Shown here: piece after piece, positions 1 through 64,000 of the stretch
How the letters are laid out: every line of letters begins with the position of its first letter
Position numbering within the stretch: position 1 is the first letter of the stretch
Assembly: GCF_900078335.1 (NCBI RefSeq)
Contig: NZ_FKBR01000012.1
Location: forward strand, 141,608 to 205,607
Direction: 5' to 3'
Origin: Bordetella trematum
GTDB lineage: Bacteria > Pseudomonadota > Gammaproteobacteria > Burkholderiales > Burkholderiaceae_B
Length of the DNA: 64,000 nucleotides
The notes under the pieces: generated by a model
What the model saw: the letters and a program-made list of their open reading frames with translations, nothing else
Told to the model about the DNA's origin: nothing
Databases searched by the model: none
Made by a program: the position numbers and the translations under genes

Positions 1-1
1 G

Positions 2-550
2 CTGCCGGGCGAGGATGGTCTGTCGATCTGTCGCCGCCTGCGCGGCGGCCACGACAACACCCCCATCATCATGCTGACCGCCAAGGCCGAGGAAATCGAC
101 CGCATCGTCGGCCTTGAGATGGGCGCCGATGATTATCTTTCCAAGCCCTTCAACCCGCGCGAACTGCTGGCCCGCATCAACGCGATCCTGCGTCGCCGCG
201 GCACCGAAGAGCACCCGGGCGCACCCAGCCAGGAAAACGAGTCGATCGCCTTCGGCCCCTATGTGCTGAATCTCTCGACCCGCACCCTGACGCGCAACGG
301 CGAACAGGTCCCCATCACGACCGGCGAGTTCTCGGTGCTGAAGGTCTTCGCCCGTCATCCCAAGATCCCGCTGTCGCGCGACAAACTCATGGAACTGGCG
401 CGCGGCCGCGAATACGAAGCCTTCGACCGCAGCCTGGACGTCCAGATCTCGCGCCTGCGCAAGCTGATCGAACCCAACCCCTCCAAGCCGGTCTTCATCC
501 AGACCGTCTGGGGTCTGGGATATGTCTTCGTGCCGGATGGCGGCAACTGA
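2..550 (+). CDS. risA: OmpR/RisA-type response regulator (5' truncated by window edge)
   Basis: This is the C-terminal part of an OmpR-family DNA-binding response regulator; its start lies before the window. The reading frame is open from base 2 and begins just after the phospho-acceptor aspartate region (LPGEDG). The receiver end is visible, with the conserved Thr in MLTA and Lys in SKPF. A winged-helix DNA-binding domain follows and ends in the usual WGLGYVF motif. The gene overlaps or abuts the histidine kinase downstream, so the two form a pair. In Bordetella the corresponding pair is called RisA/RisS and has been linked to acid and oxidative stress and intracellular survival. The symbol comes from recognising the sequence type; ompR is the family name. 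The family call is near certain and the Ris name less so. Confidence 0.85.
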   Translation: MPGEDGLSICRRLRGGHDNTPIIMLTAKAEEIDRIVGLEMGADDYLSKPFNPRELLARINAILRRRGTEEHPGAPSQENESIAFGPYVLNLSTRTLTRNGEQVPITTGEFSVLKVFARHPKIPLSRDKLMELARGREYEAFDRSLDVQISRLRKLIEPNPSKPVFIQTVWGLGYVFVPDGGN

Positions 551-570
551 TCTGACTGCCCCATCCGGGC

Positions 571-575
571 AGGAG
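571..575 (+). promoter_or_regulatory. Ribosome binding site deciding the risS start
   Basis: AGGAG lies nine bases before a GTG at 585. The ATGs at 522 and 537 lie inside the end of the upstream regulator gene and have no comparable Shine-Dalgarno sequence. I therefore prefer GTG 585 as the kinase start. Confidence 0.55.
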
Positions 576-584
576 CTGAGGCGT

Positions 585-1979
585 GTGCCCCGTTTGCGAA
601 AGAACCTGAAGAATGTCATTCCAGGACTGCGGCTAGGTCTGTTCGGCCGCACCTTCCTGTTGCTCGCAGCGCTCATGCTGGTAAGCCTTGCCGCCTGGCT
701 GCAAGTGTTTTTCAGCATGGAGCTCGGCCCGCGCGCCAACCAGATGGCGCAGCGGGTGATCACGGCCGTCAATATCACCCGCACGGCCCTGATCTACTCG
801 CAGGCTGACGAGCGCAGCAAGCTGCTGCTGGACCTGGCCACCAATGAAGGCATTCAGGTCTACCCGCGCGAAGTCACCGATTTCACCGAGGCGCTGCCCG
901 ATGACGACTACTGGCAACGCGTGGCCCAGCACATCCGCACCCGGTTCGGACCACAGACCCAGATAGCCTGGGGCGTGAACCAGGTCCCCGGCTTCTGGGT
1001 CAGCTTCAAGATCGACAACGATCTTTACTGGCTGGTCTTCGAGCGCGAGCAGATCGGCCTGACCGGCGGCATCGAATGGCTGGGCTGGGGCGCCACGGCG
1101 CTGTTGCTCTCGCTGGTCGGCGCAGCGGTCAGCGTGGGCTTCGTCAACCGGCCGCTGTCTCGCCTGGCGCGCGCGGCCCAGGTGCTCTCGCGCGGCGAAA
1201 CTCCCGCCCCCCTGCCCGAGCAGGGGCCGCTGGAAATCCGCGATCTGAACGCCTCCTTCAACCGCATGGCCAAGGACTTGCGCCAGGCCGAGGCGGATCG
1301 GGAGCTGATGCTGGCCGGCATCTCGCATGACCTGCGCACGCCGCTGGCGCGGATGCGTCTGGAAATCGAGATGAGCGGCGTGTCCGAAGATGCGCGCCAG
1401 GCGATCGACGAAGATCTCGCCCAGATCGACCACAGTATCGGACAGCTGATGGAATATGCCCGCCCGGCCGGCACCCTGCCGCAGCTGGCGACCGACATTT
1501 CCTCAGTCCTCACCGAGCTTTACGAGCGCGAACGCAGCCATACCGCCTCCGTGGGCGGCGAGCTGGAGGCCGTCATCGAGCCGGGTTTGCGGGCACGCAT
1601 CACTGCGCTCGATCTCAAGCGCATCGTCGGCAACCTGATCGAAAACGCACGCCGCTACGGGCGCTCCAGTGACGGCCTGGCTCATCTCGTCATGAATGTG
1701 CAATCGGAGGGTGGCACCCTGGCCATCGAGGTATCCGACCGCGGCCCCGGTATCGCCGCCGACGAGGTCGAACGTCTGCTGCGACCCTTCTCGCGCGGCG
1801 AAGCCGCGCGCACCGGCGTGAGCGGCGCCGGGCTGGGTCTGGCCATCGTCGAACGCCTGCTCAAGCACGTCGGAGGCTCCCTGAAACTGCTGCCGCGCGA
1901 AGGGGGCGGACTGACGGCCCGGATAGAGTTACCCAAAGCCAAGTTTAGGAATTATCAATTAGACACGGCAAACCAATAG
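585..1979 (+). CDS. risS: EnvZ/RisS-type sensor histidine kinase
   Basis: This is an inner-membrane sensor kinase, the partner of the regulator just upstream. From GTG 585 it is 464 residues. One membrane segment lies near residues 20-40. A periplasmic sensor loop follows, with a second membrane segment near 165-185. A HAMP linker comes next, then the H-box (SHDLRTPL) with phospho-accepting His248. The ATP-binding domain has an N box (NLIENARRYG), a G1 box (DRGPGIA) and a G2 box (GAGLGLAIV). All catalytic motifs are present and no frameshift is seen, so the kinase should be active. Starts at ATG 522 (485 aa) or 537 are possible but would overlap the regulator gene. The symbol follows the Bordetella risAS naming; envZ is the family name. 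Confidence 0.85.
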   Translation: MPRLRKNLKNVIPGLRLGLFGRTFLLLAALMLVSLAAWLQVFFSMELGPRANQMAQRVITAVNITRTALIYSQADERSKLLLDLATNEGIQVYPREVTDFTEALPDDDYWQRVAQHIRTRFGPQTQIAWGVNQVPGFWVSFKIDNDLYWLVFEREQIGLTGGIEWLGWGATALLLSLVGAAVSVGFVNRPLSRLARAAQVLSRGETPAPLPEQGPLEIRDLNASFNRMAKDLRQAEADRELMLAGISHDLRTPLARMRLEIEMSGVSEDARQAIDEDLAQIDHSIGQLMEYARPAGTLPQLATDISSVLTELYERERSHTASVGGELEAVIEPGLRARITALDLKRIVGNLIENARRYGRSSDGLAHLVMNVQSEGGTLAIEVSDRGPGIAADEVERLLRPFSRGEAARTGVSGAGLGLAIVERLLKHVGGSLKLLPREGGGLTARIELPKAKFRNYQLDTANQ

Positions 1980-1987
1980 CGTAGAAT
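1959..1987 (+). promoter_or_regulatory. Probable sigma70 promoter of ahpC
   Basis: TTAGAC (1959-1964) and TAGAAT (1982-1987) are separated by 17 bases and lie just before ahpC, overlapping the end of risS. This predicts a transcript start near 1994. It is a pattern match only. Confidence 0.45.
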
Positions 1988-1994
1988 ATGGGGT

Positions 1995-2010
1995 TTAGGG
2001 CAAGCCCTAA
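1995..2010. promoter_or_regulatory. Inverted repeat at the predicted ahpC transcription start
   Basis: TTAGGGC-AA-GCCCTAA is a perfect 7-base inverted repeat with a 2-base spacer, placed at about +1 to +16 of the predicted ahpC transcript. It could be a repressor operator or a short 5' hairpin. It does not look like the OxyR consensus. Confidence 0.4.
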
Positions 2011-2039
2011 CTCCACCAACACCTTACTGGGAGTACCGC

Positions 2040-2588
2040 ATGAAAACTGTTGGCGACAAACTCGAGCCTTTCAAGGTCACCGGCGTCAAGCCCGGCTTCA
2101 ACCAGCATGAAGAAAACGGCGTTTCGGCTTTCGAAGAAATCACCGAAAGCTCGTTCCCCGGCAAGTGGAAGGTCATCTATTTCTACCCGAAGGACTTCAC
2201 CTTCGTGTGCCCGACCGAAATCGTCGGCTTCAACAAGCTGGCCAAGGATTTCGAAGACCGCGACGCCGTTCTGCTGGGCGGTTCGAGCGACAACGAATTC
2301 GTCAAGCTGGCCTGGCGCCGTGAGCACCCGGACCTGAACAAGCTGGGTCACTATCAGTTCGGCGACACCACCGGCGCCCTGATCGACCAGCTGGGCATCC
2401 GCGAAAAGGGTGCTGGCGTTGCTCTGCGCGCGACCTTCATCGTCGACCCGGACAACACCATCCAGCACGTTTCGGTCAACAACCTGAACGTCGGCCGCAA
2501 CCCCGAAGAAGTCCTGCGTCTGCTGGACGGTCTGCAAACGGACGAACTGTGCCCGTGCAACCGTACCGTGGGCGGCGACACGCTGTAA
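2040..2588 (+). CDS. ahpC: Alkyl hydroperoxide reductase subunit C (2-Cys peroxiredoxin)
   Basis: This is a cytoplasmic peroxiredoxin of 182 residues that reduces hydrogen peroxide, organic peroxides and peroxynitrite. The peroxidatic cysteine is C57 in FVCPTEI. Near the C terminus a CPC motif gives C171 and C173, so there are three cysteines as in mycobacterial AhpC, rather than the enterobacterial form that works with AhpF. The next gene is ahpD, which supplies electrons to this kind of AhpC in mycobacteria. A GGGAG ribosome site lies shortly before the ATG. A terminator separates it from ahpD, which suggests most transcripts are ahpC only. The family assignment is secure. Confidence 0.95.
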   Translation: MKTVGDKLEPFKVTGVKPGFNQHEENGVSAFEEITESSFPGKWKVIYFYPKDFTFVCPTEIVGFNKLAKDFEDRDAVLLGGSSDNEFVKLAWRREHPDLNKLGHYQFGDTTGALIDQLGIREKGAGVALRATFIVDPDNTIQHVSVNNLNVGRNPEEVLRLLDGLQTDELCPCNRTVGGDTL

Positions 2589-2595
2589 TACCCGC

Positions 2596-2619
2596 AGCCC
2601 GGCCCTGCCGGGCTTTTTT
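2596..2619 (+). terminator. Intrinsic terminator between ahpC and ahpD
   Basis: An 8-base stem AGCCCGGC/GCCGGGCT with a CCT loop runs straight into six T residues (2614-2619), starting seven bases after the ahpC stop codon. It probably attenuates read-through into ahpD. Confidence 0.85.
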
Positions 2620-2643
2620 CCCTCCAGACTATAGGTAAAAACT

Positions 2644-3162
2644 ATGGAATTCCTTTCTACCATCAAGGATCAACTACCGGATTGGGCCAAGGACATTCGC
2701 CTGAATCTGGATAGCGTGATCGCACGTTCGACGCTACCCGCCGAAGACGCCGTGGGCGCCGGCCTGGCCGCCGCCTACGCGGCTGGCAGCCAGTTTCTGG
2801 TCGAGGCCTTCAAGAGCGGCCTGTCCGAAGGCGATGCGAACGCAGCGCTGACGGCCGCCGCGCTCATGGGCATGAACAACACCTGGTATCCCTATCCGGA
2901 GATGACCGGTGACGCCCAGCTCAAGAGCCTGCCGCCGCAGCTGCGCATGAATGCCTACGCCACCCACGGCGGCGTGGACAAAAAGCGCTTCGAACTGTTC
3001 TCGCTGACGGCATCGATCATCGGCAAGTGCCATTTCTGCGTGCAGTCGCACTACGAAAACCTGAAGAAGGAAGGCATGAGCGTCGAGCAACTGCGCGACG
3101 CCGGCCGGATCGCTGCCGTGGTGAACGCGGCCGCCCAGGCGCTGACCGCACAGGGCAAGTAA
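2644..3162 (+). CDS. ahpD: Alkylhydroperoxidase AhpD (carboxymuconolactone decarboxylase family)
   Basis: This 172-residue protein is an AhpD-type disulfide reductase that recharges AhpC. In mycobacteria it does so with electrons from lipoamide on dihydrolipoamide acyltransferases. The active-site motif is CHFCVQSH, giving C129, C132 and H136. E117 sits at the place of the catalytic glutamate of mycobacterial AhpD (E118, C130, C133, H137 there). The gene lies 55 bases after ahpC, beyond a terminator hairpin. Together the two make an antioxidant pair that needs no AhpF. Confidence in the family is high; the electron donor is inferred. Confidence 0.92.
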   Translation: MEFLSTIKDQLPDWAKDIRLNLDSVIARSTLPAEDAVGAGLAAAYAAGSQFLVEAFKSGLSEGDANAALTAAALMGMNNTWYPYPEMTGDAQLKSLPPQLRMNAYATHGGVDKKRFELFSLTASIIGKCHFCVQSHYENLKKEGMSVEQLRDAGRIAAVVNAAAQALTAQGK

Positions 3163-3262
3163 GCCCCGCCTCGCCCATCCCGGCCCGGGTCGTCGACCCG
3201 TACCGGGATGCGGCATCTGCCGGCGCCGGCCCTGCCTGGCCGCCGAAAGCCTGCGCCCGGGC

Positions 3263-4063
3263 CTATCTGACGAAGTACTTGCCGGGCGTAAAGCCAAACG
3301 TACCCTTGAAAGCGTGGATGTAGGCGCTGACGCTCTCGAAGCCCACGCTCCAGGCGACCTGCTGCACATCCTGGCCTTGCGACAGGCCATCCAGCGATTT
3401 GAGCAACCTGGCCACCTGCCGGTACTTGGCAAGACTCATCCCCACCGATGCGGCCCTATGGCGGGTCAGGCTACGGGCGCTCAGCCCCGCCCAGCGCGCC
3501 AATTGCGATGCGCTGCGGGGGTCGGCCGGCTGCTCGATGAGCACCCGCGCTATGGCCCGCAGGCGACGGTCTTCGGGCATGGGCAAAGACAGGCCCTGCA
3601 CCGGAGCCTGGCGAACCTCATCCAGAAACACCTGACTCATGCGCAGATACTCGGGCGTGCGCCAGGCCTCGGGCTGCCACTGCGCCAGGCGTTCTGCCAG
3701 GGGCGCCAGCAATGGCGATCCGGCCAGCAGGGCCGGTTGCGAGGGCAAGCCTTGAACCGCCTCGGCCTTGATGAACACCGTCCAACCTTCGATGGGCCCC
3801 CGCCCGGCCACGGCATGCTCGGCCAATGGCGGAATCCAACCCACGAACCGCGGTGGACTCACAAACAGCCCGGCCTCGCACTGCACCACCATCAAGCCCT
3901 GCTTGAGGCAATACAACTGCCCCGACCGATGCTGCTGAGGATCGCCATGGTCTTCGTCGTCGCCCGACACCGACAGGGCCAGCACCTGCGGCGCCTGCGG
4001 CGAGTCGATCAAGGCGTGGTAATCCACGGCGGGAGGCAAGGGGGTGGCGTGGCCGGACGACAT
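3263..4063 (-). CDS. AraC-family transcriptional regulator
   Basis: This one-domain-plus-HTH regulator is 266 residues from the ATG at 4063. The N-terminal part resembles a cupin-like ligand-binding region. The last 100 residues hold the two helix-turn-helix motifs of AraC proteins (RSASQLARWAGLSARSLTRH, then the VAWSVGFESVSAYIHAFK region) and end in the usual FTPGKYFVR-like tail. The frame is open further upstream to 4216, but that extension is arginine-rich and looks non-coding. The gene is convergent with ahpD and lies downstream of ispF on the same strand with a 280-base gap. The ligand and targets are unknown. Confidence 0.8.
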   Translation of the reverse strand: MSSGHATPLPPAVDYHALIDSPQAPQVLALSVSGDDEDHGDPQQHRSGQLYCLKQGLMVVQCEAGLFVSPPRFVGWIPPLAEHAVAGRGPIEGWTVFIKAEAVQGLPSQPALLAGSPLLAPLAERLAQWQPEAWRTPEYLRMSQVFLDEVRQAPVQGLSLPMPEDRRLRAIARVLIEQPADPRSASQLARWAGLSARSLTRHRAASVGMSLAKYRQVARLLKSLDGLSQGQDVQQVAWSVGFESVSAYIHAFKGTFGFTPGKYFVR

Positions 4064-4346
4064 GGGGAACAAGGGCTCCGTACAGGATTTTTCGAGGACA
4101 TCGAGTCCGGAGGCCGGGCTGCCGGCACGCCGGCATCGTTGCGAGCGCCCCCCTCGCAGGGCGCGGCCTTCCCGAGCGACGGCGCATTTGCGCGTCGCGC
4201 CGGCCAGCGCGCCCACTCATGGCAGGCCAGCCCTCTTCCGTCCGCCCCGATTCTGCCGCGCCCCCGAATGGCCAGGTTAACGAATCAAGCCAACATATAA
4301 CGATGAACAGCCATTTCAGGGAGGGGCCCCGCCAGCAGGGGGATTT

Positions 4347-4832
4347 TCAACGCCTCGCGATCAACGCCACCACCGTAGCGGCAATCCCTTCCTTGCGCCC
4401 CAGATAGCCCAGGCCCTCGTTGGTCTTGGCCTTGATATTGACCGCGCCGGCTTCCAGCCCGAGGTCTGCGGCGATATTGGCGACCATGGCGGCTGCGTGC
4501 GGCCCGATCTTGGGGGCCTGGGCATGCACGGTGGCATCGACATTGATCACCTGCCAGCCCGTCTGGCTCACGCGCGCCATGGCTTCGCGCAACAGCACGC
4601 GGCTGTCCGCCCCCTTGAACTGCGGATCCGTATCCGGGAAGTGCCGACCGATATCGCCCAGGCCGGCGGCGCCCAGGATGGCGTCTGTGACGGCGTGCAG
4701 CAGCACATCGGCATCTGAATGGCCCAACAGGCCATGGCTGTGCTCGATGCGCACCCCGCCGATGATCAAAGGCCGACCGGGCACCAGGGCGTGGACGTCG
4801 AAGCCCTGGCCCACGCGAAAGGGAACTGTCAT
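4347..4832 (-). CDS. ispF: 2-C-methyl-D-erythritol 2,4-cyclodiphosphate synthase
   Basis: This enzyme of the methylerythritol phosphate isoprenoid pathway cyclises CDP-methylerythritol 2-phosphate with loss of CMP. The 161-residue length is standard. The metal ligands D12, H14 and H46 sit in GFDVHAL and [11 protein letters not shown], and the [13 protein letters not shown] and [12 protein letters not shown] signatures are intact. The start at 4832 is chosen because its ATG overlaps the ispD stop codon by four bases (ATGA), indicating translational coupling. An ATG six bases earlier is also in frame. Confidence 0.96.
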
Positions 4833-5512
4833 AACCATTTTTCCATAAGAGCGAAATCGTCAGGCCAGGTGACCTTGAAGTTGCGTACCGACCCGGGCAC
4901 AAGCTGCGGCGCCAACCCCCAGGCCTCGATGGCCGAGGCCTCGTCCGTGACAGCCAGCCCCTGTGCACGGGCATGCGCCAGGGCATCGCGCAGCAGTCCG
5001 GCGCGGAACATCTGTGGCGTTTGCGCCAGCCACAGCCCATCGCGGTCCACGGTAGCACGTACGCGCGGGCCACCCGCCTTCACGGTGTCGGCCACCGGCA
5101 AGGCCAGCAGGCCGCCCACGGTATCGGCCAGGCAGGCGTCGATCAGGCGCGCCAGCGCCTCGGCCGGCAGACCCGGGCGGGCGGCGTCATGCACCAGCAC
5201 CCAGGTCGCATCCGACAGCGCGGCGTCGGCCAGGGCCGCGGCCACCGTGTCGGCCCGTGTCGCTCCGCCACAAGGCCGCCAGACGGTCCGCGGCAAGCCG
5301 GCCAGGGCCTCGTCGACCCAGCCGTCGCCAGGGCTCACCGCCACCCGCACCTGTGCGATGCGCGCGTCGGCCAGCAGCGCGCGGACCGCGCGGCGCAGCA
5401 TGGACTGGCCACCCAGCGGACGATACTGCTTGGGCAATGCCGCCTGGCCCGGCAGACTGGCGCGGCTGCCAACCCCGGCAGCAGGCACAATAGCAATCAA
5501 AGATTCAGACAT
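4829..5512 (-). CDS. ispD: 2-C-methyl-D-erythritol 4-phosphate cytidylyltransferase
   Basis: This enzyme attaches CMP to methylerythritol 4-phosphate, an early step of the MEP isoprenoid pathway. The protein has 227 residues. It has the N-terminal nucleotide-binding signature [10 protein letters not shown], the central LVHDAARP motif and the C-terminal [12 protein letters not shown] motif of the family. It forms an operon with ispF (4-base overlap). It is divergent from mfd, with only 28 bases between the two start codons, so its promoter must overlap the mfd coding region or the shared AT-rich spot. Confidence 0.96.
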
Positions 5513-5531
5513 GATCCAGTGATTTTATAAT
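5504..5531 (+). promoter_or_regulatory. Probable mfd promoter with consensus -10 box
   Basis: A perfect TATAAT lies at 5526-5531, nine bases before the mfd ATG. TTCAGA at 5504-5509 (4 of 6 matches to the -35 consensus) is 16 bases upstream. Transcription would start about 3-4 bases before the ATG. The same AT-rich spot reads TATAAA on the other strand toward ispD. Confidence 0.5.
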
Positions 5532-5540
5532 TTCTCCGTC

Positions 5541-8500
5541 ATGCCTGACTCACCGACCTCTTTCGCAGTGGAAACGCAACTGCCTTCCTCCTCCGCCCTC
5601 CTCGCCGCGCTCAAGCCGGGCACGCGCTATGTTCAACCCTGTCCGCCGGGATCCGGCGACGGCTGGCTGCTGGCCGACCTGGCGCGCCAGGCGGCCCGAC
5701 CGCTGGTTGTGCTGACGGCCGATCCCTTGCAGGCCCAGCGCCTGGCCGACGAGATCCCGCTGTTCGCGCCCGGCCTGCGGGTGCGCCAGCTGCCTGACTG
5801 GGAGACGCTGCCCTACGACGCGTTCTCACCCCATCAGGACCTGATCTCACAGCGCCTGTACACGCTGCATGCGCTGATGACCCAATCGGTCGACATCCTC
5901 ACGCTGCCCGTCACCACGGCGCTGTACCGGCTGGCGCCGCCCGCTTTCCTGGCGGCCTACACCTTTGCCTTCAAGCGCGGCGACCGTCTGGACGAAGCCG
6001 CCTTGCGCGCCCAGTTGACCCTGGCCAACTACAACCACGTCACCCAGGTGACCGCGCCGGGCGAATTCTGCCTGCGCGGCGGGCTGATCGACCTGTTTCC
6101 GATGGGCTCGGCGGTCCCCTACCGGCTCGACCTGTTCGATGACGAGATCGAATCCATCCGCGCCTTCGACGTCGACACCCAGCGCAGCCTGTATCCGGTC
6201 AACGAGGTGCAATTGCTGCCCGGCCGGGAATTCCCGATGGATGAGGCGGCGCGCAACCATTTTCGCGCACGCTTTCGCGAAGTCTTCGAGGGCGACCCCT
6301 CGCGCGCGCTCCCTTACAAGGACATCGGCAACGGCATCGCCTTTGCCGGGGTGGAATACTACCTGCCGCTGTTCTTTGACCAGACCGCCACGCTTTTCGA
6401 CTACCTCAGCGCCGGCACCCTGACGGTCACGCTGGGCAATATCGAAGAGGCCATCCAGCGCTTTTCGCTGGACACGGCAAGCCGCTACCACTTTCTCAAA
6501 AGCGACCGGGAACGGCCGGTGCTGCCGCCGCAGGCCCTTTTCCTGGATCGCGACGCGCTTTACGCCGGCTTCAAGGACTTCGCCCGCCTGGCCCTGAGCG
6601 GCGAAGGACCGCACCCCGATTTTTGCGCAGCGCCCGATGTCGCGGTGATGCGGCGCGCCGAAGATCCGGTGGCGCGCCTGCGCGCGCTCGTCAGCAAACC
6701 CGATGCCGAGGTGCTGCTGTGCGCCGACTCGGCCGGGCGGCGCGAGACGCTCAGCCAGATGCTGGCCGAGCAGGGCTTGGCGCCTGACTGCCAGACCGAC
6801 ACCATTGGCGACTTCCTGCAGACGCCGGCGCGCTTCGGGCTGGCGGTGGCGCCGCTGGCCGCGGGCTTCGGCCTGCAGGGGGGGCCCGTCTTTCTCACCG
6901 AAAATGATCTGTACCCGGGCAATGCCGGCGTGCGCCGCCGCGGCAAACGCAGCCAGGAAGGCGCCAGCAACGTCGAGGCCATGGTGCGTGACCTGGCCGA
7001 GCTGCGCGAAGGCGACCCGGTCGTACATGCCCAGCACGGCATCGGCCGCTATCACGGCCTGGTCAACATGGACATGGGCGAAGGCGAGATGGAGTTTCTG
7101 CACCTGCAGTACGCCAGCGGCGCCACGCTGTATGTTCCGGTTTCGCAGTTGCACGTCATCGCGCGCTACAGCGGCGCCGACCCGGAAGCCGCACCGCTGC
7201 ACCAGCTGGGATCCGGCCAGTGGGACAAGGCGCGCCGCAAGGCGGCCAAGCAGGTACGCGATACCGCGGCCGAATTGCTGGCTTTGTACGCCCAGCGCGC
7301 AGCCCGTCAGGGCTACAGCTTCGAGCTGCCGCTGTCGGATTATGAGTCCTTCGCCGAAGGCTTCGGTTTCGAGGAAACGCCCGACCAATCGGCCGCGATC
7401 CAGGCCGTGATCATGGACATGACCTCCGGCAAGCCCATGGACCGCCTGGTTTGCGGCGATGTCGGCTTCGGCAAGACCGAAGTGGCCTTGCGGGCGGCCT
7501 TCCTGGCCGTTGCCAATGGCAAGCAGGTCGCCCTGCTCTGCCCCACCACGCTGCTTGCCGAACAACACGCCCAGACCTTCTCCGACCGCTTCGCCGACTG
7601 GCCCGTGCGGGTGGTGGAGCTGTCACGCTTTCGCTCGGCCAAGGAAATCGCGGCCGCCGTCGAGGGCATCAATGACGGACGCGTGGATATCGTCATCGGC
7701 ACGCACAAGATCCTGTCCAAGGACGTGCAGTTCAAGCGCCTGGGGCTGGTGATCATCGACGAAGAACACCGTTTCGGCGTGCGCCAGAAGGAAACCCTCA
7801 AGTCGCTGCGCGCCGAGGTGGACGTGCTGACGCTCACGGCCACGCCGATTCCCCGCACCCTGGGCATGTCGCTGGAAGGCATCCGCGATTTCTCCGTGAT
7901 CGCCACCGCGCCCCAGAAGCGCCTGGCCATCAAGACCTTCGTACGCCGCGAAGACGGCAGCACCATCCGCGAGGCCTTGCTGCGCGAACTCAAGCGCGGC
8001 GGCCAGGCCTACTTCCTGCACAACGAAGTCGAGACCATCCACAACCGCCGCGCCCGCCTGGAGGAGCTGGTGCCCGAGGCGCGGATCTGCGTGGCCCACG
8101 GCCAGATGCCCGAACGCGAGCTGGAACAGGTCATGAAGGACTTTTACCAGCAGCGCTACAACGTGCTGCTGTGTACCACCATTATCGAGACCGGCATCGA
8201 CGTGCCCACCGCCAACACCATCGTGATCCACCGGGCCGATCGCTTCGGCCTGGCTCAGCTGCACCAGTTGCGCGGACGTGTGGGCCGCTCGCATCACCAG
8301 GCCTATGCCTATCTGCTGACGCCGGGCGAAGACGCCATCACCAGCAATGCCAAGAAGCGCCTGGAAGCCATCCAGGCCATGGAAGAGCTGGGCGCCGGTT
8401 TCTATCTGGCCATGCATGACCTCGAGATCCGAGGTACCGGCGAGATCCTCGGCGACTCGCAATCGGGCAACATCCAGGAGGTCGGCTTCTCGATGTACAA

Positions 8501-9002
8501 CGAGATGCTCAACGAAGCCGTGCGCGCGCTCAAGGTGGGCGAGGAGCCGGATCTGGACGCGCCGTTCAACCTCGCCTGCGAGGTCAATCTGCATGCGCCC
8601 GCCCTGCTGCCGGCCGACTACTGCCCTGACGTCCATGCGCGCCTGGCCATCTACAAACGCCTGTCGCACGCCGATGGCGAGGATGACCTGATTCGCATCC
8701 AGGAAGAGCTCATCGATCGTTTCGGCAAGCTGCCCGAGCCGGCCCAGACCCTGCTCATGACGCATCGCCTGCGCCTGATCGCCGAGCCGCTGGGCATCGT
8801 CAAGATCGACGTCAGCGAGCACCAGGCATTGCTGCAGTTCGGCCCCAAGGCCAACGTGGATCCGCTGCGCATCATCGAACTGGTGCAACGCCAGCGCCAC
8901 ATCAAGCTCTCGGGCCAGGATCGTCTGCGCATCGAGATCACCGCGCCGCAATTGAGCGGCCGGGCCGATGCGGTGCGCGCCGTGCTGCGCTCGCTAAAAT
9001 AG
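5541..9002 (+). CDS. mfd: Transcription-repair coupling factor Mfd
   Basis: Mfd removes RNA polymerase stalled at DNA lesions and recruits UvrA for nucleotide excision repair of the transcribed strand. The 1153-residue length is typical. The N-terminal third resembles UvrB. A CarD-like RNA-polymerase interaction domain lies near residues 490-590. The helicase core has Walker A GDVGFGKT (639-646) and the DEEH box (740-743). The TRCF C-terminal domain closes the protein. No ribosome binding site is visible before the ATG, and the predicted transcript start almost touches it, so the message may be nearly leaderless. There is no later in-frame ATG near the N terminus. Confidence 0.97.
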   Translation: MPDSPTSFAVETQLPSSSALLAALKPGTRYVQPCPPGSGDGWLLADLARQAARPLVVLTADPLQAQRLADEIPLFAPGLRVRQLPDWETLPYDAFSPHQDLISQRLYTLHALMTQSVDILTLPVTTALYRLAPPAFLAAYTFAFKRGDRLDEAALRAQLTLANYNHVTQVTAPGEFCLRGGLIDLFPMGSAVPYRLDLFDDEIESIRAFDVDTQRSLYPVNEVQLLPGREFPMDEAARNHFRARFREVFEGDPSRALPYKDIGNGIAFAGVEYYLPLFFDQTATLFDYLSAGTLTVTLGNIEEAIQRFSLDTASRYHFLKSDRERPVLPPQALFLDRDALYAGFKDFARLALSGEGPHPDFCAAPDVAVMRRAEDPVARLRALVSKPDAEVLLCADSAGRRETLSQMLAEQGLAPDCQTDTIGDFLQTPARFGLAVAPLAAGFGLQGGPVFLTENDLYPGNAGVRRRGKRSQEGASNVEAMVRDLAELREGDPVVHAQHGIGRYHGLVNMDMGEGEMEFLHLQYASGATLYVPVSQLHVIARYSGADPEAAPLHQLGSGQWDKARRKAAKQVRDTAAELLALYAQRAARQGYSFELPLSDYESFAEGFGFEETPDQSAAIQAVIMDMTSGKPMDRLVCGDVGFGKTEVALRAAFLAVANGKQVALLCPTTLLAEQHAQTFSDRFADWPVRVVELSRFRSAKEIAAAVEGINDGRVDIVIGTHKILSKDVQFKRLGLVIIDEEHRFGVRQKETLKSLRAEVDVLTLTATPIPRTLGMSLEGIRDFSVIATAPQKRLAIKTFVRREDGSTIREALLRELKRGGQAYFLHNEVETIHNRRARLEELVPEARICVAHGQMPERELEQVMKDFYQQRYNVLLCTTIIETGIDVPTANTIVIHRADRFGLAQLHQLRGRVGRSHHQAYAYLLTPGEDAITSNAKKRLEAIQAMEELGAGFYLAMHDLEIRGTGEILGDSQSGNIQEVGFSMYNEMLNEAVRALKVGEEPDLDAPFNLACEVNLHAPALLPADYCPDVHARLAIYKRLSHADGEDDLIRIQEELIDRFGKLPEPAQTLLMTHRLRLIAEPLGIVKIDVSEHQALLQFGPKANVDPLRIIELVQRQRHIKLSGQDRLRIEITAPQLSGRADAVRAVLRSLK

Positions 9003-9028
9003 GCGCCATCCTCTTTCGCATCCAAGCC

Positions 9029-9886
9029 ATGACCACCCATCTCATCATCCAAGCCCCGGGCCTGACCGCCCATCACGCCGAACAGATCGCCGCCCTGGCG
9101 AGCGCCGACGGCATCGCCCGCATCACCGCCACTGCGGCGCGGCTGCTCAACGTGCAGGACGACGAATCCACGCGCGGCGAAGTCCGCGACTGGGCCGACC
9201 GCCATGCCGTGGATGCGGCCTTCGTGCCGGCCGGGCTGGCCCTGGGTGACTGCAAGATCCTTTCCATGGACATGGACTCGACCCTGATCAACATCGAATG
9301 CATCGATGAAATCGCCGCCTGCGCCGGCGTGGGCGAGCAGGTCGCGCAGATCACCGAGGCCGCCATGCGCGGCGAAATCAAGGATTTTTCGGAAAGCCTG
9401 CGCCGCCGCGTCGCCCTGCTCAAAGGCACGCCGGCCAGCGTCCTGGAGCGTGTCTACGAAGAACGGCTGCGCCTGAATCCCGGCGCCGAAGCCCTGCTGG
9501 AGTCGGCGCGGACCGCCGGCATCAAGACGCTGCTGGTATCCGGCGGCTTCACCTTCTTCACGCAGCGCCTGCGCGAGCGCCTCAAACTCGACAGCGCCCA
9601 CGCCAATACGTTGGAAATCGACGCCGATGGACGCCTGACAGGACAGGTTCTGGGCGACATCCTGGACGGCGCGGCCAAGGCGCGCCACCTGAAGGCGTTT
9701 GCCGCCGAACACGGCGCCACGCGAGAACAGATCATCGCCATCGGCGACGGCGCCAACGATCTGCCCATGTTGGCCGAGGCACGCTTTGCCGTGGCCTATC
9801 ATGCCAAGCCGATCGTGCGTCAGCAGACGCCCTATTCCCTCAACGTCTGCGGCCTGGATGGCGTGCTCAACTGGTTTGCGCACTGA
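9029..9886 (+). CDS. serB: Phosphoserine phosphatase SerB
   Basis: SerB is a cytoplasmic HAD-superfamily enzyme that makes the last step of serine synthesis by hydrolysing phosphoserine. The protein has 285 residues. The N-terminal 75 residues form an ACT-like region. The catalytic motif is DMDST with nucleophile D81 and acid D83, followed by motif II in SGGFTFF and motif III/IV in GDGANDLPML. It starts 26 bases after mfd and may share its transcript. A strong terminator follows. Confidence 0.95.
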   Translation: MTTHLIIQAPGLTAHHAEQIAALASADGIARITATAARLLNVQDDESTRGEVRDWADRHAVDAAFVPAGLALGDCKILSMDMDSTLINIECIDEIAACAGVGEQVAQITEAAMRGEIKDFSESLRRRVALLKGTPASVLERVYEERLRLNPGAEALLESARTAGIKTLLVSGGFTFFTQRLRERLKLDSAHANTLEIDADGRLTGQVLGDILDGAAKARHLKAFAAEHGATREQIIAIGDGANDLPMLAEARFAVAYHAKPIVRQQTPYSLNVCGLDGVLNWFAH

Positions 9887-9902
9887 AACCCCGAGCCCAT
9901 GC

Positions 9903-9934
9903 AAAAACGCCTCCGACATGTCGGAGGCGTTTTT
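9903..9934. terminator. Bidirectional intrinsic terminator between serB and the nuo operon
   Basis: A perfect 16-base inverted repeat (9903-9918 with 9919-9934) has a GC-rich core, CGCCTCCGACA, and flanking A5 and T5 runs. It can end transcription from serB on the plus strand and from the nuo operon on the minus strand. Confidence 0.95.
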
Positions 9935-9942
9935 CTTTGCAC

Positions 9943-10254
9943 TCAGGCGGCCCGCAGGCGGCGCTTGAAAAGATAGCGGTACACGAATCCCGGAAAACCC
10001 AGCACCAGGTACATGCTGAGCGTGATGGCGTAGAACTCCCAGGTCTGGGGAAAGGGATTGCCCAGCGCGCTTTCGAAGGCGAACCCGGCCAGCCCCACCA
10101 CCAGGTAGTAACCCAGCAGTTCGGCGAAACGCCACCACACCGATTTGCCGCCGGCCAGCGGCCACACGGCGAAGACCCGGTCCGTCAGGAAGGGCAGATT
10201 GGCGCTGACCAGGGCCAGCGCAATCAGCAACCAGACGGCGAGGGTCTGACTCAT
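9943..10254 (-). CDS. DUF2818 family inner-membrane protein, end of the nuo operon
   Basis: This 103-residue protein has about three hydrophobic segments (near residues 5-25, 45-65 and 72-92) and matches the DUF2818 family, which is found after nuoN in many betaproteobacteria. It begins four bases after the nuoN stop, so it is co-transcribed with complex I. Its role is not known; assembly or stabilisation of complex I is a guess from position alone. Confidence 0.85.
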   Translation of the reverse strand: MSQTLAVWLLIALALVSANLPFLTDRVFAVWPLAGGKSVWWRFAELLGYYLVVGLAGFAFESALGNPFPQTWEFYAITLSMYLVLGFPGFVYRYLFKRRLRAA

Positions 10255-10258
10255 GCGA

Positions 10259-11743
10259 TCAACCGCCGAAGGAGTTCTGGATGACGTGCATGCACAACGC
10301 CATCAAGCCGCCCGGCAGGATGCCCAGCACAATCATCAGCAAGCCGTTGACCGACAGCAGGCCGCGCTGCACGCAGGAAGCGTTCAGCGGCTGAGCGTCG
10401 CCCGAAGGCTCGTCGAAGTACACCACCTTGACCACGCGCAGGTAGTAGAAGGCGCCGATCAGGGAGAACAGCACCGCCACCACGGCAATCGCCACATGGC
10501 CCGCCTCGACTGCTGCCTGAAGCACGGCCAGCTTGGCGTAGAAACCCACCAGCGGCGGAATGCCGGCCAGCGAGAACATCAGCAACAGCACCATCAGGGC
10601 ATGCCAGGGGCTGCGACGGTTCAGGCCCTTCAGGTCTTCGATGTTTTCGCATTCGAAGCCCTGGCGCGACAGCAGCAACACGATACCGAAGCTGGCCAGG
10701 GTGGTCAGCACATAGGTGATCATGTAGAACAGCGACGCGCCGTAGGCGGCCGTCTCGGTGCCCGTCTTGCCAGCCACCACACCCACGCCCAGGCCCAGGA
10801 GCACGAAGCCCATGTGCGAGATGGTCGAGTAGGCCAGCATGCGCTTGAAGTTGGTCTGGACGATGGCGGTCAGGTTGCCGATGGCCAGCGACAGCACGGC
10901 CAGGATCAGCAGCATGGGCTGCCAGTCGGCGGCCAGGCCATGCAGGCCATCGACCAGCAGGCGCAGCACCAGCGCGAAGGCGGCCAGCTTGGGCGCGCCG
11001 CCCATGATCAGCGTCACGGCGGTGGGCGAACCCTGATAGACGTCGGGCACCCACATGTGGAAAGGCACGGCGCCCAGCTTGAACGCCAGGCCGGCGACCA
11101 GGAACACCACGCCGAAGACCAGCGCCATCTGTTCGAACTGACCAGCGCCGATCGCGCGCGAGATCTCGACCAGATCCAGGTGGCCGGTGGCGCCATAGAT
11201 CATGGACATGCCGTACAGCAGGAAGCCCGAAGCCAGCGCACCGAGCACGAAGTACTTCATGGCGGCTTCGGTGGCGATCACGCTTTCGCGGCGCAGCGCC
11301 ACCAGGGCATACAGGGCCAGCGACATCAGCTCAAGGCCGAGGTAGACCGAGATCAGGTTGCCCGCCGAGATCATGACCATCTGACCCAGCAGCGCCATCA
11401 GCGTGAGCACGTAGATCTCTCCGCCGCGCAGCATGTCGCGCGACTGGATGTAGATCCGACCGTAGATCAGCGTGACCGCCACGGCGATATAGGACGCCAC
11501 CTTCAGCAGATGCGAGAAGGAGTCGGTGACATACATGCCATGGAAGGTCGTGCCGGTAACGCCGTTGTTCCACTGCACCAGCGAAACGACGGTCAGCACG
11601 GCCAGCGAAGCCAGCGTCAGGACGTAAGTGGTCTTGCGATCCTGTTGGCTGCTGAACGCGTCGATCAGCAGCACGGCCAGCGCCAGCACCAGCAGCAGGA
11701 TCTCTGGTGTGGCCAAAGCGAAATCGATGTGGGATTGCATCAT
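10259..11743 (-). CDS. nuoN: NADH-quinone oxidoreductase subunit N
   Basis: This is one of the three antiporter-like proton-pumping subunits in the membrane arm of complex I. The protein has 494 residues and about 14 membrane segments. The central region has the conserved lysine-bearing helices of the family (around [23 protein letters not shown]). It lies nine bases after nuoM. Confidence 0.96.
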
Positions 11744-11752
11744 TGTCTTGTC

Positions 11753-13240
11753 TTAGAGTTTCGAGACGGCAACGTGTTGCAGCAGGGCCTCGACCGACAC
11801 GTGCATGACGTCGGTGAAGGGCTTGGGATAGATACCCATGTACAGCACGGCGATCGCCATCACACCAAGAATCCAGAACTCACGGCGGTTCAGGTCGGGC
11901 ATCGTGCGCACGGCGTCATTGGTGATGTCGCCGAAGATCACGCGCTTGACCATCCACAGCGAGTACGCTGCGCCGAAAATCAGGGCGGTGGCGGTGAGCA
12001 GGCCCACCCAGAAATTGTGCTCGACGGCGCCCATGATGACCATGAACTCGCCCACGAAGCCGCTGGTGGCCGGCAGGCCGCTGTTGGCCATCGAGAACAG
12101 CACGAAGAACGTCGCGAAACGCGGCATGACGTTGACCACGCCGCCGTAATCGGCAATGCGGCGCGAGTGCAGACGGTCATACAGCACACCGATACACAGG
12201 AACATTGCGCCCGAGACGAAACCGTGCGAAATCATCTGCACGATCGCGCCTTCCATACCGGCGGTGTTGAAGACAAAGAAACCCAGGGTCACGAAACCCA
12301 TGTGAGCGACCGACGAATAAGCCACCAGCTTCTTCATGTCGTCCTGGACCATCGCCACCAGACCGATGTAGATCACGGCAACCAGCGACAGCGCGATCAT
12401 CACGCCGGCCAGGCTGTGCGCCGCATCCGGCACGATGGGCAGGGAGAAGCGCAGGAAACCGTAGGCGCCCAGCTTCAGCATGATGGCGGCCAGCACCACC
12501 GAGCCGCCGGTCGGCGCCTCAACGTGGGCGTCCGGCAGCCAGGTGTGCACCGGCCACATCGGCACCTTGACCGCAAAGGCGGCGAACAGCGCCACGAAGA
12601 TCAGGATCTGCGGCGTGTAGCCCAGTTTGGTCTGCTGCCAGGTCTGGATGTCGAACGAACCACCCGAGGCGTTCCACAGGTAGATGAAGGCGACCAGCGT
12701 CAGCAAGGAGCCCAGCAGCGTGTACAGGAAGAACTTGAACGCCGCGTAGACCCGGTTGGGACCGCCCCACACCCCCACGATGATGTACATCGGAATCAGC
12801 GTGGCTTCGAAGAAGACGTAGAACAACAGCCCGTCGAGCGCCGAGAACACGCCCACCATCAGCCCCGAAAGGATGAGGAAGGCGGCCATGTACTGCGACA
12901 CGCGGTTGGTGATGACCTCCCAGCCGGCCGCCACCACGATGATGGTGATGAAGGCCGTCAGCAGGACGAACCAGATCGAAATGCCGTCCACCCCGAGGTG
13001 GTAGTTGACGTTGAAGGATTCGATCCAGGAGGTCTTCTCGACGAACTGCATGGCAGCCGTCGTCTTGTCAAAGCCGGTGTAGACCGGAATGGTGACCAGG
13101 AAACCCGCGATCGCCCCGATCAGCGACAGCCCCCGCGTCAGGCAGGGACGGTCGTCTCGGCCCAGCGCAAGCACCAGCAGACCGAATACGATCGGAACGA
13201 AGATCGCAAGCGTGAGCCAGGGAAAAGTGTTGGATGCCAT
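11753..13240 (-). CDS. nuoM: NADH-quinone oxidoreductase subunit M
   Basis: This is a proton-pumping antiporter-like subunit of complex I with about 14 membrane helices. It has 495 residues from ATG 13240, or 500 from ATG 13255. The earlier ATG overlaps the nuoL stop codon as ATGA, so coupling to nuoL is likely with either start. The signature KVPMWPVHTWLPDAHVEAPT is clear. I prefer 13240 because the membrane segment follows it closely. Confidence 0.95.
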   Translation of the reverse strand: MASNTFPWLTLAIFVPIVFGLLVLALGRDDRPCLTRGLSLIGAIAGFLVTIPVYTGFDKTTAAMQFVEKTSWIESFNVNYHLGVDGISIWFVLLTAFITIIVVAAGWEVITNRVSQYMAAFLILSGLMVGVFSALDGLLFYVFFEATLIPMYIIVGVWGGPNRVYAAFKFFLYTLLGSLLTLVAFIYLWNASGGSFDIQTWQQTKLGYTPQILIFVALFAAFAVKVPMWPVHTWLPDAHVEAPTGGSVVLAAIMLKLGAYGFLRFSLPIVPDAAHSLAGVMIALSLVAVIYIGLVAMVQDDMKKLVAYSSVAHMGFVTLGFFVFNTAGMEGAIVQMISHGFVSGAMFLCIGVLYDRLHSRRIADYGGVVNVMPRFATFFVLFSMANSGLPATSGFVGEFMVIMGAVEHNFWVGLLTATALIFGAAYSLWMVKRVIFGDITNDAVRTMPDLNRREFWILGVMAIAVLYMGIYPKPFTDVMHVSVEALLQHVAVSKL

Positions 13241-13251
13241 CTCGCTTGCCA

Positions 13252-15252
13252 TCATTGGGGAATCAGCACAAAGAAAGTCACCAGCGCCATGATGCCGAGG
13301 ATCATCGCGAACGCGTAGTGATAGATGTAACCCGACTGCAGGTGACGGCTCACCGCAGCCACCCAGCCGACCAGGCGAGCGCTGCCGTTGACCAGCACGC
13401 CGTCGATCAGGCCACGGTCACCGGTCTGCCACAGGCCACGGCCCAGGCAGCGAGCACCGCGGGCGATGATCTGCTCGTTGATCCAGTCGACGTAGTACTT
13501 GTTCTCCATGACCTTGTAGACGCCGGAGAAGGTTTGCTTGACGCGCGCCGGCACCTTGGGGTTGATGAGATAGCAGTACCAGGCCACGACCGCGCCGGCC
13601 ACCATCAGCCAGAAGGCCGGGGTCTGCACGGAATGCAGGCCGTAAGCAACCCAGCCATGCCAGTCTTCACGCAGCTCGCCCATGGCCGGGTGCTGCGGCA
13701 GCACGGTGATCACGCCGTCGAAGAATTTGCCGAACAGCATGGGGCCGGCCGCCCAGGCGCCGATGACGACCGAGGGAATGGCCAGCAGCACCAGCGGCAG
13801 CGTGACAACCCAGGGCGACTCATGCGGCTTGCCGCCGTGATGATCGTCATGGCCATGGGCGTGGTCATCGCCATGCTCGGGGAAGCGCTCCTTGCCGTGG
13901 AAGACCAGGAAATACAGCCGGAACGAGTACAGCGAGGTGACGAACACGCCCGTCATCGTCGCGTAGTAGGCAAAGTGAGCGCCCCACACGTTGGCCGCGC
14001 CAGCGGCGTCGATGATCTGCTCTTTCGAGTAGAAACCCGAGAAGAACGGCGTGCCGACCAGCGCCAGCGTACCCAGCAGGAAGGTGATCCAGGTGATGGG
14101 CATGTACTTGCGCAGGCCGCCCATCTGGCGGATGTCCTGGTTGTGGTGCATGCCGATGATGACCGAGCCCGCACCCAGGAACAGCAGTGCCTTGAAGAAG
14201 GCGTGCGTCATCAGGTGGAAGATGGCGGCCGAGTAGGCCGAGGCGCCCAGCGCCACGGTCATGTAACCCAGCTGCGACAGCGTCGAGTAAGCCACCACGC
14301 GCTTGATGTCGTTCTGGATCAGGCCCAGCAGACCCAGGAACAGCGCGCCGATCGAGCCGATCACGATGATGAAGGACAGCGCCACATCCGAGAGCTCGAA
14401 CAACGGCGAGAAGCGCGCGACCATGAAGATGCCGGCCGTCACCATGGTGGCGGCGTGGATCAGGGCCGAGATCGGCGTGGGGCCTTCCATCGAATCGGGC
14501 AGCCAGGCATGCAGCGGCACCTGGGCCGATTTACCCATCGCACCGATGAACAGGCAGATGCAGGCCACGGTCAGCAGGGCCCAGTCGCTGCCGGGCAGCT
14601 TCAGGGCCGACAGCTTGTCGGCCTGGGCGAAGACTTCGCCATAGTGCATGGTGCCGGCATAGGCGAACAGCAGGCCGATCCCCAGCACGAAGCCGAAGTC
14701 ACCGACGCGGTTGATCAGGAAGGCCTTCATGTTGGCGAAGATCGCCGTCGGGCGGGTGTACCAGAAGCCGATCAGCAGATACGACACCAGGCCCACTGCT
14801 TCCCAGCCGAAGAACAGCTGCACCATGTTGTTCGACATCACCAGCATCAGCATGGAGAAGGTGAACAGCGAGATGTAGGCGAAGAAGCGCTGGTAGCCGG
14901 GATCATCGGCCATGTAGCCGATGGTGTAGATGTGCACCATCAGCGAGACCGAGGTCACCACGACCATCATCATGGCCGACAGCGGATCGATCAGGAAGCC
15001 GATTTCCAGCTTGGTATTGCCGATCAGGGTCCAGGTGTAGACCGCGCCGTCAAAGGTCAGGCCATCCACGACGTCCTTCAGCACCACGACCGAACCGACG
15101 GCGGAAAACGCCACCAGCAGGATGGTGATGAAATGGGCGGCGCGGCGGCCAACCGGCCGGCCGAGGAAACCCGTGCCGAACAGGCCGGTCACGATCGCGC
15201 CGGCCAGCGGGGCCAGGGCGATCAGCAAATAGAGATTGGGTGAGCTAGACAT
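13252..15252 (-). CDS. nuoL: NADH-quinone oxidoreductase subunit L
   Basis: This is the distal proton-pumping subunit of complex I, 666 residues with about 15-16 membrane segments. The long lateral helix is near the C terminus. The antiporter signature is KSAQVPLHAWLPDSMEGPTP. A histidine-rich loop (near residues 470-485, HGDDHAHGHDDHHGG) lies between late helices and may bind metal. It is followed at once by nuoM. Confidence 0.96.
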   Translation of the reverse strand: MSSSPNLYLLIALAPLAGAIVTGLFGTGFLGRPVGRRAAHFITILLVAFSAVGSVVVLKDVVDGLTFDGAVYTWTLIGNTKLEIGFLIDPLSAMMMVVVTSVSLMVHIYTIGYMADDPGYQRFFAYISLFTFSMLMLVMSNNMVQLFFGWEAVGLVSYLLIGFWYTRPTAIFANMKAFLINRVGDFGFVLGIGLLFAYAGTMHYGEVFAQADKLSALKLPGSDWALLTVACICLFIGAMGKSAQVPLHAWLPDSMEGPTPISALIHAATMVTAGIFMVARFSPLFELSDVALSFIIVIGSIGALFLGLLGLIQNDIKRVVAYSTLSQLGYMTVALGASAYSAAIFHLMTHAFFKALLFLGAGSVIIGMHHNQDIRQMGGLRKYMPITWITFLLGTLALVGTPFFSGFYSKEQIIDAAGAANVWGAHFAYYATMTGVFVTSLYSFRLYFLVFHGKERFPEHGDDHAHGHDDHHGGKPHESPWVVTLPLVLLAIPSVVIGAWAAGPMLFGKFFDGVITVLPQHPAMGELREDWHGWVAYGLHSVQTPAFWLMVAGAVVAWYCYLINPKVPARVKQTFSGVYKVMENKYYVDWINEQIIARGARCLGRGLWQTGDRGLIDGVLVNGSARLVGWVAAVSRHLQSGYIYHYAFAMILGIMALVTFFVLIPQ

Positions 15253-15269
15253 TTTCTTCCAATACCCCG

Positions 15270-15578
15270 TCAGCCCTTCAGGCGATCGAGTTCGTCAACG
15301 TTGATCGTGTTCAGGTTGCGGAACAGCAGCACCAGAATCGCCAGACCGATGGCAGCCTCGGCGGCCGCCACGGTCAGGATGAAGAACACGAACACCTGGC
15401 CGGCCGTATCGCCGAACCAGCTCGAAAACGCCACGAAGTTCATGTTGACCGCCAGCAGCATCAGCTCGACGGACATCAACAGAATGATCAGGTTGCGGCG
15501 ATTGAGGAAAATGCCAAAGATGCCGATGGCGAACAGGATCGCCCCCAGGATCAGGTAGTGTGCCAGGGTGATGGTCAT
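15270..15578 (-). CDS. nuoK: NADH-quinone oxidoreductase subunit K
   Basis: This small complex I membrane subunit has 102 residues and three transmembrane helices carrying the conserved membrane glutamates (helix 2, [10 protein letters not shown]; helix 3, [11 protein letters not shown]). Its ATG overlaps the nuoJ stop codon by four bases. Confidence 0.96.
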
Positions 15579-16201
15579 TTTTGTTCTCCTTGCTCGGCCG
15601 CAGGGGCGCGCTCGCGCTGTGCCTTCATCTTGACCATGCGGAAACGGTCCTTGGCACGCACGCGCACGGCGGCCGACGGATCGTTGTACTTGGCATCACG
15701 ACGTTGACGCAGCGTCAGCGCAATGGCAGCCACCATGCCGACCAGCAGCAGCGCGCCACCGACTTCGACACCGTAGACATATTGCGTGTAGAGGGTTTCA
15801 CCCAAGGCGCGCGCGTTGTTGTAGTCGCCGGCCATGACGACCTGCGGGCCGGCTTCGCCCCAGGTCGAGTACAGCACGAAGACCATTTCGACGACCATGA
15901 TCAGGCCGACCGTCAGGCCCAGCGGCAGGTAGGTCTTCAGGCCACGACGCAGATTGTCGATACGGATATCGAGCATCATCACGACGAACAGGAAGAGCAC
16001 CATCACCGCGCCGACGTAGACCAGCACCAGCAGCAAGGCAAGGAATTCCGCGCCCAGCAGCATCCACAGCATCGCCGCGTTGGCGAAGGCCAGGATGAGA
16101 TGCAGGACGGCGGTCACGGGGCTGCGCGCGGTGATGACGCGGAATGCCGCCACCACCAGGACGAAAGCCAGTATGTAGAACAGGACAGAGATAAAAGTCA
16201 T
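15575..16201 (-). CDS. nuoJ: NADH-quinone oxidoreductase subunit J
   Basis: This complex I membrane subunit has 208 residues. Five transmembrane helices fill the first 165 residues. A charged cytoplasmic tail of about 40 residues follows. The third helix with the conserved tyrosine ([19 protein letters not shown]) is intact. It is coupled to nuoK by a 4-base overlap. Confidence 0.96.
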
Positions 16202-16218
16202 GGATCAGACCCTGGCGA

Positions 16219-16707
16219 TCAACGGTAAGGCGCGTCTTCGGCCCGGCGACGGGCGATTTCGGCTTCGTAGCGGTCGCCGACGGCGAGCAGCATGTCTTTG
16301 GTGAAGTACAGGTCGCCGCGCTTTTCGCCGTGGTATTCGTGAATGTGCGTTTCCACGATGGAGTCCACCGGGCAGCTTTCCTCACAGAAACCACAGAAGA
16401 TGCACTTGGTCAGGTCGATGTCGTAGCGCGTGGTGCGGCGGGTGCCGTCATCGCGTTGGGCCGACTCGATCGTGATGGCCAATGCCGGGCAGACCGCTTC
16501 GCACAGCTTGCAGGCGATGCAGCGCTCTTCCCCGTTGGGGTAACGGCGCAACGCGTGCAGGCCGCGGAAACGGGCCGAGGTCGGCGTCTTTTCCACGGGG
16601 TAGCGCAAGGTCATCTTGCGCTTGAAGAAGTACTTGCCCGTCAGGCGCATGCCCTTGAGCAGTTCAGTCAGCAGCAGGCTGCCGAAAAAATCCTTGATCG
16701 CTTCCAT
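16219..16707 (-). CDS. nuoI: NADH-quinone oxidoreductase subunit I (ferredoxin-like)
   Basis: NuoI carries the two [4Fe-4S] clusters (N6a, N6b) that pass electrons toward the quinone site. The protein has 162 residues from ATG 16707. Cluster ligands are C63, C66, C69 and C73 ([12 protein letters not shown]) and C102, C105, C108 and C112 ([12 protein letters not shown]). The frame is open to 16782, but MEAIKDFF is the normal family N terminus. Confidence 0.96.
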
Positions 16708-16727
16708 ATCCAGCCTCGATCCGGCGC

Positions 16728-17801
16728 TCAGCGCCAAATATTCCAGGGCGTCTGCATCCAGATCGCCACGATGACCAGCCAAACACCAGTCAGCGGGATG
16801 AAGATCTTCCAGCCCAAACGCATGATCTGGTCATAGCGGTAGCGCGGGAACGATGCGCGGAACCAGATGAACATCGACACCACGCAGAAGGTCTTGATGC
16901 CCAGCCACAGCCAGCCCGGGATCCAGTTCAGCGGCGCAATATCGATCGGCGCCATCCAGCCACCCAGGAACATGATCGACGCCATCGCCGACAGGAAGAT
17001 CATGTTGGCGTACTCGCCCAGGAAGAACAGGGCGAAAGCCATACCCGAGTACTCGACCATGTGGCCGGCCACGATTTCCGACTCGCCTTCGACCACGTCG
17101 AACGGGTGGCGGTTGGTTTCCGCCACGGCCGAGATCACGTAGATCACGAACAGCGGCAGCAGCGGCAGCCAGTTCCACGACAGGAAGGTCAGGCCCTTTT
17201 CGGCAAACCAGCCGCGGCCTTGGCCGAGGACGATTTCGGTCATGTTCAGGCTGCCGGAGACCAGCAGCACGGTGACCAGCACGAAACTGATGGCCAGCTC
17301 GTAGGAAAGCATCTGGGCCGAAGCACGCAGCGCACCCAGGAAGGCGTACTTGGAGTTCGACGCCCAGCCCGCCACGATCACGCCGTATACGCCCACGGAG
17401 GTGATGGCCATCACATAGAGCAGGCCGGCGTTGACGTTGGCCAGCACCGCTTCGGGGCCGAAAGGCACCACGGCCCAGGCCGCCAGGGCCGGCATCAGCG
17501 TGACCACGGGAGCCACGATGAACAGCACCTTGTTGGCCGCCGACGGCAGCACGACTTCCTTGGTCAGGAGCTTGAAGACGTCAGCGAAGGGCTGCAGCAG
17601 GCCCTTGAAGCCCACGCGGTTGGGGCCCAGGCGGACGTGCATCCAGCCGATCATCTTGCGTTCCCAATAGGTGAGATACGCCACGCAAAGAATGACCGGC
17701 ACGGCGATGCCGACGATCTTCAGCAACGTCCACACCACCAGCCACGCCGTCGGACCCAGCAATGCCTGGCCCTGGCTTTCGAGAAGATTGAGCCATTCCA
17801 T
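16728..17801 (-). CDS. nuoH: NADH-quinone oxidoreductase subunit H
   Basis: This membrane subunit forms part of the quinone-binding chamber at the joint of the two arms of complex I. It has 357 residues from ATG 17801, about eight helices, and the conserved loop [18 protein letters not shown]. It starts one base after the nuoG stop codon. The open frame running back to 17948 is inside nuoG and is not used. Confidence 0.96.
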
Positions 17802-17802
17802 C

Positions 17803-20130
17803 TCAGGCACGCTCCACGCTAAGTTGACCATAGGCACCGCCGAGCACGGCGGTTTCGGCGAAGGCGGCGGCCACGCGCACGGCGTTGTCAGCCACGGCCT
17901 CGTCCTGCGCCACTTCCATGTCGACCGAACCCTGGCCGGACGACACACGCACCGTCTGGCCCGCGGCCAGGCCCAGCGCAGCCAGCGTGCGGCTGTTCAG
18001 GCGCGCCATCGGCGCGCGCGAGGCGACATGCGCCTGCAACGCTTCGGCACGGCGCACGATGGCGTCGCTGCGGTAGATCGGCACATCGGCCACACGCTCC
18101 AGCGCGCCGGCCGGACGGCCCAGCGCCGGGGCGGCGGTGATCTCGTTGGACAGGCGGCCTTCGACGCCACCGGCCAGCGCGGCATCGCGCACGGCTTCGG
18201 AAGTGTCGTCGTCAAAGCCGGCCAGATGCAGGACGTTGCCCAGCACACGCAGCACCTTCCAGGCCGGACGGCTCTGGCCAACCGGCGCCACCGTGCCCTT
18301 GAAGCTCTGCACGTTGCCCGCAGCGTTGACGAAGGTACCGGAGGTTTCCGTGAACGGCGCCACCGGCAGCATCACATCGGCCCAATCCTGAGCCGACGAA
18401 CGATAGGAAGTCAGCGCCACGGCGAACTGGGCGCCACGCAGCGCTGCCAGGGCCTGCGGGCCATTGTCGGCATCCAGGGCCGGCTCGGCGTGCAGCACCA
18501 CATAGGCCTTGAGCGGTTCAGCCAGCATCTGGGCGGCGGTCTTGCCACCACGACCCGGCACGGCGCCGGCCAGATAGCCGCCCACCGTGTTGCCACCGGC
18601 GGTCAGGAAGCCCAGGCGGCCGCCGGCCAGATTGGCCACGGCCTGGGCATTGGCTGCCAGCACCGAAGCATCCGGGGCGTTGACGGCCAGGTTGCCCAGC
18701 AGCACGGCGACCTTCTCGCCGCTGGCCAGGCTGGCCGCGATGCTCTGGGCGGCAGCGCCCGGCGTCACCGAAGCCAGTTCGGCCGGCACGGCGAGCTGCT
18801 TGATCGCAGCCAGGGCCACGGCCACCTCGGCCAGGCCACGGGCCAGTTGCGAAGGAGCCAGCGTCAGGCGGGCGGTGATCGGCATCAGGTGATCGTCGGC
18901 CGCCGAATCCAGCATCAGCACCTGGGTGCCGCGCTTGGCGGCCTGGCGCAGACGCTGCGCCATCAGGGGATGATCCTTGCGCAGGAAGGAGCCGACCACC
19001 AGCACGCGATCGAGCTGATCCAGCTCGGCCACCGGCATGCCCAGCCAGGGCGTGCCGGCCAGCGCCGCGTCAAAACCGGCGTCGGTCTGGCGCAGACGGA
19101 AGTCGATGTTCTCCGAGCCCAGGGCGCGCATCAGGCGGCCCAGCAGCGCATACTCTTCGGTGGTGGCGTATTCGGTGGCCAGGGCGCCGATTTCGCCGGC
19201 GCCGGCGCTCTCGCGCACTCGCGACAGGCCCTGCGCCACGGCTTGCAGCGCATCGGCCCAGGAGGCCTCCTGCCAGTTGCCGTTGGCGTCCTTGATCATC
19301 GGCGCGGCCAGACGGTCTTCGCTGTTGAGGCCTTCGTAGGAGAAGCGGTCGCGATCGCTGATCCAGCATTCGTTGACGGCTTCGTTCTCGAACGGCACCA
19401 CGCGCATGACACGGTCGCCCTTGACCTGGATGACCAGGTTGGCGCCCAGGCTGTCATGCGGGCTGACCGAGCGGCGACGCGCCAGCTCCCAGGTGCGGGC
19501 GCTGTAGCGGAACGGCTTGGAGGTCAGCGCGCCGACCGGACAGATGTCGATCATGTTGCCCGAGAGTTCGGACTCGATCGCGCGGCCCACGAAGGACGTG
19601 ATCTCGGAATGCTCGCCACGATTGAGCATGCCCAGCTCCATCATGCCGCCGATTTCCTGGCCGAAGCGCACGCAGCGCGTGCAGTGGATGCAGCGGGACA
19701 TTTCTTCGGCCGAAACCAGCGGGCCGAGATCCTTGTGAAACACCACGCGCTTTTCTTCGTGATAGCGCGAAGACGAGCCGCCATAACCCACGGCCAGGTC
19801 CTGCAACTGACACTCACCGCCCTGATCGCAGATCGGGCAATCCAGCGGGTGATTGATCAGGAGGAATTCCATGACCGACTTCTGAGCGGCCTTGGCCTTC
19901 TCGGAGCAGGTATGCACCACCATGCCGTTGGTCACGGGGGTGGCGCAGGCGGGCAGCGCCTTGGGCGCCTTTTCCACTTCAACCAGGCACATGCGGCAGT
20001 TGGCCGCGATGGACAGTTTCTTGTGGTAGCAGAAATGCGGCACGTACAGCCCGATTTTCTGGGCTGCATGCATCACCATGCTGCCCTCGGGCACTTCGAC
20101 CTTATTGCCGTCGACGGTTAGTTCAACCAT
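17803..20130 (-). CDS. nuoG: NADH-quinone oxidoreductase subunit G
   Basis: This large hydrophilic-arm subunit of complex I has 775 residues and several iron-sulfur clusters. The [2Fe-2S] ligands are C34, C45, C48 and C62. The His-ligated cluster uses H94, C98, C101 and C107. Further cysteine clusters occur in [13 protein letters not shown] and IDICPVGAL. The C-terminal two thirds is the molybdopterin oxidoreductase-like domain, which has no cofactor role in complex I. Confidence 0.96.
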
Positions 20131-20145
20131 TGCTGTTCCTGAGAC

Positions 20146-21513
20146 CTACAGATATTGCGGGACCACACAAGACTTGTGCTCGATGTGGTGCGCGAATTCG
20201 TCGCGAAAATGCTTGATGAAGCTGCGCACCGGCATGGCGGCAGCGTCACCGAGCGCGCAGATGGTGCGGCCCATGATGTTGCCGGCCACGGTGTCGAGCA
20301 TGTCGAGATCTTCCGGACGACCCTGGCCGTTCTCGATGCGATGCACCATGCGGTAGAGCCAGCCGGTGCCTTCACGGCACGGCGTGCACTGGCCGCAGCT
20401 TTCTTCGAAATAGAAGTAAGACAGGCGCAGCAGCGACTTCACCATGCAGCGCGTCTCGTCCATGACGATGACCGCGCCCGAACCCAGCATCGAGCCGGCC
20501 TTGGCGATGGAGTCATAGTCCATCGTGCATTCCATCATGAGATCTGCGGGCAGCACCGGAGCGCTGGAACCGCCGGGAATTACGGCCTTGAGCTTCTTGC
20601 CGTCGCGCATGCCGCCAGCCAGCTCCAGGAGCGTGGCAAAGGGCGTGCCCATCGGGATCTCGTAGTTGCCCGGACGCTCGACGTCGCCCGTGATGGAGAA
20701 GATCTTGGTGCCGCCGTTGTTGGGCTTGCCCACTTCAAGGTAGGCCTGGCCGCCGTTGCGGATGATCCAGGGCACCGCGGCGAACGTCTCGGTGTTGTTG
20801 ATCGTGGTCGGCTTGCCATACAGGCCGAAGCTGGCCGGGAACGGCGGCTTGAAGCGCGGCTGGCCCTTCTTGCCTTCGAGGGACTCCAGCAGCGCGGTTT
20901 CTTCGCCGCAGATGTAGGCGCCGTAGCCGTGGAAGGCGTGCAGCTGGAAGCTGAAGTCCGAGCCGAACAGCTTGTCGCCCAGGAATCCGGCCGCACGAGC
21001 CTCTTCCAGGGCTTCCTCGAAGCGCTGATACACCTCGAAGATTTCACCGTGGATATAGTTGTAGCCGACGCTGATGCCCATGGCGTAGGCCGCGATGGCC
21101 ATGCCTTCGATCACCACGTGCGGGTTGAAACGCAGGATGTCGCGGTCCTTGAACGTGCCCGGCTCGCCCTCGTCGGAGTTGCACACCAGGTATTTCTGAC
21201 CCGGGAAGGCGCGCGGCATGAAGCTCCACTTCAGGCCGGTCGGGAAACCCGCACCGCCACGGCCGCGCAGGCCCGAAGCCTTGACCTCGGCGATCACGTC
21301 TTCCGGCTTCATGCCGGTGGTGAGGATCTTGCGCAGGGCTTCGTAGCCGCCGCGCTTGACGTAGTCGGCCAGGCGCCAGTTCTCGCCGTTCACGCCATCG
21401 AGAATCTGCGGCTGGATGTGGCGACCGTGGAAAATCATCGAGCGCGACAGATCGTCGCCCGGATTGACGGTCAGGCCGGTGCCCAGCTTTTCGAACAGTT
21501 CGGCCATGCTCAT
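20146..21513 (-). CDS. nuoF: NADH-quinone oxidoreductase subunit F
   Basis: NuoF binds NADH and FMN and holds the N3 [4Fe-4S] cluster, making it the electron entry point of complex I. The protein has 455 residues from ATG 21513, which overlaps the nuoE stop by four bases. The FMN/NADH loop [10 protein letters not shown] and the cluster motif [11 protein letters not shown] are intact. An upstream extension of the frame to 21582 lies within nuoE. Confidence 0.96.
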
Positions 21514-22004
21514 GCCGGCTCTCCTTGCGACTTCAGGCCGTCGACCAGAGCGTCCAGCTTCTGCTCCGACATGCGCACGCACATATGCTTGTTGTTGACG
21601 ATCAGCACGGGCGAATCACCGCAAGCGCCCATGCACTCACCTTCGATGAGGGTGAATTTGCCGTCGGCAGTGGTTTCACGGAAGTCCACCCCCAGCTTGC
21701 GCTTGAGGTAATCGGCCGCACTCACGCCGTTGCGCAGGGCACAGGGCAGGTTGGTGCAGACAGCGATCTTGTGGGTGCCGACGGGCTTGACGTCGAACAT
21801 GTTGTAGAACGTGGCGACTTCCTGAACCGCGATGGGCGGCACGCCGATATAGTTGGCCACATCTTCGATGATTTCGGCAGGCAACCAGCCCTTCTCTTCT
21901 TGCGCGATGGCAAGCGAAGCCATGATGGCCGACTGCCTCTGGTCGCCCGGGAACTTCGCAAGTTCGCGGTCGATCTTCTCGTAGGCCTGTGCGGAAAGCA
22001 GCAT
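21510..22004 (-). CDS. nuoE: NADH-quinone oxidoreductase subunit E
   Basis: This thioredoxin-fold subunit of the NADH-oxidising module carries the N1a [2Fe-2S] cluster. The protein has 164 residues. The four cysteine ligands are in CTNLPC and [11 protein letters not shown]. It is coupled to nuoF by an ATGA overlap. Confidence 0.96.
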
Positions 22005-22045
22005 AGTTTGAATCCGGAATTATGCGGGCGCTCTAGACTGATGAA

Positions 22046-23302
22046 TCAGCGGTCGATTTCGCCAAAAACGATGTCCTGGGTACCGATGATGGTGACGGCG
22101 TCGGCAATCATGTGGCCACGCGCCATTTCATCGAGCGACTGCAGGTGGGCAAAACCGGGCGCCCGAATCTTCAGGCGGTAAGGTTTGTTCGCGCCATCGG
22201 ACACCATGTAGATGCCGAACTCGCCCTTCGGATGTTCCACCGCGGCATAAGCTTCACCGGGCGGCACATGGAAACCCTCGGAGAAGAGCTTGAAGTGGTG
22301 GATCAGCTCTTCCATGTTGCTCTTCATGGCCGTGCGCTTGGGCGGCGCCACCTTGTGGTTCTCGACCATGACCGGGCCCGGGTTGTTGCGCAGCCACTCG
22401 ACGCACTGGCGGATGATGCGGTTGCTTTCGCGCAACTCGGCCACACGCACCAGATAGCGGTCATAGCAGTCGCCATTGACCCCGACCGGGATATCGAAAT
22501 CGACCAGGTCGTAGACTTCGTAGGGCTGCGTCTTGCGCATGTCCCAGGCCACGCCCGAGCCACGCAGCATCGGGCCGGTAAAGCCCAGCGCCTTGGCGCG
22601 ATCAGGGTCGACCACGCCGATGCCCACCAGACGCTGCTTCCAGATCCGGTTGTCGGTCAGGAGCGTTTCGTACTCGTCGACACAGTGCGGGAAACGGTTG
22701 GTGAAGTCTTCGATGAAGTCCAGCAACGAGCCCGAACGCGCGTCGTTCATGGCGCGCAGTTCACGCTCGCTGCGATATTTGCTGCTCTCGCCGTACATCG
22801 GCATGGTGTCCGGCAGATCGCGGTACACCCCGCCCGGGCGGTAGTAGGCCGCGTGCATGCGCGCACCCGAGACCGCCTCGTAGCAGTCCATCAGGTCTTC
22901 GCGTTCGCGGAAGGCATACAGGAACACCGCCATCGCGCCCACGTCCAGCGCGTGCGAGCCCAGCGACATCAGGTGGTTCAGGATGCGGGTGATCTCATCG
23001 AACATCACGCGGATGTACTGCGCGCGCAACGGCGCCTCGATGCCCAGCATCTTCTCGACGGCCAGCACATAGGCGTGCTCGTTGCACATCATCGAGACGT
23101 AGTCCAGGCGGTCCATGTAGGGCAGCGCCTGGAGGTAGGTGCGGTGCTCGGCCAGTTTCTCGGTGGCACGGTGCAGCAGGCCGATGTGCGGGTCGGCGCG
23201 CTGGATGACTTCGCCATCGAGCTCGAGCACCAGACGCAGCACGCCGTGCGCGGCCGGGTGCTGCGGGCCGAAGTTAAGCGTGTAGTTCTTGATTTCTGCC
23301 AT
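22046..23302 (-). CDS. nuoD: NADH-quinone oxidoreductase subunit D
   Basis: This 49-kDa-type subunit forms the quinone-binding pocket together with NuoB. The protein has 418 residues. The N-terminal [15 protein letters not shown] motif holds the quinone-site histidine, and the family C terminus DIVFGEIDR is present. It starts two bases after nuoC. Confidence 0.96.
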
Positions 23303-23304
23303 GA

Positions 23305-23925
23305 TTAACGCCCCATGCCGTAAGAGTCTTCACGCACGATGCGCGGAGTGATCTCGCGCGGGTCGATGGTGACCGGCTGGTAAATGACGCGCTTTTGCTC
23401 GGGGTCGTAGCGCATTTCGACGTGGCCCGAGATCGGGAAATCCTTGCGGAACGGATGGCCGATGAAGCCGTAATCGGTCAGGATGCGGCGCAGGTCCGGG
23501 TGACCCTCGAACACGATGCCGAACAAGTCGAAGGCTTCGCGCTCGAACCAGTTGACGGCCGGCCAGCAATCCATCAGAGAGGCCACGATGGGGAACTCTT
23601 CGTCCTGCGGACGGGTGCGCACGCGCAGGCGCCAGTTGTGTTCGACCGACAGCAGGTGGATCACGACGGCGAAGCGCCCGCGGGCCGCTTCGTTGGGCTC
23701 TTGCGACGGCTCTTCCGCGCCAGCGCCCCACGTCAGGTAATCCACGCCACAGAGGTCGATACAGATTTCAAACCGCAGACCCGCGTCGGTACGCAGCTTG
23801 TTGCACACCGTCAGCCATTGCTCGACGGGCACTTCGAGCGTCAACTCGCCGAACGCTTCGGTCAGGTCAATATCCTGGCCGAGGGTGGCCTGCAGGTTGC
23901 TTTTCAGGGTTTCGAGCCTGGTCAT
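23305..23925 (-). CDS. nuoC: NADH-quinone oxidoreductase subunit C
   Basis: This 30-kDa-type subunit of the hydrophilic arm has 206 residues from ATG 23925. An ATG directly before it, and an open frame to 23979, are also possible. The family signature ERECFDLFG-like stretch appears here as [20 protein letters not shown]. Separate nuoC and nuoD genes, not a fusion, are the rule in this group. Confidence 0.95.
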
Positions 23926-23998
23926 CATCTTGTACGCATAGGTAAACCGGGTATCGCTAGGCGGTCCTGGACTGCGCAACGCGCCGCCCAGGCCTGGC

Positions 23999-24475
23999 TT
24001 AGCGCGCGATCGTGTTGGTCAGGCGGATCTTGTTCTGCATTTGCAGCAGACCATAGACCAGCGCCTCGGCCGTGGGCGGGCACCCGGGGACATAGACGTC
24101 AACCGGCACAACACGGTCACAGCCACGCACTACCGAGTAGGAGTAGTGGTAGTAGCCGCCACCGTTGGCACAGGAGCCCATGGAAACAACCCAGCGCGGT
24201 TCCGGCATCTGGTCGTAGACTTTACGCAACGCCGGTGCCATCTTGTTGCACAGCGTGCCTGCCACGATCATCAGGTCGGATTGCCGCGGGCTGGGGCGGA
24301 AAATGATCCCAAACTGGTCCAGGTCATAACGGGCCGCGCCCGCATGCATCATCTCCACCGCACAACAGGCCAGACCAAAAGTCATCGGCCACATCGAACC
24401 GGTCTTAGCCCAGTTGATGAATTTATCGGCGCTGGTAGTGATAAAACCTTGCTTGAGAATGCCGTCAATAGCCAT
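23999..24475 (-). CDS. nuoB: NADH-quinone oxidoreductase subunit B
   Basis: NuoB carries the terminal [4Fe-4S] cluster N2, next to the quinone site. The protein has 158 residues. The tandem cysteines are in ACCAVEMM, and further ligands are in [14 protein letters not shown] and [11 protein letters not shown]. It follows nuoA after 30 bases. Confidence 0.97.
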
Positions 24476-24505
24476 ATTCGTCTCTGCTAATGTCCCGGGA
24501 GTGGA

Positions 24506-24865
24506 TCACTCCCAGTCCAGCGCGCCCTTCTTCCATTCGTAGATGAAACCGATCGTCAGGATGGCCAGGAAGGTCATGACCGTCCAGAAGCCGACCAGGC
24601 CCACCGTTCCCTGAGCAATCGCCCACGGGAACAAAAAGGCGATCTCCAGATCAAACAGGATGAAAAGGATGGCGACCAGGTAGTAGCGCACATCGAATTT
24701 CATGCGGGCGTCTTCAAAGGCCTCGAAACCGCACTCGTAGGGAGAGAGTTTCTCGGCGTAAGGACGCCGCGGACCCAAAAGGGAGCCTGCCGTGAGCAGC
24801 GCGAAGCCAATGACCGTGGCCACCGCGATAAACAGCAGAACGGGAAAATACTGTTGCAGGTTCAT
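24506..24865 (-). CDS. nuoA: NADH-quinone oxidoreductase subunit A
   Basis: This is the first gene of the complex I operon, encoding a 119-residue membrane subunit with three helices. The conserved loop [21 protein letters not shown] is present. The ribosome site is weak. A probable promoter with an inverted repeat lies just upstream. Confidence 0.96.
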
Positions 24866-24898
24866 TCAGAGGCGTCCATCAAATGCGCAAACCTTCAG

Positions 24899-24926
24899 AT
24901 TGTAGCATTTACCCGGTTAAAACCGG
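24899..24926 (-). promoter_or_regulatory. Probable nuo operon promoter with an inverted repeat at -35
   Basis: On the minus strand a near-consensus -10 box TACAAT occupies 24904-24899, about 34 bases before the nuoA ATG. A perfect inverted repeat CCGGTT-AA-AACCGG (24913-24926) covers the -35 position, and no good -35 hexamer is visible. The layout suggests control by a DNA-binding protein that either replaces -35 contacts or blocks the polymerase. Confidence 0.5.
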
Positions 24927-24963
24927 CTGAACTCAAAGCCGAAATAGAGCATTCCAGCCAAAC

Positions 24964-24989
24964 AAAAAGCCACCCGAGGGTGGCTTTTT
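24964..24989 (-). terminator. Intrinsic terminator after the porin gene
   Basis: A 12-base perfect stem, AAAAAGCCACCC with GGGTGGCTTTTT, has a tiny loop and T runs on both strands. It lies 67 bases after the porin stop codon and before the nuo promoter, so it keeps porin transcription out of the nuo operon. Confidence 0.9.
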
Positions 24990-25056
24990 TGCCAGGCGGG
25001 GCGAAGGTCCGCCTGGCTATGCCAATAATCGCGCGGGGGCAAGCCCCGCAACGCGA

Positions 25057-26184
25057 TTAGAAGCGGTGACGCAGACCCAGGCCGACCGACGTAGCCTTCA
25101 GGCCGTCTTGGAAGGCGTAGTTCTTGGCGTACGAACCGTAGGCGTACAGGTTGGTACGCTTGGACAGGTCGTAGGTGTAGCCCAGCGAGAAGATGTTGGT
25201 GGTTTCGTCGCCACCGGTCAGCTTCTTGTTGGACGGGTCAACCATCTGCCACCAACCGAACACCTTGTTGGCGCCCATCGGGACGGTGAAACCGACCATG
25301 TACGAGTTAGCCTTGAAGCCGTCGGCGAAGGCGTTGCTCGGGAAGCCCATCGAGTTGCCGTTGTTCAGCAGACCTTCAGCGCCCTTCGGGTTCGAGGTGG
25401 CGAACCAGCCGTCGGTCGTGCGGGCGTAAGCCAGGGCGACCTTCACGACTTCAAAGTCGTACGAACCACCGATCATGTACGAACGCGGGGTGGCGTCGAC
25501 TTGCTTCTGGGCTTGGTTGTTCGAAGCCTTCAGCTGGTCGTACGACAGGGCCACTTGCAGCGGGCCGTTGGCGTAACGGGCACCGGCGGTGATGGCGCGG
25601 ACGTTGTCAGCGGTACGGAAACCAACGCGATCGGCACCCTTGGTGTCGTCGGTGCTGAACGAGTAGCCGGCACCAACCTGGAAGCCTTCAAACGACGGGG
25701 TTTGGTACATGATCATGTTGTCGTAGCGTTGCGTGTTCGCAGCGCTCATGCCAGTACCGATGTTGGCGACGTTGAAGCCGGCGCCAAACGGGTCGATCGA
25801 GCCGAAGTACTTCGACGCGATGTTGGTTTGACGACCGAAGTCCAGACGGCCCCAGGAATCGCTTTGCAGACCGATGGTGGCTTGGCGGCCGAACAGGCGA
25901 TCGCCTTGACCCGACTTACCGTTGCCCGAATCGAAGCCCGATTCCAGTTGGAAAACGGCTTGCAGGCCGTCACCCAGATCTTCCGTACCACGCAGGCCCC
26001 AGCGCGAACCGTTCTGCACGCCGTTGATCATGCCGACGCGGCTGCCGTTGTTCTTACCAGCGCCGCTGATCTTGTTGTAACCGATACCCGTATCGATGAT
26101 GCCGTACAGGGTCACCGACGTTTCTGCCTGGGCAACGCCAGCGAAGCCAGCGAGCAGGGCGGCAGCGAGCAGAGTCTTTTTCAT
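25057..26184 (-). CDS. General outer-membrane porin (Gram-negative trimeric type)
   Basis: This 375-residue porin has a classic signal peptide that ends AGVAQA at about residue 20. The mature protein begins ETSVTLYGIIDTG, the first beta strand typical of Burkholderiales porins. The PF-loop region, repeated amphipathic strands and C-terminal phenylalanine (LGLRHRF) fit a 16-strand trimeric barrel. GGAG lies nine bases before the ATG. A porin directly upstream of nuoA is the order I recall from Bordetella pertussis, where it is the major porin. The substrate range cannot be read from sequence. Confidence 0.93.
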   Translation of the reverse strand: MKKTLLAAALLAGFAGVAQAETSVTLYGIIDTGIGYNKISGAGKNNGSRVGMINGVQNGSRWGLRGTEDLGDGLQAVFQLESGFDSGNGKSGQGDRLFGRQATIGLQSDSWGRLDFGRQTNIASKYFGSIDPFGAGFNVANIGTGMSAANTQRYDNMIMYQTPSFEGFQVGAGYSFSTDDTKGADRVGFRTADNVRAITAGARYANGPLQVALSYDQLKASNNQAQKQVDATPRSYMIGGSYDFEVVKVALAYARTTDGWFATSNPKGAEGLLNNGNSMGFPSNAFADGFKANSYMVGFTVPMGANKVFGWWQMVDPSNKKLTGGDETTNIFSLGYTYDLSKRTNLYAYGSYAKNYAFQDGLKATSVGLGLRHRF

Positions 26185-26486
26185 TTAAGAAATCTCCGTA
26201 GATTTGAGTGACAAGAGCAGCAACGCAGCACGACCAGCCTGCCGCCCCCCTAACTCCGCGAAGGGAAGTTGACGCTATTGCATCAAAAATCCCTGGGACT
26301 GGCTACGACGAGGCGCACAAAACGCGGGCTTTGCCGCGCCATTGTTGGCTGGAAGCAACATCTTCTCACCATCTGACCTGCCCCTCCCCGGGCTTACCCT
26401 AGCCCCTTCCCCCGCGCCTTGCCCATCGCTAGCCAAATGCCTGAAGTTCGAATAACAATGTTATTAACGAAAAACGGTGTTCTTCG
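26185..26486. other. 302-base intergenic region between porin and tetR-type gene
   Basis: This spacer separates the divergent porin and TetR genes. It holds the porin ribosome site (GGAG, 26194-26197 on the minus strand) and the inverted repeat at 26451-26465. I could not assign a convincing promoter for either gene, and I see no open frame or RNA gene in it. Confidence 0.6.
26451..26465. promoter_or_regulatory. Inverted repeat, probable TetR-type operator
   Basis: AATAACA-A-TGTTATT is a perfect 7-base inverted repeat with a single central base, ending 21 bases before the regulator's ATG. Its position and AT-rich sequence suit an autorepression site for the TetR-type protein encoded next to it. 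Confidence 0.6.
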
Positions 26487-27089
26487 ATGGAATCAATCAA
26501 TCATGCCGACCGGCTGGCCGACATGCGGCGCCAGCTCATCCTCGATGCCGCCGAGCGCGTGTTCGCCCGCGATGGGCTGCAACAGACGACGGTACGCGCC
26601 ATTGCGCGCGAAGCCGGCTGCACCACGGGCGCGATCTATCCGTGGTTCGAGGGCAAGGAGGCCATCTATGCGGCGCTGCTGCACGCCTCGCTGCAACGGC
26701 TGCTGGCGCACCTGGATGCGGTGCTCAGGCGGGCGCGCCCCGCCCAGGCAGCGCGCGCCGTGATCGAGGGCTTCTTTGCCTATTACGCCGAGCGCCAGAC
26801 CGAGTTCTCGCTGGGGCTGTACCTCTACCGCGGGCTTGAACCCCGCGGGCTGGGCCGCGAGACGGATGAGGCGCTCAATGCGCTGCTGCGCGACTGCGTC
26901 AACCGCCTGGGCGCTGGCCTGCAGGCCAGCAAGGGCTGGGACTCCGCCCGCATCGCGATCGAAGAAATGAATGTGTTCACGTATTTGATGGGCCTGCTGG
27001 TGCTGCACCACACGCGCCGCGTCAAATCCCTCAACCAGCGCGCGCAGACGCTGCTGGACCACTATTGCACGGCTCTGGAGCACTCTTGA
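26487..27089 (+). CDS. TetR/AcrR-family transcriptional regulator
   Basis: This is a 200-residue one-component repressor. The N-terminal helix-turn-helix (about residues 15-60, ILDAAERVFARDGLQQTTV... then AGCTTGAIYPWFEGKEAIYAALL) is a textbook TetR domain. The C-terminal 130 residues form the variable ligand-binding domain. The stop codon overlaps the thioesterase start by one base (TGATG), so the regulator heads a small operon. The ligand may be an acyl-CoA or aromatic compound given the thioesterase neighbour, but that is inference. Confidence 0.9.
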   Translation: MESINHADRLADMRRQLILDAAERVFARDGLQQTTVRAIAREAGCTTGAIYPWFEGKEAIYAALLHASLQRLLAHLDAVLRRARPAQAARAVIEGFFAYYAERQTEFSLGLYLYRGLEPRGLGRETDEALNALLRDCVNRLGAGLQASKGWDSARIAIEEMNVFTYLMGLLVLHHTRRVKSLNQRAQTLLDHYCTALEHS

Positions 27090-27505
27090 TGGACAACGCC
27101 CGTTTCAGCGTCACCGAATTCCGCCAATTGCTGGCCGAGCAGCACCCGTTCTCAGAAATGCTGGGCATAGAGGTCGAGGCGATCGGCCACGGCACGGCGC
27201 GCCTGCGCCTGCCGCCCCGCCCGGGGCACCAGCGCCTGGGCGGCATCGTGGCCGGCCCGATGCTGATGGGCCTGGCCGACGTGGCCATGTATGCCGCCGT
27301 GGTGGGCGCTACCGGCCAGCCGCAGGCTGTGACCGCCAGCCTGACCATCAATTTCCTGCGCAAGACGCCAGCCGGTGCGGTGCTGGCCGAGGCCCGCCTG
27401 CTGAAGGTCGGGCGACTGTCCGCCGGGGAAGTGACATTGACCGGCGAGGCCGGCGGCCCGCCCCTGGCCCACATCGTCAGCACCTGGTCGGTGCCCTCGC
27501 CATGA
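27089..27505 (+). CDS. PaaI-like hotdog-fold thioesterase
   Basis: This 138-residue protein resembles the 4HBT/PaaI group that hydrolyses acyl- or aryl-CoA thioesters. The hotdog pattern is visible: HPFSEMLGIEVEAIGHGTARLRL, a helix region LGGIVAGPMLMGLADVAMYAAV, then the strand AVTASLTINFLRKTPAG. The start at 27089 is chosen because it overlaps the TetR stop codon. The ORF can be read from 27065. The gene also overlaps the next one by four bases. The substrate is not predictable. Confidence 0.82.
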   Translation: MDNARFSVTEFRQLLAEQHPFSEMLGIEVEAIGHGTARLRLPPRPGHQRLGGIVAGPMLMGLADVAMYAAVVGATGQPQAVTASLTINFLRKTPAGAVLAEARLLKVGRLSAGEVTLTGEAGGPPLAHIVSTWSVPSP

Positions 27506-27933
27506 CCCGGGCCGTCAGCATTCTGGGGCTCGGGCCGCAGGGCGCACAGGCCGCCCGGCAATTGCTGCAAGGCCAGCCCGAGCTGGACCTGACCGTCTTC
27601 GATCGGGACGATCAGCGCTGCGAACCGTTTCGGGGCCTGGCCACCCTGGCCGGCAGCGCCGCCGAGGCGTTGCGGGAGTCATCCGTCATCGTGCTGGCGC
27701 TGGAAGACACGCGCGACGTCGATCGCGCCCTGAAACGCTATAGCGATGGCGCCGTGACCCTGGCCGTGCAGGACAAGACCGTGGTGGATCTGTGCCCGCG
27801 GCGTCCGACATGGCGCCTGGCGCTGGCCCAGGCGCTGGCCCAGGCCGGGGCCGTGTACCTGCCCCGCGAAGCGGCCGATCCGCCCGCCCTGCTGCGCCTC
27901 ATCGACGCGGCGCCCAGCGCTCCGTCAGGCTGA
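27502..27933 (+). CDS. Orphan NAD(P)-binding domain, 3-hydroxyisobutyrate dehydrogenase-like (C-terminal domain absent)
   Basis: The 143-residue product has an N-terminal Rossmann motif ILGLGPQGAQAA and resembles the NAD-binding half of 6-phosphogluconate/3-hydroxyisobutyrate dehydrogenases. Those enzymes are about 290 residues long and need a C-terminal helical domain with the catalytic lysine. Nothing like it follows here, so activity as a dehydrogenase is doubtful. The start overlaps the thioesterase stop (ATGA). The last 35 bases overlap the convergent PAP2 gene. It may be a decayed gene or a domain with a regulatory use. Confidence 0.6.
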   Translation: MTRAVSILGLGPQGAQAARQLLQGQPELDLTVFDRDDQRCEPFRGLATLAGSAAEALRESSVIVLALEDTRDVDRALKRYSDGAVTLAVQDKTVVDLCPRRPTWRLALAQALAQAGAVYLPREAADPPALLRLIDAAPSAPSG

Positions 27934-28645
27934 CGCACAAGGCCAGCCACAGCGCGCTGACCGCAAGACCGGCCAGCACATCGCTCAGGAAATGCACCTG
28001 CAGCAGGATACGGCTGACCCCGATGGCCGCCACCAGGGCCGCCGTCAAGGCCACGCAAGGGCCTTGCCAGCGCGCGGGCAACAGGCGCAACAACAGAAAG
28101 CAGGCGAACCCGTAGATAGCCAGCGCCGCCGAGGTATGCCCGCTGGGAAAGCTGAATCCGGTGGCCTGCACCACGCTCTGGCCGACATCCGGCCGCGCCC
28201 GCTGGAACAGATGCTTGAGCACCCAGTTCAGCGCCCCGCTGCCGGCCATGGTGAATCCCGCCGCAAAGGCCAGGCGCCACTGGCGCCGCAAGGCCAGCGC
28301 GGCCAGAATCACCACGGCCAGCGCCGCCAGCCAGCGACGGTCGCCCAGATGCGTGAACCAGGACAGCACCCAAAGCAGCTCGGTCGACATGGAGAGGTTG
28401 AGCGCTTGCGCCAGGGCCTGGTCGAATGCCGCCAGGCCGCCGTGGCGCCGCACGGCCATGGCCAGCCCCAGGAACACCGCCATCATCAGGGCGGCGAAAA
28501 TCGCGAAGAACAGGCCGCGCCTGCGCCCGCGCGGCATGCCCTGCAGGGCACGCCAGATCACGCCGGCCAGGCCGGCCGACAGCAGCGGCAGGCCGATCAG
28601 CCAATAAAGAGGATGGGCGGCCGCCCAGGTGGCAAGGTCAGTCAT
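27899..28645 (-). CDS. PAP2-family membrane phosphatase
   Basis: This 248-residue inner-membrane protein has about six helices. All three PAP2 motifs are present: KHLFQRARPD, FPSGHTSA and SRILLQVHFLSDV. Such enzymes dephosphorylate lipid pyrophosphates (undecaprenyl-PP) or phosphatidic or phosphatidylglycerol phosphates. The start at 28645 is favoured because the longer frame (to 28771) adds an arginine-rich stretch and runs into the next gene. Which lipid is used cannot be told. Confidence 0.82.
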   Translation of the reverse strand: MTDLATWAAAHPLYWLIGLPLLSAGLAGVIWRALQGMPRGRRRGLFFAIFAALMMAVFLGLAMAVRRHGGLAAFDQALAQALNLSMSTELLWVLSWFTHLGDRRWLAALAVVILAALALRRQWRLAFAAGFTMAGSGALNWVLKHLFQRARPDVGQSVVQATGFSFPSGHTSAALAIYGFACFLLLRLLPARWQGPCVALTAALVAAIGVSRILLQVHFLSDVLAGLAVSALWLALCVSLTERWAPRR

Positions 28646-28686
28646 GTCGGATGAGGCGCTCCGGCCTGCGAGAAAAGCAACCACGA

Positions 28687-29475
28687 TCAGCGCGACAACG
28701 GCAGGCGATGCTCGCCGGCCGGCTGGAAACGAGCTGCGCCGGACTCGAAATCCCAGCGCTGCAGCAGGCACTCGCCCGCCGGATCGTAGTCGATGAGGTT
28801 GATGGAGTTGGAAATGCCCCCGCGCCGGCGACGCGAGAGCGCCGTGCCGGCCTGCACGGCCCAGCCTCGACGCCCCTGCAAACCCGCCAGCGGCAGCGCA
28901 AACGGCAGATGGATATGACCGGCCAGGATCAGGTCGGCGCCGGCATCCACCCAGGCTGGCACCGCCTGCTCGCGATTGACCAGCAGATTCGGCGCGTCGC
29001 TGGCCTTGGTGCCCATCACGGGATGATGCAGCATGACGATGCGTAGTTGCGCCGGACTGGCCATGCGCAGGCGCTGCGCGACGCGCTGCACCTGCGCGGG
29101 CGAGACTTCGCCGTGCTTGCGGCGCGACGGCCGGGTGCTGTTGACCCCCACGACCAGCAGGCGCTCGTCCTCGAACACCGGCTCCAGATTGACGCCCAGG
29201 GCACGGCGATAGTTGCCATAGGGATTGAAGACCCGCGCCAGCACATTGAAGAGCGGGATATCGTGATTGCCCGGCACGACCAGCACCGGGCGGTCCAGGC
29301 TCTGCACAAAAGCGCGCGCCGCGGCGAACTGACCCCGACGGGCGCGCTGGGTGATGTCGCCGCTCAACAGCACGAGGTCGGGGCGGACCTCACGCACCGT
29401 CTGGCCCAGCGCGTTGACGACGGCATCGATCTCGGTGCCGAAATGGGTGTCGGAAATATGCAGGACACGGGTCAT
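28687..29475 (-). CDS. Calcineurin-like metallophosphoesterase (CpdA-like)
   Basis: This 262-residue phosphoesterase has the dimetal site motifs in order: HISDTHFG, GDITQRA, GNHDIPLF and GHIHLPF. The arrangement resembles cyclic-AMP phosphodiesterase CpdA and related class III phosphodiesterases. The frame is open back to 29526, but ATG 29475 precedes the first strand directly and is preferred. It lies 41 bases before the PAP2 gene on the same strand and could be co-transcribed. The substrate is inferred only at family level. Confidence 0.82.
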   Translation of the reverse strand: MTRVLHISDTHFGTEIDAVVNALGQTVREVRPDLVLLSGDITQRARRGQFAAARAFVQSLDRPVLVVPGNHDIPLFNVLARVFNPYGNYRRALGVNLEPVFEDERLLVVGVNSTRPSRRKHGEVSPAQVQRVAQRLRMASPAQLRIVMLHHPVMGTKASDAPNLLVNREQAVPAWVDAGADLILAGHIHLPFALPLAGLQGRRGWAVQAGTALSRRRRGGISNSINLIDYDPAGECLLQRWDFESGAARFQPAGEHRLPLSR

Positions 29476-29566
29476 GGCGACTCCGGGAGCGCATGCCGTG
29501 TGAGGGGGAAACACTTCATGGCGCAAAGATAGCCCAGCCGGACAAGCAGCGGCAAGGCGCGCGGCG

Positions 29567-30463
29567 TCAGGGCAAGCGGCAGGGCACGCTGAAATCGACT
29601 GCCTGCCGGACTCGTTCGCGCAGCGCGCCGATCAGGGCGCGAACATCGTCACGCCGGTAATGAAAGGCATATGACAGCGGAGCCGGCGCCGGATCGCTGG
29701 CCAGAATGCGAAGCTCGCCCTGCCGCGCCAGGGCCTGGGCCCAGGGCGCCGGCAGCAAGCCCAGGCCCGCGCCTTCCAGCAGCAGGCCGGCGATGGCCCC
29801 CCAGTTATTGCAACTCAGGCGCTGCAGGCCGGGGCCGGCGGCGTCCAGCCAGGGCTGCAGCAGCCGCGACGTGCCTGCGCTGTCCGGCAGGGTGACCAGA
29901 GGGGTCTGGCGCAGCAACGCCGGCGTCAGGCGCTGCGCTGCGCCCACCGCGCTGGCCGCCCCCACCCACAGGAAATGCGCCTCGCCTACCGGCACCGCCG
30001 CCATGCCGGCCCGCGTGGAACGCCCGGCAATGACGGCGAAGTCCAGTTCGCCATCGGCCACCTTGCGCTCCAGCACCTGACCCACGTCAACCTGCGGCTC
30101 CAGCACCAGGCCCGGATAGGCCTGACGCACCCGCGCGATCAGACCTGGCAGCCAGGTAAGCGCGCTCAGCTCGCCCACGCCAAAACGACAGCGTCCGGCC
30201 AGCGCCTGCCCTGCCGCCATGCCGGCCCGCAGCCGCTCGGCCGCATCCAGCAGGTCGCGTGCCTGCGGCAGCAGACGTTCGCCCGCCGGCGTGAGCACGG
30301 CGCGCAGGCCGCTGCGATCGAACAAGGCCTGGCCGAAATACGATTCCAGTTCGGCGATGCGTTTGGAGAGGGAGGAAACCGACAGATGCAGGCGTTCGGC
30401 GGCAACGGCGAAGCTGGCGCAGGTGGCCGCCCAGTAAAAAGCCTCAAGCTGCTTGAGCGTCAT
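29567..30463 (-). CDS. LysR-family transcriptional regulator
   Basis: This 298-residue regulator has the N-terminal winged helix-turn-helix (MTLKQLEAFYWAATCASFAVAAERL, with the recognition helix near SSLSKRIAELE). A periplasmic-binding-fold effector domain follows, from about residue 90. The start at 30463 overlaps the stop codon of the binding-protein-like gene upstream (ATGA). The frame is open much further upstream, to 31261, but that part lies across the neighbour in another frame and is not coding. The effector may be whatever the coupled binding-like protein recognises. Confidence 0.88.
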   Translation of the reverse strand: MTLKQLEAFYWAATCASFAVAAERLHLSVSSLSKRIAELESYFGQALFDRSGLRAVLTPAGERLLPQARDLLDAAERLRAGMAAGQALAGRCRFGVGELSALTWLPGLIARVRQAYPGLVLEPQVDVGQVLERKVADGELDFAVIAGRSTRAGMAAVPVGEAHFLWVGAASAVGAAQRLTPALLRQTPLVTLPDSAGTSRLLQPWLDAAGPGLQRLSCNNWGAIAGLLLEGAGLGLLPAPWAQALARQGELRILASDPAPAPLSYAFHYRRDDVRALIGALRERVRQAVDFSVPCRLP

Positions 30464-31206
30464 GACTCGACTGACTGGCCCGGCCCCGCCACTGCGGCGC
30501 CGGCAATGCCATGACGCGCGAGCGCCTCGGCCACAAAGCCGCTGGCCTTCATTTCTTCGACGAACGCTGCCAGAAAGGCGTGCGCCGCGGCGCCGCGCGA
30601 CTTGGGCAAGCCCATGGCCTGGCGGATCAACATGAAGTGCCCATCCAGCAGGCGCAGGCCGCCCAGACGCGCGGCGTCCGCCTCCAATTGCTGGCGCACG
30701 CCGGCGGCCACATCGCTGCCCTGCTCCAGAAAGGTCTGCACCACGGCCGGCGAGGTAGGTGCGCGCTCGATACGGGCATGACGCAGTTCGCGCGTCAGGT
30801 AGAGATCGTAGGCGCTGCCCTTGCCCACCATCACGCTCACGCCCTCGCGATCGACCTGATCGCGATCGGTAAAGGGCGTATCCTGACGCACCAGATAGGC
30901 GCCTTCGATGATGACGTAGGGTGCCGTGAAAGCGATCTGCTCGCCCCGCTTGGGGTCGATGGCGAAAAAGCCGAAATCCGCCTGTTCGCCGGCAACCGCT
31001 TCGACCGACTCGCCCGCCGAGGGCAGCACCAGCAACTCCAGCGCCACGCCGAGACGGCGTGCCAGCTCGCGCGCCAGATCGATCGATACGCCGGCGGCGC
31101 CGGCCGGGCCGTCGCGTCGGGCAAGAATGGGGTTGCCGACATTGATGGACGCACGCAGGCGCCCGGTCGGCATGAAGGCGGCACGGATCTGTTCGGTCAC
31201 GGACAT
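30460..31206 (-). CDS. Solute-binding-like protein (SBP_bac_3 type) without signal peptide
   Basis: This 248-residue protein has the fold pattern of amino-acid-type ABC binding proteins: a first lobe with GVSIDLARELARRLGV, and ADFGFFAIDPKRGEQIAFTAPYVIIEGAYLV. The N terminus is MSVTEQIRAAFMPTGRLRASI, with no signal peptide or lipobox. AAGGAG lies eight bases before the ATG, so this start is well supported. No permease or ATPase is next to it. It is coupled by an ATGA overlap to a LysR gene. It may act in the cytoplasm as a ligand carrier or an enzyme of related fold. Confidence 0.72.
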   Translation of the reverse strand: MSVTEQIRAAFMPTGRLRASINVGNPILARRDGPAGAAGVSIDLARELARRLGVALELLVLPSAGESVEAVAGEQADFGFFAIDPKRGEQIAFTAPYVIIEGAYLVRQDTPFTDRDQVDREGVSVMVGKGSAYDLYLTRELRHARIERAPTSPAVVQTFLEQGSDVAAGVRQQLEADAARLGGLRLLDGHFMLIRQAMGLPKSRGAAAHAFLAAFVEEMKASGFVAEALARHGIAGAAVAGPGQSVES

Positions 31207-31319
31207 GGCGGATTCTCCTTGTTGCGCACGCGCCTGCCTGGGCGCGCGGTCTGGGCGCCAAGCGTACTGCGAAAACGGCTGGCCTGTCCGCAAGGAAAAT
31301 CCGGCGCGCCCGCTACGCT

Positions 31320-32027
31320 TCAGTTGCCGCGCTGTCGGGCGATCATCTCGCGCTGCAGGGAGTTGACGTAGGCCTGGATGCGAATGCGCGTGCTGTTGTC
31401 GACGTCGACGTAGACGCAGCCGATGCGGCGCAGCTGCTTGCCCTTGTTGGCCTCCTGATCGACGTAGTGCACCACCCGCACCGTGACGGCAAACGCCCCG
31501 ATCTCCGGCAGGCTCAGCACGCCGTCGAACACCGCGCCGGCGGTGACCTCCAGCTCCTGCTCGGCGTCGCTCAGGGCCAGGCCGGTGGCGCTGATGTCCT
31601 TGAGCGGGAACGTCATGCGACGCCCGGCCATGGACCAGGTGGCCGGCTTGAGGACAGGGACTTCCATGCGGAAGGAGTCGCGCCGCTGCACGCGCGAGAT
31701 GGCGGTAGGCAACACCATGCGCAGCGCTGCGCGTCCTTCGTGGTCGCAACTCTGCAGATGGCTGCCCTTGAAGGACACGCTGATGTTGTCCAGCGTGGTT
31801 TCAAAGGAAACGTTGCCCCCGGCGCCGATGCGCACGTTGACCGTCGATTCCTGGGCAGCGTCGAGCAGCACTTCGCCCCGCTCCGGATCCACGGCCAGCA
31901 CCGAGGTGACGCTGTTGATGGGCCTGCCCGGCACGTGCATGAATACCAGCCCCTGCCGCTGCATGATGGAGGTAAGCAGGTGCACGATCTCCAGGCGTCC
32001 GGTGACCAGATAGTCTTCGTGGTCCAT
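31320..32027 (-). CDS. YcgR-like flagellar brake protein with PilZ domain
   Basis: This 235-residue protein has an N-terminal YcgR domain (about residues 1-105) and a C-terminal PilZ domain. The PilZ domain has the c-di-GMP motif RRDSFR and DISATGLAL (DxSxxG). YcgR proteins slow flagellar rotation when c-di-GMP rises. No flagellar genes are in the window. The start at 32027 gives the family N terminus; the frame is open to 32087. Because cellulose synthase in this window also has a PilZ domain, both may answer to the same messenger, promoting attachment over swimming. Confidence 0.85.
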   Translation of the reverse strand: MDHEDYLVTGRLEIVHLLTSIMQRQGLVFMHVPGRPINSVTSVLAVDPERGEVLLDAAQESTVNVRIGAGGNVSFETTLDNISVSFKGSHLQSCDHEGRAALRMVLPTAISRVQRRDSFRMEVPVLKPATWSMAGRRMTFPLKDISATGLALSDAEQELEVTAGAVFDGVLSLPEIGAFAVTVRVVHYVDQEANKGKQLRRIGCVYVDVDNSTRIRIQAYVNSLQREMIARQRGN

Positions 32028-32169
32028 AGCTTTGAATCGAACGCAGGCCGGTTCGCTTGCGGCGCCGGCCAAGGTGTGACAAAACAATGTTCAATTTTAC
32101 CAGAACTTACACCTTCTTACTGACCTGCCCACTTCATCGCGCACTTCCGCGCCCACTTCCGCGCCCGCC

Positions 32170-32373
32170 TCAATGGCCGGTATCGGGATAGTTGGGGCCG
32201 GGGTCGCTGAAGCCGCCACTGCTATAGGGATTGACGGCGCCGGGATGCGGCGGCCCGGGATGGGAGAACTCGCCGCCCATCGATGCGCAACCGCCCAGCG
32301 CCAGGGACAGGATCAGCGCGCAGAGACGTCCGGGCCGGCGCGTCGAAAACTTCAAAATCGGGGATTCAGACAT
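32170..32373 (-). CDS. Small hypothetical lipoprotein
   Basis: The 67-residue product has an N-terminal region, a hydrophobic stretch LCALILSLALGG and a lipobox cysteine at C29 (LGGC followed by A), so the mature lipoprotein would be about 39 residues. The mature part is rich in glycine, proline and serine (FSHPGPPHPG, SDPGPNYPDTGH) and looks disordered. It lies 12 bases after the TPMT gene and is probably co-transcribed. I do not recognise a function. Confidence 0.6.
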   Translation of the reverse strand: MSESPILKFSTRRPGRLCALILSLALGGCASMGGEFSHPGPPHPGAVNPYSSGGFSDPGPNYPDTGH

Positions 32374-32385
32374 GGCGGTAGGTGC

Positions 32386-33039
32386 TCAAACGGGGCGTCC
32401 CAGACGGAACACCAGGGTATCCAGGCGGGTCAGGCCACGCTCGGCGAAGCGCGGCTCCTTGTCGAGGATGCCGCGCTGGTCGATCAAGGCCGCCTCGGCG
32501 CCATACAGACGCTCCACCTCGGTCTGCTCGACCGAGAACGGCGGCCCGTCCATCAGGGCCTGGTCATAGGCCAGCGTCAGCAGCAAGCCGCGATAGCCAT
32601 CGGGCAACTGGCCGTACACATGGCGCACATAGTCGGCGCGCATCGCGGGCGGCAGCGCCACCAGGGCGGCGCGGTCGTAGACGCCCACGCAATTCTGCAG
32701 CAGGGCGCGGTCGACGCCGAAGATGTCGCCGCAGATGATTTCCACGCCATGGGCGGCATAGTGCTCGCCATAGGCGCTTTGCCAGCGGCGCGGGGTCCAT
32801 TGCTGCTCGTCGAAGAACTGCTCCACGGCCAGGGGCGAGAGCTCCACCCCCAGCACCTGGTGGCCGGTTTCGGCCAGCCAGCGCATATCCAGCGACTTGC
32901 CCGCCAGCGGCACCAGCACCCGGCAGCCCTCGGGCAACGCCAGCCCGGGCCAGAATTTCTGCAACAAGGGGGTGATGCGCGCCTGATGAAATCCTGTTTG
33001 GCCGGCACGCCAGCGTTCCAGCCAGAAATCCGCTTCCAT
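32386..33039 (-). CDS. tpm: Thiopurine S-methyltransferase family protein
   Basis: This 217-residue SAM-dependent methyltransferase matches bacterial TPMT. The N-terminal [19 protein letters not shown] is typical. The SAM site includes [17 protein letters not shown] and [13 protein letters not shown]. Bacterial members methylate tellurite, selenite or thiol compounds. The ribosome site GGAG is about six bases before the ATG. Confidence 0.9.
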
Positions 33040-33093
33040 GGGGTCTCCATCCTCAGATGCCGCCGTTCGCGGCGTGTTCGATTGTAGGGCGGC

Positions 33094-33861
33094 CTAACGC
33101 CGCCAACGTTGCTGCCCGCGCCGGGCCAGCCGGCGCACATCGTCGAGCACCGGCAACATCGCCAGCACGATCAGCAGGCAGGCCAGCGGCACGGTGGCGC
33201 TATAGCCCAGCCTGGCGAAAGCCAGCGCGCCCGAGACGCCGCCGACGAAAAAGAGCACCACCATGCAGGCCAGCACGCGCAGCTTCTGCCGATCGGCCTG
33301 CACCCGTGGCAACTCGTTGCTGACCGCGTTCCAGTAGAACAGCTTGCCCAGCTCGATGCCGATGTCGGTGACCATGCCGGTGACGTGGGTGGTGCGGATC
33401 TCGGCGCGCGAGACCTTGGTGATGATGGCGTTCTGCAGGCCCATGATGTAGCACAGCAGGGCCACGGTCAGCGGCAGATACAGCCACTGCATCTGCTCGA
33501 CATGGCCGCCCAGCAGGCCGAACAACAGCAGCAGCAAGGCCTCCAGCAGGAGCGGCAACGCGTATTCGCTGGCCAGTTGCGAGCGGCGCCCGAAATTGAC
33601 CAGCACGGCCGAGGTCCCTGCCCCGATCAGGAAGGCCGCCAGCGCGGCCAGCCCCTGCAGCACGACCACCACACTGCCCAGCGCGAGGTGATCGGCCATG
33701 GACGAGACGATGCCCGACATGTGCGAGGTGTATTGGGCGACGGCCAGAAAGCCCCCGGCGTTGACCGCGCCTGCGATGAACACCAGAAAGTAGGCCAACT
33801 GACGATTGGCCGCGGGCGTGCGCTCGACTGCCGTCAAGCCGCGCAGATACGGGAACCTCAC
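33094..33861 (-). CDS. DUF1275 (YoaK family) membrane protein
   Basis: This 255-residue integral membrane protein has about six hydrophobic segments. It matches the YoaK/DUF1275 family, with the first helix FLVFIAGAVNAGGFLAV followed by YTSHMSG, and a middle motif of the type MGLQNAIITKVSRAEIRTTHVTGMVTDIG. The family has been suggested to transport small molecules, but the function is not established. It is 54 bases upstream of tpm on the same strand. Confidence 0.85.
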   Translation of the reverse strand: MRFPYLRGLTAVERTPAANRQLAYFLVFIAGAVNAGGFLAVAQYTSHMSGIVSSMADHLALGSVVVVLQGLAALAAFLIGAGTSAVLVNFGRRSQLASEYALPLLLEALLLLLFGLLGGHVEQMQWLYLPLTVALLCYIMGLQNAIITKVSRAEIRTTHVTGMVTDIGIELGKLFYWNAVSNELPRVQADRQKLRVLACMVVLFFVGGVSGALAFARLGYSATVPLACLLIVLAMLPVLDDVRRLARRGQQRWRR

Positions 33862-33907
33862 TTCGAATCCTCAAGCAAGCCGCCACCGCCGGAATTGTAC
33901 GCGCCCC

Positions 33908-34927
33908 TCATGGCGTGGCGCGCGCCGCGCCGTCCTGGCGTATGGCGCGGGAGTAGGCATCGTCCAGGGGCGTTTGCGCCAACCTGGCGGTGATGTCCGC
34001 GCGGGCGCGCCAGGCCTGCAACGGTTCGGCCGTGTCCAGCGCGCCATGTTCATAGAGATATTCGGGCAAGTACCCCGACAGCAGCAGGCGCCAGTCCAGC
34101 GGCAGGCCTGGCGCGATCGCCAGCGCCATGTCGTAGACCAGCGTGGTGCAGTTGGCCGTGACCGTATGGTAGAAACGCGGCGTTTCGCGCAAGGCCTCGG
34201 CCTGCGCCACATAGGCCAGGAACAGCTCGCGCATGGCCGGCCTGGACAAGCGTATGGGATAGCGCGACACCTGCTCGCCACGGGCCGCGGCGCGCACATT
34301 CAGGATGTCGCGCTCATCGGCGGCCACCACACTGAGCTCGAACTGCTTGAAGAACCCGCCCAGTTCGGAGAACTGCTCGCCCCGCTCCTTGCGTATCTCG
34401 ACCGAGAACACCACGCGCTGCCCATCCTCGAAGCCGAAGGACACCAGCGTATGGGCGATGGCCGGCATGCCCCAGGTCGAGAGCACCATATCCACGGAGT
34501 CGAGCTGATCCAGATCGTAGGTCCGGGTATCCCAGCGAACCGTATAGTCCTCGTCGCTGCGCCAACGGAAGTCGCGCACGTTGTGCAGCGTCACGCGCGA
34601 CCCCTCCTGAGTGCCGTACACCATGCGGGCCACGTCATCGGCCCAGGCCCGATCGTTGGACGGCGCCAGCGACTGCCACCAGATGAGCAGCGCGGCCGCC
34701 GCCAGGCACCAGGTCCAGGCGAGCGCGCGGCCTGCGCGCCGGCGCGCCAGCAACGCGCCGGCAGTGGCCAGGCCAAGCAGGCCCCACAGCCAGGGCAGCA
34801 CGCGTTGCGGCCAGCCGGCAGTCGGATACCAGAGCGCCAGGGCGCCCCACAAGGTAAAGACGAGCAGGCCTGCCAGGCCCAGGGCGCGCCAGACCGGATG
34901 CGCCACGCGAATCGATGAGGAGGACAT
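33908..34927 (-). CDS. DUF4105 (Lnb N-terminal-like) membrane protein
   Basis: This 339-residue protein has about three N-terminal membrane segments (residues 14-35, 40-60 and 68-86) and then a periplasmic or exposed domain of the DUF4105 family. The family region includes VRDFRWRSDEDYTVRWDTRTYDL and, near the end, a TVTANCTTLVYD motif. That Asn-Cys-Thr resembles the cysteine-peptidase-like active site proposed for this domain. No substrate is known. It is divergent from the marC gene. Confidence 0.8.
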   Translation of the reverse strand: MSSSSIRVAHPVWRALGLAGLLVFTLWGALALWYPTAGWPQRVLPWLWGLLGLATAGALLARRRAGRALAWTWCLAAAALLIWWQSLAPSNDRAWADDVARMVYGTQEGSRVTLHNVRDFRWRSDEDYTVRWDTRTYDLDQLDSVDMVLSTWGMPAIAHTLVSFGFEDGQRVVFSVEIRKERGEQFSELGGFFKQFELSVVAADERDILNVRAAARGEQVSRYPIRLSRPAMRELFLAYVAQAEALRETPRFYHTVTANCTTLVYDMALAIAPGLPLDWRLLLSGYLPEYLYEHGALDTAEPLQAWRARADITARLAQTPLDDAYSRAIRQDGAARATP

Positions 34928-34960
34928 GACGCAATTCTATGCCCGGCTTGCGCGGGCCGG

Positions 34961-35005
34961 GCGCTGCGAGCCGCCCCCGGGCGGGCGGTTTTTGAGGCGC
35001 AGCGC
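34961..35005 (+). other. Nested hairpin upstream of marC
   Basis: An inner stem CCGCCC (34971-34976) with GGGCGG (34983-34988) is followed by TTTTT, like an intrinsic terminator. It is enclosed by a second perfect stem, GCGCTGCG (34961-34968) with CGCAGCGC (34998-35005). No plus-strand gene ends here. It could be a transcript leader element for marC or part of an untranslated RNA. Confidence 0.4.
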
Positions 35006-35133
35006 GCCTGTTATCCTAGCGCTTCGTGTGCAGGGCCCGCTTTCTGGCGAGCCCGCACGCACGGTGGCACCCTGCCCCACACCGACCTCTTGGCTGGATG
35101 ATGCGCCTTCGGGCTGCCCAGGATCACACCCCC

Positions 35134-35844
35134 ATGCTCAACGACATTATCGACCTCTTCAAGCTGATCGGCCTGGGCCTGACGCTGATGCTGCCCCTGG
35201 CCAACCCCTTGACATCCATGACGCTGTTGCTGTCACTGGGCCAGCACATCCCCTATCGCGAACGCCAGAAGCAGATCACGCAAGCGGCCTTTTATGTGGT
35301 GGGCATCATGGTGGTGACCTATTACGCCGGCGCCTGGATCATGACCACCTTCGGAATCTCGATTCCCGGGCTGCGCATTGCCGGCGGGCTGATCGTGGCT
35401 GCCATCGGCTTCACCATGCTGTTTCCGAAAACGTCACTGGACGATATGCCGGAGGCCGACAAGGCAGCCGACAAAGCGGCCGCGGCAGTCGCCAACCGCA
35501 GCGTGCCCAACATCGCTTTCGTGCCGCTGGCGCTGCCCGGCACGGCGGGCCCTGGCACCATCGCCATGATCGTGAGCGCCACCTCGACACTGGACCCGGC
35601 CACGGCGGCCACCTATCCCGGCTGGGTGCTGTCCAGCGTGCCCATCATCGTTTTCGTGCTGCTGGGGCTGCTGTTCTGGATATGCCTGCGCTCGGCCGGC
35701 ACGATCGTGAAATTCATCGGCCACGACGGCGTCGAGGCCATTTCGCGCGTGATGGGTTTTCTGCTGGTGTGCATGGGGGTGCAGTTCATCATCAACGGCG
35801 TGCTTGACGTCATCAACGGCTTTCTGGCCGGCCATCCGCATTAA
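35134..35844 (+). CDS. MarC/UPF0056 family membrane protein
   Basis: This 236-residue inner-membrane protein has six predicted helices and matches the MarC family (LANPLTSMTLLLSL near the first helices, and VPLALPGTAGPGTIAMIV in the middle). MarC was once linked to multiple antibiotic resistance, but that role is not supported and the transported substrate is unknown. A hydrophilic loop rich in alanine and aspartate (near residues 100-120) separates the halves. The open frame starts at 35026, but ATG 35134 gives the family N terminus. Confidence 0.85.
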   Translation: MLNDIIDLFKLIGLGLTLMLPLANPLTSMTLLLSLGQHIPYRERQKQITQAAFYVVGIMVVTYYAGAWIMTTFGISIPGLRIAGGLIVAAIGFTMLFPKTSLDDMPEADKAADKAAAAVANRSVPNIAFVPLALPGTAGPGTIAMIVSATSTLDPATAATYPGWVLSSVPIIVFVLLGLLFWICLRSAGTIVKFIGHDGVEAISRVMGFLLVCMGVQFIINGVLDVINGFLAGHPH

Positions 35845-35845
35845 T

Positions 35846-35887
35846 TGAGGCGCGGGCGCCGCGCACCGGCGGCGCCCGCCTGCCTCA
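35846..35887. terminator. Long GC hairpin between convergent marC and Dyp peroxidase genes
   Basis: TGAGGC and GCCTCA enclose a perfect 11-base stem, GCGGGCGCCGC with GCGGCGCCCGC, around a 6-base loop. There is no T run on either strand, so it is not a standard intrinsic terminator. It could still slow polymerase or protect both 3' ends. Confidence 0.4.
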
Positions 35888-36841
35888 GGGCGTCTGCGGG
35901 GCGCGCTCGGCCAGCGTTTCCAGCATCGGCAGCGACGGCGCAAAGAACAGGCCGCCGGTGACCGCCTTGGAAAAATCCAGCAAGCGGTCATAGTTGCCAG
36001 CCGGCTTGCCGACGAACATGTTTTCCAGCATCTGCTCGATGGGGCTGGGCGTGCGCGCGTAGCCGATGAAATAGGTGCCGAATTCCCCCTGGCCAGGGCG
36101 GCCGAAAGGCATGTTGCCACGCAGGATCTTGACCTCGTTGCCGGCCTCGTCTTCCAGCGTGGTCAGCGCGCTGTGCGACCAGTCGGGCTTGGCATCGTCG
36201 TCCAGCTCGATATCCGAGAGTTTGCGCCGGCCGATGATGCGCTCCTGCTGCTCGACCGGCAGCGCGTTCCAGCCCTTCATGTCGTGCAGGTACTTCTGCA
36301 CCAGCACATAGCTGCCGCCGGCGTAGCCGGCATCCTCATCACCCACCAGCGTGTAAGGCGGCGCGGCATCGCCTTCCGGGTTCTCGGTGCCATCGACAAA
36401 GCCGATCATGGCGCGCATGTCGAAGTTGCGAAAGCCGTGCACTTCATCGACCACCTGGATGGCGCCATCGAGGCTTTCCATGATGTGACTGAGCAGCTCG
36501 AAACACAGGTCGTGACGGTCAGCGCGCAGATGCAGCAACAGATCGCCCGGGGTCGCGACTGCGCAGCGCTCGCCGCTGCCGATCACGCGAAACGGATGCA
36601 GCTCGGCCGGCATCGGGCCGCTGAACAGGCGCGGCCAGACTTCGGCGCCCAGCCCCACCACACAGGAAAGACGCGCCTCGGGCTCACGCTTGCCGACCGC
36701 CCGCACCAAACCGGCGATCTCGCCGCACCATTCACGCACCTTGCGACAGCTTTCGGCATCGGGATTGACGGTGGCCACGACGAAAAAGGCGCTGCGGGTC
36801 ATGGCCGCGCAGATCGCCTGGGGTTGAAGCGAATGGGACAT
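35885..36841 (-). CDS. Dyp-type heme peroxidase
   Basis: This 318-residue protein is a dye-decolorising peroxidase of the YfeX-like class, without a signal or Tat peptide, so it is probably cytoplasmic or encapsulated. The diagnostic GxxDG motif is GFVDGTENPEG, carrying the distal aspartate, and YAGGSYVLVQKYLHDMKGW follows. The start at 36841 is the family N terminus (MSHSLQPQAI). The physiological electron donor is unknown. It is 92 bases from the LysR gene on the same strand. Confidence 0.92.
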   Translation of the reverse strand: MSHSLQPQAICAAMTRSAFFVVATVNPDAESCRKVREWCGEIAGLVRAVGKREPEARLSCVVGLGAEVWPRLFSGPMPAELHPFRVIGSGERCAVATPGDLLLHLRADRHDLCFELLSHIMESLDGAIQVVDEVHGFRNFDMRAMIGFVDGTENPEGDAAPPYTLVGDEDAGYAGGSYVLVQKYLHDMKGWNALPVEQQERIIGRRKLSDIELDDDAKPDWSHSALTTLEDEAGNEVKILRGNMPFGRPGQGEFGTYFIGYARTPSPIEQMLENMFVGKPAGNYDRLLDFSKAVTGGLFFAPSLPMLETLAERAPQTP

Positions 36842-36933
36842 AGCGTATTCCAACAGGACGAGAAAAAAGTGTGCGCGTCGCCTGAGGGCGCGCGAAAGAA
36901 ACCGAAGTCTACTGCCTTGCCGGGACAGGCGCT

Positions 36934-37857
36934 TCAGGCGGCCGCCAAGGTAAAGCCCTGTGGCCCGGCGCAGTCCGCCATGGCCTGCACGATTCTGCGC
37001 GCGAGCTCGGGCACCAGCGCATGCGGCGCCTGGGCGGCCAGCACGGCCAGCCCAAGGCGATAACCAATGCGGGGCGCGAACGGAAGACAGCCGATCCCCG
37101 GCTCCTGGCAGAGCCGCGCGAACAGGCCGTTGACCACGGCCAGCCCGACCCCTTGCGCCACCAGCCGGCACGCCATCTCGACCGAATGCACTTCAGCCCG
37201 GATCTGGGGCGTGAGACGCCCCTGACGAAAGGCCTGGTCTATCTGCTGACGCATAAGCCGGTGACGGCCCAGCAGAACGAGGTCCTGACCTATCAGGTCT
37301 GCCGGCTCGACGCGCCCGCGGCCTTCGAGGGCATGGCCTCGCGGCATGATGCAGACCGCCTCGGTGTCGATGCGCAGCAGCATCTGCAGCCCGGCATTCA
37401 GGGCCGGGTCGCGCACCATGGCGAGATCGGCCTCGCGCCCGAGCACGGCCACTTCGTTGGCTTCGTAGCTGCCGACCAGCACCTCTACCGCAACATCGGG
37501 GTGGTCGTTCAGAAAGGCATCGATGACGGGGGGCATGACCGACTGCGCCACCGAACTGGGCAGCTGCACGCGGATAAGCGTGCGGCGCATGCCGCCCAGC
37601 CGCAATTGATTGACATGGCGCTGCAACGACTCGGCCGCCTGGATGATGCCCTGGACATCCGGCAGCAACGCATCCGCCTCCGCACAGGGGTGCAGCCGCC
37701 CCTTGCGCCGCTGGAACAGCGGCAAGCCCAGGTCAGCCTCGAACTGGCTGAGCAGCCGGCTGACCGCCGACTGCGACAGCCCCAGGCGCTGGGCGGCCGC
37801 GATGGTCGAGCCCGTGGTCATAAAGGCCAGGAAGGCCTCCAGCTGTTTGAAATTCAT
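36934..37857 (-). CDS. LysR-family regulator, divergent from the ABC-hydrolase operon
   Basis: This 307-residue regulator has the N-terminal helix-turn-helix (MNFKQLEAFLAFMTTGSTIAAAQRLGLSQSAVSRLLSQFEADLG) and an effector domain from about residue 90. It is transcribed away from the ABC transporter operon with 239 bases between the starts, the usual layout for a LysR protein that controls its neighbour in response to the imported substrate. The open frame extends to 37923, but ATG 37857 is the normal start for the family. Confidence 0.9.
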   Translation of the reverse strand: MNFKQLEAFLAFMTTGSTIAAAQRLGLSQSAVSRLLSQFEADLGLPLFQRRKGRLHPCAEADALLPDVQGIIQAAESLQRHVNQLRLGGMRRTLIRVQLPSSVAQSVMPPVIDAFLNDHPDVAVEVLVGSYEANEVAVLGREADLAMVRDPALNAGLQMLLRIDTEAVCIMPRGHALEGRGRVEPADLIGQDLVLLGRHRLMRQQIDQAFRQGRLTPQIRAEVHSVEMACRLVAQGVGLAVVNGLFARLCQEPGIGCLPFAPRIGYRLGLAVLAAQAPHALVPELARRIVQAMADCAGPQGFTLAAA

Positions 37858-37950
37858 TTCATCCCCGCATGCGCAAAGGGCACGCCCCTGCCTAGGGTTA
37901 ACACCAAATTTGTCGTTTTCCACATAGGTTGATGCGCGCCACGCATACCG

Positions 37951-37967
37951 TTGCCAACGTTTTGCAA
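37951..37967. promoter_or_regulatory. Possible LysR-type binding site
   Basis: TTGC-N9-GCAA (37951-37967) fits the T-N11-A interrupted dyad typical of LysR operators. It lies between the divergent LysR and transporter genes, 94 bases from the LysR start and 130 from the first permease start. Confidence 0.4.
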
Positions 37968-38096
37968 TGGCTCGAACATGCGGCCAACAGCGGATTCTGC
38001 GTCAGCCGCAGTCCACAAGCAACACGAGACACCCCTGCCTTAACGAGTCCCCATGCGCCTGTCTTTCTCCTGTCCTTCTTCCGGACACGCCACACC

Positions 38097-39071
38097 ATGA
38101 TCGCTCTCATCATCCGCCGGCTGTGTCAGAGCATCCTGATTCTGGCCATCACATCCGTGATCGTATTCGCCGGCGTTTACGCCATCGGCGACCCCATCGA
38201 AATTCTGGTGCCCGCCGATGCGTCCCAGGCCGAGATCGAGCAGGCCGTGCGCTCGCTGGGGCTGGACCGTCCGCTGTACGAGCAGTACTTCATGTTCGTG
38301 GACCGCGCGCTGCATGGCGACCTGGGCAACTCCTTCGTCTTCAACCAGCCGGCGATACAGCTGATTCTGCAGCGGCTGCCTGCCACCCTCGAACTGGCCT
38401 TCGTGGCCTTGATGCTGGCGCTGATCGTCGGCCTTCCGCTAGGGCTGGTTGCCGGTTTGAAGCCGGAGTCGGCGCTGGATCGCGGCATCATGGCCGGCTC
38501 CATCCTGGGCTTCAGCCTGCCCAATTTCTGGCAAGGCATCATGCTGGTGCTGATCTTCTCCGTCACGCTGGGCTGGCTGCCCTCCACCGGACGCGGGCCG
38601 GAAGGAGAGATCTTCGGGATACGCACCACCCTGGCCTCCTGGGACGGCATCCGCCACCTCATCCTGCCAGCGCTGAACCTGGCGCTCTTCAAGATTGCCC
38701 TGATCGTGCGTCTGACCCGCAGCGGGGTGCGCGAAACCATGCCGCTGGATTTCGTGAAGTTCGCGCGCGCCAAGGGCCTGAAAGAATCCCGCGTGATCTA
38801 TGTGCATGTACTCAAGAACATCATGATTCCCATCGTAACGGTGGTCGGCATGGAGTTCGGATCCATGATCGCCTTCGCCACCGTGACCGAAACCATTTTT
38901 GCCTGGCCCGGCGTGGGCAAGCTCATCATCGACAGCATCATGAAACTGGACCGCCCGGTGATCGTGGCCTACCTGCTGGTGGTGGTCACCATGTTCATCC
39001 TGCTCAATCTGCTGGTGGACATCATCTATTCCCTGCTGGACCCCCGTGTCCGCGTCGGAGGCGCAGAATGA
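38097..39071 (+). CDS. Peptide-type ABC transporter permease (DppB/OppB-like)
   Basis: This 324-residue inner-membrane permease has six helices and a binding-protein-dependent transport signature (EAA loop around DFVKFARAKGLKESRVIYVHVLKNI). It forms a heterodimer with the next gene product. The start at 38097 gives MIALIIRRLCQS, the normal DppB N terminus. No good ribosome site is seen. The stop overlaps the next start by four bases. Confidence 0.92.
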   Translation: MIALIIRRLCQSILILAITSVIVFAGVYAIGDPIEILVPADASQAEIEQAVRSLGLDRPLYEQYFMFVDRALHGDLGNSFVFNQPAIQLILQRLPATLELAFVALMLALIVGLPLGLVAGLKPESALDRGIMAGSILGFSLPNFWQGIMLVLIFSVTLGWLPSTGRGPEGEIFGIRTTLASWDGIRHLILPALNLALFKIALIVRLTRSGVRETMPLDFVKFARAKGLKESRVIYVHVLKNIMIPIVTVVGMEFGSMIAFATVTETIFAWPGVGKLIIDSIMKLDRPVIVAYLLVVVTMFILLNLLVDIIYSLLDPRVRVGGAE

Positions 39072-39967
39072 GCCCCGCCCTGTTGCGCATCAATCGCGAA
39101 ACCACTTTCGGCCAGGCGCTGCACGGCGTGCTGGATAGCCGTGCCGCCACCCTGTCGGGCGTCATCCTGCTGCTGCTGGTGCTGGCAGCCGTGCTGGCCC
39201 CCTGGCTGGCGCCGCAGAACCCCTATGACCTGGCCAGCATCACCATCCTGGACGGAAGGCTGCCGCCCGGCAGCGTCGGCGTCTACAACGACACCTACTG
39301 GCTGGGCACCGACGCTCAGGGCCGCGACATGCTCTCGGCCATGATGTACGGTCTGCGCACCAGCCTGAGCGTAGGCGTGCTCAGCGGGCTGTTCGCCATG
39401 ATCGTGGGCACCGTGATGGGGCTGGTGGCGGCCTACTTCGGCGGCCGTATCGACACCCTCATCATGCGCCTGGTGGATTTGATGCTGGGTTTCCCGACCA
39501 TCCTCGTGGCCCTGATGATGCTGGCAATCCTGGGACAAGGCGTCGACAAGGTCATCCTCGCACTGGTGGTGGTTCAGTGGGCCTATTTCGCACGCGCAGT
39601 GCGCGCCACCGCCGTCGTAGAACGCCGCAAGGAGTACATGGAGGCCGCGCTCTGCCTGGGGCTGAGCCACCGCCGCGCGCTGTTCAGCCAGCTGCTGCCC
39701 AACTGCATTCCGCCGGTCATCGTGATCGCCATGATCCAGACGGCCAACGCCATCGCCGCAGAAGCCACCCTGAGCTTTCTGGGCATCGGCCTGCCGGTCA
39801 CGGAACCGTCGCTGGGCCTGTTGATCGCCAACGGCTACCAGCAAATGCTGGCCGGCCTGTACTGGATCAGCGTATTCCCGGGCGTGCTGCTGCTGAGCGT
39901 GGTCTTCACCCTGAATATCGTCGGCGACCGGGTGCGCGAAGCGCTCAACCCGCGCCTGCAGAAATAG
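39068..39967 (+). CDS. Peptide-type ABC transporter permease (DppC/OppC-like)
   Basis: This 299-residue permease has about six helices and the OppC N-terminal domain (SGVILLLLVLAAVLAPWLAP). The coupling-loop signature is YMEAALCLGLSHRRALFSQLLPN. The ATG overlaps the previous stop as ATGA. The much longer open frame in this phase starts at 37967, but its first part is out-of-phase sequence across the first permease. Confidence 0.93.
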   Translation: MSPALLRINRETTFGQALHGVLDSRAATLSGVILLLLVLAAVLAPWLAPQNPYDLASITILDGRLPPGSVGVYNDTYWLGTDAQGRDMLSAMMYGLRTSLSVGVLSGLFAMIVGTVMGLVAAYFGGRIDTLIMRLVDLMLGFPTILVALMMLAILGQGVDKVILALVVVQWAYFARAVRATAVVERRKEYMEAALCLGLSHRRALFSQLLPNCIPPVIVIAMIQTANAIAAEATLSFLGIGLPVTEPSLGLLIANGYQQMLAGLYWISVFPGVLLLSVVFTLNIVGDRVREALNPRLQK

Positions 39968-39977
39968 GAAATCCCCC

Positions 39978-40961
39978 ATGAGTCAGCCTACTCCCACGCT
40001 CTCGCTGCGACAGTTGCGCACCTGGTTCCACACCCGGGCGGGCATCGTGCGCGCAGTCGATGACGTCAGTTTCGATGTCTATCCGGGCGAAATTCTTGGC
40101 CTGGTCGGCGAATCCGGATCGGGCAAGTCGATCACAGGCTTCTCGGTGCTGGGGCTGCTGGACCCGCCGGGGCGCATCGAAAGCGGCCAGATTCTCTTCA
40201 AGGGCACCGATCTGGCCACCCTGGCGCCGCAGGAGCTGCGGCAGTTGCGCGGCAACCGAATCGCCATGGTGTTTCAGGACCCCATGATGACGCTGGACCC
40301 GGTGTTTCGCATCGAGACCCAGATGGTCGAGACCGTGCTGGCACACGAACGCTGCAGCCGCAAAGCGGCCTGGGCGCGTGCCTGCGACATGCTGGCCGCC
40401 GTGGGTATTCCCGCCCCCCGGCAGCGCATGAAAGCCTATCCGCATCAACTCTCCGGAGGCATGCGCCAGCGCGTCGCCATTGCCATCGCGATGCTGCACC
40501 AGCCCGATCTGATCATCGCCGACGAACCCACCACCGCACTGGACGTCACCATCCAGGCGCAGATTCTGGCCGAGATGCAGGACCTTTGCGCCAGGACCGG
40601 CACCGCCATGGTGTGGGTCAGCCATGATCTGGCGGTCGTGGCCGGACTGGCCGATCGTATTTGCGTCATGTATGCCGGACGGGTCGTCGAGGCCGGCCCG
40701 ACCGGCGACGTCCTGGATGCGCCGCGCCATCCCTACACCCACGGCCTGATCGGCGCCGTGCCCAGCAACACGCAGGCCGGCGACCGCCTGTTCCAGATCC
40801 CCGGCATGGCGCCCTCGGCGCTGGCCCTGCCGCCCGGCTGCGCCTTTGCGCCGCGCTGCAGCAAGGCTGATGCACGCTGCCGGACCGAAGCCCCCGGCAT
40901 CACGGCCGACGGCGCGCGCAGCCTGCGCTGTTTCCACCCCCTGACCGGAGCCTGTTCGTGA
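39978..40961 (+). CDS. Peptide-type ABC transporter ATPase (DppD/OppD-like)
   Basis: This 327-residue ATPase has Walker A GESGSGKS, signature [12 protein letters not shown], Walker [13 protein letters not shown] and the C-terminal oligopeptide-transporter region with the cysteines of an iron-sulfur-like motif ([20 protein letters not shown]). It begins ten bases after the permease gene. It pairs with the next ATPase. Confidence 0.94.
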
Positions 40962-41983
40962 GCCCGCCCATTCTGATGCAAGCCAGGCAAGTATCGCGCC
41001 TGTTCGTCAAACGCCCCGATTACGCCGAGCGTATTGCCGGCCTGCTGGGCGCCAGGGTATCCACCCAGACCGTGCATGCCGTCGATGAGGTGGACCTTCG
41101 CATCCATGAAGGCGAAGTCGTGGGCCTGGTGGGCGAATCGGGTTGCGGAAAATCGACCCTGGGCCGCATGCTGGCCGGCATCCTGCCGACGTCCTCGGGC
41201 CACATCGAGACCCCGGATGGCGTGCTGGGCACGCTCGGCGGACGCGCCGCCCAGGCACAAAGACTGGCCACGCAGATGATTTTTCAGGATCCGATGTCCT
41301 CGCTCAATCCGCGCAAGCGGGTGCGCGACATCATCGGCGAGGCGCCGCTGGCGCATGGCCTGATCGCACGACGCGACTACGAAGACTACGTCGTCGACAT
41401 CATGCGCCAGGTCGGGCTCAATCCTGACTACCGCAACCGCTTTCCTCACCAGTTTTCGGGCGGCCAGCGCCAGCGGGTGGGTATCGGCCGGGCCCTGGCG
41501 GTCAAACCCCGCTTTCTCATCTGCGACGAGTCGATCGCCGCGCTGGATGTCTCCATCCAGGCCCAGATCCTCAACCTGTTCATGGATCTGCGCGAGACCC
41601 TGGGGCTGACTTATCTGTTCATCAGCCACGACCTGGGCGTCGTGCAGCGCATCAGCGACCGCTGCGTGATCATGTATCTGGGACGCATCGTCGAATCCGG
41701 CCCCACCGATCTCATCTTCCAGGAACCGCGCCATCCCTATACCCGGGCGCTGCTGGACGAAGTCCCGCGCCTGTCCAACCGCAAGCGCCGCTTCCATGCC
41801 ATCAAAGGCGAGATCCCTTCCCCGTTGCAACCGCCGCCGGGCTGCCATTTCCACCCGCGGTGCCCGCAGGCCATGCCGCGCTGTGCGACAGAGCAACCGC
41901 TGCTGCGCACCCTGCAACCCGGCCATGAGGCCGCCTGCCATCTGCTGGACGACGCGCCAGCCCATCCGAACGCTACGCCATGA
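40958..41983 (+). CDS. Peptide-type ABC transporter ATPase (DppF/OppF-like)
   Basis: This 341-residue ATPase starts with GTG, overlapping the previous stop by four bases (GTGA). Walker A is GESGCGKST, the signature is FSGGQRQRVGIGRAL, and Walker B is LICDESIAALD, which keeps the catalytic glutamate although the usual proline after it is replaced by serine. The C-terminal motif PPGCHFHPRCPQAMPRC is present. It forms the nucleotide-binding pair with the preceding protein. Confidence 0.94.
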   Translation: MSPPILMQARQVSRLFVKRPDYAERIAGLLGARVSTQTVHAVDEVDLRIHEGEVVGLVGESGCGKSTLGRMLAGILPTSSGHIETPDGVLGTLGGRAAQAQRLATQMIFQDPMSSLNPRKRVRDIIGEAPLAHGLIARRDYEDYVVDIMRQVGLNPDYRNRFPHQFSGGQRQRVGIGRALAVKPRFLICDESIAALDVSIQAQILNLFMDLRETLGLTYLFISHDLGVVQRISDRCVIMYLGRIVESGPTDLIFQEPRHPYTRALLDEVPRLSNRKRRFHAIKGEIPSPLQPPPGCHFHPRCPQAMPRCATEQPLLRTLQPGHEAACHLLDDAPAHPNATP

Positions 41984-43578
41984 TCCGTCCACTTCCTGCT
42001 TTCGCGCGCAGCGCCCAGCGCATCATTCTGGCGCTGACGCTGGCCTCTGCCTGCCTGAACGTTGCCGCACGCCCGTTGTTGACCATAGGCCACTCCAGCG
42101 AGCCCTCGTCGATGGACCCCCTGTTCTCACGCACCGGAAACAATCAGGCTGCCGCCGAGAACATATTCGAACGTCTCGTCTCGACCGACGAAAACCTGCA
42201 GATCCAACCCGGCCTGGCGCAATCCTGGGAGGTCATCTCGCCAACGCTCTGGGAGATACGGCTGCGCCCGGACGTACGTTTCCACGACGGCTCACCGCTA
42301 AGCGCGGACGACGTGGTGTTCTCCCTCGAACGGGCCTCCAGGGTCCCCAACAGCCCCGCCCCTTTCTCAGGCGCGGTGCGCTCGATCGAAAGCCTGCAGG
42401 TCGTCGATCCGCTGACGCTGCGCGTCCATACCAGGAAGCCAACCCCCGACCTGATGGAGCAGATCGGGCTGGTGTATATCCTGTCGCGCCAGGCGGCCGA
42501 TGGCAAAACCTCGCAGGACTTCAACTCCGGTCTCGCCACGATCGGCACCGGGCCTTACAAGTATCAGCGCTGGCAACCCGGAGACAGTCTGGAGCTGCGC
42601 CGCAACGATGACTACTGGGGCCGCCACGGCGATTTCGAACGGGTGACGATCCGCTACATCGCCAACGATGCCGCCCGCATCGCCGCCCTGCTGTCCGGAT
42701 CCGTGGATCTGATCGACAGCGTGGCGCCCACCGACGTCAAGGAAATGAAGAAGTACCCCAATGTCAGTCTCTATCACTCCGAGTCTGCCCGCCTGATCTA
42801 TCTGGCCCTGGACTCTGCCCGCAGCCACAGCCCTTTCGTCACTGACGCCCAAGGCAGGCCCATGGATCGCAACCCGCTGCAGGATCCTCGCGTGCGCCGG
42901 GCGATTTCCAAGATGATCATGCGCGAACCGATCACCACGCGCCTGCTCAACGGCGCCGGCGTCCCCGCGGGCCAAATGGTGCCCAAGGGTCTGGGCGGCT
43001 ATTCCGACGCCTTGCCGCCCCCCGCCTACGACCCCGCGGGCGCCCGGCAACTGCTGCAGGATGCCGGCTATCCGGAGGGGTTCGGCCTGACCATCCACTC
43101 TTCGAACGACAGATTCGCCAGCGACAGCGACCTGGCCCAGGCGCTGGCGCAGATGATGGCGCGCGGCGGCCTGCGCATCAACGGCGTGGTCACCCAGCCC
43201 TACAACGTCTATGCCAGCGCCAGCAGCAAACAGCTGTACAGCGCATTCATCTTCTCTTACGGCAATACCACCTCTGACGCCGCCAACGGCCTGACCAACG
43301 TGCTGGCGACCTACAACAAGGCGGCGGGCACCGGCGCCTTCAATCGATCCCGCTACAGCAACCCCGAGGTCGATGCCTTGCTGGCGCAGGCGGCAGTCGC
43401 CTTCGATCCTGCCAAGCGCAACGATCTGCTGCGTCAGGCCAACGAGGCGGCCTTTCGGGATGTCGGCATCGTGCCGTTGTATTTCCCCGTGGTCTTCTGG
43501 GCGGCGCGCAACGGCGTCGCCATCAAGCCCAACAAACTGGAGCGCACGTCGCTGGTCTATATCCGGGAAACGCAATGA
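41980..43578 (+). CDS. Periplasmic substrate-binding protein (SBP_bac_5, peptide type)
   Basis: This 532-residue binding protein has a signal peptide (residues 1-30, hydrophobic core ILALTLASACLNVAARP). It carries the family 5 signature near TIGHSSEPSSMDPLFSRTGNNQAAAENIFERL and a W-rich core (LWEIRLRPDVRFHDGSPLSADDVVFSLER). Family members bind di- and oligopeptides, glutathione, nickel or sugars. The ATG overlaps the ATPase stop by four bases. The ligand is probably related to the substrate of the hydrolase encoded next. Confidence 0.92.
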   Translation: MIRPLPAFARSAQRIILALTLASACLNVAARPLLTIGHSSEPSSMDPLFSRTGNNQAAAENIFERLVSTDENLQIQPGLAQSWEVISPTLWEIRLRPDVRFHDGSPLSADDVVFSLERASRVPNSPAPFSGAVRSIESLQVVDPLTLRVHTRKPTPDLMEQIGLVYILSRQAADGKTSQDFNSGLATIGTGPYKYQRWQPGDSLELRRNDDYWGRHGDFERVTIRYIANDAARIAALLSGSVDLIDSVAPTDVKEMKKYPNVSLYHSESARLIYLALDSARSHSPFVTDAQGRPMDRNPLQDPRVRRAISKMIMREPITTRLLNGAGVPAGQMVPKGLGGYSDALPPPAYDPAGARQLLQDAGYPEGFGLTIHSSNDRFASDSDLAQALAQMMARGGLRINGVVTQPYNVYASASSKQLYSAFIFSYGNTTSDAANGLTNVLATYNKAAGTGAFNRSRYSNPEVDALLAQAAVAFDPAKRNDLLRQANEAAFRDVGIVPLYFPVVFWAARNGVAIKPNKLERTSLVYIRETQ

Positions 43579-45566
43579 ACGGCCCCCTACCCTTGCTCCA
43601 CCCCCTGCCCGACCTGCCCAACCAACGGGTGCCCATGCGGGACGGCGTGCACCTGGCTACCGATGTCTACTTTCCGCCGGGCTACCGGGCAGGACGGGAC
43701 GCCCCATTGCCGGTCATCCTGGAGCGCACCCCCTATGGCAAGCTGGCCGTGTCGCGCGCCGAACAGATCGGATCGCGCCTGGGAGTGCCCCGGCCGGAAA
43801 TCGCCGCCTATTTCACCGCTCAAGGCTTCGCCGTAGTGCTGCAGGACTGCCGGGGACGCTATGACTCAGAGGGGCACTTCACCAAATACCTGGCAGAAGG
43901 TCCCGATGGCTATGACACCCTGTGCTGGATCACGGCTCAGCCATGGTGCTCAGGGCGTGTCGGCACCATGGGCCTGTCGTATGCCGCGCATACCCAATTG
44001 GCGCTGGCCTGCCATCACCCTCCCGGGCTGGCCTGCATGGTGCTCGATTCGGGCGGATTCGCCAATGGTTATCAGTGCGGCATCCGCCAATCTGGCGCCT
44101 TCGAGCTGAAGCAGGCCACCTGGGCGTTCAGACAGGCAAAGCTCAGCCCGGCCGCACGGCGCGATCCGGTGCTGCGCGCCGCCCTGGAAGCCCAGGATAT
44201 TCGTCAATGGTTCGAGGCCATGCCATGGCGCCCCGGGCACTCTCCGCTGGCTGCCGTACCGGAATATGAGGACTACCTCTTCGAGCAGTGGCGGGCTGAG
44301 CGCTTCGACGCCAGCTGGCGCGATGCGGCGATCTTTGCCCAGGGCTACTACGATGCCATCCCCGACATCCCGGTCGTGTTGATGTCCAGCTGGTATGACG
44401 TCTATGTGCGCAGCACGTTTGAAAACTACGCCGGGCTGCAGGGGCATGGCCGGCAGGCGCCGCTGCGCCTGGTCATGGGCCCGTGGCTGCACGGCGACCG
44501 CAACACGACCCATAGCGGAGACGCCGAGTTCGGACCACAAGCCGCCTTCGACGGCAACGTGGCGCCCGACTGGCTGTCCTTCCGACTGCAATGGTTCCGC
44601 CGCTGGCTGCAACCGGCGGGCGGCAGCGCGCCCGCCGACCCCGTCGATCCGCCCTTGCGTCTCTTCCTGATGGGCGGCGGGAGCGGCAAACGCAACGACC
44701 AGGATCGCATCGAACACGGCGGACGCTGGATCCAGGCCGACCAGTGGCCGCCCTCGCAAACCCGTGTGGCGGAGTTCTATCTGCATGCCGACGGCAGTCT
44801 GCGCGAGGCCCCCGCAACGCCCGCTGCAACGGTGCACTACCAGGCCGACCCGCGCCGCCCGGTGCCGACGATAGGCGGGGCGCTCACCTCAGGCCAGCCG
44901 GTCTTCGTGGGCGGCGCCTTCGATCAGCGCGAAGACGCCCGCTTCTTCGGCGTGCGCCAGGCGGGGCTGCCCCTGTCGGCGCGCGATGACGTGGTGGTGT
45001 TCGAGACCGGGCCGCTGTCGCACGACGTCGCACTGGCCGGCCCGGTGCGCGTCACGCTCTTCATCAGCTCCGACTGCCCCGACACGGACTTCACGGCCAA
45101 GCTCATCGACGTCTATCCGCCCAGCGCGGACTTCCCGCAGGGCTACGCCATGAACCTGACCGACGGCATTTTCCGATGCCGTTTCCACGCGTCCTGGGAG
45201 GAACCCCGCCCCCTGGTGGCGGGCAAGGTCTACGAGATCACCATCGAACCGTTCGCCAGCTGCAATCTATTCAAGCGCGGCCATCGAATCCGCCTGGATA
45301 TCTCCAGCAGCAATTTTCCCAAGTACGACGTCAACCCCAATACCGGCGAGTCTCCCGCCGATGGGCGAGAGAAGCGCATCGCACGCAACACCCTGCATCT
45401 TTCGACAGCTTGTCCCTCCCGGCTGACGCTGCATCTGGCCGATCCCGCCAGCCTCGCCAGCTTGCCCTCTGCGCCCGCCTCCCGCATCCACTCCATGCTG
45501 CCGCGCGCTCGCGCCGGCGGCAGGGCCTGCTGTTTCCTTTCCACATTAAAAAGGGGATTTCCATGA
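43575..45566 (+). CDS. CocE/NonD family serine hydrolase
   Basis: This 663-residue alpha/beta hydrolase resembles cocaine esterase, X-prolyl dipeptidyl peptidases and alpha-amino-acid ester hydrolases. The catalytic triad can be seen: S135 in GLSYAAH, D275 in SSWYDVY and H306 in GPWLHGD. A C-terminal jelly-roll domain follows, from about residue 385. There is no signal peptide, so it should act in the cytoplasm on material brought in by the ABC system. The last 30-odd residues (after LTLHLAD) look like a low-complexity tail read through the next gene's leader. Start and stop both overlap neighbours by four bases. Confidence 0.88.
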   Translation: MNGPLPLLHPLPDLPNQRVPMRDGVHLATDVYFPPGYRAGRDAPLPVILERTPYGKLAVSRAEQIGSRLGVPRPEIAAYFTAQGFAVVLQDCRGRYDSEGHFTKYLAEGPDGYDTLCWITAQPWCSGRVGTMGLSYAAHTQLALACHHPPGLACMVLDSGGFANGYQCGIRQSGAFELKQATWAFRQAKLSPAARRDPVLRAALEAQDIRQWFEAMPWRPGHSPLAAVPEYEDYLFEQWRAERFDASWRDAAIFAQGYYDAIPDIPVVLMSSWYDVYVRSTFENYAGLQGHGRQAPLRLVMGPWLHGDRNTTHSGDAEFGPQAAFDGNVAPDWLSFRLQWFRRWLQPAGGSAPADPVDPPLRLFLMGGGSGKRNDQDRIEHGGRWIQADQWPPSQTRVAEFYLHADGSLREAPATPAATVHYQADPRRPVPTIGGALTSGQPVFVGGAFDQREDARFFGVRQAGLPLSARDDVVVFETGPLSHDVALAGPVRVTLFISSDCPDTDFTAKLIDVYPPSADFPQGYAMNLTDGIFRCRFHASWEEPRPLVAGKVYEITIEPFASCNLFKRGHRIRLDISSSNFPKYDVNPNTGESPADGREKRIARNTLHLSTACPSRLTLHLADPASLASLPSAPASRIHSMLPRARAGGRACCFLSTLKRGFP

Positions 45567-46597
45567 AGCGTCCGCCCATACTCTCCCTGCGCCTGGCAAG
45601 CGCGATATGTCTGGCCGCCGGCAGCCTGTCGGCGCCCGGCTCAGCTGCGGCGGCAGCCGCCAACAGCTCGGTGAGGCTGTATGGCCTGGTCGATCTGGGC
45701 CTGGTCTATGAGCGCAAGAACGGCGAATCCAGCCTGCGCCAGAAGAGCGGGAACCAATCCGGCTCGCGCTGGGGGCTGCGCGGCAGCGAAGACCTGGGCG
45801 GCGGCTACCGCGCGGTGTTCCGCCTGGAAAGCGGCTTCAGCGCCAACAACGGCAAGCAGGCGCAAGGCCGCATGTTCGGACGCTGGGCCTATGTGGGCCT
45901 GGCCGGCGATTTCGGCGAGCTGCGCCTGGGACGCCAATGGGTCTACGGCTTCGAATGGGCCTCGGTAGGCAACCCGTTTGGCAGCGGCTGGAGCCAGGGC
46001 TCCAATAACGCGACGCTGGGCTACAACGACGGCGATTTCGGTAGTGGCGGGCGGGTCAACAACGGCGTGTTCTACACCACACCGCGCTGGCAAGGCTGGC
46101 AGCTGGGCGTGGGTTACAGCTTTGAAAGCGGCGACGACGACGCCTTCGCCACCGCCGCGCATGACCGGGTGCTGACGGCCGGCCTGCGCTACAACCGGGG
46201 GCCGCTGGCTGCCGCGCTCACCTACGAACGCCTCAATCCCAAGGCGGGCCTGCCCGACAAACGCGCCGCCACCAACCTGCAGCTGGCCGGCTCCTACGAT
46301 CTGGAGTGGATCAAGCTTTACGGCACCTACGGCAATCTGCGCCACCCGAATGCCGGCCCCTCACGCGGCGTGGAGCGCGTCAACAGCTTCATCGCCGGCG
46401 TCAGCGTGCCGGTCAGCGGCAGCGGCGAAGTGCTGGCCAACTACCAGCGCGCCACCAATTCGGACATCACCGGAGTGGCGTTGGGCTACCAGCACCGCCT
46501 GTCCAAGCGCAGCAATCTGTACGCCTACATCAATCGCCTGGACATTCAGCAGAGCCACACTCTGCAAGCCTCTCTGGGCATCAGGCATCAGTTCTGA
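45563..46597 (+). CDS. Outer-membrane porin linked to the ABC-hydrolase operon
   Basis: This 344-residue porin of the Burkholderiales trimeric type has a signal peptide (residues 1-31, ending GSAAAAAA). The mature part has NSSVRLYGLVDLGLVYERKNGES, internal strands such as SRWGLRGSEDLGGGYRAVFRLESGF, and a C-terminal phenylalanine (LGIRHQF). It overlaps the hydrolase stop by four bases. AAAAGGGG lies nine bases before the ATG. It probably admits the substrate of the operon across the outer membrane. Its last 10 bases overlap the end of the convergent AlgJ-like gene. Confidence 0.9.
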   Translation: MKRPPILSLRLASAICLAAGSLSAPGSAAAAAANSSVRLYGLVDLGLVYERKNGESSLRQKSGNQSGSRWGLRGSEDLGGGYRAVFRLESGFSANNGKQAQGRMFGRWAYVGLAGDFGELRLGRQWVYGFEWASVGNPFGSGWSQGSNNATLGYNDGDFGSGGRVNNGVFYTTPRWQGWQLGVGYSFESGDDDAFATAAHDRVLTAGLRYNRGPLAAALTYERLNPKAGLPDKRAATNLQLAGSYDLEWIKLYGTYGNLRHPNAGPSRGVERVNSFIAGVSVPVSGSGEVLANYQRATNSDITGVALGYQHRLSKRSNLYAYINRLDIQQSHTLQASLGIRHQF

Positions 46598-47754
46598 GGC
46601 ATGCCGAAAGCCGGCTTGTCGTCGTCGGTCAGCGGGGCCTGCAGGTCGCGCTCGTCGATTTCCCAGATGACCAGCCGCGGCGGCGTCTGTTTCCAGGCCG
46701 GGCTCTTGAAGTAGGCTTGGGCCGCGGCGCCGAACTTGGCGCCGTCGCGGGCGAAGTTGCCGATTTCGACGCCGAGCTCGCGCGCCAGTTGCGGCGCAAA
46801 CTCGGAGGTACGCGAAAAAGAGGTCCCGACCAGCGCCAGCGTGGGAGCGCCAGCGTCGCCGAATAGGGCATCGGCGTCATCGGCGGCGGCGGCACGCGGC
46901 ACATAGCGCTGCAGCGCCACCACATCGGTCTCGGGCTGCCAGCGCTGCGGCAGGCCGTCGATGCCCGCCAGACGCACCAGATCGCCCGGGCGCAGCGCCG
47001 GGGGCCCGGTGCTGACGTCGTACTCGCGCTCGGGCAGCAACGGCACGCCGGCGGCGCGCACCTGTTCGGCCACGGCGCGGGCCGCCGCCCCGGCTCCCGC
47101 CTGGCTCCAGTGCGAGTCGGCACGCAGGAACGCCTCCTGCTCACCGGCCTGCAGCGCGGGGGTCAGGTCCAGCACTTTGACGCCTTCGGCGCGCAGCATA
47201 TCGGCCCAGGCCTGCAGGCGCTGCTCGAAGGCTGCCGGACGATGCAGGCCGCAGAGCCGGTCCGCTTCGACCCGGCTTTTATCGGGCACCACCGCCACCA
47301 GCAGGTCCACGCCTTGCGTGGCCAGCGCCTGACGGGTCTGCAGCACGGTCTGCGCCCGGGCGCGCGCATTGGCCTCGGCCTGCGGGTAGACCTGCAATTC
47401 ATCGGCCAGAAACAGCCAGCCCGGGCAACCGGGGCGCACGCGCTCGCCCAGATCGCCCAGCGTCAGCCAGCCCAGCCCGCGCTGCAGCGTTGCGGCCTGG
47501 TTGCTGAAGGGCATGTCGCCCAGGCGTTGGGCGATGTCGTGGGTGACGCCGCCATCGAGCAGGCGCTGCATGGACAGGTTGTCGGGCAGCAGGCGATGCT
47601 CGCGCGACCACCAGGCATTGCTCAGGATGGCTGCCAGCATGAACAGCAGCAGCACCACGCCGGCCAGACGGCTGGCGCGCCGCGCGCGCTCGCCGGCATG
47701 GGCGGTAGGCGGCTTGGGGGGCATATCGGGCGGCATATCGCGTGGGATCGTCAT
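46588..47754 (-). CDS. wssI: AlgJ/AlgX-like O-acetyltransferase of the cellulose operon (WssI-type)
   Basis: This 388-residue protein has one N-terminal membrane segment (about residues 29-45) and a periplasmic SGNH-like domain. The catalytic D213 and H215 are in ADSHWS and S312 is in GTSFS, matching the AlgX/AlgJ arrangement. By analogy with the SBW25 wss operon it moves acetyl groups onto cellulose after transfer by the MBOAT protein. It is the last gene of the operon and starts 11 bases after the algI-type gene. Confidence 0.82.
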   Translation of the reverse strand: MTIPRDMPPDMPPKPPTAHAGERARRASRLAGVVLLLFMLAAILSNAWWSREHRLLPDNLSMQRLLDGGVTHDIAQRLGDMPFSNQAATLQRGLGWLTLGDLGERVRPGCPGWLFLADELQVYPQAEANARARAQTVLQTRQALATQGVDLLVAVVPDKSRVEADRLCGLHRPAAFEQRLQAWADMLRAEGVKVLDLTPALQAGEQEAFLRADSHWSQAGAGAAARAVAEQVRAAGVPLLPEREYDVSTGPPALRPGDLVRLAGIDGLPQRWQPETDVVALQRYVPRAAAADDADALFGDAGAPTLALVGTSFSRTSEFAPQLARELGVEIGNFARDGAKFGAAAQAYFKSPAWKQTPPRLVIWEIDERDLQAPLTDDDKPAFGMPQN

Positions 47755-47765
47755 GACATCCGGCC

Positions 47766-49175
47766 TCAGAACTGAAAGTAAAGGAAAGGCGCCGCGCCGC
47801 GCGAGGCGATCAAGGCATACGCCAGCAGGAAACCGGCCACCGGCCAGACGGCGCTGCACAGCACCACCAGGCGGCCCGGCGCGCGCTGCGACCAGGCCGG
47901 CAGCACCGCCGGCAGCACCACGCACACCATCGCCAGCACGAAAGCCAGGCCATGCACCGGGCGCAGCACGTAGTGCATGGTGTCGCTCAGGCCCCAGCCG
48001 TTGAGCCCGAACTGGCCGGCATACATGGTCAGCGCGGCATCGAAGTTGGCTGCCCGGAACAGGGTCCAGGCCAGCATCACAAACAGCAGAGTCAGTACCC
48101 GCGAAAACCAGCCCGGCAGCTCCGGCAGCCTGCAGCGCCCCCACAGCCGCCCGGCCGCCAGGGCCAGGCCGTGCGCCAGTCCCCAGAGCAGGAAGTTCCA
48201 GCTGTCGCCGCCATGCCACAGGCCGGCGATGCCCATCGTCAGCAGCAGGTTGCGATAGGTCTTCCAGGCGCCCAGGCGATTGCCGCCCATGGGAATGTAG
48301 AGATAGTCCCGGATCCAGCTGGACAGCGACATATGCCAGCGGCGCCAGAAATCCTGGATGCTGTGGGCCAGATAGGGATTGTTGAAGTTCTCGGGCAGGT
48401 GAAAGCCGATCATCAGGCCCAGCCCGATCGCCATGGCGCTATAGCCGGCGAAGTCGAAAAACAGCTGCAGCGAGTAGGCCAGACAACCCAGCCAGGCATC
48501 GGCCAGCGTGGGCTGGGACATGGCGAAGGCCGCGTCGGCCACCGGCGCCAGGGTGTCGGCCAGCAGCACCTTCATGCTCATGCCCACCATGAAGCGGCGT
48601 GCGCCCAGGCAGAAGTTCTGCCAGTCCATCACGCGGTTGACCATTTCCTTGTCGACCCAGGCCCAGCGGATGATGGGGCCGGCGATCAACTGGCCGAACA
48701 TGGCCTTGTAGGCGGCGAAGTCGATGAAGTTGCGCTCGGCGCGCACCTCCCGACGATAAACGTCGACCACATAGGAGATGGCCTGCAGCACGAAAAAGGA
48801 CAGGCCGGCCGGCAGGGCGATACGCTCCCAGGCCAGCGGGATGGCGCCAGCCATGCCCGCGATATCGTTGTACGTGGCAACCAGGATGTTGGCGTACTTG
48901 TACCAGCACAGGATGCCCACGTTGGCCACCATGAGCAGCACCAGCAGCAGCTTGCGGCGCCGGCCGCAGCGCCATTGCTCGATCAGCAGCGCACCGCCCC
49001 AGGCCGCAATCGTCACCGCCACCAGCAGCAGCAGATAGATGGGCTTGAGCCAGCTGTAGAACGCCCAGCTGCCCAGCAGCAAGGTGAAGTTCCGGCCGCG
49101 CTTGGGCGTCAGGACATAGACCGCGAGAAACAGCGGCAGAAACAGCGTCAGGAACTCTAGGGACGCGAAGACCAT
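47766..49175 (-). CDS. wssH: MBOAT acetyltransferase, AlgI-like (WssH-type)
   Basis: This 469-residue multi-spanning membrane protein belongs to the MBOAT family, like AlgI of alginate acetylation. The conserved histidine lies in GLWHGGDSWNFLLWGLAHG, and the family motif QDFWRRWHMSLSSWIRDYLYIPMGGNR is intact. It would carry acetyl groups from a cytoplasmic donor to the periplasm for polysaccharide acetylation. The start at 49175 gives MVFASLEFLTLFLP, the usual N terminus. An 87-base gap with a hairpin separates it from the algF-type gene. Confidence 0.9.
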   Translation of the reverse strand: MVFASLEFLTLFLPLFLAVYVLTPKRGRNFTLLLGSWAFYSWLKPIYLLLLVAVTIAAWGGALLIEQWRCGRRRKLLLVLLMVANVGILCWYKYANILVATYNDIAGMAGAIPLAWERIALPAGLSFFVLQAISYVVDVYRREVRAERNFIDFAAYKAMFGQLIAGPIIRWAWVDKEMVNRVMDWQNFCLGARRFMVGMSMKVLLADTLAPVADAAFAMSQPTLADAWLGCLAYSLQLFFDFAGYSAMAIGLGLMIGFHLPENFNNPYLAHSIQDFWRRWHMSLSSWIRDYLYIPMGGNRLGAWKTYRNLLLTMGIAGLWHGGDSWNFLLWGLAHGLALAAGRLWGRCRLPELPGWFSRVLTLLFVMLAWTLFRAANFDAALTMYAGQFGLNGWGLSDTMHYVLRPVHGLAFVLAMVCVVLPAVLPAWSQRAPGRLVVLCSAVWPVAGFLLAYALIASRGAAPFLYFQF

Positions 49176-49224
49176 GGCGACAGGCTCAGGAGCGGCGTGG
49201 GCCGGAAACAATCAAAGAGGGAAA

Positions 49225-49253
49225 CCACGGCCTACCCGCAGGGCCGGCCGTGG
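49225..49253 (-). other. Hairpin in the algF-algI gap
   Basis: On the minus strand an 8-base stem CCACGGCC/GGCCGTGG with a 13-base loop is followed by TTTCCCTCTTT. The T run is interrupted. It may be a weak terminator or an RNA processing or stability point splitting the operon. Confidence 0.45.
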
Positions 49254-49262
49254 CGGCGTGCA

Positions 49263-49946
49263 TCAGCGCCCGACGCGATCCTCGGCGTGCAGCAGCCGCG
49301 GCCCCTGGGCCGACGGCAGCAGGAACACCGTATGGCGGTCGCCGGCCTGCAAGGTGCCCAGTTCCAGCACCTTGGGCAGCACCTGGCCGCCACAGGAGGC
49401 GCTCACGTTCAAGGCCACCGGATTGACCAGGCGACGCGCGGCCTGGCCCTGGGGGACGCGCTCGAACAGGGCCAGATTGCGGGGAGCGGCCACCAGGCCC
49501 GCATCGGCGCAGCCGGCGTCCAGGTTGTAGAAGGCGATCGACACCTTGGCGGCATTGAAGTCATCCGGCTGCTCACGCACCACCACCGTCTGCAGGCCGT
49601 CTTTGCCGGGCAGCCCGATCACCGAGGCGAACTCGCCGGGCTGCACCGTCACGTCGAGGTCCTGCCCCTGCCGGGCGCTTTCCAGGCGGCCCTGCATGCG
49701 GGCGCCACCGCGCACCGGCATGAACGCCGAGACCGGCTCGGCGGCGTCAAGATCGATGCGGCCTTGCGAGCCCTTGGCGCTCACGCCCATCGGCTGCTCG
49801 CCGCCGTTGACGAAACGCACGAAGGCGGCGTCCTCGGCCGGGCCGGTTTCATACAGCTGGATCGTGGCCGACATCGCCACGGGAGCAAGCAGCGCCAGGG
49901 TCAGGCCGAGCGCACCGCGCAGGGTCTTCAGGGAGAGAGTATTCAT
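49263..49946 (-). CDS. wssG: AlgF-like periplasmic acetylation protein (WssG-type)
   Basis: This 227-residue exported protein has a signal peptide (residues 1-27, LGLTLALLAPVAMSA). The mature part resembles AlgF: the family start ATIQLYETGPAEDAAFVRFVNG, and a second domain with NLALFERVPQG. AlgF partners AlgJ and AlgX in alginate acetylation. An ATG at 49970 that overlaps the stop of the preceding gene is an alternative start. The exact chemical role is unknown. Confidence 0.85.
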   Translation of the reverse strand: MNTLSLKTLRGALGLTLALLAPVAMSATIQLYETGPAEDAAFVRFVNGGEQPMGVSAKGSQGRIDLDAAEPVSAFMPVRGGARMQGRLESARQGQDLDVTVQPGEFASVIGLPGKDGLQTVVVREQPDDFNAAKVSIAFYNLDAGCADAGLVAAPRNLALFERVPQGQAARRLVNPVALNVSASCGGQVLPKVLELGTLQAGDRHTVFLLPSAQGPRLLHAEDRVGR

Positions 49947-49966
49947 CGTCTGGTTTCCGGAAACGC

Positions 49967-50629
49967 TCATGGCTTGCGCAGGGCCTGGACCACCGGCAGC
50001 CCGGCCATCTGCTTGGCGATGGCCTCGCCCCAGCTCTTGTAGCCGGCATTGGTGTAGTGCTGGCCATCCGTCGTGGCCCATTGCCCGGGCTTGGAAAACA
50101 CCGTCGAATCAATGTAGGTGCAGGGCGCGACGTTGTTCGACAGGAAGGCCGACACCTGTTTGACGCGGGCAAAGTTCTTCTTGTACTTGCCGCCCTCGGT
50201 GCCCCAGCCCGGACCGATCCAGACGCAGGCCGTGCCGGTGGCGGCGATGGCCTTGGTCAGGGCGGTGGTCTGCTGCCAGGCCCAGGTCTTGGGGAAGGCG
50301 GGATTGGTGTAGCCGGCCATGGTATCGCCCAGCACGATCACCACCAGATTCGGCTTGTCGGCGGCGATCAGCTCGGTGATGGGCCGGGTGGCGGCCTTGC
50401 TGCCGGTGAGTTCCAGCTTGCCATCGTTGCGGCGTTCGGCGCCCCCGCAGTTGCCGGGCACCGATTGGGTCCAGTCGCCGGCATGGCTGCCGCACACGCC
50501 GATGGTGTGGACCTGGGCGCCCTGTTTGACCAGATCGTCCTGCAGGGTGGTGACGAGGTAGCCGGGCGCAGCCAGGTGGCTGTCGCCCACCAGCAGGATG
50601 CTCAGACCGGCAAAAAGAGAAGTCAGCAT
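49967..50629 (-). CDS. wssF: SGNH/GDSL-type hydrolase of the cellulose operon (WssF-type)
   Basis: This 220-residue protein has the GDSL block VGDSHLA with nucleophile S17, the GDT block near residues 110-113, and the catalytic D188-x-x-H191 in TDGQHYTNAGY. In the wss operon of Pseudomonas fluorescens SBW25, WssF is the gene between bcsC and the algF homologue and helps acetylation. The protein starts almost directly with the catalytic strand and has no clear signal peptide unless MLTSLFAGLSILLV serves as one. GGAG lies eight bases before the ATG. Confidence 0.8.
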   Translation of the reverse strand: MLTSLFAGLSILLVGDSHLAAPGYLVTTLQDDLVKQGAQVHTIGVCGSHAGDWTQSVPGNCGGAERRNDGKLELTGSKAATRPITELIAADKPNLVVIVLGDTMAGYTNPAFPKTWAWQQTTALTKAIAATGTACVWIGPGWGTEGGKYKKNFARVKQVSAFLSNNVAPCTYIDSTVFSKPGQWATTDGQHYTNAGYKSWGEAIAKQMAGLPVVQALRKP

Positions 50630-50656
50630 ATCGATACTCCAGTTTCTAGCGCCCCA

Positions 50657-53600
50657 TCAGCGCATATAGGGCGATTGATAGGGATTCAGCGGCATTTCCA
50701 TCGGGCGGGTCATCGGATAGAAGGCATAGCGCAGATACAGGCCGCCCACGTATTGACGGTAATCCGAAGCGTTGTCCATCCCCAGCGAGCCGCCCAGGAA
50801 CCAGTGGTTGTTCAGTTGGTACTCGCCGGCGGCCGACAGGTTGTAGCCGATGCCGGTGCGCGACTGGCCGTCATAGACGGCCGAGCCACCCATGCGGCGT
50901 GCCGCGCTGGCCGCGCGCGCCTGCATCCCCGAGTTGTTGGTGAAGTAGTTGGCGTCGTCTTCCTTGAAATGGCGCAGCCCGACCGAGCCCTGCAGCTTGT
51001 AGCTGAAACGACCCGAGCGCTGAGCCCAGGTGATGGGCAGGCTCAGGGCATAGAACTGCTGCGGGCTGAAGTAGCCGCCATGCCCGTAGGTGTAGAAGCG
51101 CTGGTTGTTGTCGTAGAAGATGGCGCCCAGGTTCAGGCCGGCCGTCAATTGACGATCAGATTCGCGCACCAGGTTCCAGTAAATGCCGGCGCCGGCTTCG
51201 GTGCGCGTGTTCGAGCGCACGTTATGGCCCACCAGCTTGTGCCAGGAGCCATAGGCATACACGCCGTAATCGCCGTTGTCCGCGCCGATCTGCCCGGCCA
51301 GGCCATTGGAGGTCACGGCGCCCCAGCGCTGGTCCGTACGGTTGTCGCGCGCGCCGGCAAAGGACAGCAGGCTGTCGGTCACGGCACGGCGAGACAGGTC
51401 CAGGCTGTACCAGGTGCCGGCGCTGCGGTTGATGGCACCATTCAGGCGCAGCCCGCCTACCAGATTGGAATACTCGAAGCCCAGCGGCGTGACGCCGATG
51501 TCGGCGCTCAAGCCCTGCATTTCATAGCCGGCCGACAGCCCCACGCCACGATCACGCTGACGGCCGGGCCCGCCGGTCAGCCCCTGCTCCTGGCGCAGCG
51601 CGGCCACCGGACCGCCGCCGAAGCGGCTGGTGCGCCAATAGTTGTCGCCGATGCTGCCGGCATTGATCGTCACCGGCGTGACGCGCAGCGCGACCTTGCC
51701 GTCGCCGGCAGGGATCAAGGCCTCCATCGGCGTATCGACCTGGGTGACCTTGCTCAGGCCCGACTCGCCATTGTTCGATCGCACGAAGACGCCTGCGCGG
51801 ACTTCGGCGCTGCGATCCTGCATCACTTCGTCGAGTTCCTGGCGCAGGGTCCGCTGCGTCTGGCCCGGCGTGGTGGCGGCTTCCGGCAACGCCCCTACCT
51901 GGGGCGCGGCCAGCGACGCGGCCGGCGCGACGCTGGCGGTGCCCGGCCCGGCGCGCAGGGCAATGGCCGCAGGAGCCGCGGGCGCGGGTGCCGCCAGCGG
52001 CGCTTCAGCCACCGGGGCCTGGCCCGCTTCGGCCGAAGCACCCGAGCGCGTCACCGGCGCCACGATGGGATAGCGATCCGCTTCGGCAGGCACCGACGCC
52101 AGCGCCGTAGCCGGCGCCACGGGTTCGCCCAGCACCTCGTCCAGCATATCGCCCAGCTCCGGCGCCGATTGCGCCGACGACAGGCGCTGCCCCGGCAGGC
52201 CGACGAAAGGATTGTCGTTGTCCGAAGCGCCGCCGCCCGGACGGGCGCGCGCCACCAGATCCATCGCGCCCTGGCGGTCCTGCTGCACGGCGATGGCCTG
52301 TTGATACAGTTCGGCCGCACGGCCCGTACGGCCGCGCGCCCGGTAGATGCGGGCCGCGCCGGCAAGAATTTCGGGATCGCGCGGCGCCAGCCTGAGCGCC
52401 TGGTTCAGGGCCGCCTCGGCCGAGCGCCAGTCATCGGCCTCGTAGGCGATGCCTGCCACGGCGAGCTGCAACTGGGCATTGTCGGGATCGCGAGTCTGCA
52501 GGCTGCGATAGATCTCCATCGCCTTGTCGCGATCGCCGGCGCTGGCGTACATGCGCGCCAGCGCGCCCTGGGCCTGGGTGTCATCCGGGCGGCGCTTGAG
52601 CACCGGTTGCAGGATGTCGTAGGCCGCCACCAGATCGCCGCGTTGACGCGTGGCCTCGGCCTGGCGCACCGTATAAAGGCTCACCAGATCCTGGAAGCCC
52701 CGATGCTGATCGGCGCTCAGGGGCATTTTCTGCAGTTGCCGCAAGACCTCCGCGGCCTGGGCGTCTTCGCCGCTCTTGAGCAGCACGGCCGCATACGGCA
52801 GCAAGGTGTCGGCGCTGGCGGTCTGGCTGTTGCCCACGGCCGGGCGCATCAGCGCCAGGGCCTCGGCCTTGTCGCCGGCATCCACGTAGGCCTGGGCGAT
52901 CGCGCCCAGCAACTGCGGGTCGCCGCCGGCATGGGCCTTGAGGGTGGCCAACTGACGGCGCGCCGGTTCGACATCGCCGATCTGCGCCATGCGGCTGGCC
53001 TGGGCCACCTGCTCATGCAGCCAGACACGGCGCTGGAACTGGTCGATCCCGGCGTTGCGACGATTGGCCGGCACGCGCGCCAGCAGATCGTAGGCCTTGC
53101 CCCAGTCGCCCTGTTCCGAGGCCAGCAACGCAGCGGCGTGATAGGCGTCGGGGTCATCGGGACGGGCGCGCAGCACGCCATCCATCAGGCTGTGGGCGCG
53201 GGCGCGCTCGCCGTTGCGCAACATCAGGCGGGCCAGCTCGTAGGTCAGCCAGGGGTTGTCGGGATCGGCGGCATTGGCTCGCTCCAGCAGCGCGCGTGCG
53301 CCGGCAGCGTCACCGCGCTGCTCGGCATTGCGCGCGTCGCTGGCCAGCGCCGAGGCGCGCAGACGCGACAGGTCGCCCAGTTCGGCGCGCTGGGCCGGCG
53401 TCAGGTCGGCGATCAGCTTCTGGGCCTGGTCGAGCCGGTTGGTTTGGGCCAGGATGTCGACCAGGCCGCGCAGGGCTTCCGGGTCATTCTTGTGACGTGC
53501 CAGCACGTAGCGGTAGCTCTTTTCCGCGTTGGCCATATCGCCTTCGCTGGCAAAGACGCGCGCCATCGCGTTGTAGGCGGCGGCCGGCTTGCCGTCGGCG

Positions 53601-54748
53601 CGAATGGCCTGCTCAACCAGGCCCCGCGCCGCCTGGGTGTCGCCACGCAACCGGGCGTGCTCGGCTTGCTCGAGCAGATTCCAATAGCGCGCCGAGCCCA
53701 GCGCGCGACGCCAGTCACGCCCGGCGCCGGGGCGCGTGGCCGCGCGGTTGAGCAGCTCCTGGGCCTCGCCGGGCTTGTTCTGCTGCAGCCGCACCAGCCC
53801 CAAGCCACCCAGCGCATCGGCGTCGTTGGGCGTGGCGCGCAGCTTTTCCTGGAAGGCGGTCTCGGCCGCCGCCAGATCGCCGCGCTTGAGTGCGGCGAAT
53901 CCGCGCGCCAGGCGCGGATCCTGGCGCCAGACGGGCGCTGACGCCGAACTGCGCGCACTGGCGGCCGCGCCAGTCTTGAGCGCGGTGCGAATTTCTTCAT
54001 CGTCGGGGTGCTGCTTGAGATAGGCCTCGAACAGCGGCTTGCTCCCGGGCCGGGCCGCTCCCATCCACAACAGGCCGGCGCGCCAGTTGTCGGTGGCATC
54101 GGCGCCGACATCCTTGCGCTGGGCGAGCTGCGACAGCAGACGCACGCCTTCCGCACGCCGTCCCTCGTCGCGGATCAGGTGCTTGGCCAAGGCCAATTGC
54201 ACGGCGCCATTGCCGGGGTTGTCGCGCGACAGACGCTCCAGGCCCTGGATCGCCCGCGGCATGCCGGCACGGGTGTAACCCAGCAAAGCGTAGTACTCCA
54301 GTGCCAGATCGCCTTGCGGCTCGCGGCCCTGCAGGGCCTGGTCATAGGCCTGGATCGCCTTGTCGGTCTCGCCGGCGGCGGCCAGCTGACGAGCGCGGTC
54401 GATGTCGCTGGCGCCCGGGCCGCTGGCCAGGGCGATATCCTGTTGCAGGCGCTGGGCATAGCGGCCGCCCGCCTCGAGCCGATTCAGGCGGCCCAGATAG
54501 TTCTGCGCATCGCCCAGACGCTTTTCACGCACCGCCGCCAGCCCCAGGCCGTAAAGCGCCTCCTGCTGGCTGGGATCGGACAGCAACAACTTCTCCCAGG
54601 CCTGGGCGGCGCGCTTGGCGTCTCCCTGGGCTTGCCAGTAGCGGCCCTGCTCCAACAGCGAGGCCGTGGCGCCGGGTTGCGCCCAGCCGGCCTGATGGAT
54701 CAGGGCGGCCAGCAAACCGACGGCCAGTTTGTGGCGATTCAAGGACAT
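50657..54748 (-). CDS. bcsC: Cellulose synthase outer-membrane export subunit BcsC
   Basis: This 1363-residue protein has a signal peptide (about residues 1-24), a long run of TPR repeats (about 25-900), a linker rich in alanine and proline (about 900-1010), and a C-terminal beta-barrel domain of the BcsC family. It guides the glucan through peptidoglycan and out of the outer membrane. The start at 54748 has GGGAG seven bases upstream; 54760 is also possible. It overlaps bcsZ by ten bases. In SBW25 naming it is wssE. Confidence 0.93.
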   Translation of the reverse strand: MSLNRHKLAVGLLAALIHQAGWAQPGATASLLEQGRYWQAQGDAKRAAQAWEKLLLSDPSQQEALYGLGLAAVREKRLGDAQNYLGRLNRLEAGGRYAQRLQQDIALASGPGASDIDRARQLAAAGETDKAIQAYDQALQGREPQGDLALEYYALLGYTRAGMPRAIQGLERLSRDNPGNGAVQLALAKHLIRDEGRRAEGVRLLSQLAQRKDVGADATDNWRAGLLWMGAARPGSKPLFEAYLKQHPDDEEIRTALKTGAAASARSSASAPVWRQDPRLARGFAALKRGDLAAAETAFQEKLRATPNDADALGGLGLVRLQQNKPGEAQELLNRAATRPGAGRDWRRALGSARYWNLLEQAEHARLRGDTQAARGLVEQAIRADGKPAAAYNAMARVFASEGDMANAEKSYRYVLARHKNDPEALRGLVDILAQTNRLDQAQKLIADLTPAQRAELGDLSRLRASALASDARNAEQRGDAAGARALLERANAADPDNPWLTYELARLMLRNGERARAHSLMDGVLRARPDDPDAYHAAALLASEQGDWGKAYDLLARVPANRRNAGIDQFQRRVWLHEQVAQASRMAQIGDVEPARRQLATLKAHAGGDPQLLGAIAQAYVDAGDKAEALALMRPAVGNSQTASADTLLPYAAVLLKSGEDAQAAEVLRQLQKMPLSADQHRGFQDLVSLYTVRQAEATRQRGDLVAAYDILQPVLKRRPDDTQAQGALARMYASAGDRDKAMEIYRSLQTRDPDNAQLQLAVAGIAYEADDWRSAEAALNQALRLAPRDPEILAGAARIYRARGRTGRAAELYQQAIAVQQDRQGAMDLVARARPGGGASDNDNPFVGLPGQRLSSAQSAPELGDMLDEVLGEPVAPATALASVPAEADRYPIVAPVTRSGASAEAGQAPVAEAPLAAPAPAAPAAIALRAGPGTASVAPAASLAAPQVGALPEAATTPGQTQRTLRQELDEVMQDRSAEVRAGVFVRSNNGESGLSKVTQVDTPMEALIPAGDGKVALRVTPVTINAGSIGDNYWRTSRFGGGPVAALRQEQGLTGGPGRQRDRGVGLSAGYEMQGLSADIGVTPLGFEYSNLVGGLRLNGAINRSAGTWYSLDLSRRAVTDSLLSFAGARDNRTDQRWGAVTSNGLAGQIGADNGDYGVYAYGSWHKLVGHNVRSNTRTEAGAGIYWNLVRESDRQLTAGLNLGAIFYDNNQRFYTYGHGGYFSPQQFYALSLPITWAQRSGRFSYKLQGSVGLRHFKEDDANYFTNNSGMQARAASAARRMGGSAVYDGQSRTGIGYNLSAAGEYQLNNHWFLGGSLGMDNASDYRQYVGGLYLRYAFYPMTRPMEMPLNPYQSPYMR

Positions 54749-55947
54749 TTTTTCTCCCACTCCAATGTCACGCGGCCGGATGCGGCGAAGCGATATCGCT
54801 GCTCGAACCAGCCCAGGCCAAACAGGCTGAGCACATAGTCGTAATAACGGGGTTGCGCATCCTGCGGCTGGCCGGGAGCCAGGGCGGCGCGCACTCTCTG
54901 CAACTGCGCCTGCAGCAGCGCGTTCTGGCCGCGCGCCTGCAGATACGGCAGCAGCGCGGCCGAGAAACCAAAGGGCCCCTCGCCTTGCAGCTCGCCGCTA
55001 TCGACCTGCACCGCTTCGGGGGGCATGCCCCGGGCGGCCAGGGCCTCTTCCATTCCATACAGCGCCGCCAGCAGAGGCTGGGCGGCGGGATCGGTCGGCG
55101 GCGTCATGCCTGCCCACAGATAGTTACGGATCGCATCATAGCTGCCGCGCGCGCCATACAGGGGGTCGACCTCGAAGCGCCCCTGCGGCGGTGACGTTTC
55201 CTCGCCACGGTAGGCGATCCAGTCGGCGATATAGCCGCGCGGCGCATTGGCCTGAACCATCTGCACGGTATGGCCGGCCAGCACCTCCCAGGGACCCTGG
55301 GCGTCGGCCTGGGCCAGGCGACGCAGCAGCGGCACCGGCAGATAGCTCGGGTTCAGCCGCCAGAGCGGCCCGGGCTGGACAAAGCCGGCCGGCCCCGGCA
55401 GCAGCATGGCGCCAAAGCCAGGCAGCGCGGTGATTTCGCGCTTGCGGATCTGCGCCAGCAGGGCCTGCGCGTCGCGGGTGTAGTCCGGGCGACGCCACAG
55501 CCTTGCCGCTTCAAGCAGGCCATAGGCAAACCACAGATCGGCATCGGAGGCCGCATTGCGATCCAGCACGCCCCAGCTGCCGTCCTCGCGCCGGCCCCAG
55601 GACCAGGCCGGCAGGCCAGGCTCCTCGGCCTGGGCGCCGCCCAGGTTGGCCTGGCTCCAGCGCCACAACCTCTCGAAACTGTCGGGGTCGTTGGCGACCA
55701 GGGCGAAGAACATCCCATAGGACTGCCCCTCCGAGGTCGTCATGCTCTGCGGCGTACTGGTATCGACCACCCTGCCGTCAGGCTGCACGAAACGCACCAG
55801 GAAATCCTCCCAGTGCGGCCAGGCATAGGCGCTGCAGGCCGCCGGGCGCGGCTGGGCCTGCGCCCCGGCCGCCAAGGCGAAGGCGCACAGCACGGCACCT
55901 GCGTGCCGTACCCCGATACGCCATCCCCGGCCCCAGACTTGCCGCAT
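54739..55947 (-). CDS. bcsZ: Periplasmic endo-1,4-beta-glucanase BcsZ (GH8)
   Basis: This 402-residue cellulase has a signal peptide (residues 1-32, AFALAAGAQAQ). The GH8 acid E73 is in SEGQSYGMFFAL, and the family signature ASDADLWFAYGLLEAARLW holds D135 and D137. It trims or untangles nascent cellulose in the periplasm and is needed for normal export in other bacteria. The ATG overlaps the stop of the second bcsB by one base (TAATG). In SBW25 naming it is wssD. Confidence 0.95.
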   Translation of the reverse strand: MRQVWGRGWRIGVRHAGAVLCAFALAAGAQAQPRPAACSAYAWPHWEDFLVRFVQPDGRVVDTSTPQSMTTSEGQSYGMFFALVANDPDSFERLWRWSQANLGGAQAEEPGLPAWSWGRREDGSWGVLDRNAASDADLWFAYGLLEAARLWRRPDYTRDAQALLAQIRKREITALPGFGAMLLPGPAGFVQPGPLWRLNPSYLPVPLLRRLAQADAQGPWEVLAGHTVQMVQANAPRGYIADWIAYRGEETSPPQGRFEVDPLYGARGSYDAIRNYLWAGMTPPTDPAAQPLLAALYGMEEALAARGMPPEAVQVDSGELQGEGPFGFSAALLPYLQARGQNALLQAQLQRVRAALAPGQPQDAQPRYYDYVLSLFGLGWFEQRYRFAASGRVTLEWEKKCP

Positions 55948-58325
55948 TATTCCGCCTTGCGACGACGCAGCAAGGCCCTGAGCAGCGCGATCAGCACGAT
56001 CAGCGCCATCAGGCCGACCAGGCCGATGATGATCAGGCGCTTGAGGGTGTATCCCGGCAGCACCGAGGAAATCCACCAATCGATGCGCTTGAGCAGCGGT
56101 AGCTCGCCAACGTAGTACTGGTGGTCGCCCACCAGCGCATCGACCTGCTTGCCGCGAATGACCGACAGGCTGCCCTGTACCGGCTTTTCGTAGCCCTCGC
56201 CGCCTTCGATGGCCGCGACCGCGTCTTTCAGCCCCTCGGGCTGCTTGCTGGCCACCACCACCACGCTGCGCTTGGGCGCCAGGGGCGACTCGAAGCCGGC
56301 CACCAGCGCACTGGCGCCGGCGCTGTCGTAGGCCACGCCGGTGCGCGCAGCGCGCGTGTCCAGGCGCGGATCGCTGTGCGTCCAGTCAGCGGCGCGGTAG
56401 ATCAGGTCGGACACGCCAAAGCGGGCCTGTTTGTCGTAGTTGCCCGGCAGGTGCGCGGCCCATTCTTTCAGCAGGCCTTCGTCCTCACCGGTGGCGATGA
56501 TCAACAGATCTTTGCCGGCGGCCTGATCGCCCAGCGGCTTGCCCTGCAGCACGCTCACGCCAACGGCGGGATAGCCGGTGGACTCGCCCATGCGGCCCAT
56601 CAGGTCGAGGTAGGCGGTATAGGCCTGCGGGCCGCCTTGCTTGCCCATGACCACGGCGGTTTCAGACAGGTCGGCCATGCGCGTGAACGGGAAGCCCGCC
56701 TCGCTGAAGGCGCGCAGATCCGGCATGGCCTTGAAGTGCGGATAGGCCGTCAGATCGATGGTCGACTCCGGTTCGATCATGCCGCGCACGTTGTCCACGA
56801 TGATGTCGCGGCACTCGCCCTGCTTGATGTAGTCGTACATGTAGCGGAACTGCAGCTGACCGCGCGACTTCAAGCTGTCCAGGGGTACGTCCAGCTGTGC
56901 GCGCATGGGCAGGCTTTCGTCGGGCAGCACCTGGCCGCGCAGCTTCTCGCCATCTTCGATGCGTTCCAGCGCGAACAGCGGCATCGACTTGACGAACTCG
57001 TCATTGACGCCGAACAGCAGCGCCGAATTGGTCGAGGTCGGCTGCGGCGTGTAGCGGTAGCGCAGGTCGATGGGGACCTTTTTTTCCTGCCAGCCGAACA
57101 GGTCGGGCGCCACGCGCACGTCCATGCGGATCACATCCGGGCTGAAGCCGGAGACGTTCAGGCGCTTGGCGTCGATCAGTTCGCCGAAGCTCACCGGACG
57201 GTCGCTGCGCAGCCACTTGGGCGCATCGTAGGGCTTGCGCGGCGCGATGTCGGCCAGGCGCGTGATCGTGGCCTGCTGGCCGCTGAGCGTCTGGCTGCCC
57301 AGCGCCAGGGCGGCGGCGGCCTGCTTGAGCTCCTTGCCGTCGCGCCCCATCACCAGCAGCAGTTTGCCGTTGGCGTCGTTGGGATTGGTAATCACGGCCA
57401 GCGTCGGTCCATTGACCGGCGCTGTCTGCAGCCCGGTGATGGCCGCGCCGCTGGCGAACACCACGCCATTGCCCTTGGCAGGCAGTTCGGACACCGCGGC
57501 CGGGAAGCTCGCGCCCCGGTAGCCCGCCAGAGCCCCGAACCAGGAAGACAGCGTGCCGGCCGCTTCCAGCGCAGCGTCATCCGGCGCGCCCTGGAACACA
57601 AAGGGCAGCGTCAGGCGACGCATGTCGCGCGGATCGAAAAAGGGCAGCGGCAGGTTGGCCAGGTCATTGGGCAAGGCCAGCGGCGCGGTGGCCAGCTCCA
57701 GCGCGCTGTGATTGCTGATGTTGGCCCACAGACTGGAGTGCAGCGGATCTTCGCAGTCGAGCGTGTAATGCCCGACAAGCTGCAGACGCAGATCGTTGTA
57801 GGGCGTGATCAGGTAAGGCGGGATCTCGACCGTGTGCTGCAGATTCTTGCCCGCGGTTTCGCGCGGCACCTCCAGGGTCGCGGCGACCTCGTCATTGACC
57901 AGCACATTGATGTGCGACAGATCGCTCAACAGAGCCGGCGAATAGGCGTAGCGCAGATCCACGCGCGCGCCGGTGACGACTTCGTCGTTGCGCACGCTGA
58001 AGTTGAGCGTGTTGCTGCCGTCCACGCCGCGCAGATTGAGCGGATACTGCGCTCCCAGCTGCTTGAAGGAATAGCGCTGATCGGCCTTCCACGGCTCGAC
58101 CGGCGGCTGACCCTCGGCGGGCAGCGCGCCGGCGACATCGGCGGCATCGGCCAGCGTCACCGGCGGCGGCGGCAAAGCCGTTTCGTCGGCATGCGCCAAC
58201 ACGGAAAAGCTGGCCAGCAGCAGCAACGGCAGGCGCGCCAGGGCATGCCGCGGACGGCGAGCTTGCGCAGAGAGTTCAGGCATCGTCATGGTCGGCTTGG
58301 AAATAGAGCGGAAGGTCTTGGTCAT
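55947..58325 (-). CDS. bcsB: Second cellulose synthase regulatory subunit BcsB
   Basis: This 792-residue periplasmic protein is anchored by a C-terminal membrane helix (about residues 760-782, LIIIGLVGLMALIVLIALL). It has a signal peptide and two alternating carbohydrate-binding and flavodoxin-like domain pairs. It is a close paralogue of the gene just upstream: HYTLDCEDPLHSSLWA, ALAGYRGASFPAA, GKLLLVMGRDGKELKQAA and the RYRYTP block recur in the same order. It begins two bases after the first copy. No frameshift or stop is seen in either copy. Standard bcs operons have one bcsB. Confidence 0.93.
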   Translation of the reverse strand: MTKTFRSISKPTMTMPELSAQARRPRHALARLPLLLLASFSVLAHADETALPPPPVTLADAADVAGALPAEGQPPVEPWKADQRYSFKQLGAQYPLNLRGVDGSNTLNFSVRNDEVVTGARVDLRYAYSPALLSDLSHINVLVNDEVAATLEVPRETAGKNLQHTVEIPPYLITPYNDLRLQLVGHYTLDCEDPLHSSLWANISNHSALELATAPLALPNDLANLPLPFFDPRDMRRLTLPFVFQGAPDDAALEAAGTLSSWFGALAGYRGASFPAAVSELPAKGNGVVFASGAAITGLQTAPVNGPTLAVITNPNDANGKLLLVMGRDGKELKQAAAALALGSQTLSGQQATITRLADIAPRKPYDAPKWLRSDRPVSFGELIDAKRLNVSGFSPDVIRMDVRVAPDLFGWQEKKVPIDLRYRYTPQPTSTNSALLFGVNDEFVKSMPLFALERIEDGEKLRGQVLPDESLPMRAQLDVPLDSLKSRGQLQFRYMYDYIKQGECRDIIVDNVRGMIEPESTIDLTAYPHFKAMPDLRAFSEAGFPFTRMADLSETAVVMGKQGGPQAYTAYLDLMGRMGESTGYPAVGVSVLQGKPLGDQAAGKDLLIIATGEDEGLLKEWAAHLPGNYDKQARFGVSDLIYRAADWTHSDPRLDTRAARTGVAYDSAGASALVAGFESPLAPKRSVVVVASKQPEGLKDAVAAIEGGEGYEKPVQGSLSVIRGKQVDALVGDHQYYVGELPLLKRIDWWISSVLPGYTLKRLIIIGLVGLMALIVLIALLRALLRRRKAE

Positions 58326-58327
58326 GT

Positions 58328-60652
58328 TCACGATCCCAGGCGGCGTTGCGCACGGGCGCGCAGAGACAGATAAAGCAGCACGGCAATGACCAGTGCGCTG
58401 AGCAGCAAGGCCCCCACCAGAATGAGCGGGTGGCGGGCAAAGAACCATTGCAGATTGAGCCAGGCGGGCAGCGACCCGACGTAGTAACTCTGTTCGTCGA
58501 GCACGCTGCGGACCTGCTCGCCCTGGATCAGGGTCAGGTTGCCGGCGATGCGTTCCTGGCTGCCCGCCGCCGCCCCGACCTCGACCGGGTTGGCCTGCAC
58601 GGCGGCCACGGCCGCCGCCAGGCCCTGGTTGTCGCTGCCGGACACCACGACCACGCTACGCCCGCTCTTGAGGGGCGATTCGAGGCCGGCCAGCGTGCCC
58701 AGCGCGCCGCTGCCGGCGTAAGCCAGCGTGGCGGCGGCCGGCCGTTGACGCTCGCGCGGATCCGGACTGACCCAGGCCGCAACGCCGGAGAACCACCCCG
58801 ACAGGCTGAACTTGCGCGCCTTGTCGCCCGCGCCATCCGGCACCACGTCGCGCCAGGTCTTGAGCAGGGGCTGGTTGTCGCCCGAGGCCAATACCAGCAG
58901 ATCCTTGTCGGCCAGCGAAGCCGCCTGAGCGGCCTGCGCCACCACCACGCCGGTGGCCGGATAACCGGTGGACTGGCCCATGACGCCCAGCAGATTGAGA
59001 TAGGCCGTCATGTCGGCCGTGCCGGCGTCATCGGGCATGATGACGGCCGTCTGCGACAGGTCCGCCATGCGGGTGAACGGGAAACCCGCCTCGGCAAACA
59101 GCGACAGATCCGGCATGGCCGCATACTTGGGCAGGCCCGAGATGTCGATGGTCGAGGCCGGATCGATGGCGCTGAAGGCGTTATCGACGATGCTGTTCTG
59201 ACATTCGCCCAGCTTGGCGTACTCGTAGCGATACTGGAACTGCAGATCGGCCAGCGGCGGCAGCAGATAGGTCGGCACCATCACGCGCGCCGAGCCCTGG
59301 GCGGCGGGCACGCCGCGCAGGCTGGTGAACATGCGATCGCGCGGATCATCGAGCGAAAAGCTGCGAACCAGCTGTCCGCCGGCCGACATTTCCAGCACCG
59401 ACTGCTGCGCGCCGGGACGCGGCGTATAGCGGTAGGTGAGGTCCACCGGCACGCCGTCGCTGTGCCAGCCGAACAGGCCCGGCGGCATGCGCAGGTTCAG
59501 GCGGATGGGAGGCGGCTCGTGGCCGGCCACGTTGAGCTCGCGCGCCGGCACCAGCTCGCCAAAGCGCACCGCCCGGTCGCTGCGCAGCCAGTTGGGTGCG
59601 TCAAAGGGCTGGCGCGGCTGCGGCGTCACGATCTGGGTGATGTCGGCAAGCGGACCGCTGAGCGCTTCCCGGCCCAGGGTGAGCGCCATGGCGGCCTGTT
59701 TCAGCTCCTTGGCATCGCGTCCCATCACCAGCAACAGCTTGCCGTAACGATCCTGCGGATGGTTCACCATGGCCAGCGCCGGGCCCTTGATCGGCGGCAA
59801 CGTCACGCCGGCGATCGAGTCTCCCGGCAGAGCGAACACCACGGCATTGCCCTTGGCCGGCAGGGATTGCTCCAGGCCGGCGAAATGCGCGCCCCGGTAG
59901 CCCGCGAGCGCGCCGAACCACGAGGCCACCATGCCGGCGCTTTCCAGGCGCGCCGCATCGGGGCGACTGCCCAGCACGAAAGGCAGCTCCAGCCGGCGCA
60001 CGTCATGGCTGTCAAAGAACGGCGCCGGCAGCAGCGCGAGGTCATTCGGCAGCTCCACCGGCACCACGGTCAGCTCCAGCGTGCTGCGCCCGGCGACCGT
60101 CGCCCACAGGCTGGAGTGCAGCGGATCCTCGCAACCGAGGGTGTAGTGCCCGATCAGTTGCACGTCGAGCCGGTTGTAATCCTGCAGCGCCTGCACCGGC
60201 AGTTCGACGGTAGCCTCGACCGCTTGCGCCGAGGCCTGCCTGGGCAGCGCGATGCTGCCTGCGACTTCGCCATTGAGCAGGATCTTCAGGTGCGACAGAT
60301 CCGGCAGCAAGGCCGGCGAATAGGCATAGTCCAGATGGACACGCGCCCCCAGCACGCTCTGGTCGCGCCGCGGGCTGAAGCCCAGGCCGTTCAGGCCGCT
60401 GACGCCACGCAAGGCCAGCGCCTGCTGGCCGCTCAGGCGCGACAGGGGGATACGGTAGGTGATCGCATCCTGAGGCAAGGCCTCCCCCTGAACAGACGGC
60501 GTCATGGGCGCCTGCGCAGGCGGAGTCTGCGCGGCAGCGCCACCCGCGCCCAGCGCCAGCAGCGTGCTCACCAGGACGGGCAACAGTCGGAGTCGGCGTG
60601 GCGGGCGCGCGGGCGCGTCGGGCCTGGAGATCATCGTTGTATCGTCCTTCAT
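58328..60652 (-). CDS. bcsB: First cellulose synthase regulatory subunit BcsB
   Basis: This 774-residue periplasmic subunit pairs with BcsA and guides the glucan chain after it leaves the membrane. A signal peptide spans about residues 1-42 (LLPVLVSTLLALGAGGAAAQ). A C-terminal membrane helix lies near 745-767 (PLILVGALLLSALVIAVLLYL). The BcsB motifs HYTLGCEDPLHSSLWA, ALAGYRGAHFAG and GKLLLVMGRDAKELKQAA are clear. The ATG overlaps the bcsA stop by four bases, so this copy is the one translationally coupled to the catalytic subunit. Confidence 0.94.
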   Translation of the reverse strand: MKDDTTMISRPDAPARPPRRLRLLPVLVSTLLALGAGGAAAQTPPAQAPMTPSVQGEALPQDAITYRIPLSRLSGQQALALRGVSGLNGLGFSPRRDQSVLGARVHLDYAYSPALLPDLSHLKILLNGEVAGSIALPRQASAQAVEATVELPVQALQDYNRLDVQLIGHYTLGCEDPLHSSLWATVAGRSTLELTVVPVELPNDLALLPAPFFDSHDVRRLELPFVLGSRPDAARLESAGMVASWFGALAGYRGAHFAGLEQSLPAKGNAVVFALPGDSIAGVTLPPIKGPALAMVNHPQDRYGKLLLVMGRDAKELKQAAMALTLGREALSGPLADITQIVTPQPRQPFDAPNWLRSDRAVRFGELVPARELNVAGHEPPPIRLNLRMPPGLFGWHSDGVPVDLTYRYTPRPGAQQSVLEMSAGGQLVRSFSLDDPRDRMFTSLRGVPAAQGSARVMVPTYLLPPLADLQFQYRYEYAKLGECQNSIVDNAFSAIDPASTIDISGLPKYAAMPDLSLFAEAGFPFTRMADLSQTAVIMPDDAGTADMTAYLNLLGVMGQSTGYPATGVVVAQAAQAASLADKDLLVLASGDNQPLLKTWRDVVPDGAGDKARKFSLSGWFSGVAAWVSPDPRERQRPAAATLAYAGSGALGTLAGLESPLKSGRSVVVVSGSDNQGLAAAVAAVQANPVEVGAAAGSQERIAGNLTLIQGEQVRSVLDEQSYYVGSLPAWLNLQWFFARHPLILVGALLLSALVIAVLLYLSLRARAQRRLGS

Positions 60653-62844
60653 TGCTTGGAAGAAGCGGCGGCGGGGCGTCGCAGCGCGGCTCGCCCGCGG
60701 TCGCGCAGCTGGCGCAGCAGCAGCGAGAAGCCGCGCCCACCCACGGAGGAAATCTGCTGCAAAGCAGCCAGCGGAGAATCGGGGCGGTTGCGGCCCCAGG
60801 TCGTGGCCCAGGCATCGGCGCGCCCGAAGGTCATCTGCGCCAGCTCGGCTTCCTGGGCCAGCGTCAGCTCATGGAAGCGAACCCCCAGCCGGCCATCGCG
60901 GCTGAAGGTCACCCGCGTCGGGAAGACGGCCTCATCCTCGTTGCGGAACAGCGACACCAGCACGTCGCTGCCGGTCGGCACCGTCGCGCCGGACGGCAGT
61001 TTCAGGCCCAGACCGCCTTGCGAGAAATCGGTCGTCTGACAGGCCACCGTACGGCCATCGGGCAGCGTCAGCATGGCGGGCAGCTCGATCGCCACGCGCG
61101 GGGTGGTGCGCAACTGGCGCGCCTCGCCGGCCACCGCAACGCTGGCGCTGGTCATCACGATGTTGTAGAGGGTCCAGCCCAGGTTCAGCAGGATGGTCAT
61201 GCGCGCATCGCCGCCGAAACCCACGGCCAGGCCGATGACACCGATGATCAGGCCCAGCACGTTCAGGCAAAGCAGCACCACGTAAGGACGCGCCAGCCCC
61301 CAGTCGAAGTACGACTCCTCGATCACGCCCCCCTTGGCGGTCACGTTGAAGCTCGCGCTCTTGGGGCTGATCAGGGTCTGCAGGGCCGGGCGCATGATGT
61401 ACCAGGCCAGCACCGACTCGTACACTTCGTTCCAGAAGGAATGGCGAAAGCGTCCCTGGATGCGCGAGCCTGTCATGCTGGCCACGATGATGTGGGGCAG
61501 CGCATAGGCGGCCACCATGACGGCCGAGGCCTGGAACACGCTGGCATGAAAGAACAGGTAGGCCAGGGGCGCGGTCAGGAACACCACCCGCGGCAGGCCG
61601 AAGAAAAAGTGCAGCATCGCGCTCAGGTAGCACAGACGCTGCCCCAGTTGCAGCCCGCGACCCAGCAGCGGATTGTTGACCCGGATGATCTGGGCCATGC
61701 CGCGCGCCCAGCGGGTGCGCTGGCCGATGTGGCGCGAGAGGTTCTCCGTGGCCAGGCCGGCCGCCTGCGGCACCGCCAGATAGGCGGTGTTGTAGCCCTT
61801 GCGGTTCATCTTCAGCGCCGTCAGGGCATCCTCGGTCACGCTCTCGGTGGCCACGCCGCCCACGTCCAGCAGCGCCGAACGCCGCATGACGGCGCAGGAA
61901 CCGCAGAAAAAGGTGGCGTTCCAGAGATCGTTGCCATCCTGGACCACCCCGTAGAACAGCTCGCCTTCGTTGGGAACGTTGCGAAACGTGCCCAGGTTGC
62001 GCTCGAAAGGATCGGGCGAGAAGAAGACGTGCGGCGTCTGCAGGAGCGCCAGGCGCGGATCCTTCAGGAACCAGCCCATGCAGACCTGCAGGAAGGACCG
62101 CACCGTGACGTGGTCGCAGTCGAACACCACGATGTACTCGCCGTCGGTCTTCTCCAGCGCGGCATTGATATTGCCGGCCTTGGCATGACGGTTGTTGTCG
62201 CGGATCAGATAGTGGGCGCCGGCCTCTTCGCAGAACGCGCGGAACTCCGGCCGCCGGCCGTCATCGAGCACATAGACCTTCAGGCGATCAGCCGGCCAGT
62301 CCAGCGCCAGCGCGGCCAGCACCGACTGGCGCACCATGTCCAGCGGCTCGTTATAGGTCGGGATGTAGACATCCACCGTCGGCCATTGCGCCGTGTCCTG
62401 CGGCAAAGGCACCGGCCGGCGATGCAGGGGCCAGGCCGTCTGGAAATAGCTCAGCAACATCACCGTGAGCGCATACAGCTCGGCCAGCAGCAGGCCATAG
62501 CCGAAAAAGGCGTCCAGCAGGGTTTCAAAGCCCAGTGTCTCGGTGATGCGCCAATACATATAGCGCAGCGAGGTCGTGACCGACAGCACCACCATGGTGA
62601 GGATGGCCAGCCGGCCGGCCACGCGGCGCAGCACCAGCGCAGCCACCATGCAGGTCACCGCAAAGACCAATTGCTGATAAAGGCCCATCTCGACCGCGAC
62701 CGCCAGCACGAACAGCACCATGGCCAGCAGAAAGGCCAGAAAGCGCACCAGGCCCGAGCGCCACAGCCGCCAGCCCAGCAGTTGGTCGCCCCAGCGCGAC
62801 AGACGCCCCTGAGACGGCGTGAAGGAATCCTGGCGGGTGCTCAT
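60649..62844 (-). CDS. bcsA: Cellulose synthase catalytic subunit BcsA (UDP-forming)
   Basis: This 731-residue inner-membrane family 2 glycosyltransferase makes beta-1,4-glucan from UDP-glucose and extrudes it. The catalytic motifs are D194-D195 (DDGRR), D242/D244 (DCD), TED (337-339) and QRTRW (375-379). A C-terminal PilZ domain has R579-x-x-x-R583 (RTTPR) and D606 in DFSQGGLGL, so c-di-GMP should activate it. The start at 62844 overlaps the bcsQ stop (ATGA); the open frame extends to 62883. In SBW25 naming it is wssB. Confidence 0.96.
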   Translation of the reverse strand: MSTRQDSFTPSQGRLSRWGDQLLGWRLWRSGLVRFLAFLLAMVLFVLAVAVEMGLYQQLVFAVTCMVAALVLRRVAGRLAILTMVVLSVTTSLRYMYWRITETLGFETLLDAFFGYGLLLAELYALTVMLLSYFQTAWPLHRRPVPLPQDTAQWPTVDVYIPTYNEPLDMVRQSVLAALALDWPADRLKVYVLDDGRRPEFRAFCEEAGAHYLIRDNNRHAKAGNINAALEKTDGEYIVVFDCDHVTVRSFLQVCMGWFLKDPRLALLQTPHVFFSPDPFERNLGTFRNVPNEGELFYGVVQDGNDLWNATFFCGSCAVMRRSALLDVGGVATESVTEDALTALKMNRKGYNTAYLAVPQAAGLATENLSRHIGQRTRWARGMAQIIRVNNPLLGRGLQLGQRLCYLSAMLHFFFGLPRVVFLTAPLAYLFFHASVFQASAVMVAAYALPHIIVASMTGSRIQGRFRHSFWNEVYESVLAWYIMRPALQTLISPKSASFNVTAKGGVIEESYFDWGLARPYVVLLCLNVLGLIIGVIGLAVGFGGDARMTILLNLGWTLYNIVMTSASVAVAGEARQLRTTPRVAIELPAMLTLPDGRTVACQTTDFSQGGLGLKLPSGATVPTGSDVLVSLFRNEDEAVFPTRVTFSRDGRLGVRFHELTLAQEAELAQMTFGRADAWATTWGRNRPDSPLAALQQISSVGGRGFSLLLRQLRDRGRAALRRPAAASSKQ

Positions 62845-63617
62845 GAGCGGCTCTCGGCGTCGCGCAATTGCTGCAACAACCATTGGCCGGCCGCCAGCAG
62901 CTCATTGCTGGACTGGCTGTACGGCGTGTTGTCGATCACCGTCTTGCCGAAGGCCAGCGCTTCGGCCACCGCCAGGTCACGATGGACCGAGGCTACGGCG
63001 CGGTCGCCCAACATGCTGCGAATGACCCGCAGAGCATCCTTGGACAAGGGCGAACTGCCATCGGCCTGATTGATCAGGTAGGCGTGGCCCAGAAACTCGG
63101 GGCGGCTTTCGCAGTACTGCGCAATCAAGCCTTCCATGAGCGGCAGCGTGGCAAACGAGGCAGCGTCGGCCAGCGTGACCACCAGCACGATATCGGCGCA
63201 GGACAGCGCCTGACGCAGATAGACCGACGGCCCCGGCGGGGTATCCATCAACACCACCGTCGAGGGCCCGAGGTCCAGCGCGCGCAGATGGCGCGCGAGC
63301 CAGTGAGGATCATCCTGCATCTGGCGCTCCAGGGTCTGACGGTCGTCTTCGTTGACCTGACCGAAAGGCAGCAGGTGCACGCCGCCCTCCCCCAACACGC
63401 TGATGTCGCGCCAGCGCGTGCCTGCCACGCTGGCGCGCGCCAGTCCGCTGATGCCCGACTGGCGCTCGGCGCCCAGATGCAGCCGCAAGGCGTTCTGCGG
63501 ATCCAGATCCACCAGCAGCGCAGGCTGGCCCGCCTGCCGCAAGGCCACGCCGAGATTGGCCGTGACCGTGGTTTTACCGACTCCGCCTTTGGCGGACACA
63601 ATGGCTACCGTTTTCAT
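62841..63617 (-). CDS. bcsQ: MinD/ParA-like ATPase BcsQ (WssA-type)
   Basis: This 258-residue deviant Walker A ATPase has AKGGVGKTTV with K10 and K15, VDLDPQN, and MDTPPGPSV. BcsQ proteins are needed for cellulose secretion and, in E. coli, help place the complex at the cell pole. Its stop overlaps the bcsA start by four bases. It follows bcsP after 17 bases. The ribosome site is weak. Confidence 0.92.
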   Translation of the reverse strand: MKTVAIVSAKGGVGKTTVTANLGVALRQAGQPALLVDLDPQNALRLHLGAERQSGISGLARASVAGTRWRDISVLGEGGVHLLPFGQVNEDDRQTLERQMQDDPHWLARHLRALDLGPSTVVLMDTPPGPSVYLRQALSCADIVLVVTLADAASFATLPLMEGLIAQYCESRPEFLGHAYLINQADGSSPLSKDALRVIRSMLGDRAVASVHRDLAVAEALAFGKTVIDNTPYSQSSNELLAAGQWLLQQLRDAESRS

Positions 63618-63634
63618 TTTCTTGCCAACTGAGA

Positions 63635-64000
63635 CTAGGCGCCGGAGCCGCTGGGCGGCTGCGCGTCTGAACGATGGGCCTGGGCCAGGCGGGCGAATAC
63701 ACCCTTGAGGGACGCCCCCCCGGCCACGGCGGAAGGCTTGGCGGATTGCGCCGGCGGTACCGCAGCGACGGCAGGGGCCGCCGCTTCAGGAACAGGCGCG
63801 GCCGTTGCGGACACTGCGGCTTCGGCGACCGGCGCGGGCGTCGCAACGACGGCCGGCTCGAGCGCCACAGGCGCTTCGGGCACGGCAATCTCGGCCACCG
63901 GCGCGGCTGCGGGCGTCGCAACCACGGCCGGCTCGACCGACACAGGCGCTTCGGGCACGGCAATCTCGGCCACCGGCGCGGCTGCGGGCGTCGCAACCAC
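63635..64000 (-). CDS. bcsP: BcsP-like proline/alanine-rich protein (5' truncated by window edge)
   Basis: Only the C-terminal 121 residues or so are inside the window; the frame stays open to the edge. The visible part is a low-complexity Ala/Pro/Val/Glu sequence with a repeated 25-residue unit (VVATPAAAPVAEIAVPEAPV and a short tail), then a short conserved end, SLKGVFARLAQAHRS. That end resembles the C terminus of BcsP, a small protein of beta- and gammaproteobacterial cellulose operons whose role is not settled. The name rests on this motif and on position before bcsQ. Confidence 0.6.
   Translation of the reverse strand: MVATPAAAPVAEIAVPEAPVSVEPAVVATPAAAPVAEIAVPEAPVALEPAVVATPAPVAEAAVSATAAPVPEAAAPAVAAVPPAQSAKPSAVAGGASLKGVFARLAQAHRSDAQPPSGSGA
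63841..64000. repeat. 75-base tandem repeat in bcsP
   Basis: The word TCGCAAC recurs at 63841, 63916 and 63991, marking two near-identical 75-base units (25 codons each) and the start of a third at the window edge. The units differ at only a few positions. The repeat is in frame, so changes in copy number would alter length but not the reading frame. Confidence 0.85.

Follow-up and report, generated by a model that had tools for sequence, protein, structure and literature searches.

The cellulose operon of Bordetella trematum carries two tandem bcsB genes, bcsB1 and bcsB2 (products B1 and B2), that form an old pair as judged from their phylogeny. On balance, sequence comparison and analogy with the E. 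coli complex make it probable that the two copies have split the roles of BcsB, B1 being the synthase-bound subunit and B2 providing the other collar subunits and those facing BcsC. The complementary decay of B1 and B2, i.e., the observation behind this proposal, is new here.

The tandem bcsB genes and their operon

In the window, i.e., the whole stretch of 64,000 nucleotides that was analysed, the operon has the order bcsQ-A-B1-B2-Z-C followed by acetylation genes:

62841..63617 (-), bcsQ; TIGR03371 and PF06564 above cut-off
60649..62883 (-), bcsA, cellulose synthase with PilZ domain; TIGR03030 above cut-off, PF07238
58328..60652 (-), bcsB1 (first copy), 774 aa; PF03170 full length; likely true start 60634
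55947..58325 (-), bcsB2 (second copy), 792 aa; PF03170 full length
54739..55947 (-), bcsZ, GH8 endoglucanase; PF01270, NF008305 above cut-off
50657..54748 (-), bcsC, TPR and outer-membrane barrel; PF05420
49967..50629 (-), gene at the wssF position; SGNH-like by eye, without a Pfam match
49263..50081 (-), AlgF/WssG-like ORF; PF11182 at 19.3 bits, below the cut-off of 34.4
47766..49211 (-), WssH-like MBOAT acyltransferase ORF; PF03062 above cut-off
46588..48219 (-), WssI-like AlgX-type acetyltransferase; PF16822 above cut-off, the ORF exceeding the domain

The genes downstream of bcsC (MBOAT-, AlgX-, and AlgF-like) correspond to the acetylated-cellulose (wss) set. Two genes located upstream of bcsQ on the same contig match PF03500 and PF10945 (N-terminus) and are bcsD and bcsP, respectively. 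The operon is of the type I/hybrid kind, with BcsD and BcsP upstream.

A preliminary description of this DNA had presented both bcsB copies as intact, clearly diverged, and equipped with signal peptides, the full domain set, and a C-terminal membrane anchor, and this observation was confirmed as a whole. Both reading frames are open, and both products match positions 3-606 of the 606 of PF03170 (720.9 bits for B1; 758.4 bits for the longer B2 ORF) and score above the cut-off of NF008330; there is no third PF03170 match in the whole genome. The two proteins share 48% identity over 707 residues, and each begins with a signal-peptide-like stretch (judged by eye) and ends in a hydrophobic helix, which was present in 44/44 B1 and 43/43 B2 sequences examined.

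The same description held that only the first copy is coupled to bcsA, by an overlap. A 4-base overlap between bcsA and bcsB1 is possible, but it hinges on the start codon chosen. The relatives L040, L041, L043, L044, L047, and L049 lack an ATG at the bcsA stop and have one 14 bases after it, accompanied by AGGA in L043, L044, and L049; AGGA is also found in the window and, because the spacing matches that of these relatives, the B1 start in the window is likely 60634. In other relatives, e.g., L045 and L046, the overlap is real. The exclusive coupling of the first copy is doubtful, since the likely ATG of B2 (58325; the ORF listed up to 58448 is an upstream extension) lies 2 bases past the B1 stop, a spacing shared by 12/13 Bordetella/Achromobacter-group loci inspected (the exception being L045). 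Translational coupling was dropped as a clue to stoichiometry: no B1:B2 ratio can be read from an overlap that depends on the start codon and from two genes 2 bases apart.

Age, distribution, and origin of the pair

BcsB was present in 9 of the 15 genomes of the genus, each of the nine having two copies. A side-by-side bcsB pair occurs in 26/229 genomes of the family, and tandem pairs are also found in Paraburkholderia and its kin. The B1s and the B2s form separate clades: the second gene of the side-by-side pairs falls in the B2 clade in 26/26 cases and the first in the B1 clade in 25/26, the odd first gene (L060_1) grouping with the B1 clade in another tree (88 rows). A phylogeny had been suggested in the preliminary description as a check, and it rules out a very recent duplication confined to this strain, since all nine BcsB-bearing genomes of the genus have both copies and the clades are old.

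The comparisons of loci refer to those fetched, from part of the BcsB-bearing genomes found, and the trees were built on chosen subsets (88, 45, 44, and 40 + 37 rows). In the later loci, 33/115 BcsB were removed as copies of the first set, and 17/98 loci had no separately labelled BcsB ORF; in one that was inspected, L104, a single ORF matches both BcsA and BcsB.

B1 and B2 are not simple sister duplicates, as a joint clade was rejected (p-AU 0.0055) with a chosen subset of 44 rows that did not include L069 and L070. This would agree with a fusion of two operons, instead of a duplication within one, the function of each copy following its donor; such an origin is compatible with any functional reading. 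The gene order Q1-A-B1-D-P-Q2-B2-Z-C of L069 and L070 (D and P being Pfam-confirmed for L069 only) also looks like two operon heads with one bcsA. However, the BcsA proteins of 15/17 tandem operons form one clade (support 99), long branches may draw B1 deep in the tree, the Q placements are supported at 81-83 only, and the BcsA and BcsC trees show no clean two-donor pattern, so that we regard the fusion as somewhat unlikely.

The C-terminal tail anchor

Positions were mapped on the E. coli complex, where the tail anchor of BcsB protomer 1 sits in the groove of BcsA TM1-3, the FD1 of protomer 1 is presented to the FD2 of protomer 2, and BcsC is bound by the last protomer only, as described in PMC11470070 and PMC11379886. 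The C-terminal regions of the two copies are:

58331..58465 (-), tail anchor of B1, which keeps the HP...Y..LRARA.RRL signature
55950..56096 (-), C-terminal helix of B2, hydrophobic and without the tail-anchor signature

A four-residue anchor motif (aromatic763+L766+A770+R773, E. coli numbers) was present in 27/28 B1 and 0/27 B2 of the first set, and in 18/18 near and 10/15 distant single-copy BcsB. A second set of 16 Paraburkholderia-group pairs was added after the motifs had been fixed, and there even the B1 copies lack the motif (0/16), with Gly at residue 763. The two-residue test A770+R773, picked after the second set had been seen, was positive in 28/28 B1, 0/27 B2, and 31/33 singles of the first set and in 16/16 B1, 0/16 B2, and 47/49 singles of the second. 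The signature is missing in all 43 of 43 B2 sequences. In the Paraburkholderia-group pairs, the whole-helix identity to singles is equal for both copies (0.294 and 0.302).

The frameshifted L051 pair was left out of the B2 helix-conservation and FD1 comparisons, and its B2 out of the anchor and helix counts; the partial L164_1 was left out of the single-copy counts, and the identical L110_1 and L174_1 of the second set were both counted.

The dN/dS of the anchor helix was 0.142 for B1, 0.558 for B2, and 0.188 for singles (here and below, single-copy values come from four pairs with one row used twice), and a Fisher test on the helix counts separated B1 from B2 (p=0.002). Among nine species pairs, the helix was better kept in B1 in eight, with one tie (p=0.008). 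The tenth pair, L054-L056, was removed because the B2 of L056 groups elsewhere, so that branches are shared in the B2 tree; including it, the result was 9 to 0 plus one tie (p=0.004). The helix is poorly conserved among B2s. As judged from these rates, the B1 tail anchor is kept under purifying selection, and the membrane helix of B2 seems to need only hydrophobicity.

The periplasmic body and the BcsC-docking loop

For the body, dN/dS was 0.157 in B1, 0.107 in B2, and 0.113 in singles. The B2 body was the better kept one in 8/9 species pairs (p=0.04), or in 8 against 2 when all ten pairs are considered (L054-L056 included; p=0.11). According to these estimates, the B1 body evolves faster and the B2 body is retained. 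Of the body domains of B1, FD1 has diverged least, with a modest excess (39/647 circular shifts were equally low).

The loop that docks BcsC in E. coli (BcsB 161-168) aligns with:

60173..60196 (-), B1 residues 153-160 (VQALQDYN), altered
57795..57818 (-), B2 residues 170-177 (PYLITPYN), as in nearby single-copy BcsB

Taking as criterion hydrophobic residues at 163 and 164 and T/S at 165, the loop was found in 2/28 B1, 26/28 B2, and 18/18 near singles in the first set, in 11/16 B1 and 16/16 B2 in the Paraburkholderia-group set, and in 9/15 distant single-copy BcsB. Parts of the B1/B2 decay signal are weaker in Paraburkholderia.

The L061 and L063 loci encode a third BcsB, which groups with the B2s, begins like a signal peptide, and lacks a membrane anchor. 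This gene stands just before a second bcsC, and bcsA does not intervene.

A probable division of labour and its alternatives

Because B1 keeps the anchor and B2 keeps the body, mapping on the E. coli complex would place B1 as protomer 1 and B2 elsewhere. B1 would be a dedicated protomer 1, required for BcsA catalysis, and B2 would occupy every other position of the collar, among them the last, where BcsC is tethered. The outcome would be a hetero-oligomeric collar assembled in a set order, always starting at the synthase and ending at BcsC. A stricter version, in which this polarised export collar is obligate, with B1 as the starter, B2 freed from synthase binding, and an additional soluble BcsB without anchor that serves a second BcsC in some relatives, is quite possible, although we would not call it probable. 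A mixed crown had already been suggested in the preliminary description; the idea fits the reciprocal decay and becomes specific with B1 at the synthase, but a structure or stoichiometry for such systems was not found in the literature, and we infer the mixed collar by analogy.

Alternatively, the copies might work in two assemblies, B1 pairing 1:1 with BcsA as in Rhodobacter sphaeroides and B2 forming with BcsC a separate periplasmic collar or chaperone that never touches B1. This arrangement would account for the loss of the BcsA-type anchor from B2 and for the anchorless B2-class protein beside a second bcsC, and a collar is unproven in this group. Nevertheless, FD1, the face of B1 toward protomer 2, is the best-kept part of its body, if modestly so, and 43/43 B2 still have a hydrophobic anchor, and thus we find two assemblies unlikely. 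Interchangeable copies, maintained for amount or for different conditions, would agree with the purifying selection on both bodies and with the full domain set of both copies. They are very improbable, since different regions have been lost reciprocally over an old split and the order of the two genes has been kept.

A specialisation of one copy for the acetylation machinery, e.g., B2 recruiting WssH/WssI, was also contemplated in the preliminary description, and WssH/WssI genes are indeed present in the fetched stretch of 38/43 tandem loci (22/27 plus 16/16; window uncounted). However, they also accompany 11/18 nearby single-BcsB operons, so acetylation does not need the pair; at least one tandem locus, L066, shows none of the genes F to I within its fetched 20 kb, and the B2 helix, which would be the natural contact site, is the poorly conserved one. 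A role of this kind is very improbable.

Comparison with known systems

Our literature search found the tandem arrangement reported once, as a tandem wssC (bcsB) in Bordetella avium 197N (Bundalovic-Torma et al., 2020; PMC7112194), and found no role for a tandem pair nor such a division of labour. The preliminary description knew of no function for a doubled bcsB and did not take into account that the arrangement itself had been published. The B. avium operon has the same arrangement and is of the same acetylated-cellulose kind as that of the window; the part of that paper dealing with it concerns one strain, terms it unique, and neither compares the copies nor gives a role or mechanism. The gene name bcsB1 has already been used in print (e.g., PMC6559206).

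The fold of E. coli BcsB (PDB 9fmt, 6yg8) is matched by sequence by B1 (E about 1e-112) and B2 (E about 1e-122 to 1e-121). In the type II Bcs complex of E. coli, each BcsA is accompanied by six copies of a single BcsB (PMC11470070, PMC11379886), and the position map used for B1 and B2 derives from the tail anchor of this BcsB, its FD1:FD2 contacts, and the way BcsC docks on it. E. coli differs in having a single gene for every position and a type II operon with BcsE/F/G, whereas the window encodes BcsD, BcsP, and acetylation genes. To our knowledge, the collar is known only from this type II system, and the type I/hybrid nature of the B1/B2 operon speaks against the proposed mixed collar. With one gene for all six positions, the synthase-bound, collar, and BcsC-binding roles are genetically inseparable in E. 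coli, and evolution appears to have separated them in the tandem operon. Hence, the pair allows asking genetically which of synthesis, export, and modification depends on the collar, and it also bears on whether any collar exists in BcsD-type systems.

BcsAB is described as 1:1 in samples of R. sphaeroides and Gluconacetobacter hansenii, which also counts against the mixed collar, and the likeness lies in the tail anchor of BcsB, which completes the BcsA channel (PMC11470070). These samples have one BcsB per BcsA, and no second kind of BcsB is mentioned in the account of them in that paper. By sequence and descent, B2 is a BcsB, minus the BcsA-docking anchor signature.

The bcs Operon and Its Two bcsB Genes

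On the minus strand of the window the gene order is bcsQ, bcsA, bcsB1, bcsB2, bcsZ and bcsC, followed by genes at the F, G, H and I positions of acetylated-cellulose operons, here sited after bcsC. Upstream of bcsQ, the same contig carries a BcsP-like gene, whose N-terminus resembles BcsR (PF10945), and a gene for BcsD (PF03500), which places the operon in the type I or hybrid class marked by BcsD/P/Q. The BcsP-like gene (window positions 63577-64000 and beyond, L198) contains a long repetitive region rich in alanine, proline and valine. The products of bcsB1 (B1) and bcsB2 (B2) both cover the BcsB model (PF03170) in full, as the sole two matches of the genome, and share 48% identity over 707 residues, in agreement with the preliminary description of two full-domain, diverged copies.

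Distribution of the Tandem Pair

BcsB was found in 9 of 15 genomes of the genus, in two copies each time, and 26 of 229 family genomes, the window's counted, carry a side-by-side pair. In two further family genomes (G145 and G150) the copies stand apart, with genes resembling bcsD, bcsP and a second bcsQ between them (D and P are supported by Pfam in L069), giving two operon heads in tandem, Q1-A-B1 and then BcsD-/BcsP-like, Q2 and B2, with a single bcsA (L069:2598-12811 and L070:2790-12730). In an order-level sample, BcsB was present at E <= 1e-30 in 45 of 399 genomes, and the 40 of these that lie outside the family carried no adjacent pair. A phylum-level sample contained BcsB in 67 of 396 genomes, with an adjacent pair outside the family in G713 only. 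This tandem (L199; same phylum, another class) sits at the end of a contig, consists of two divergent BcsB-like genes and looks independent.

Both samples missed the tandem group of the Paraburkholderia side. A scan of named genomes with gene calling (78 loci in the best 80 of 119 relatives) gave at least 32 tandem loci, with hosts in Bordetella, Achromobacter, Pusillimonas, Parapusillimonas, Castellaniella and two further Alcaligenaceae, and at least 16 in Paraburkholderia, Burkholderia sp. Ax-1719, Robbsia and Pararobbsia. Some of the scanned genomes are apparently the same as ones already counted above.

A bcsZ match was found in none of the 16 Paraburkholderia-group tandem loci (L130-L135, L137-L142, L144-L146, L155), nor in L045; in the four loci inspected (L131, L139, L146, L045) there is no room for it between B2 and bcsC, whose open frames overlap. 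At L051:7992-9650 and in the sequence that follows, the second bcsB is broken, matching in two pieces, and the first is open. A single ORF at L104:4295-8821 matches both BcsA and BcsB, a fusion, and the other Undibacterium and Caulobacter loci with no separate BcsB ORF may be similar.

Phylogeny and Origin

A phylogeny of both copies, the check proposed in the preliminary description, places B1s and B2s in separate supported clades. Among the 91 BcsB of one tree, a single clade (support 92) takes in 25 of 28 first copies, and another (99) all 28 second copies along with the two third copies. With the anchor removed (88 rows), all 27 B2 remain together (98), as do 25 of 27 B1 (96), those outside being L069_1 and L070_1. 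The two subtrees mirror one another mostly, though incompletely, the B2 of L056 grouping elsewhere than its B1. The BcsA of 15 of 17 tandem operons form one clade (99). The Paraburkholderia pairs nest beside one genome of the window's genus (L045), suggesting whole-operon transfer.

In a 44-row tree leaving out L069 and L070, B1 (97) and B2 (96) each form one clade, and a joint B1 and B2 clade as against single-copy BcsB was rejected (p-AU 0.0055). Either the duplication predates the divergence from some single-copy operons, or the pair stems from a fusion of two operons, or the tree is misled by the fast B1 branch.

Reciprocal Decay of B1 and B2

Domains were compared in 27 B1, 27 B2 and 18 single-copy BcsB from nearby operons (near singles). 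Mean identity to these singles was lower for B1 than for B2 in the periplasmic body (CBD1, 0.41 vs. 0.54; FD1, 0.49 vs. 0.54; CBD2, 0.41 vs. 0.51; FD2, 0.42 vs. 0.48), whereas in the C-terminal membrane helix it was 0.40 for B1 and 0.23 for B2, the singles having 0.44 among themselves. In a motif-free scan the strongest departure of B2 beyond B1 was the C-terminal anchor window (E. coli 765); for the helix as a whole, 7 of 720 circular shifts gave an equally large excess. The signature aromatic763+L766+A770+R773 (E. coli numbering), defined on the same first set of pairs in which it is counted, is present in 27/28 B1, 0/27 B2, 18/18 near singles and 10/15 distant singles.

In close species pairs, helix dN/dS was 0.142 for B1, 0.558 for B2 and 0.188 for singles, and body dN/dS was 0.157, 0.107 and 0.113, respectively. 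Fisher tests on the counts, in which one of the six B1/B2 pairs has a branch in common with another, separated B1 from B2 in helix (p=0.002) and body (p=0.0001), and singles from B2 in helix (p=0.015). The five pairs without common branches gave helix differences of 5 nonsynonymous and 18 synonymous in B1 against 35.5 and 33.5 in B2. In nine species pairs B1 had the better-conserved helix in eight, the ninth being a tie (p=0.008); B2 had the better-conserved body in eight (p=0.04), and the better-conserved CBD2 and FD2 in all nine (p=0.004). Thus the B2 helix stays hydrophobic (43/43 B2) while its residues drift, and the residues of the B1 helix are retained; retention, loss and selection are here read directly from the sequences.

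In E. coli, the first TPR of BcsC docks on BcsB at about 162-166 and 207-210, in the terminal protomer only (available part of PMC11379886). A hydrophobic-hydrophobic-T/S motif at 163-165 is present in 26/28 B2, 18/18 near singles, 9/15 distant singles and 2/28 B1. Further windows of strong B1 divergence lie at E. coli 447, 639 and 498. FD1 shows the smallest divergence of B1 compared with B2, at a mean loss difference of 0.23 vs. 0.74 in the other body domains; a value as low arose in 39 of 647 circular shifts. As E. coli collar contacts run FD1(n):FD2(n+1) (available part of PMC11470070), FD1 retention would fit, weakly if taken alone, a first protomer that presents FD1 to its neighbor with FD2 free.

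The pattern is weaker in the Paraburkholderia group. The four-residue anchor motif is found in 0/16 B1, because residue 763 is Gly, and in 0/16 B2; A770+R773, a combination picked after viewing these sequences, is present in 16/16 B1 vs. 0/16 B2. Helix identity to singles is equal (0.294 for B1 and 0.302 for B2), and the docking loop passes in 11/16 B1.

A Third, Anchorless BcsB

In two relatives, L061 and L063, the operon order is Q-A-B1-B2-Z-C-B3-C', in which B3 is a third BcsB:

L061:2169-4394, minus strand, BcsB (B3) directly before the second bcsC
L063:15502-17790, plus strand, BcsB (B3) directly before the second bcsC

Both B3 fall inside the B2 clade of the 91-BcsB tree and have a signal-peptide-like start, and that of L061 matches positions 4-606 of PF03170. 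The hydrophobic C-terminal helix is absent from both: over the last 90 residues, the highest mean hydropathy of any 19-residue stretch is 0.91 and 0.69, compared with at least 1.82 in B2. There is no bcsA between B3 and the second bcsC; further along, both genomes contain another bcs operon, which has a bcsA and a BcsB of its own (L062 and L064). A BcsB without means of anchoring to BcsA, paired with BcsC, would fit the role proposed below for the B2 class.

Acetylation and Proposed Roles

The preliminary description had considered that one copy might contact the acetylation proteins. The H/I genes occur in 22/27 tandem family loci, 16/16 Paraburkholderia-group loci and also 11/18 nearby single-BcsB loci, counts in which some stretches end at contig ends and the genes of L061 sit in the next stretch, L062. 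Their presence beside single BcsB argues against that idea, indicating that acetylation does not depend on the pair.

We propose that B1 would be the obligatory BcsA partner, and that B2, with an anchor apparently no longer fit to fill the BcsA groove, would make the remainder of a collar, the BcsC-facing end included. The positions in the complex, a collar in a tandem-bcsB system and all B1 and B2 functions are what we infer from these patterns. The literature searched, covering few subscription papers, yielded no earlier description of the breadth, the age, the reciprocal decay or the anchorless third class of BcsB. The tandem gene itself was already reported in 2020 for one strain, as unique and unexplained according to the available part of that report (PMC7112194), and relative to it these four features appear to be new.
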